Below, piece after piece: positions 1-20,591 of a stretch of DNA of 20,591 bases. Numbering within the stretch: position 1 is the first letter of the stretch; every line of letters starts with the position of its first letter. The position numbers and the translations under genes are program-made. Origin of the DNA: a virus; IMG/VR virus record IMGVR_UViG_3300017731_000079, positions 1 through 20,591 of that record; one strand, 5' to 3'. A model generated the notes under the pieces. The model was given only the letters and a program-made list of their open reading frames with translations, did not search any database and was not told the origin of the DNA.

Positions 1-3
1 AAA

Positions 4-384
4 ATGGGTGACCCAAGAGCACCAATGGTTCCAACCATAAGAGGTGATGTGATGTTAAAATTTCAAAGTGATATTTTGACACTATTTTCTGACATTCAAC
101 AAGTATTAGTCTTATTAATTGCAAATCCAGCGGTGTTTGTAGCGAAAGCTAAAGCACTAGTTGATAAAATAGTAAGACTGACTGAGGTAATTACGAAACA
201 AACTTTTCTTAATAAACAAGTGATGACGGCTAATCCAGATTTTAAATTACCTAAATTAGAAATACCAGATTTAGATTTACCAGATGTACCAAATATAAAA
301 GTACCAAATTTAGATTTACCAGATTTAGATTTACCAGATGTAGATTTAGGGATATCAAAAGAAGACTTGGAAGACATTACATAG
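4..384 (+). CDS. hypothetical phage protein with LDLPD repeats, possibly 5'-partial
   Basis: I do not recognise this protein. The reading frame is open through the first base of the window, so the gene may begin upstream. In-frame ATGs lie at 4, 25 and 52, and the one at 52 has an AGAGGT-like ribosome site just before it. Residues 20-70 look helical, with a hydrophobic stretch around 34-45 (VLVLLIANPAVF). Residues 82-115 are a low-complexity acidic segment built from L/I/V-P-D/N-L-D-L-P-D units, including a perfect LDLPD pair. It ends ten bases before the nuclease gene and heads the baseplate block, so a structural or chaperone-like role in baseplate assembly is plausible. That role rests on position alone. 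The C-terminal repeat could form a regular extended or beta structure. Confidence 0.6.
   Translation: MGDPRAPMVPTIRGDVMLKFQSDILTLFSDIQQVLVLLIANPAVFVAKAKALVDKIVRLTEVITKQTFLNKQVMTANPDFKLPKLEIPDLDLPDVPNIKVPNLDLPDLDLPDVDLGISKEDLEDIT
263..342 (+). repeat. direct repeats encoding LDLPD units
   Basis: A 26-base sequence at 263-288 recurs exactly at 317-342, an offset of 54 bases. Inside it, the 15-base unit TTAGATTTACCAGAT is perfectly tandem at 310-324 and 325-339 and encodes LDLPD twice. The repeats are in frame with the gene at 4-384, so they look like expansion of a peptide repeat rather than a separate DNA element. Confidence 0.85.
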
Positions 385-393
385 GAGAAAATC

Positions 394-888
394 ATGGCAA
401 AAAAATTAGATACTCGTGAGTATGAAGCAGAATTAATTAAAGTTGTTGATGGTGATACCATTGATTGTTATATAGATTTAGGTTTTGATATTAAAATTAA
501 AAAAAGAGTTCGTTACATGGGTATCGATACTTGGGAATCTCGTACAAGAGATTTAAAAGAAAAAGAAAAAGGTTTAGCTGCAAAAGCAAGAAATAAAGAA
601 TTATTAGAAGCTGGTATTTTCAAATTAAAATCATTTGGTACAGGTAAGTTTGGTAGAGTTTTGGGTGAAATATTTGTATCACCAGACTACGTAGGTGAGC
701 ACATTACTGAATGTATAAATAGTGTTGAAAGTTCTATAGACTTATCAGTAGATGGTTGGGTTAGCGTTAACGATATTCTTATCGAAGAGGGACACGCTTA
801 CGATTATCATGGTGGTAAGAAAAAAGATTTTAAAAAAGAGATTACCGAAGAAAAACAAAAACAAGAAGAATCTATTAAAGAAGTCTAA
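394..888 (+). CDS. staphylococcal nuclease-like (thermonuclease, SNase fold) protein
   Basis: This is a probable Ca2+-dependent nuclease of the SNase/TNase family (164 aa), which cleaves DNA or RNA phosphodiester bonds. The family's active-site positions are all present: VVDGDTID gives D19 and D21, the strand RYMGIDTWES gives R40, D45, T46 and E48 (R35, D40, T41, E43 in the staphylococcal enzyme), and KFGRVLGEIF gives R88 (R87). The block VSVNDILIEEGHA matches the C-terminal family motif. There is no signal peptide, so it should act in the cytoplasm or within the virion. The C-terminus is a charged Lys/Glu tail. The start has AGGAG at 383-387. It sits between baseplate genes and is probably co-transcribed with them, which hints at a virion-associated or late host-DNA-degrading role; that is inference. 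Length is typical of a single SNase domain. Confidence 0.88.
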   Translation: MAKKLDTREYEAELIKVVDGDTIDCYIDLGFDIKIKKRVRYMGIDTWESRTRDLKEKEKGLAAKARNKELLEAGIFKLKSFGTGKFGRVLGEIFVSPDYVGEHITECINSVESSIDLSVDGWVSVNDILIEEGHAYDYHGGKKKDFKKEITEEKQKQEESIKEV

Positions 889-910
889 ATAAGAAAGAGG
901 GCGTTTTAAA

Positions 911-1342
911 ATGACAAAAAAAGACCTGATAAAAATAATCAGAGAAGCAGTTCGTAAAGAAGTCAAAAAAGAAGTTCAAAAGATATTTATGAATGAAACA
1001 AAGACTAAAACTATCGAACAACCAAAACAAATTAAAACTTCACAAAAAAAATTCACAGATAACAAAGCACTAAATGACGTGTTAAACGAAACTGTTGGAT
1101 TGAGAACATCAGAAAAACAAACTGAAGAATATCCAACATTGGGTGGTGGAACATTTGATTCATCAAAAATGGCTGAGTTAATGGGTTATGGAAAATCAGA
1201 CGAAGTCAAAAGAGATATGGTTGCGATAGATACTTTGAAAAAAGCAGGTAAGTCTGTTGATGACGTACCAGAAGCAGTGACTCAAGCATTAACTCGTGAC
1301 TATAGTGATTTAATGAAAGCTATCAATAAGAAAGGTAAGTAA
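911..1342 (+). CDS. conserved-type small helical phage protein, function unknown
   Basis: This 143-aa protein is not recognised. Residues 1-27 form a strongly charged amphipathic helix (KKDLIKIIREAVRKEVKKEV) suited to coiled-coil contact. Residues 30-50 are a Lys/Gln-rich linker. A second block, residues 62-143, contains NETVGLRTSE, an YPTLGGGTFD turn, and predicted helices with MAELMGYGK and LTRDYSDLMKAI. There is no signal peptide or membrane segment. A GAGG-type ribosome site lies just upstream. Its stop overlaps the gp25-like start as TAATG, implying translational coupling to a baseplate wedge gene. A baseplate-assembly or minor structural role is likely from context only. Confidence 0.8.
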   Translation: MTKKDLIKIIREAVRKEVKKEVQKIFMNETKTKTIEQPKQIKTSQKKFTDNKALNDVLNETVGLRTSEKQTEEYPTLGGGTFDSSKMAELMGYGKSDEVKRDMVAIDTLKKAGKSVDDVPEAVTQALTRDYSDLMKAINKKGK

Positions 1343-1740
1343 TGTCTGCAAGACAAAATGACCTTAACGCAAATACATTTGTGGGATTATCATTTCCACT
1401 TAAAGGTGATTCATTCAATGACTTTGCTTTAACAAAAACTTCTATTGAACAATCAGTTCATAATTTAAGAAATTTATTGTTGACGCAAGTTGGTGAAAGA
1501 GTATCACAGCCTGAATTTGGTAGTCGAGTAAGAGAAATTTGTTTTGAACAGATTGATGATGAGTTACCTATAAAAATTGAAACTGAAATTAAAAGAGCAG
1601 TAGCACAATGGTTGTCTTATATAACAATTAACAGCGTTGAAACTTTAACAGAAGATGGTGATAGGAGTAAAGTATTTGTAAAAATAAAATTCGTACCTGC
1701 TCTTAGTTCAGAGGAACGAGAACTTTTACTAAACGTTTAA
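1342..1740 (+). CDS. gp25: gp25-like baseplate wedge protein
   Basis: This is a baseplate wedge subunit of the GPW/gp25 family. In T4, gp25 sits at the sheath-baseplate junction and nucleates sheath polymerisation. The length, 132 aa, equals that of T4 gp25. The family core is visible at residues 44-69: NLLLTQVGERVSQPEFGSR followed by VREICFE, the usual LLT-x-GER-x-x-P-x-FG-x-x-L/V-F pattern. Residues 13-22 (FVGLSFPLKG) are the typical N-terminal strand before it. It is coupled to the preceding gene by TAATG and followed after 11 bases by the gp6-like gene, the same pairing of sheath-initiator and wedge genes seen in other contractile-tail systems. Confidence 0.92.
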   Translation: MSARQNDLNANTFVGLSFPLKGDSFNDFALTKTSIEQSVHNLRNLLLTQVGERVSQPEFGSRVREICFEQIDDELPIKIETEIKRAVAQWLSYITINSVETLTEDGDRSKVFVKIKFVPALSSEERELLLNV

Positions 1741-1751
1741 CGGATAATAGA

Positions 1752-3740
1752 ATGGCAAGAACAACAACTAAAAAAAATAAAGTTAGAAGTATAAATTATC
1801 TAAACAAAGATTTTGATGATTTCAGAAATAGTTTAGTGGAATACGCTAAAACATACTTTCCAAACACCTATAATGATTTTAACGAAGCTTCTCCTGGTAT
1901 GATGTTTATTGAGATGGCATCATATGTCGGTGATGTTTTATCTTACTATTTAGATAGTCAATTTAGAGAATCACTATTACCCTTTGCTGAAGAGAAAAGA
2001 AATGTTTACAATATAGCACAATCGTTAGGATATAAACCTCGTATAACTTCACCATCTAACGTGGTTCTTGATGTATTTCAAACCGTACCCGCCTTAAATG
2101 GTAAACCTGATTACAGATATGCCCTAACAATCAAAGCGGGAGCTAGGGTAAATTCATCAACTAATGGAACAACGTTTAGAACCTTAGATGATGTTAATTT
2201 TAAATTTGATACCTTATCAGACCAAAGGATAACAACAATATTTGAAAATGATGGTGATACACCTACTAAGTTTTTATTAAAGAAAAGAGTTAAAGCAGAG
2301 AGTGGTGAGATTTCTAAAGAATTCTTTTCATTCGGTTCTGCACAAAAATACACACAAATTAAATTAGAAAATCCTGATGTGATACAAATATTATCATGCA
2401 CAGATAGTGATGGTAATAAATGGTATGAGGTTGATTCATTAGCTCGTGATACTATATTTGAAGATATTGAAAATAATTCTACTAATGACCCAACATCGGT
2501 TCTTAATAGAGATACGTCACCACATATTTTAAAATTAAAAAAGACATCTCGTAGATTTACAACTTTTATTAATGAAAATGATGAAACAATTTTAAGATTT
2601 GGTGCAGGGGTGTCTGATAATCCTGATGAAGAGATTATACCTAATCCTGATAGTGTTGGTTCTAATTTACCTGGTAGTCCAAGTTTCTTAACACAAGCGT
2701 TTGACCCAAGTAATTTCTTAAAGACAAAGACTTTTGGTTTAGCACCAGCGAACACAACGCTAACTATTGAATACGCTTTCGGTGGTGGAGTTGATGATAA
2801 CGTTAATAGTGGAGACATTACATTTAAAGGTGGTCAAACTTTTGAAATAGATAACCAAAATTTATCGTCAACTTTAGTTCAGGCATCTAAAGACTCTCTT
2901 GCATTTACTAATCCAAAACCAGCTACAGGTGGAGGTGGTGGTGAAACTGTTCGTGACGTTAGAGAAAACGCATTAGCATATTATCAAGCACAACAAAGAG
3001 CGGTTACAAAAGAGGACTATATTGTTAGAGCATATTCTTTACCAGCCAAATTTGGTAACATAGCTAAAGTTCACTTAGTACAAGATGACCAATTAAACAA
3101 ACCAACAGATGAGCTGGATAGAAAGGTAACTACTGACGATGTTAATAATGGGTTGACAATTAAACAATTGACTGCAAGAGTTCCTAACCCATTAGCTATG
3201 AATATGTATACTCTTGGATATAATTCTAATAATAATTTAGTACCACTATCCACTACAGTTAAAGAAAATTTAAAAACTTACTTGTCACAATATAGGTTAG
3301 TTACCGATGCAATCAATATAAAAGACGCTTACATAATTGATGTGGCTATAGATTTTGCAATATTGACAAAAGTCGGATTCAATAAAAATGATATTCTCTT
3401 AAGATGTATCGATAGAGTAAAAGATTACTTTGATGTCACGAAATGGCAGATAGGTCAACCTATAATACTTTCAGATATAGTTTATGAATTATCTTTGGTT
3501 GATGGAGTTTCTAGTGTTGTTAATCCATTGGTTGATGGTCAACGAGGTAAACAACAAATAGTAATAACAAATAAATTCAAACCATCCGATGGTTATTCTG
3601 GCAATGCTTTTGATGTTGAGTCAGCGACTATAAATGGTGTAATTTACACAGCGTTAGACCCAAGTATTTTTCAAGTTCGTTTTCCCGACACAGACATAAA
3701 AGGAACTGTAGTTGGAGACACATTAGGTATTACGGAGTAA
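1752..3740 (+). CDS. gp6: gp6-like baseplate wedge protein (baseplate J family)
   Basis: This is the main wedge protein of the contractile baseplate, related to T4 gp6 and P2 gpJ. Its 662 aa closely match T4 gp6 (660 aa). Residues 14-100 carry the gp6-type N-terminus (INYLNKDFDDFRNSLVEYA, then SPGMMFIEMASYVGDVLSYY and AQSLGYKP), which in this family packs into the wedge. The baseplate-J core is visible near residues 403-430 (VRENALAYYQAQQRAVTKED, then YIVRAYSLP), followed by the NIAKVHLV strand. The C-terminal third (about 490-600) has the alternating strands and helices expected of the J-like dimerisation region. A run of four glycines (about 396-399) precedes the core and may be a linker. 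It lies in the same operon as the gp25-like gene, as expected for partners that contact each other. Confidence 0.93.
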   Translation: MARTTTKKNKVRSINYLNKDFDDFRNSLVEYAKTYFPNTYNDFNEASPGMMFIEMASYVGDVLSYYLDSQFRESLLPFAEEKRNVYNIAQSLGYKPRITSPSNVVLDVFQTVPALNGKPDYRYALTIKAGARVNSSTNGTTFRTLDDVNFKFDTLSDQRITTIFENDGDTPTKFLLKKRVKAESGEISKEFFSFGSAQKYTQIKLENPDVIQILSCTDSDGNKWYEVDSLARDTIFEDIENNSTNDPTSVLNRDTSPHILKLKKTSRRFTTFINENDETILRFGAGVSDNPDEEIIPNPDSVGSNLPGSPSFLTQAFDPSNFLKTKTFGLAPANTTLTIEYAFGGGVDDNVNSGDITFKGGQTFEIDNQNLSSTLVQASKDSLAFTNPKPATGGGGGETVRDVRENALAYYQAQQRAVTKEDYIVRAYSLPAKFGNIAKVHLVQDDQLNKPTDELDRKVTTDDVNNGLTIKQLTARVPNPLAMNMYTLGYNSNNNLVPLSTTVKENLKTYLSQYRLVTDAINIKDAYIIDVAIDFAILTKVGFNKNDILLRCIDRVKDYFDVTKWQIGQPIILSDIVYELSLVDGVSSVVNPLVDGQRGKQQIVITNKFKPSDGYSGNAFDVESATINGVIYTALDPSIFQVRFPDTDIKGTVVGDTLGITE

Positions 3741-3744
3741 CATA

Positions 3745-4863
3745 ATGCACTTTTTTATTTTTCCAACAAAAGACGCAACATTATATCAAGATAGTGGAAG
3801 TCAGAACACAGGTCTTGATGAAATTTTAGAGATAAGAAAAGATGTCAGTATAGCTGGCACAACAATAGATGTATCTCGTGCTTTAGTAGAATTTGACATG
3901 ACAAAGCCTGCCCGTCTGGCAGCACAAAACCCAACTAAAGTTTTTCGTTATTATTTAAATTTATTTGATGCGAGACCATCAGCGTTATCTGTATCACAGA
4001 GTTTGTACGCTCATCCAATAAGTGGTTCTTGGGATATGGGACAAGGAAAACTCAACGACAATCCAACGACTACTGAGGGTTGTAGTTTTAATTTTAGAGA
4101 TGGTGCGACAGTCGGAACTAATTGGATTACAAACGTTAGTGGTTCTGGTGGAGCTTGGTTCGAAGGTAGTGGCTTTGAAGCTTCTCAATCACTCACCCAT
4201 AAAACAGAAGATATCAGAATGGATGTAACTGATATCGTTAATAATTGGATAGATAACGTTATACCAAACAATGGTTTTATTGTAAAACGAAGTGGAAGTT
4301 TAGGTACGATACAATCTACGGATGATGAGGGTAGCACAGATAGATTGGGTAATTTATCATTCTTCTCATCTGATACTCATACAAAATATCCACCAACACT
4401 TGAAATAGAATATGATGATTCGGTTTGGAATACAGGCTCATTGTCACCATTGAGTAGCACAGAGATTGAGGACTTAGTAGTTTATATGAGAGGTTTAAGA
4501 CCTGAGTACAAGGAGAAAACAAGAGCTAAGTTTAGAGTGATAGGTAGAGAAAGATTTCCTACAAAAACATTTGATTCAACACCAAGTAATTTATCCGTAA
4601 AGTATTTACCAAGTGGTAGTGCTAGTGGAGATGGAGCATTTTATTCAATCACAGATGCTGAGACAGAAGATGTAATTGTTCCCTTCGGTAGTGGTTCAAG
4701 AATTAGTTGTGACTCAACTGGTAACTTTTTTAATCTTGATTTAGATGGTTATCAACCAGAAAGATTTTATAATCTGTTATTTCAGGTCGTGAGTGGTAGT
4801 GGAACTAATGACGAACAAAAATTAATACTTGATGAGGGATTTTCATTTAAGGTATCAATCTAA
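3745..4863 (+). CDS. DNRLRE-domain-like beta protein, probable baseplate/tail component
   Basis: Residues 5-225 resemble a DNRLRE-type domain, a beta-rich module usually found in secreted or surface proteins. The family pattern is visible: an opening strand (FPTKDATLYQDS), a basic strand with SRALVEFDM (43-52), the motif VTDIVNNWID (161-170), then NGFIVKRSG (176-184), FFSSD (206-210), and the closing YPPTLEIEYDD (215-225). The C-terminal region (about 240-372) contains further strands, for example FRVIGRERFPTKTF, and is not recognised. There is no signal peptide, so it is not exported by itself. It follows the gp6-like gene and overlaps the next start by TAATG, placing it where phages usually encode wedge or fibre-anchoring proteins. 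A virion role is inferred. Confidence 0.7.
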   Translation: MHFFIFPTKDATLYQDSGSQNTGLDEILEIRKDVSIAGTTIDVSRALVEFDMTKPARLAAQNPTKVFRYYLNLFDARPSALSVSQSLYAHPISGSWDMGQGKLNDNPTTTEGCSFNFRDGATVGTNWITNVSGSGGAWFEGSGFEASQSLTHKTEDIRMDVTDIVNNWIDNVIPNNGFIVKRSGSLGTIQSTDDEGSTDRLGNLSFFSSDTHTKYPPTLEIEYDDSVWNTGSLSPLSSTEIEDLVVYMRGLRPEYKEKTRAKFRVIGRERFPTKTFDSTPSNLSVKYLPSGSASGDGAFYSITDAETEDVIVPFGSGSRISCDSTGNFFNLDLDGYQPERFYNLLFQVVSGSGTNDEQKLILDEGFSFKVSI

Positions 4864-5423
4864 TGCCATACACAAAAGACCAACTTGAAAAAGGTAAAAG
4901 TTTATTCTATAATAACTTTAGAGAAAAGATTAGAGCAGAATATTTGAATAGATTATCTGGCTCTGCAGAAAATGATTTTCGTACTACAGAAAATGTCTTG
5001 TTATCATATGAAAGAATTGGTGAACCATTAGAGGGTATTGAAACAATAAATTTTGATGAAGAACAAGCTGTATCAATATATGAAAACTTTTTACAATCTG
5101 AGCAATTAGAATTAAGCAAATCAAAACAAGATAATAATTTACCTATTTATTTTCGAGGTAACTTATTAAACAATATAATTAATAGGGACATAAGCGAACT
5201 ACTAACTTTTGTTGTATCGACAGACTTGCCAGATGGTATAGAGGAAAGCGATGTCGTTACTAATGATGACCCATTTGATAAAACAAGATTTTTAATAGAG
5301 GATGGACTAAAAAGAAAATTTAGAAATTTAGGTGAGTTTTATGGTAGAGGATTTAAATTATCAGATTTAAAAACAATTACAAAACCAGAGTTAAATTCTA
5401 TAGTAGATGGTGAGGACTTATAA
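4863..5423 (+). CDS. phage structural-block protein, function unknown
   Basis: This 186-aa protein is not recognised. It is mostly predicted helix with a high charge density. Residues 1-50 run as a helix pair (DQLEKGKSLFYNNFREKIRA) and residues 60-95 contain FDEEQAVSIYENFL and a Lys/Gln-rich stretch. The C-terminal part (about 140-180) has FLIEDGLKRKFRNLGEFYGR and SDLKTITKPEL. There is no signal peptide or membrane segment. Both ends are translationally coupled by TAATG overlaps (with the DNRLRE-like gene and the next gene), so its product is probably needed in fixed proportion to baseplate proteins. A wedge or adaptor role is plausible but not shown. Confidence 0.8.
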   Translation: MPYTKDQLEKGKSLFYNNFREKIRAEYLNRLSGSAENDFRTTENVLLSYERIGEPLEGIETINFDEEQAVSIYENFLQSEQLELSKSKQDNNLPIYFRGNLLNNIINRDISELLTFVVSTDLPDGIEESDVVTNDDPFDKTRFLIEDGLKRKFRNLGEFYGRGFKLSDLKTITKPELNSIVDGEDL

Positions 5424-6808
5424 TGGAACAGCGTTTAGAAGAAAAAGATTTTGATATATTATATTCGGGTAAAACTGTTGACACGGATGATATTGATTAT
5501 AAATATATTTCAAGCTTTGCTATAGATAGCGAGGATGATTATGTGGAAGCTCTTATCCATGATTCAGAACAAAATTTTATACAGAGTGTGATAGTTGATA
5601 AAAATGATTATACTTACAATGAAGTTTTAGGAAAGCCAGATGTAAAATTAAATACAGGCACAATACTACGTAAGTTAGGTTATGATAGAGGTAGATATGT
5701 TGTTAAGTATAATTTTCTAAGAAAAAAGGCTGGTTCATATGAAAACATATTAGTCGATGAAAATAGTGAAAGATATGTTGGTGACTTTCATGTCATGCCT
5801 GATGGAATTATTATGGATGGCGCATCACATGAAGAAACAACTGGTAAGGTTTTACAAGTTAAAGAATTAAAATATTTTATACAAGAAATATCACCAAGTC
5901 GAAATGAGATAAGAATAGTACCACAAAAAATAAAAGATACTAAATACATAAACTCATTTGTTAATTTACAACAAAGAAATAACCAATATACTTTCAAGGA
6001 GAGTGTAAGTTTACATGAACCCCCTCAATCATCAATAGCTGGCGATTCAAAAAAAGTATATATTTCAGATAAAGAAGCTCTAAGAACATATATGGAGGGT
6101 GGTACTTTTTTTATAAACAATTCTTTCATAGAACAAGTAATCCCACCAACACCTCCAACTGGTGAGGGTAACTTGTTTGAAGAGTCTGATACAGCTGGTA
6201 CAGACCCAATCGTCGTAACATCACGCTTCGTGGTATTAGAAGAGACAACTACATTTTATGCAAGTGGGGATAAATCTTTAGATTTTATCTACAAACAAAT
6301 TACTAACAATGGTACAAATAAAAATGTGACTGTAGATGATATTTTACCAGTTGAAGATAATTTTAATTTTCAAAATGACAAAATAATTAAAAATGTTATT
6401 GGTGCAAAAACAGATGGTGATAATATTTTTGATAAGATTACTAAGTTTAGAAGACCAATAGAAGGTCAGCCTATTATACTAACATTGGGTAGTATTTCAA
6501 ATAAACCACAAAATGTAGCTTTCGAATATGAGTGGACTATATTTGGGTATGATAGAAATAGATATGGTAAGGGTAAAGATGAACAACATAGATATGACCC
6601 AATATCAGGTAGAAATGGTGGTGTAGGTACTGTGATTATACAAGGTGAGACACCAGGTTCGTTAACAGCGATAGGTACTGATAAAAAGCAGATTACCATA
6701 GAGATTTATGGTGGTGATGTAAGATTGGGTGTAGCGTTGAGAATCAGTAGACCAGCTGCAGATTTAGAGAGTAGTGTGGCTATACCTCATGCTATATTTG
6801 TGGAGTAG
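5423..6808 (+). CDS. phage structural-block protein, function unknown (461 aa)
   Basis: I do not recognise this protein. The first 180 residues are beta-rich with repeated aromatic strands (YVVKYNFLRKKAG near 92-104, YVGDFHVMPDGI, KYFIQEISPSRNEIRIVPQK), resembling an immunoglobulin-like or fibre-attachment fold. The middle contains the strand FINNSFIEQVIPPTPPTGEG, a proline-rich hinge. The C-terminal 110 residues contain YEWTIFGYDRNRYGKGK and a glycine-rich segment, then strands ending in VAIPHAIFVE. There is no signal peptide. It is coupled to the upstream gene by TAATG and followed after four bases by the large tail-protein-I-like gene. Context suggests a baseplate or fibre-connector protein; a minor adhesin is the alternative. 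Confidence 0.78.
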   Translation: MEQRLEEKDFDILYSGKTVDTDDIDYKYISSFAIDSEDDYVEALIHDSEQNFIQSVIVDKNDYTYNEVLGKPDVKLNTGTILRKLGYDRGRYVVKYNFLRKKAGSYENILVDENSERYVGDFHVMPDGIIMDGASHEETTGKVLQVKELKYFIQEISPSRNEIRIVPQKIKDTKYINSFVNLQQRNNQYTFKESVSLHEPPQSSIAGDSKKVYISDKEALRTYMEGGTFFINNSFIEQVIPPTPPTGEGNLFEESDTAGTDPIVVTSRFVVLEETTTFYASGDKSLDFIYKQITNNGTNKNVTVDDILPVEDNFNFQNDKIIKNVIGAKTDGDNIFDKITKFRRPIEGQPIILTLGSISNKPQNVAFEYEWTIFGYDRNRYGKGKDEQHRYDPISGRNGGVGTVIIQGETPGSLTAIGTDKKQITIEIYGGDVRLGVALRISRPAADLESSVAIPHAIFVE

Positions 6809-6812
6809 TTAG

Positions 6813-9800
6813 ATGGCTAATAAACAATTTAAAGTAAAAGGTTTAGAGGGTATTGACAATCAGGTCACACCTACCACTAATATCACAATTGAGATAAGCC
6901 CAAGTGTATATGGATTTTTTACTACCAATACAGAGGTAATTTTTGAAATTAATGGTGTTCGCACAGATTGGCCGATGGAAGATGTACTGCCCGCAGAAAC
7001 ATATAGTTTTACCCCTCAAGAATTAGGATTAGCTGTAAGTAATCAACCTTATGAGTTAGAGTTATCGTACGAGGAGCAAAGCAAAGATGAACAAGGTGGT
7101 GATACTTTAGGTAGTGTAATTATTAAAGTGGTTGGTATTATTACACCAGTAGATGACCCAAACACTTACATACTAGCCCCCTTTGTCAGTAAAATAAATA
7201 AGATAAATTTACAAAAGGGTGAAATACAATTAGAAAGTAGTTGGAATGATTTCCAAGAAGATGTAGCGCTTGAACCTGCAGTTGGTACAGCACCTGCGAA
7301 TATTTTTAGAAATGCTAAAATATCTTTTAAGGCTAATGAAGTCAGAGACCTTAATACCTATGTTAATTTTGGAGATGACAATAAAACACTAATCACTAAT
7401 CTAAAAGCTGATAAGGAATTATTTCCTGATTCTCCATACTCTATAGTCTTAAAACTTTATAAGCCTCTTCCAGATGAAATAGAAGAAAAAGATAGTTTAT
7501 TTGTAGTAACGGAAGTCTTACCTCAACTTACAGAAACCGTTGAATTAGTACCTTACGAGCAAGAAGACGAAAATGTAAATGTTTTATTTACACCTGACCA
7601 AGTAAATGTACAATCACCAATATCAAAAAGACAAATAATTTCTAAAAACAAAGAAGACTTGATTGGTGCTGATAAAAAATTACAACAAGAAATATTAGAT
7701 AAGTTTTTATCGGGTAGTGATAAGCCAGTTAGTATGAATGTTGATTATTCAAACTATGAAGAGTTTGTTAATTTTAGTTCAATTGAAAAAAGACTTGGTA
7801 ATTTTAAATACAAGTTAGAACAAATACAATCCAATACCGCTCTTAGTGCATCTAGTGTATCTTTATCGGGTGGACAATCTGATGCGATTACTTATGAAAA
7901 TAATATTAGAGAAATTAAAAGAAACTTTGATGGTTATGAAAGTTATCTTTATAATATAAGTTCATCATTTGTAACCAGCTCTGCAGAAAGTAGATTAGAT
8001 ACCTCCGTACCAAAGACTGGTGCAGGAACGTTTGCTGACCCTTATCTACCAGTAAACACGACCTCATCGCTATTTACAAATTGGTATGGTTCTAGCGCTT
8101 CACGGACAGGTCAAATATATTCTGCATCTCTATATGATAAGGAAAACCCAAATCGTTTAGTAAACTTATTACCTGAACACATATCAGCTGATTTTGATAA
8201 TAAACAATTTTTAGATTTTATGGACATGGTTGGTCAACACTTTGACGAATTATGGTTGTACATAAAATCCGTAACAGATATAACTGATAGACAATATGAT
8301 ATATCAGATGGTATATCCACAGACCTAATTTTTGCTGTCGCTAAATCATTAGGTTGGGATACACAAGATGGAAAAGATTTATTAGAGCTAAGTAGATTTG
8401 GATTTGGACAAAAATTAACTGGTGATTCATATGAATTATATACATCAGGTTCATTAGACTCTCCAGCTGAAGGTGACATATCCAAAGAGATTACTAAGAG
8501 ATTGATATCAAGTATGCCTTATATTCTAAAATCAAAAGGTACTTTGGGTTCACTTCGAGCAATCATGAATTGTTATGGTATACCAAGTTCTATTCTTAGA
8601 GTTAGAGAGTATGGTGGATTACAATTAGATAATCAAAAAGCAACCTTTGATATTGGTAGGAGGTTTACACGAGCATTAGGTTTTAGGGGTGCACAATATG
8701 TAGAGACATCTTGGGATGATACTAGCAAAGGAATTAAGCCTGAGACTATTGAATTTAGATTTAGGTCTGTATCTGGCTCCGACCAAATACTTGTACAAAA
8801 AGATGACCAATTTGCTATAAAATTAAAAGATAATGGTTCAGCTGATAACAATGGTACAGTATCATTTATGTTATCTGGCTCTGATGGTTACAAGGAAATA
8901 AGCTCTTCATTGTTGCCAGTATTTGATGGTGAGTATCATTCTGTTATGTTGAGAAAATCAAGAATTGAGGCTGAGTTATTTCCTCATCCATCTTTCGAAG
9001 TAGGTACAAATGAGGGACTTTTTAACCCACCATTTATAACTGGTAGTAATAGTGCAGAGTTTGGTAGAATAGAAATAGTCAGTAGTTCTAATTTTGCAAG
9101 AACAGGCACAAAAAGTTTATTACACGAAAACACTTCCGATACAAATACATCTTATACATTCTTTTATAGAAATCCAGATGCGAACCGCTTTCCTGGTAAC
9201 TCAGCGAGTATAACAAATGTAAGTGAGGGTCAGACATATCTATTCTCTGCCTATTGTAAAGCATCGGCTAGTTTAGTTGACTCAGTTGCCTCATTAACAT
9301 TATTTGAATTAGACAGTAATGAAGAGGTTGTGAGTTGGACTCAAGAATTTGAAAACACGAACTTTGATGGTGGTATCAAAGGTTCACAACGAGTTGGTGT
9401 AAATGAAAATGAATGGAAACAAATACAAGTTAGAAAAACAATCAAGTTTCCAAATACTACAAAATTAGGTATAAGATTTGAAAACAATAAACCATCTTCT
9501 TCAATCTATTGGGATGATGTATCAGTTCGTAGAGTAACTGCGAATAGTGATAGTATAGATGATACCTTTAATTATGACTTATTTGTCAAAAAATATGATA
9601 GTGGATTAGATAGAATAAGATTGGCATCTAAATCTAATATGATTATATCATCTTCGGTATCAGAATCATATAACGCGGCTTGGACTGGTAGTGGTGATTT
9701 GTTTATAGGTGGTAATACAACTACACCATTTAGTGCTAATAAATTATCAGGTTCATTGATGGAGTTTAGACTATGGAGTGAGACGTTAGAAGAAGAAAGA

Positions 9801-11084
9801 TTTGATGTTCACGTTGCTACACCTAAATCATATATAGGAAATACCCCATCTTCATCATATGAAAATATTGCTAGAAGATTCTCTTTTGATGACAATACAA
9901 CATTAGCAGCTGGTGGTTTTATTAGAGATGTAAAACCTGACCAGACAAATACACAATCAGGTAGTGCTCAAGGTTTTGGTGGAGTGAATACATTTGAAAC
10001 GGTAATCGATAAAACTAAAACATTAGTTCCGAATCATGGGCCAAATAGAAGGATGTCTGATAAGATACGTATAGAAGATAATTATCTGAGTGGTAGTGGT
10101 GCTAATCTATCCGTCTCCCAAAGATATGATTATAGTTCTAATGATACATCTCCGTTGGATAGTAATAAGCTAGGAATATACTTTTCACCAACCGATGTTA
10201 TTAATGATGACATTGTATCTTCATTTGCTAATTTAGATTTTAACGAATTAATTGGTGACCCAAGAGATGTATTCTCTGAGGAGTATAGTGAGTTAAGCAG
10301 AGAATCGGATAAATACTTTAAGAAATACACAGGTAACAATAACTTTTTTGAGTACATGAGTCTTATTAAAAAATACGACCAAAATATTTTCAAACAACTT
10401 AGAAAGGTTATACCTGCGAGAGCTAAAGCAAATCTTGGAACATTAATTGAAAGTAATATTTTTGAAAGACCAAAGTCACCTGTACAACAAAGTAATCCAA
10501 CAGTAGAACAATTAGATTTACGAGATACAATTAACGTATCAGTCTTAGAGCAAGAAAGTGAGACAAGTGCATCAATTGTTTCAATAGAATCGGAGTTTCC
10601 TAATTTTGAAAGTACAATAACAGCAGGTAATGATTATGTTGCTAAACCAGCATTGTATAAATTTGCAACTAACTTTAATCTTGAAGACCCTACACTTTAT
10701 GTGAATGGTTCAACAAGCTATGGTGGTTCGGATAGTGTCTTTCAAGAGATTTCTGGTTCAATAATACTTGACAATAGAAAATCATTAATCAATCGTGAGT
10801 TTAGATATTTCTATACAAGTGCGGCTGATTTTGATAATAGTAACATTTACTCATCTGATAATTTAGAAAATTTATATTCGTCAAGGTCATTGGTTGAAAC
10901 TGACTTAGACACCAATTACAGAGATAACACTGCTTTTAATAATTTATTCTACGCTGGTGTTAAAAATACACGAGACACAACAATTGATGGGGATTCACCT
11001 GTGATAGTTAGAAGAACCGCACCAACTGTAGCAATACCAGTTGATGGTGTAACATCTGACTTACAGGTTTTAGACGATAAGTAG
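6813..11084 (+). CDS. large baseplate/tail protein: tail-protein-I-like core plus LamG and CBM-like domains
   Basis: This 1423-aa tail protein is probably the counterpart of the gpI/gp7-type wedge protein. Around residues 452-604 lies a tail-protein-I-like core: HFDELWLYIKSVTDI, then ISSMPYILKSKGTLGSLRAI and MNCYGIP, ending REYGG. From about 640 a LamG/concanavalin-like sandwich begins (ETIEFRFRSVSGSDQILVQK; DGEYHSVMLRKS near 705). It is interrupted at about 723-909 by a second beta domain with the signature of a CBM4/9-type jelly roll: HPSFEVG, SLLHEN, GQTYLFSAYCKAS, and the closing IYWDDVSVRRV. The LamG resumes at about 921 (LFIGGNTTTPFSANKLSGSL, MEFRLWSETL) to about 1028. Residues 1152-1221 carry FFEYMSLIKKYDQNIF and IPARAKANLGTLIE, a motif I associate with tail proteins of Bacteroidetes phages. 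The N-terminal 450 residues are unassigned. Carbohydrate binding on the host surface is inferred from the fold signatures. Confidence 0.85.
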   Translation: MANKQFKVKGLEGIDNQVTPTTNITIEISPSVYGFFTTNTEVIFEINGVRTDWPMEDVLPAETYSFTPQELGLAVSNQPYELELSYEEQSKDEQGGDTLGSVIIKVVGIITPVDDPNTYILAPFVSKINKINLQKGEIQLESSWNDFQEDVALEPAVGTAPANIFRNAKISFKANEVRDLNTYVNFGDDNKTLITNLKADKELFPDSPYSIVLKLYKPLPDEIEEKDSLFVVTEVLPQLTETVELVPYEQEDENVNVLFTPDQVNVQSPISKRQIISKNKEDLIGADKKLQQEILDKFLSGSDKPVSMNVDYSNYEEFVNFSSIEKRLGNFKYKLEQIQSNTALSASSVSLSGGQSDAITYENNIREIKRNFDGYESYLYNISSSFVTSSAESRLDTSVPKTGAGTFADPYLPVNTTSSLFTNWYGSSASRTGQIYSASLYDKENPNRLVNLLPEHISADFDNKQFLDFMDMVGQHFDELWLYIKSVTDITDRQYDISDGISTDLIFAVAKSLGWDTQDGKDLLELSRFGFGQKLTGDSYELYTSGSLDSPAEGDISKEITKRLISSMPYILKSKGTLGSLRAIMNCYGIPSSILRVREYGGLQLDNQKATFDIGRRFTRALGFRGAQYVETSWDDTSKGIKPETIEFRFRSVSGSDQILVQKDDQFAIKLKDNGSADNNGTVSFMLSGSDGYKEISSSLLPVFDGEYHSVMLRKSRIEAELFPHPSFEVGTNEGLFNPPFITGSNSAEFGRIEIVSSSNFARTGTKSLLHENTSDTNTSYTFFYRNPDANRFPGNSASITNVSEGQTYLFSAYCKASASLVDSVASLTLFELDSNEEVVSWTQEFENTNFDGGIKGSQRVGVNENEWKQIQVRKTIKFPNTTKLGIRFENNKPSSSIYWDDVSVRRVTANSDSIDDTFNYDLFVKKYDSGLDRIRLASKSNMIISSSVSESYNAAWTGSGDLFIGGNTTTPFSANKLSGSLMEFRLWSETLEEERFDVHVATPKSYIGNTPSSSYENIARRFSFDDNTTLAAGGFIRDVKPDQTNTQSGSAQGFGGVNTFETVIDKTKTLVPNHGPNRRMSDKIRIEDNYLSGSGANLSVSQRYDYSSNDTSPLDSNKLGIYFSPTDVINDDIVSSFANLDFNELIGDPRDVFSEEYSELSRESDKYFKKYTGNNNFFEYMSLIKKYDQNIFKQLRKVIPARAKANLGTLIESNIFERPKSPVQQSNPTVEQLDLRDTINVSVLEQESETSASIVSIESEFPNFESTITAGNDYVAKPALYKFATNFNLEDPTLYVNGSTSYGGSDSVFQEISGSIILDNRKSLINREFRYFYTSAADFDNSNIYSSDNLENLYSSRSLVETDLDTNYRDNTAFNNLFYAGVKNTRDTTIDGDSPVIVRRTAPTVAIPVDGVTSDLQVLDDK

Positions 11085-11130
11085 AATTAAAACAAAAAAA
11101 ATTAATTAGAGATATTTATAATTGAATAGT

Positions 11131-11136
11131 TATAAT
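11131..11136 (+). promoter_or_regulatory. candidate late promoter (TATAAT) before the tail-fibre-type genes
   Basis: One of only two sizeable gaps in the window (11085-11158) contains TATAATAC, 22 bases before the ATG at 11159. It resembles both a sigma70 -10 box and the T4-type late promoter element (TATAAATA). No convincing -35 hexamer lies 16-18 bases upstream, which favours a late-type, -10-only promoter. The gap is very AT-rich, so a chance match is possible. Confidence 0.4.
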
Positions 11137-11158
11137 ACATTAAATCTTGGAGATAAAA

Positions 11159-11779
11159 ATGGGATTTTTAGACAACTCAACAACGACCGTAGACGCAATA
11201 CTCACTACGAGAGGTAGAGAGTTATTATCATCTGGTGAGGGATTAAATATTACAAAATTCGCTCTTAGCGATGAAGAGGTGGATTACACACTTTTTGACG
11301 TTACCCACCCTAATGGTACAGATTCTTACGGCTCAGTAATCGAAAACATGAATTTATTAGAGGCTATACCAAATCGTAGAACTTTCAATAGTTTCTTAGT
11401 GGATGTCCCATTAACGGGTGCCGGTATAGTTGTTTCTAATTTAACAAACTCTAACGTAGCAGGTGGTGCGGTAGTACCATTGTCACCTACATCAGATGGT
11501 GATGAACAATTTGTATTCACTATATCGAATACTAATGTAGTTCGTTTCCAAGGTGATGCTTTATCTAGAAGTGTACGTAGGCCAAATGTTACGCTATTAG
11601 CACAAAAAATAACAGAGAGTGCAACAGCAACAGTTTCTATATTAGGTGTCAATACAGGCTTAACTTCAATTGTAAGTGTACAAGTCAATAAGACTGAGGG
11701 TGCGTCGATAAATCCAGACTCACCAGAAAAAGATAACCTTGACCCCGCTACCGGCGTTGGTACTGGATATGGAGGTTAA
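11159..11779 (+). CDS. tail structural protein with TRGRELL-type N-terminus
   Basis: This is a probable minor tail or baseplate structural protein (206 aa). I chose ATG 11159, not the in-frame TTG at 11147, because GGAG (11149-11152) lies at proper distance only from the later start. The N-terminus has a signature I know from marine phage tail proteins: TTVDAILTTRGRELLSSGEG followed by FALSDEEVDYTLFD (about residues 33-46). The next segment, NMNLLEAIPNRRTF, completes the conserved block. The C-terminal half is beta-rich with Val/Thr strands (FVFTISNTNVVRF, TATVSILGVNTGLTSI) and ends in a flexible Gly/Asp tail. There is no signal peptide. It starts a new transcription block after the candidate promoter and is followed after three bases by the next tail gene. 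Exact location in the virion is unknown. Confidence 0.8.
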   Translation: MGFLDNSTTTVDAILTTRGRELLSSGEGLNITKFALSDEEVDYTLFDVTHPNGTDSYGSVIENMNLLEAIPNRRTFNSFLVDVPLTGAGIVVSNLTNSNVAGGAVVPLSPTSDGDEQFVFTISNTNVVRFQGDALSRSVRRPNVTLLAQKITESATATVSILGVNTGLTSIVSVQVNKTEGASINPDSPEKDNLDPATGVGTGYGG

Positions 11780-11782
11780 TAA

Positions 11783-12826
11783 ATGGCAACTTTTAAAATT
11801 TTAGATAATCAAGAAGATATCGTAAACAATAGCTCGATTGTAACATCAGGTGTTTTCCAAGATGGTGTTTCAAGTATAACTACTTTTTCTACATCAAGTG
11901 TACAAAGTGGTAGCACAGGTGACTATAGTTTAGATGTTTATAAGTTCAATCCACAATCCAACGCATCAGCATCAATTCAGTTTGGTGTAGCATACGGACA
12001 CTTTCAAGGTAGTGGTTCAGTCGGAGGTGTTGGGGTCGCTGGTGAAAGACCATCAGCAGCTGTATATGGACAATTTAATCAATTAATTAATCCTCCACAA
12101 ACACAAAAGTTTACTTTTGGTACACATGAGGCAGACGACATATTAGTGTTAACTTTCAATCGTGCAAGAATTAGAGAAACCTTGCAAAGAGGTGGTTGGG
12201 AATTACACTTAAGTGGTAGTGGTGTGCCTGGAGTGATAAAACTAATTGATGATTCTTCAACAAACAAAGGTGGTAATACAAGTAGAAGAAATTTCTCACC
12301 AGAGTATAACATCGTTAGTGGTAGTTTAACTGGCGGAACAACGATAAGAGATGAAGCTTCTGATGATAGCACATATGGTACTTATGGTTTATTTTATCCT
12401 GAAATTGGTACATTGATTTTAAATTCAAATCGTATTGAATCACAAATAGTAAAAGTTGGTACTAAAACATCATTAATCGGAAGTGGTTCTAATTCTGATG
12501 GTGGGAATAATGACGCTTTCTATGAGACAATTAAAGGTGGTGCGTTCTTCCAAGCTAAACGAGAAGAAACAATCTCATCACGACACTTCTTCATTAGAGC
12601 TACCTCAAATCGTTTCAACGCAACAACAAATGAGTCTTACTATACCGAATCAATAGCCGGTGTTAAGAGAATTATACCTGGCTTACAAAACGACCCTAAA
12701 ACTTTTATAACGACTGTGGGTTTATATAACGACGCTGATGAGTTATTGGCGGTTGCTAAATTAAGTAAACCAATTATTAAATCTCGTTCAAGGGAAGCAT
12801 TGATTAAAGTAAAACTTGATTTTTAA
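11783..12826 (+). CDS. tail structural protein with C-terminal GLYND-ELLAVAK motif
   Basis: This is a probable virion tail protein (347 aa). A strong GGAGG (11770-11774) precedes the start. The body is beta-rich with many Ser/Gly/Thr runs (GSTGDYSLDVYKF, SASIQFGVAYGHFQG). Mid-protein WELHLSGSG and TYGTYGLFYPEIGTLIL, then SRHFFIRATSNRFNATTNES, lead to the C-terminal 40 residues (308-347): FITTVGLYNDADELLAVAKL, SKPI and a terminal KVKLDF. That final block is a motif I associate with tail proteins of T4-like marine phages. The next gene repeats it in diverged form, so the two are probably homologous at their C-termini or attach to the same partner. No signal peptide. The function of each copy is not known. 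Confidence 0.8.
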   Translation: MATFKILDNQEDIVNNSSIVTSGVFQDGVSSITTFSTSSVQSGSTGDYSLDVYKFNPQSNASASIQFGVAYGHFQGSGSVGGVGVAGERPSAAVYGQFNQLINPPQTQKFTFGTHEADDILVLTFNRARIRETLQRGGWELHLSGSGVPGVIKLIDDSSTNKGGNTSRRNFSPEYNIVSGSLTGGTTIRDEASDDSTYGTYGLFYPEIGTLILNSNRIESQIVKVGTKTSLIGSGSNSDGGNNDAFYETIKGGAFFQAKREETISSRHFFIRATSNRFNATTNESYYTESIAGVKRIIPGLQNDPKTFITTVGLYNDADELLAVAKLSKPIIKSRSREALIKVKLDF

Positions 12827-12836
12827 GGGTTAGGTC

Positions 12837-13946
12837 ATGTCGTTCAAGAAAAGTCTTGAAGAATCAGATAAGTCCAAATCATCCTTTCAGGTTCATAAGA
12901 AGTTTAAGTTTACTGAAGCCGATAGCGGCAGTGGTGTATTCGCAATCCCTATAGTTCAAGGGACTGATTCTAATCTATATAATTTTTCAACCGATACTGC
13001 AGATTCAAAGACTGTTTCTGATAGTGTGTTTTATAAGACACCTAACTACGGGATGATTAATAACTTATATTATAAAGATATAAGGAACATGGGCGGTTAT
13101 ATAGATTTAATTCGTGGAGTACCTACATCATCACAAGCTTTAGTTGAATATGATTCAGAAAGTGTTTTGGACAACACAAAAAAAGTTCTACGTAGACCTC
13201 ACACACGACAACTCGGAACAACAGCTACTGTAATATCTTTACCACAAAAATTTTACGGAGAAGGTATAAAACCTTTCTCTGTATTAGTGACGGATAATAG
13301 CACAGACTCTACCTTATTATTAAGAGACGATGGCAGAGGTAATCTATATGATGTAGCTTTCTCTGCGAGTTATGCTAGTAGGTCACCTATCGCAGCGGGC
13401 AGTGGTAGTTTAGTAGGTAACGTATTTTATACCGATGGCTTTGTTGTTATAACTGAAACAAGTGAACCATATAACACAATTGGAACACTTGAGGGGAGTG
13501 ATGGTTTTTCAGTAGAATTTAAATCTACAAAAACTATTTATGAAAGAGAATATCTATGTTCGATAGATGAAAATGAATTTCAGTTTACAAACAATAAAAG
13601 TGCTAGAGTAGGTCGTAGTGGTAGTATCGAGATAGCTTATGACACATTAGCTGGCCTGAACACTTCAATAGCATATACTGCATCAACCTCATCCATCTCA
13701 ACAGAATATCCTCGTGTAGACTATGCAACATTAGGATATTCCACAAGCTCCTACGATAAAGATGGATACAATATTGGAAAAGAATTTATTGGTGAAACCA
13801 CACACAGTGAATTTTCTCCTTATGTCACAACAATCGGTCTATACAACGATGAAGACGAGTTAGTGGCAATCGGTAAACCTGCCAGTCCGATAAAGAATGA
13901 AAAGGATTTATCACTCACATTTGTTGTGAGATTTGACACAAATTAA
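12837..13946 (+). CDS. tail structural protein sharing the C-terminal GLYND motif
   Basis: This is a probable tail protein (369 aa), second of a pair. Residues 328-369 (PYVTTIGLYNDEDELVAIGK, then PASPI and FVVRFDTN) are clearly related to residues 308-347 of the preceding protein. Just upstream, IYEREYLCSIDENEFQFTNN matches a conserved strand of marine-phage tail proteins. The N-terminus is charged and helical (SFKKSLEESDKSKSSFQVHK), followed by beta-rich sequence with YYKDIRNMGGYIDLIRG and KFYGEGIKPFSVLV. No signal peptide or membrane segment. It closes the structural block: the next 112 bases are non-coding and the genes after them encode envelope-directed proteins. A tail-tip, collar or fibre-attachment role is possible. 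Confidence 0.8.
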   Translation: MSFKKSLEESDKSKSSFQVHKKFKFTEADSGSGVFAIPIVQGTDSNLYNFSTDTADSKTVSDSVFYKTPNYGMINNLYYKDIRNMGGYIDLIRGVPTSSQALVEYDSESVLDNTKKVLRRPHTRQLGTTATVISLPQKFYGEGIKPFSVLVTDNSTDSTLLLRDDGRGNLYDVAFSASYASRSPIAAGSGSLVGNVFYTDGFVVITETSEPYNTIGTLEGSDGFSVEFKSTKTIYEREYLCSIDENEFQFTNNKSARVGRSGSIEIAYDTLAGLNTSIAYTASTSSISTEYPRVDYATLGYSTSSYDKDGYNIGKEFIGETTHSEFSPYVTTIGLYNDEDELVAIGKPASPIKNEKDLSLTFVVRFDTN

Positions 13947-13975
13947 TCCCCCAAGCCATATTTTTTCAAGATATA

Positions 13976-13981
13976 TATAAT
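13976..13981 (+). promoter_or_regulatory. candidate promoter (TATAAT) ahead of the envelope-gene block
   Basis: The 112-base gap 13947-14058 is the longest non-coding stretch in the window. It contains a very AT-rich run at 13971-13990 with TATAATA at 13976-13982, the same heptamer as in the other gap (11131-11137). The site lies 83 bases before the TTG start at 14059. No clear -35 is visible. AGTCTA occurs twice (14000-14005 and 14014-14019), which could be an operator-type direct repeat or chance. Confidence 0.35.
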
Positions 13982-14058
13982 ATTTATATAGTGAAATAAA
14001 GTCTATACTTTTTAGTCTAAAAGGTTACTAATTTTTTTGAAATATTAGGAGATTTACA

Positions 14059-16971
14059 TTGCGTAAATTTTTATTGACTCTGTTAATGGTTATGGGTTTT
14101 GCATACTCTCAGACACCAATTATCAGACTCATGCAATCGAGAACATATAAGACACCAAAGTTTTGGTGGAGAGACCAAGTGACTCAAGACTTGAGAACAT
14201 ACTTGGCTGACGATACCTCAACCCCTGCCTATAAGAATAATAACTTTGACGCTTGGAGAGATTCTGTAATGACAGTAGCCGTCACACTTGATGACAATGG
14301 TGCTAGTGTCACGGCCTTTCGTTTAGATTTAGTGTTCGATAATGATTTATTTACTTGGGACAATACAACAACTACAGGACACGACTCGACGCGGGTTGAA
14401 AAGGGAGCTTATATCGCTGGTTGGACTGAGGGTGATAATGGAGAGAATGGTCATCATTATTCATATGAGGTAACTTGGTATAACAACGTTGGTTATACAG
14501 ATGGTATAGCTAGTGCTGGTAGTGAGAAATCAGCTAGTGATAGTAGATATGATTGGTTGAGAATAACTATGGTATCACACAACGGAAGTACACATACTTT
14601 CGGTAATGGTGATGGTAATCAAACAGAATTATTAAAATTACATTTTAAAGTGAATGACGTAGCTGATAATTTTAATGCTAGAAGTTTTAGGGTAGCTACC
14701 GAGTATGAGAATAATACTGGGTATTATACTTACGTTACTAATGGTAATTACGCATCAGCGTATAAGGTTTATATTGATGGTAACTATGGAACTGAATCAA
14801 CTAACCTTGATGGGGCTAGAGGTGATATAACACTACACCCAAAATTATTGGATGTTGAAGGGTACTTTAGATATGCTGGTGGTCATGGCAGAGCGGCTGG
14901 TGAATCGTGGAACACACAAGCGGAAAATACATATCCGTATTGGAAGATTAAGTTTGAGTTAGATAGAAATGAAGCTAACTTTAACCCAAGAATAACAAAT
15001 TGGTATAACTTAGAAGATATTGCTAATGATGCTAATACAGCTGACGAGGATGGAAGTGACGATGTTATCGGTGACCACGCCTCCACATTTAGATTTAACA
15101 AAAAAGCTCTCAATGGAAACACCGCATCAACTGGTGATGCTACTTTACCTGGTGAGGGATTCTTAGGTATATCATATTATGATTCTACTTACACCGATGA
15201 TAAGGGATATTATAATATTCAGTTACCAAGAAACAATAGATATCGTATGTCATTCTGGCCACCAGATGGGTCTGACGGAATACCTGGTCATACGATTCTT
15301 GAGTTGGATAGGGATGACATTACAACTGTAGCTGATGCTATAAAATCGTTTAACTTTCAATCAAGTAAACATAAAAATTATAATGCAGGTGGCACACGTA
15401 TAGATACCTTGACTGCTATAGAATACTTGATAGGTGATGTCGATGGTGATGATAAGTTTTTCTTAAATGACACATACATATTGTGGTCATACGTTTCAGG
15501 TATTATGAGTAACTATACGCACCACAACGGAAACTCTTATGAGGATTGGTCTACAATAGATAACTTTAATGGTAACAATACAAGTTACACATACTATCAA
15601 ACTGTTAATGGTCAGTCAAGACCACAGAAATATGAGTTCACGGTTTATTGGGATGAGACCACGATAGAAGAAAAGTCGAGACTTGACAGAACAAATGAGA
15701 ATCCAGCTTACTTTGTAAACAATAGTGCTGGTTGGGTGGATAGTTTGAAAGCTCCAATGACTGTAACAAAGGCTCTTGTAGATGCTCAAAAAGCATTAGA
15801 TGTATCCGGTAACTTTGTTGGTCAAATAGAAATATTAAACCCTCTAATGAATGATGCACAAACTGGTTTAGATACATTACATTTAGTATTGGGTACTGGA
15901 TATTCTGAATGGCACAAGGATAGATTATATGAACGAAATAATCAGAAGGGTAATCCTGACTATCTGATGCCTGATATTGGATATTACTTTACTGGTGATG
16001 TAAATACTACAGGTACAAAAGTTACAGAGAGTGGTGGTGACGGATATCAAAATGATATAGCTTCTAATATAATGTATCATAGATGGAAAGGTGTTAGTGC
16101 ACCAGGTCATCATGTGAATAAGTTTAATCCTACCGCTGGTTCTTTGAACAAAACAAAAATAGACTCAAGTGTTCAACCTGATGTTTATCTATCGTTACCT
16201 GCAGACTCTACTGTTAGGGTACAATCTGGTAATCAAATCGAAGTACCATTAACAATCATACCAAATGATAATGTTATTGTTGCTGGTTTTGAGTTTGAGG
16301 TAGAGTTTGATACTAGAGCGTTGAAGTTTATTGATATGAAAACCGACGTATTACCTGGCCCTTGGATGACCTATGTAAACGTACATGACCCAATAGCTGG
16401 ATGGCAAAAGGTTTCATTTGGTGGTATCGATTACTCACCTAACAATGCACCAGAGACGTATCATATAACAGCAGAAATGATAGGTCTTAAATTATTATTT
16501 GAGGCAGAGTTTCCTGAAGCAGAAGAATTATACACAGCACCTATTAAGTTTGTTGGTAAGAGTGCGGCGTCGACACCAAATGGTGAGGACTTGATTGTAC
16601 ACAAGAGTGATGGGTATGTCGAGGTATGGAATAAGTATTGGGCATTTGGAGGTTCAAAGCCAGATAGTGAAAGTATAACATACAATTATCCGAATCCATT
16701 TAAAGAAAATACAGTATTTCAATTTTACTTAAGTGAATCACAGAACGTAAAGTTGTACATTTTAAACTCAATGGGTCAGAGAATCGGAACGTTATTAAAC
16801 GAGTATGTATTTGAAGGATTACATACCTTTGACTTTACAAATGAACCAAGCATTTGGATACCTGAGATGAGTATTTATGAAAAACATCAAAAGTTAGAAC
16901 CTGGTGTTTATATTTTTGTATTACAAACGGAAAAGAGATTGAAAGCTAATAAATTTACGGTGGTAAAATAA
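14059..16971 (+). CDS. secreted multidomain protein with T9SS type A C-terminal sorting domain
   Basis: This 970-aa protein is probably exported across the inner membrane by Sec and across the outer membrane by the host's type IX secretion system. It starts with TTG, the only non-ATG start I infer here, supported by AGGAGA at 14047-14052 and an immediate signal peptide (RKFLLTLLMVMGFAYS, cleavage near residue 17). Residues 69-215 look cohesin-like (MTVAVTLDDN, TAFRLDLVFDNDLFTW, LLKLHFKV). Residues 459-482 contain a dockerin-like Ca2+-loop (GDVDGDDKFFLNDTYILW, with SYVSG). Residues 709-857 form a second cohesin-like domain (IEVPLTIIPNDNVIVAGFEF, EVEFDTRALKFIDM). Residues 875-970 match the T9SS type A sorting domain: YNYPNPF, then VKLYILNSMGQRIGTLL, GLHTFDF, LEPGVYIFVLQT and terminal KFTVVK. 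In known systems that tail is cleaved by PorU after transport with PorV. A PorV/PorQ-like gene follows two genes later. Confidence 0.85.
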   Translation: MRKFLLTLLMVMGFAYSQTPIIRLMQSRTYKTPKFWWRDQVTQDLRTYLADDTSTPAYKNNNFDAWRDSVMTVAVTLDDNGASVTAFRLDLVFDNDLFTWDNTTTTGHDSTRVEKGAYIAGWTEGDNGENGHHYSYEVTWYNNVGYTDGIASAGSEKSASDSRYDWLRITMVSHNGSTHTFGNGDGNQTELLKLHFKVNDVADNFNARSFRVATEYENNTGYYTYVTNGNYASAYKVYIDGNYGTESTNLDGARGDITLHPKLLDVEGYFRYAGGHGRAAGESWNTQAENTYPYWKIKFELDRNEANFNPRITNWYNLEDIANDANTADEDGSDDVIGDHASTFRFNKKALNGNTASTGDATLPGEGFLGISYYDSTYTDDKGYYNIQLPRNNRYRMSFWPPDGSDGIPGHTILELDRDDITTVADAIKSFNFQSSKHKNYNAGGTRIDTLTAIEYLIGDVDGDDKFFLNDTYILWSYVSGIMSNYTHHNGNSYEDWSTIDNFNGNNTSYTYYQTVNGQSRPQKYEFTVYWDETTIEEKSRLDRTNENPAYFVNNSAGWVDSLKAPMTVTKALVDAQKALDVSGNFVGQIEILNPLMNDAQTGLDTLHLVLGTGYSEWHKDRLYERNNQKGNPDYLMPDIGYYFTGDVNTTGTKVTESGGDGYQNDIASNIMYHRWKGVSAPGHHVNKFNPTAGSLNKTKIDSSVQPDVYLSLPADSTVRVQSGNQIEVPLTIIPNDNVIVAGFEFEVEFDTRALKFIDMKTDVLPGPWMTYVNVHDPIAGWQKVSFGGIDYSPNNAPETYHITAEMIGLKLLFEAEFPEAEELYTAPIKFVGKSAASTPNGEDLIVHKSDGYVEVWNKYWAFGGSKPDSESITYNYPNPFKENTVFQFYLSESQNVKLYILNSMGQRIGTLLNEYVFEGLHTFDFTNEPSIWIPEMSIYEKHQKLEPGVYIFVLQTEKRLKANKFTVVK

Positions 16972-17078
16972 TGGATGAATGGCAATTCTTTTTAGCATTA
17001 GCTATAATGTTACCAGCATTATATTGGACATTGAAGTTCATCGTGTGGTTTGCTGAAAAGGTAGAGAGAAAAAAATGA
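16971..17078 (+). CDS. 35-aa single-helix membrane protein (small gene)
   Basis: A short gene fills the gap between the sorting-domain protein and the PorV/PorQ-like gene. It starts at ATG 16971, overlapping the upstream stop as TAATG, and its TGA stop (17076-17078) overlaps the next ATG as ATGA. Coupling at both ends argues strongly that it is translated. The product is MDEW, then a hydrophobic helix (about residues 5-28, QFFLALAIMLPALYWTLKFI and on to FA), then the basic tail EKVERKK. This gives one membrane span with a positive C-terminus, expected to stay in the cytoplasm. There is no lipobox. I cannot assign a family. It could be a small accessory of the envelope block, a holin-like peptide, or a regulator of export. 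Confidence 0.7.
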   Translation: MDEWQFFLALAIMLPALYWTLKFIVWFAEKVERKK

Positions 17079-17923
17079 AAAAAATATTCTTAACATTACT
17101 TCTTTTTAGTAATCTATTTGCACAAGCAAATAATTTACTTACGATATCTCCGTCTGCGCACACGAGTTCGATTGGAAACGTAACGTTACCAATGATGAGT
17201 CCTGCTAGAAATCATATTGATAATGATAAATTTACTTTTACGAGGGTCAATTGGTTGGGTAATATTGTCGATGATATGAACTATATGCACTTTAATTTGG
17301 CTAGAGGTTCATTCGATGTATATGCATTAATATTCAACTACGGACAACAATTAGAAACAGACATAAGTGGTGTGGTTACAGGTAGGTTTTCACCTATGAG
17401 TTCAGTATGGGGTGTCAGCTGGGGAACTGTGATAAAAGGATATAACGTCGGTGTAACTGGTAAAGTTTTATCACATGATTTATATACACAAAAAACACAC
17501 GGAACCGCATTTGATGTAGCAACATACCTACCAAAAGTTTATAAAGATTTAGATGTAGATGTGGCTATAAAAAACTTTGGATTTGCTCCAACATTCGGTA
17601 CGTATAAAACAAAATTACCAACCAGCTTGAATGTAGCCATGACATATCCATACAAACAATGGATGTTCTATGAACAACATAATATTTATAATGGACACGT
17701 AACATCTGGTATGGGTGCTTCATATAAATACGAGGTAAAAAACCAGGCAACAATTTTAGCTAAAGCTGGATATTATTCAGATAAGTCGCATGAGTTATCA
17801 TATCCTACATTTGGTGTGGATTTAAAGTATGACAAATACTTTATAGGTATGAGTTATATTTATGGAGACCAGACGTTACCAGTAAGTAACACATTTAGAT
17901 TAACAATAAACTTGGAGTTGTAA
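17075..17923 (+). CDS. PorV/PorQ-like outer-membrane beta-barrel protein
   Basis: This 282-aa protein is probably an outer-membrane barrel of the PorV/PorQ family, components of the type IX secretion system (PorV shuttles cargo with sorting domains from translocon to attachment complex). It has a signal peptide (KKIFLTLLLFSNLFA, cleavage around residue 16-17). The mature N-terminus follows the family layout: LLTISPSAHTSSIGNV (like PSAR-x-x-GMGNA), SPARN where others have NPA, then FTRVNWLGNIVDDMNYMHF. Barrel strands follow with alternating pattern: YNVGVTGKVLSHDL, GTAFDVATYLPKVYKDLDVD, VAIKNFGFAPTFGTYKTKLP (the family's KNFG...LP segment), VTSGMGASYKYE, and the closing FRLTINLEL ending in an aromatic-poor strand. 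It is shorter than typical PorV/PorQ, and the segment around NPA is compressed. It is coupled (ATGA) to the 35-aa gene. Another FadL-like barrel is the main alternative. Confidence 0.68.
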   Translation: MKKIFLTLLLFSNLFAQANNLLTISPSAHTSSIGNVTLPMMSPARNHIDNDKFTFTRVNWLGNIVDDMNYMHFNLARGSFDVYALIFNYGQQLETDISGVVTGRFSPMSSVWGVSWGTVIKGYNVGVTGKVLSHDLYTQKTHGTAFDVATYLPKVYKDLDVDVAIKNFGFAPTFGTYKTKLPTSLNVAMTYPYKQWMFYEQHNIYNGHVTSGMGASYKYEVKNQATILAKAGYYSDKSHELSYPTFGVDLKYDKYFIGMSYIYGDQTLPVSNTFRLTINLEL

Positions 17924-17924
17924 A

Positions 17925-18314
17925 ATGCCTAAAAACGTAGTAGATGCAGAAGCTGCAGTCGAAGAAATAAAAAATAAAAAGTTTGGATTATCAATCCAAA
18001 ATATCATAGCGCTTGTAACGGTTTTATCCACAGGTATCGCAGGTTGGTATTCATTTACTGGTCGTATCGATGGATTAGAAGAAATCGTTGAAGGCTTTGC
18101 TGAAGCGAGTGATATAGAATTAGTGACAACTAAACTTGATAAGTATGATGAGGATTTCAAATATCTTCGTGAAAAAGTTGATGGTATGAAAACACCTAAA
18201 GTTAAGTCTTATGATAAAGATGTAGCTAACTTAAACAATGAAATCAAAAATCTAAAAAGAGAAATCAAGAAGTTAGAAAAACTACTTAAAGACCCTTTAT
18301 CAGATTTTAGATAG
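17925..18314 (+). CDS. membrane-anchored coiled-coil protein
   Basis: This 129-aa protein is not assigned to a family. A short N-terminal acidic segment (residues 1-20) precedes one transmembrane helix at about 23-45 (SIQNIIALVTVLSTGIAGWY). Residues 46-90 form a charged helical region, and residues 96-122 are a clear heptad coiled coil (VANLNNEIKNLKREIKKLEK). The span is probably an uncleaved anchor with the coiled coil in the periplasm. It starts two bases after the barrel gene's stop. The architecture resembles an inner-membrane spanin (N-terminal anchor plus periplasmic coiled coil), but no partner lipoprotein of the o-spanin type is adjacent, so a spanin role is only a possibility. A scaffold for the envelope module is an alternative. 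Confidence 0.75.
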   Translation: MPKNVVDAEAAVEEIKNKKFGLSIQNIIALVTVLSTGIAGWYSFTGRIDGLEEIVEGFAEASDIELVTTKLDKYDEDFKYLREKVDGMKTPKVKSYDKDVANLNNEIKNLKREIKKLEKLLKDPLSDFR

Positions 18315-18321
18315 GAGATAT

Positions 18322-18702
18322 ATGGGAATATTAGAACTCATAGCTGGTTTAATTATCGGCATTTCGATTGGTAGTTTCGACAGAGAACCTGTCTTACCAA
18401 GCGATAGTACAAAAGTTTCTCAAGCGTATTACAACGTATATTATGATGTACATTTTAGAAACTCATATTCAGACCTCTATTGGAACAAAAACTATAGGGA
18501 TTATTACTATGGTGTAAATTATTATGTAGACACACCTAAATATGTTTACATCAAACCAAAGAAAAAAAGAAGTGGTGAATACAGAAGACGTACTAACAAT
18601 GGTGGAAGTAAAGGTGGATACCGAGGTGGTGGAAGTAAAGGTGGTAACCGAGGTGGCGGTGGAAAAAGTAATGGTGGTAGAAGAACCACAAGGAGAGAAT
18701 AA
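18322..18702 (+). CDS. small Tyr-rich, Gly/Arg-rich anchored protein
   Basis: This 126-aa protein is not recognised but compositionally striking. A strong GGAG precedes the start. Residues 3-18 (ILELIAGLIIGISIGS) form a short hydrophobic anchor or signal segment without positive residues before it. Residues 36-76 are tyrosine-rich: I count 14 Tyr in 41 residues (YYNVYYDVHF, YRDYYYGVNYYVD). Residues 78-91 are strongly basic. Residues 93-126 are Gly/Arg/Ser/Lys low complexity, with a tandem GGSKGGYRG/GGSKGGNRG pair. If exported, Tyr- and Gly-rich sequence fits an adhesive, self-associating or polysaccharide-binding role, and a CsgG-like gene lies two genes downstream. If not exported, the basic tail may bind nucleic acid. 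Its stop overlaps the next start (TAATG). Confidence 0.72.
   Translation: MGILELIAGLIIGISIGSFDREPVLPSDSTKVSQAYYNVYYDVHFRNSYSDLYWNKNYRDYYYGVNYYVDTPKYVYIKPKKKRSGEYRRRTNNGGSKGGYRGGGSKGGNRGGGGKSNGGRRTTRRE
18601..18654 (+). repeat. 27-base tandem repeat, two copies
   Basis: Two adjacent 27-base units at 18601-18627 and 18628-18654 differ only at two positions (GATACC versus GTAACC) and encode GGSKGGYRG and GGSKGGNRG. The following sequence (GGCGGTGGAAAAAGTAATGG) is a degenerate continuation. This is an in-frame peptide repeat within the 126-aa protein, likely to vary in copy number by slippage or recombination. Confidence 0.88.
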
Positions 18703-19073
18703 TGAAAGATAATAAAAAGTTTTGGATATTATTTACTATAATAATAGCATTATCTGTAGGTACACAATTAGTTGGACAAGAAGTCGAAGAAACTGCAGGT
18801 GAAAAAGTAGTAAAAACAATTCAAGATTGGGATTTCAAAAAATATGAATCCGCTCATAAAAGAGCACATATGAAAATGAATCAGAAACAAGGTGCTCAAA
18901 AGAAACAAATGGTGGTGAGACAAGCTCGTAAGAAGATGAGAACACGTCGTATGATTCAGACATTAGTTGTTGCGGGTGTTTCATATTACATCGGATATAA
19001 AGTCGGTGAAGATTCTTGGATGGATAAGAAAAAAGATGGTGGTAAAAAACCAATTATATGGAGAGACAAATGA
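18702..19073 (+). CDS. small two-helix basic membrane protein
   Basis: This 123-aa protein is not recognised. It has a hydrophobic segment at about residues 7-24 (FWILFTIIIALSVGTQLV), either an anchor or a signal peptide ending near GQ25-26. The central part (about 45-85) is highly basic helical sequence (AHKRAHMKMNQKQGAQKKQM, then RQARKKMRTRRM). A second hydrophobic segment lies at 84-101 (MIQTLVVAGVSYYIGYKVG). The C-terminus is a Lys/Asp/Gly-rich tail. If both segments span the membrane, the basic middle would lie on one side and both ends on the other. Its TGA stop is embedded in the CsgG-like start (ATGA at 19070-19073), so the two are translationally coupled, suggesting a shared complex. 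Confidence 0.72.
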   Translation: MKDNKKFWILFTIIIALSVGTQLVGQEVEETAGEKVVKTIQDWDFKKYESAHKRAHMKMNQKQGAQKKQMVVRQARKKMRTRRMIQTLVVAGVSYYIGYKVGEDSWMDKKKDGGKKPIIWRDK

Positions 19074-19705
19074 TAAAAATATTACCATTAGTATTAGTAT
19101 TCTTTGGTTGTGCGGCTTCTGTATCAACCGAGCAATATGTCGGTGAGTATGAAAAACAAAAATCATTAGATGAAGTTGAAGTCACAAAAGTTGATGGTTT
19201 AAAACTATATGATTTAAAGTTTAATAAGGAGTTAGAAGAAAGATATCCTGAACTCGCTGAGAAGAGAGTTTCTATGGGTTTGGTTCAAGAACTTCAAAAC
19301 GTGATATCTTATATCGGTAGATTTAATCTGATAGAAGCCGAAAGAGATATGCAACTTTTAATTATGAATGATTTGAAAGCTAACAAAGCCAAGATTACAA
19401 AAGCTAAATATTCAGCTAGTGTTAGTATTTATGATTTCGGTGTTAACTTAAAAGAAGAGATAAAAGCTGGTAAGGTTGAAACAATCAACGAGACTTTTGT
19501 CGGTATTCAAGTAAAGTTGATTAATAACGAGAACACACAATATGTTGTCGGTAGTGGTAGAGGAACCGCATCGACTATAGGTAAGGGGTTTCTTATGAAT
19601 CCAAATATGGATTGGAACCAAAGTTCTCTCAGTTCCGCATCAAATAAAGCTATGGAGACAGCCGTAGTCAATGTTATAAAAGCTATTGACAGACGAGGTT
19701 GGTAA
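19070..19705 (+). CDS. CsgG-like outer-membrane lipoprotein
   Basis: This is a probable lipoprotein of the CsgG family (211 aa), whose bacterial members form nonameric outer-membrane secretion channels (curli) or related lipoproteins such as LpoB. I chose ATG 19070 over the in-frame 19058 because it forms the ATGA overlap with the previous gene and has GGAGAG at 19060-19065. Residues 1-14 (MIKILPLVLVFFGC) form a short lipoprotein signal with Cys14; the -3/-2 residues are Phe, so the lipobox is not canonical. Family-like segments follow: RFNLIEAERDMQLLIMND (84-101, like the RF-x-V-x-ER block), KYSASVSIYDFGV (113-125), VGIQVKLIN and YVVGSGRGTASTIGKG (158-173), and the C-terminal helix SSASNKAMETAVVNVIKAID (188-207). 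CsgG proper is longer (about 260 aa mature), so this is a compact relative. Pore formation is inferred, not shown. Confidence 0.62.
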   Translation: MIKILPLVLVFFGCAASVSTEQYVGEYEKQKSLDEVEVTKVDGLKLYDLKFNKELEERYPELAEKRVSMGLVQELQNVISYIGRFNLIEAERDMQLLIMNDLKANKAKITKAKYSASVSIYDFGVNLKEEIKAGKVETINETFVGIQVKLINNENTQYVVGSGRGTASTIGKGFLMNPNMDWNQSSLSSASNKAMETAVVNVIKAIDRRGW

Positions 19706-19710
19706 TATGA

Positions 19711-20591
19711 ATGGGGCAGAGGTTATTTAGTTTTTTATTTTTATTGAGTAGTATCTCTGCCCAATCATTCTTTTATAGTTATATAGACCCTTGTGAACAA
19801 ACAACAGTTAGGACATCCACAAGTTTACAAAACGGCACAGAGGGGTTTCAAGTCACGTACTACAATCGTACAAAATTTTTCACATTAGAACAAGTCATAA
19901 GTGGTGAGTTAGAACAATGGACTCAAGATGTATATAGAGATTTTGAGAAATTATTTCCTTGTGCAGTCAGAGTGGCTGAGGAGGTGCTATCATCGGTTAT
20001 AGCGGATAACGTTTCTGAACAATTTACTAAAAGTGATATTAGTAATGACCCAACACAGGTCAACTATGCGATTCGTTCTACAAGAGGTGAAGAAAAGTGG
20101 ATAACACAATTTAATAGTGTGTACACGGCTACATCATTCGATGGTAATAGTAGACACGATGGTAACTTTAATTTTACTGATGATTTTAAAAAAACATCTC
20201 TTACATATGGTAGAGGTTTTAGATTTAAAGCAAAAAAACAAAATGTACAATTATCTGCTAGTGGATTGACCTATCAGACTTTTGAGGGGTGGGATTGGTT
20301 ATTATCGACATCTGCAGCTAAATCATTACAAAAGAAAAATTCACAAGCTGCAGTATTAACTGGTAGTTATGGAAGTGTGAGTGGAGTTGGATTTGGTAAT
20401 ATAACAGCTTTGTATGCTATGAGGTATCCTGCAAAATTCACGTTTGGTGAGGTGACGTTCTCAAACTACATAGCTTATACACTATTGAGGTATTATGAGG
20501 GGAATATTGATGGTGGTAGATATTTATTATTGAGAAGTCCCATTATCTTTTTTCCAACCATCTCGTTTGATTGGAAGATTGGAACGGCATT
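19711..20591 (+). CDS. exported protein, function unknown, 3'-partial
   Basis: This open frame runs off the window end (293 codons plus two bases). It begins at ATG 19711; the nearby ATG 19707 is out of frame and closes after seven codons, and an in-frame TGA lies directly upstream at 19708. A GAGG lies at 19695-19698. The product opens with a typical signal peptide (GQRLFSFLFLLSSISAQ), so it is exported. The mature part has cysteines at 28 and 84 that could form a disulfide. Residues 60-110 look helical (LEQVISGELEQWTQDVYRDF, CAVRVAEEVLSSVIADNV). The rest is beta-rich with alternating strands (SLTYGRGFRFKAKKQNVQLS, FGNITALYAMRYPAKFTFGE, NYIAYTLLRYYEG, IIFFPTISFDWKIG), consistent with an outer-membrane barrel or surface beta protein. 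I cannot name a family. Confidence 0.75.
   Translation, partial: MGQRLFSFLFLLSSISAQSFFYSYIDPCEQTTVRTSTSLQNGTEGFQVTYYNRTKFFTLEQVISGELEQWTQDVYRDFEKLFPCAVRVAEEVLSSVIADNVSEQFTKSDISNDPTQVNYAIRSTRGEEKWITQFNSVYTATSFDGNSRHDGNFNFTDDFKKTSLTYGRGFRFKAKKQNVQLSASGLTYQTFEGWDWLLSTSAAKSLQKKNSQAAVLTGSYGSVSGVGFGNITALYAMRYPAKFTFGEVTFSNYIAYTLLRYYEGNIDGGRYLLLRSPIIFFPTISFDWKIGTA

Follow-up and report, generated by a model that had tools for sequence, protein, structure and literature searches.

Marine phages carry a conserved envelope module that joins a predicted type IX secretion cargo to a PorV-like protein

Results

The window, by which we mean the whole stretch of DNA analysed, corresponds to a virus record in IMG/VR with a length of 20,591 bases. 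On its plus strand, T4-like baseplate and tail genes (1342–13946) are followed by an open reading frame of 970 codons (14059–16971), hereafter the cargo gene, and then by the gene for a 282-residue outer-membrane beta barrel of the PorV/PorQ family (17075–17923). Genes at 1342–3740 matched baseplate wedge families (PHROG, E 1e-16 and 3.5e-25), so the earlier note was right to place the cargo directly after tail genes. Among relatives with a name, those nearest to the wedge protein come from the Flavobacterium phages immuto, Microcystis phage Mel-JY01, and a large uncultured phage genome. In immuto and Mel-JY01, large genes come after the homologues of tail genes K and L, with homology judged from position and size. 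In immuto, the annotation gives tail fibre and tail spike for the genes in this slot, which is filled by the cargo in our phages. A nuclease gene (phrog_452, E 2e-30; 394–888) was also observed among the tail genes.

The cargo reading frame is a real gene with a TTG start codon, and AGGAG lies a few bases 5' of this start within TTAGGAGATTTACATTG. The earlier note had allowed for a chimera of host chromosome and phage assembled at the gap preceding the cargo (13947–14058). An assembly chimera at this position is excluded by the recurrence of the junction between gene L and the cargo in 72 distinct intergenic sequences from many metagenomes. The gap contains the promoter-like element ATATTTAT (13980–13987, plus strand), a second copy of which (11112–11119) lies in the I–J gap before gene J. 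This element was present in 71 of the 72 distinct gaps (mean of 3.4 in shuffles) and is a probable promoter element of the phage group. The T4 late promoter TATAAATA was rejected as a candidate, as it occurred before the cargo without enrichment (33 of 74, compared to 32.6 in shuffled sequences).

The cargo protein consists of a signal peptide, a beta-rich N-terminal part, a dockerin-like motif recognised by eye, a cohesin domain, and a C-terminal sorting domain (CTD) of type IX secretion system (T9SS) type A. The signal peptide (residues 1–17; 14059–14109, plus strand), claimed in the earlier note, is present as read from sequence and alignment. Cleavage is expected before Gln18 under the Q-rule (PMC10653852), and this residue was invariant in 24 of 24 aligned relatives. 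The cohesin domain (residues 704–859; 16168–16635, plus strand) scored 25.1 bits against PF00963, with a gathering score of 24.1, and its fold aligned to solved cohesins in VIA-align with a Z-score of 16.5 and an rmsd of 2.4–2.6. No catalytic or enzyme domain was recognised in the cargo, and the cohesin domain suggests that it may serve in adhesion or scaffolding. The AlphaFold model of the full protein was poor (pLDDT 45). Searches of the INPHARED phage collection gave no direct match to either the cargo or the PorV-like protein.

Assignment of the sorting domain (residues 875–970; 16681–16968, plus strand) rests on NCBIfam profile TIGR04183, which matched cargo residues 877–967 with 25.8 bits (cut-off 23; E 7.6e-6). 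The same profile matched all 24 full-length relatives recovered from viral sequences (best E 1.1e-9). The motifs YPNPF, GxHxF, PGVY/PGIY, and a terminal KFT..K are conserved across the cargo alignment. Altogether, the sorting domain predicted in that note is retained family-wide, and the TIGR04183 matches speak against the non-T9SS immunoglobulin family that it had named as the alternative. The segment between GxHxFxF and PGVY, described there as longer than usual, measured exactly 21 residues in all 24 phage proteins, compared to 6 or 11 residues in bacterial YPNPF-type CTDs where it was measurable. Pfam PF18962 (Por_Secre_tail) covered only the first half of the CTD and remained below its cut-off (18.2 against 27); the profile is probably interrupted by the 21-residue segment. 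AlphaFold placed seven strands at cargo residues 872–968 with moderate pLDDT, inside the poor whole-protein model. The fold-match lists for the cargo were filled by cohesins and contained no CTD structures.

The gene following the cargo encodes a candidate shuttle protein, assigned by sequence profile and by fold. The window protein matched the PorQ model NF033711 with an E of 2.5e-10 and 39.9 bits, below the cut-off of 220. It had no match to the PorV/PorQ family model NF033709 at E ≤ 1 and exceeded no curated cut-off. Among 21 relatives, the PorQ model matched all 21, NF033709 matched 20 (best E 4.2e-30), and the PorV model matched 19. Four orthologues from the same slot exceeded the NF033709 cut-off of 90 bits (98.1, 98.2, 97.5, and 91.3), and the PorV-like members from these contigs are about 56–62% identical to the window protein. 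As the window copy itself falls below the cut-off, we call it PorV-like, meaning a homologue of the PorV/PorQ family.

A search of solved structures with the PorV-like sequence profile returned PorV (6h3i_F, E 1e-9) as its sole match. Foldseek likewise identified PorV as closest to the AlphaFold model (pLDDT 76). Fold Z-scores were 21.5 and 21.2 for PorV (6h3i_F and 8gl6_F) and 21.1 for FadL. As these values are tied, the fold alone assigns the protein to the FadL/PorV superfamily. The phage proteins group together in a single clade (support 100/100) apart from the PorV and PorQ of Flavobacteriales.

To delineate the gene neighbourhood, viral contigs were scanned three times with cargo and PorV-like proteins and once with a PorV-like profile. 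These yielded 103 loci with a complete cargo, including repeats from the same contigs; distinct 3' ends numbered 54. The PorV-like gene came next in all 50 distinct contigs that continue for at least 800 nt beyond the cargo. The order cargo, PorV-like, P, S, T, U was found in every one of the 26 with 6.5 kb downstream. A few module contigs had been retrieved through the PorV-like protein only and are therefore biased; those retrieved through the cargo were without exception. The larger point overlooked by the earlier note is this PorV/PorQ-like gene directly downstream, together with the conserved envelope module to which it belongs.

The remaining module genes of the window also lie on the plus strand. 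P129 (17925–18314), which keeps its place in the conserved order, carries one transmembrane segment and a coiled coil. The small gene Q126 (18322–18702) and the small membrane protein R123 (18702–19073) occur in some members only. S215 (19058–19705) is a predicted lipoprotein with a GC lipobox. Its lipobox Cys is invariant, and its relatives are 72–98% identical to the window protein; together with P129 it is the most strongly conserved member of the module. T (19711–20591) combines a signal peptide, a soluble domain with conserved Cys, and a predicted C-terminal beta barrel; it is cut by the window end, and the full protein in contig L002 has 326 residues. U is a predicted secreted or periplasmic protein related to S (hhalign 91.7%). 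The Gln following the signal peptide is invariant in the cargo, PorV-like, and T proteins. A by-eye suspicion that the lipoproteins S215 and U were CsgG was rejected by Pfam and profile comparison: PF03783 (CsgG) had no match in 6 phage contigs while control genomes matched, and hhalign of S and U with the CsgG of phage HTVC008M gave 1%.

The module occurs in two genomic contexts. K and L lie upstream of the cargo in 48 cases, and portal and holin genes do so in 3. In the second context, assigned by PHROGs (E 1.5e-14 and 8.3e-31), the module follows holin and portal genes in an unrelated phage type without these baseplate genes. The marker of this phage type did not occur in T4-like contigs of 53–83 kb. 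By eye, the terminase of the portal-holin phages appeared to be divided between two ORFs, which are separated by endolysin and oxygenase-like genes (L026, 3613–7176). Other genes were noted downstream of the module. A gene for a protein with a transmembrane segment and coiled coil follows shortly after it in L002 (18323–19042), with a weak match to Rz-like spanins (phrog_739, E 5e-4), and small secreted thioredoxin-like proteins were recognised by eye after the module in some members (L009, 19098–19508; L021, 18956–19339).

Divergent members of the cargo family agree at 45–59% of four-fold sites while retaining 62–93% protein identity, and S215 reaches up to 98% protein identity at 62% four-fold agreement. 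This combination of saturated synonymous sites and conserved protein indicates purifying selection on the module. Protein identity was 41–63% for tail proteins K and L, and selection on the module is, as judged from these sequence comparisons, stronger than on its neighbours. Distances between CTDs correlated with those between PorV-like proteins (0.78 over 91 pairs; 0.77 with tail genes held constant), and distances of module and tail genes correlated at 0.14–0.33; for the CTD and PorV-like distances, the correlation with tail genes was about 0.15–0.2. As the N-terminal part of the cargo correlated with the PorV-like protein almost as well as the CTD did (0.71), co-transfer rather than binding could underlie the correlation.

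Contigs L016 and L034 are 99.6% identical over their last 5.3 kb, starting just before the cargo, with a sharp boundary at position 9910 in both. Upstream of this boundary they are essentially unalignable, and their tail genes share about 40% protein identity. Two further pairs break at the same place. These breaks at the junction indicate that the module has been swapped between phages as a block.

A profile of the phage CTD was used to search bacterial genomes for likely hosts. All 30 genomes related to a Zixibacteria MAG contained many matching proteins (best E 1.3e-12), compared to few in another 30, relatives of the Flavobacteriales MAG whose bin includes a phage contig (best 5.4e-7). All 29 Zixibacteria-type CTDs extracted begin with YPNPF. 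From these matches and motif starts, the host is probably a T9SS-bearing FCB bacterium with CTDs of the YPNPF type. Gln after the signal peptide characterises secreted proteins of Bacteroidetes (PMC10653852), a rule that Porphyromonas gingivalis phages reportedly share (PMC10367356), and the presence of this Gln here points to Bacteroidetes-like processing. Marinimicrobia would fit the marine setting, and our literature search for work joining Marinimicrobia, viruses, and T9SS found none. The CTD type gives no support to a Flavobacteriales host, which had been considered on the basis of a MAG contig. That contig (L052 1–9160; NZWA01000008.1) is from a phage and contains the module; its binning in Flavobacteriales MAG NAT55 is probably an error.

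Discussion

Our data are best explained if the cargo gene belongs to a conserved phage envelope module whose own cargo is displayed through the host translocon with the help of its own PorV-like shuttle, a reading we consider likely to be correct. By analogy with bacterial T9SS substrates, we infer that the cargo would be secreted through the T9SS of the host. The infected cell would export it by Sec and then pass it across the outer membrane via the host SprA translocon. The phage PorV-like protein would collect the cargo by its CTD and either keep it at, or deliver it to, the cell surface. A phage-encoded barrel could make display independent of host PorV, or better than host PorV allows. 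The lipoprotein, the second barrel, and the protein with a transmembrane segment and coiled coil might then remodel the envelope. We consider coating or modification of the infected cell surface the most likely use. Possible effects of such a coat include superinfection exclusion, protection of progeny from re-adsorbing, and cell-cell aggregation; help in exit is possible as well.

Exit itself could also be the main purpose. The block may be a lysis-related module acting late in infection, when its cargo, barrels, and lipoproteins would weaken the outer membrane or rearrange it. A holin gene immediately precedes the module in the second phage type and follows it in some T4-like members, and the weakly spanin-like protein with a transmembrane segment and coiled coil that follows the module (phrog_739, E 5e-4) would suit this purpose. 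However, the cargo is without a lytic domain, the spanin matches are weak and driven by coiled coil, and nearness to holin may mean late expression only. We regard a primary role in lysis as unlikely.

The PorV-like barrel may instead be a FadL-type uptake channel or a porin that helps the infected cell and is functionally unlinked to the cargo. The tied fold scores of FadL and PorV (21.1 and 21.5) are compatible with such a function, and gp042 of another marine phage, HTVC008M, is annotated as an outer membrane porin. Sequence profiles nevertheless identify PorV/PorQ rather than FadL, adjacency to the CTD-bearing cargo is exceptionless, and the two genes diverge in step. An unlinked channel is thus distinctly unlikely.

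From its position, the cargo could be a virion protein, namely a tail fibre or receptor-binding adhesin whose C-terminal Ig-like domain serves the virion rather than T9SS. It occupies the slot of the tail fibre and tail spike genes of related immuto, and adhesins commonly carry Ig-like and cohesin-like domains. Yet the cargo bears a signal peptide with an invariant Gln in all 24 relatives, and it is linked to outer-membrane proteins instead of tail assembly genes. It also occurs after portal and holin genes, in phages without these baseplate genes. Moreover, its evolution is slower than that of the tail genes and uncoupled from it, and a receptor-binding role, which would call for fast change, fits poorly with such strong conservation. 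Slow evolution, the signal peptide, and occurrence in a second genomic context together disfavour identity as a tail fibre, and we judge a role in the virion very unlikely.

An assembly chimera, or recent capture of host genes onto a phage contig, would account for the one sharp L016–L034 boundary exactly at the junction, but is practically negligible given the 72 distinct junction sequences from many metagenomes, the conserved promoter-like element, the saturated synonymous divergence, and a search of about 60 bacterial genomes in which a full cargo was found only on a phage-like contig.

Returning to display through the host translocon, a bolder formulation is that the module acts as a mobile display cassette in marine phages of T9SS-bearing bacteria, composed of a type A cargo whose CTD is of a phage-specific subtype marked by the 21-residue segment, a compact PorV-like shuttle of its own, and accessory proteins of the envelope. 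Such a cassette would give these phages their own terminal branch of the type IX pathway, coating the infected cell and passing as a block between unrelated phages. We are evenly divided on this broader proposal. If it holds, some phages steer where a secreted protein resides on the infected cell by supplying shuttle as well as cargo. A shuttle dedicated to one type A CTD is not known from the bacteria studied, and the module would offer a simple test system for one.

The idea of a phage-encoded T9SS cargo is itself not new. The earlier note took such cargo to be no established category; its prediction of the cargo stands on the profile match, family-wide conservation, signal peptide, and phage context, and its suggestion of novelty does not. 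T9SS cargo in phages was already described by de Jonge et al. in 2019 (PMC6949934) and by Bellas et al. in 2020 (PMC7468147). What is without precedent that we could find in phages is the PorV-family partner: the papers listed for PorV and phages, within a literature coverage that is incomplete, include no report of one. Here the cargo idea recurs in many marine phages, in a module that is conserved, mobile, and under strong selection.

Bellas et al. reported a Bacteroidetes phage with three T9SS type A cargo genes and proposed hijacking of the host system, regarding the occurrence as unique and its function as uncertain (PMC7468147). This cryophage shares with our phages the encoding of type A CTD proteins and the proposed use of the host T9SS. 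Its cargo comprises enzymes and a PA14 protein, varies between strains, and is described without mention of a PorV-like partner, whereas here a single conserved cargo with no recognised enzyme domain belongs to a fixed module and has a PorV-family gene beside it. The ORFs with T9SS sorting domains found in gut phages (PMC6949934) are similarly sorting-domain proteins of Bacteroidetes phages, but lie in a BACON-repeat context by head genes, and no shuttle gene is described for them.

A closer relative occurs in immuto, a cultured Flavobacterium phage with related baseplate genes (41%). Its gene 15 (MW353176.1 12691–13422; L057 3692–4423; QQO91933.1) encodes a 243-residue protein with a type A CTD (47.1 bits). 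Like the cargo, it combines a signal peptide, a cohesin, and a type A CTD, and hhalign relates it to the C-terminal third of the cargo (95.9%). In contrast to the cargo, it occupies a different place in the genome and is accompanied neither by a PorV-like gene nor by the remaining module. A phage shuttle is therefore not needed for every phage cargo. Gene 15 is annotated only as a cohesin domain-containing protein and adjoins a gene for another secreted protein, gene 14. A by-eye likeness of gene 14 to the middle of the cargo was dismissed after profile comparison gave 1%.

Marine T4-like phages with a secretion-related envelope operon of unclear function have a counterpart in pelagimyophages, which encode a partial curli operon (CsgF/CsgG; PMC7029224). 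That operon belongs to another secretion system, and the module lipoproteins do not match CsgG.

Among bacterial systems, the phage barrel resembles T9SS PorV and PorQ (PDB 6h3i, 8gl6) in sequence profile and barrel fold. PorV shuttles type A CTDs: it collects them from the SprA translocon (PMC12618676), and it carries cargo to the attachment complex (PMC5562754). The phage proteins form their own clade and are more compact, with 275–306 residues compared to about 383–410 for PorV and 343–366 for PorQ, thus falling about 100 residues below PorV. Type B CTDs are instead collected by a PorP/SprF shuttle dedicated to them, whose gene is often adjacent (PMC12618676). The arrangement of a cargo gene followed at once by its own shuttle gene is common to the F. 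johnsoniae type B pair and the phage module, but the phage pair would unite a type A CTD with a compact PorV-like barrel rather than with PorP/SprF.
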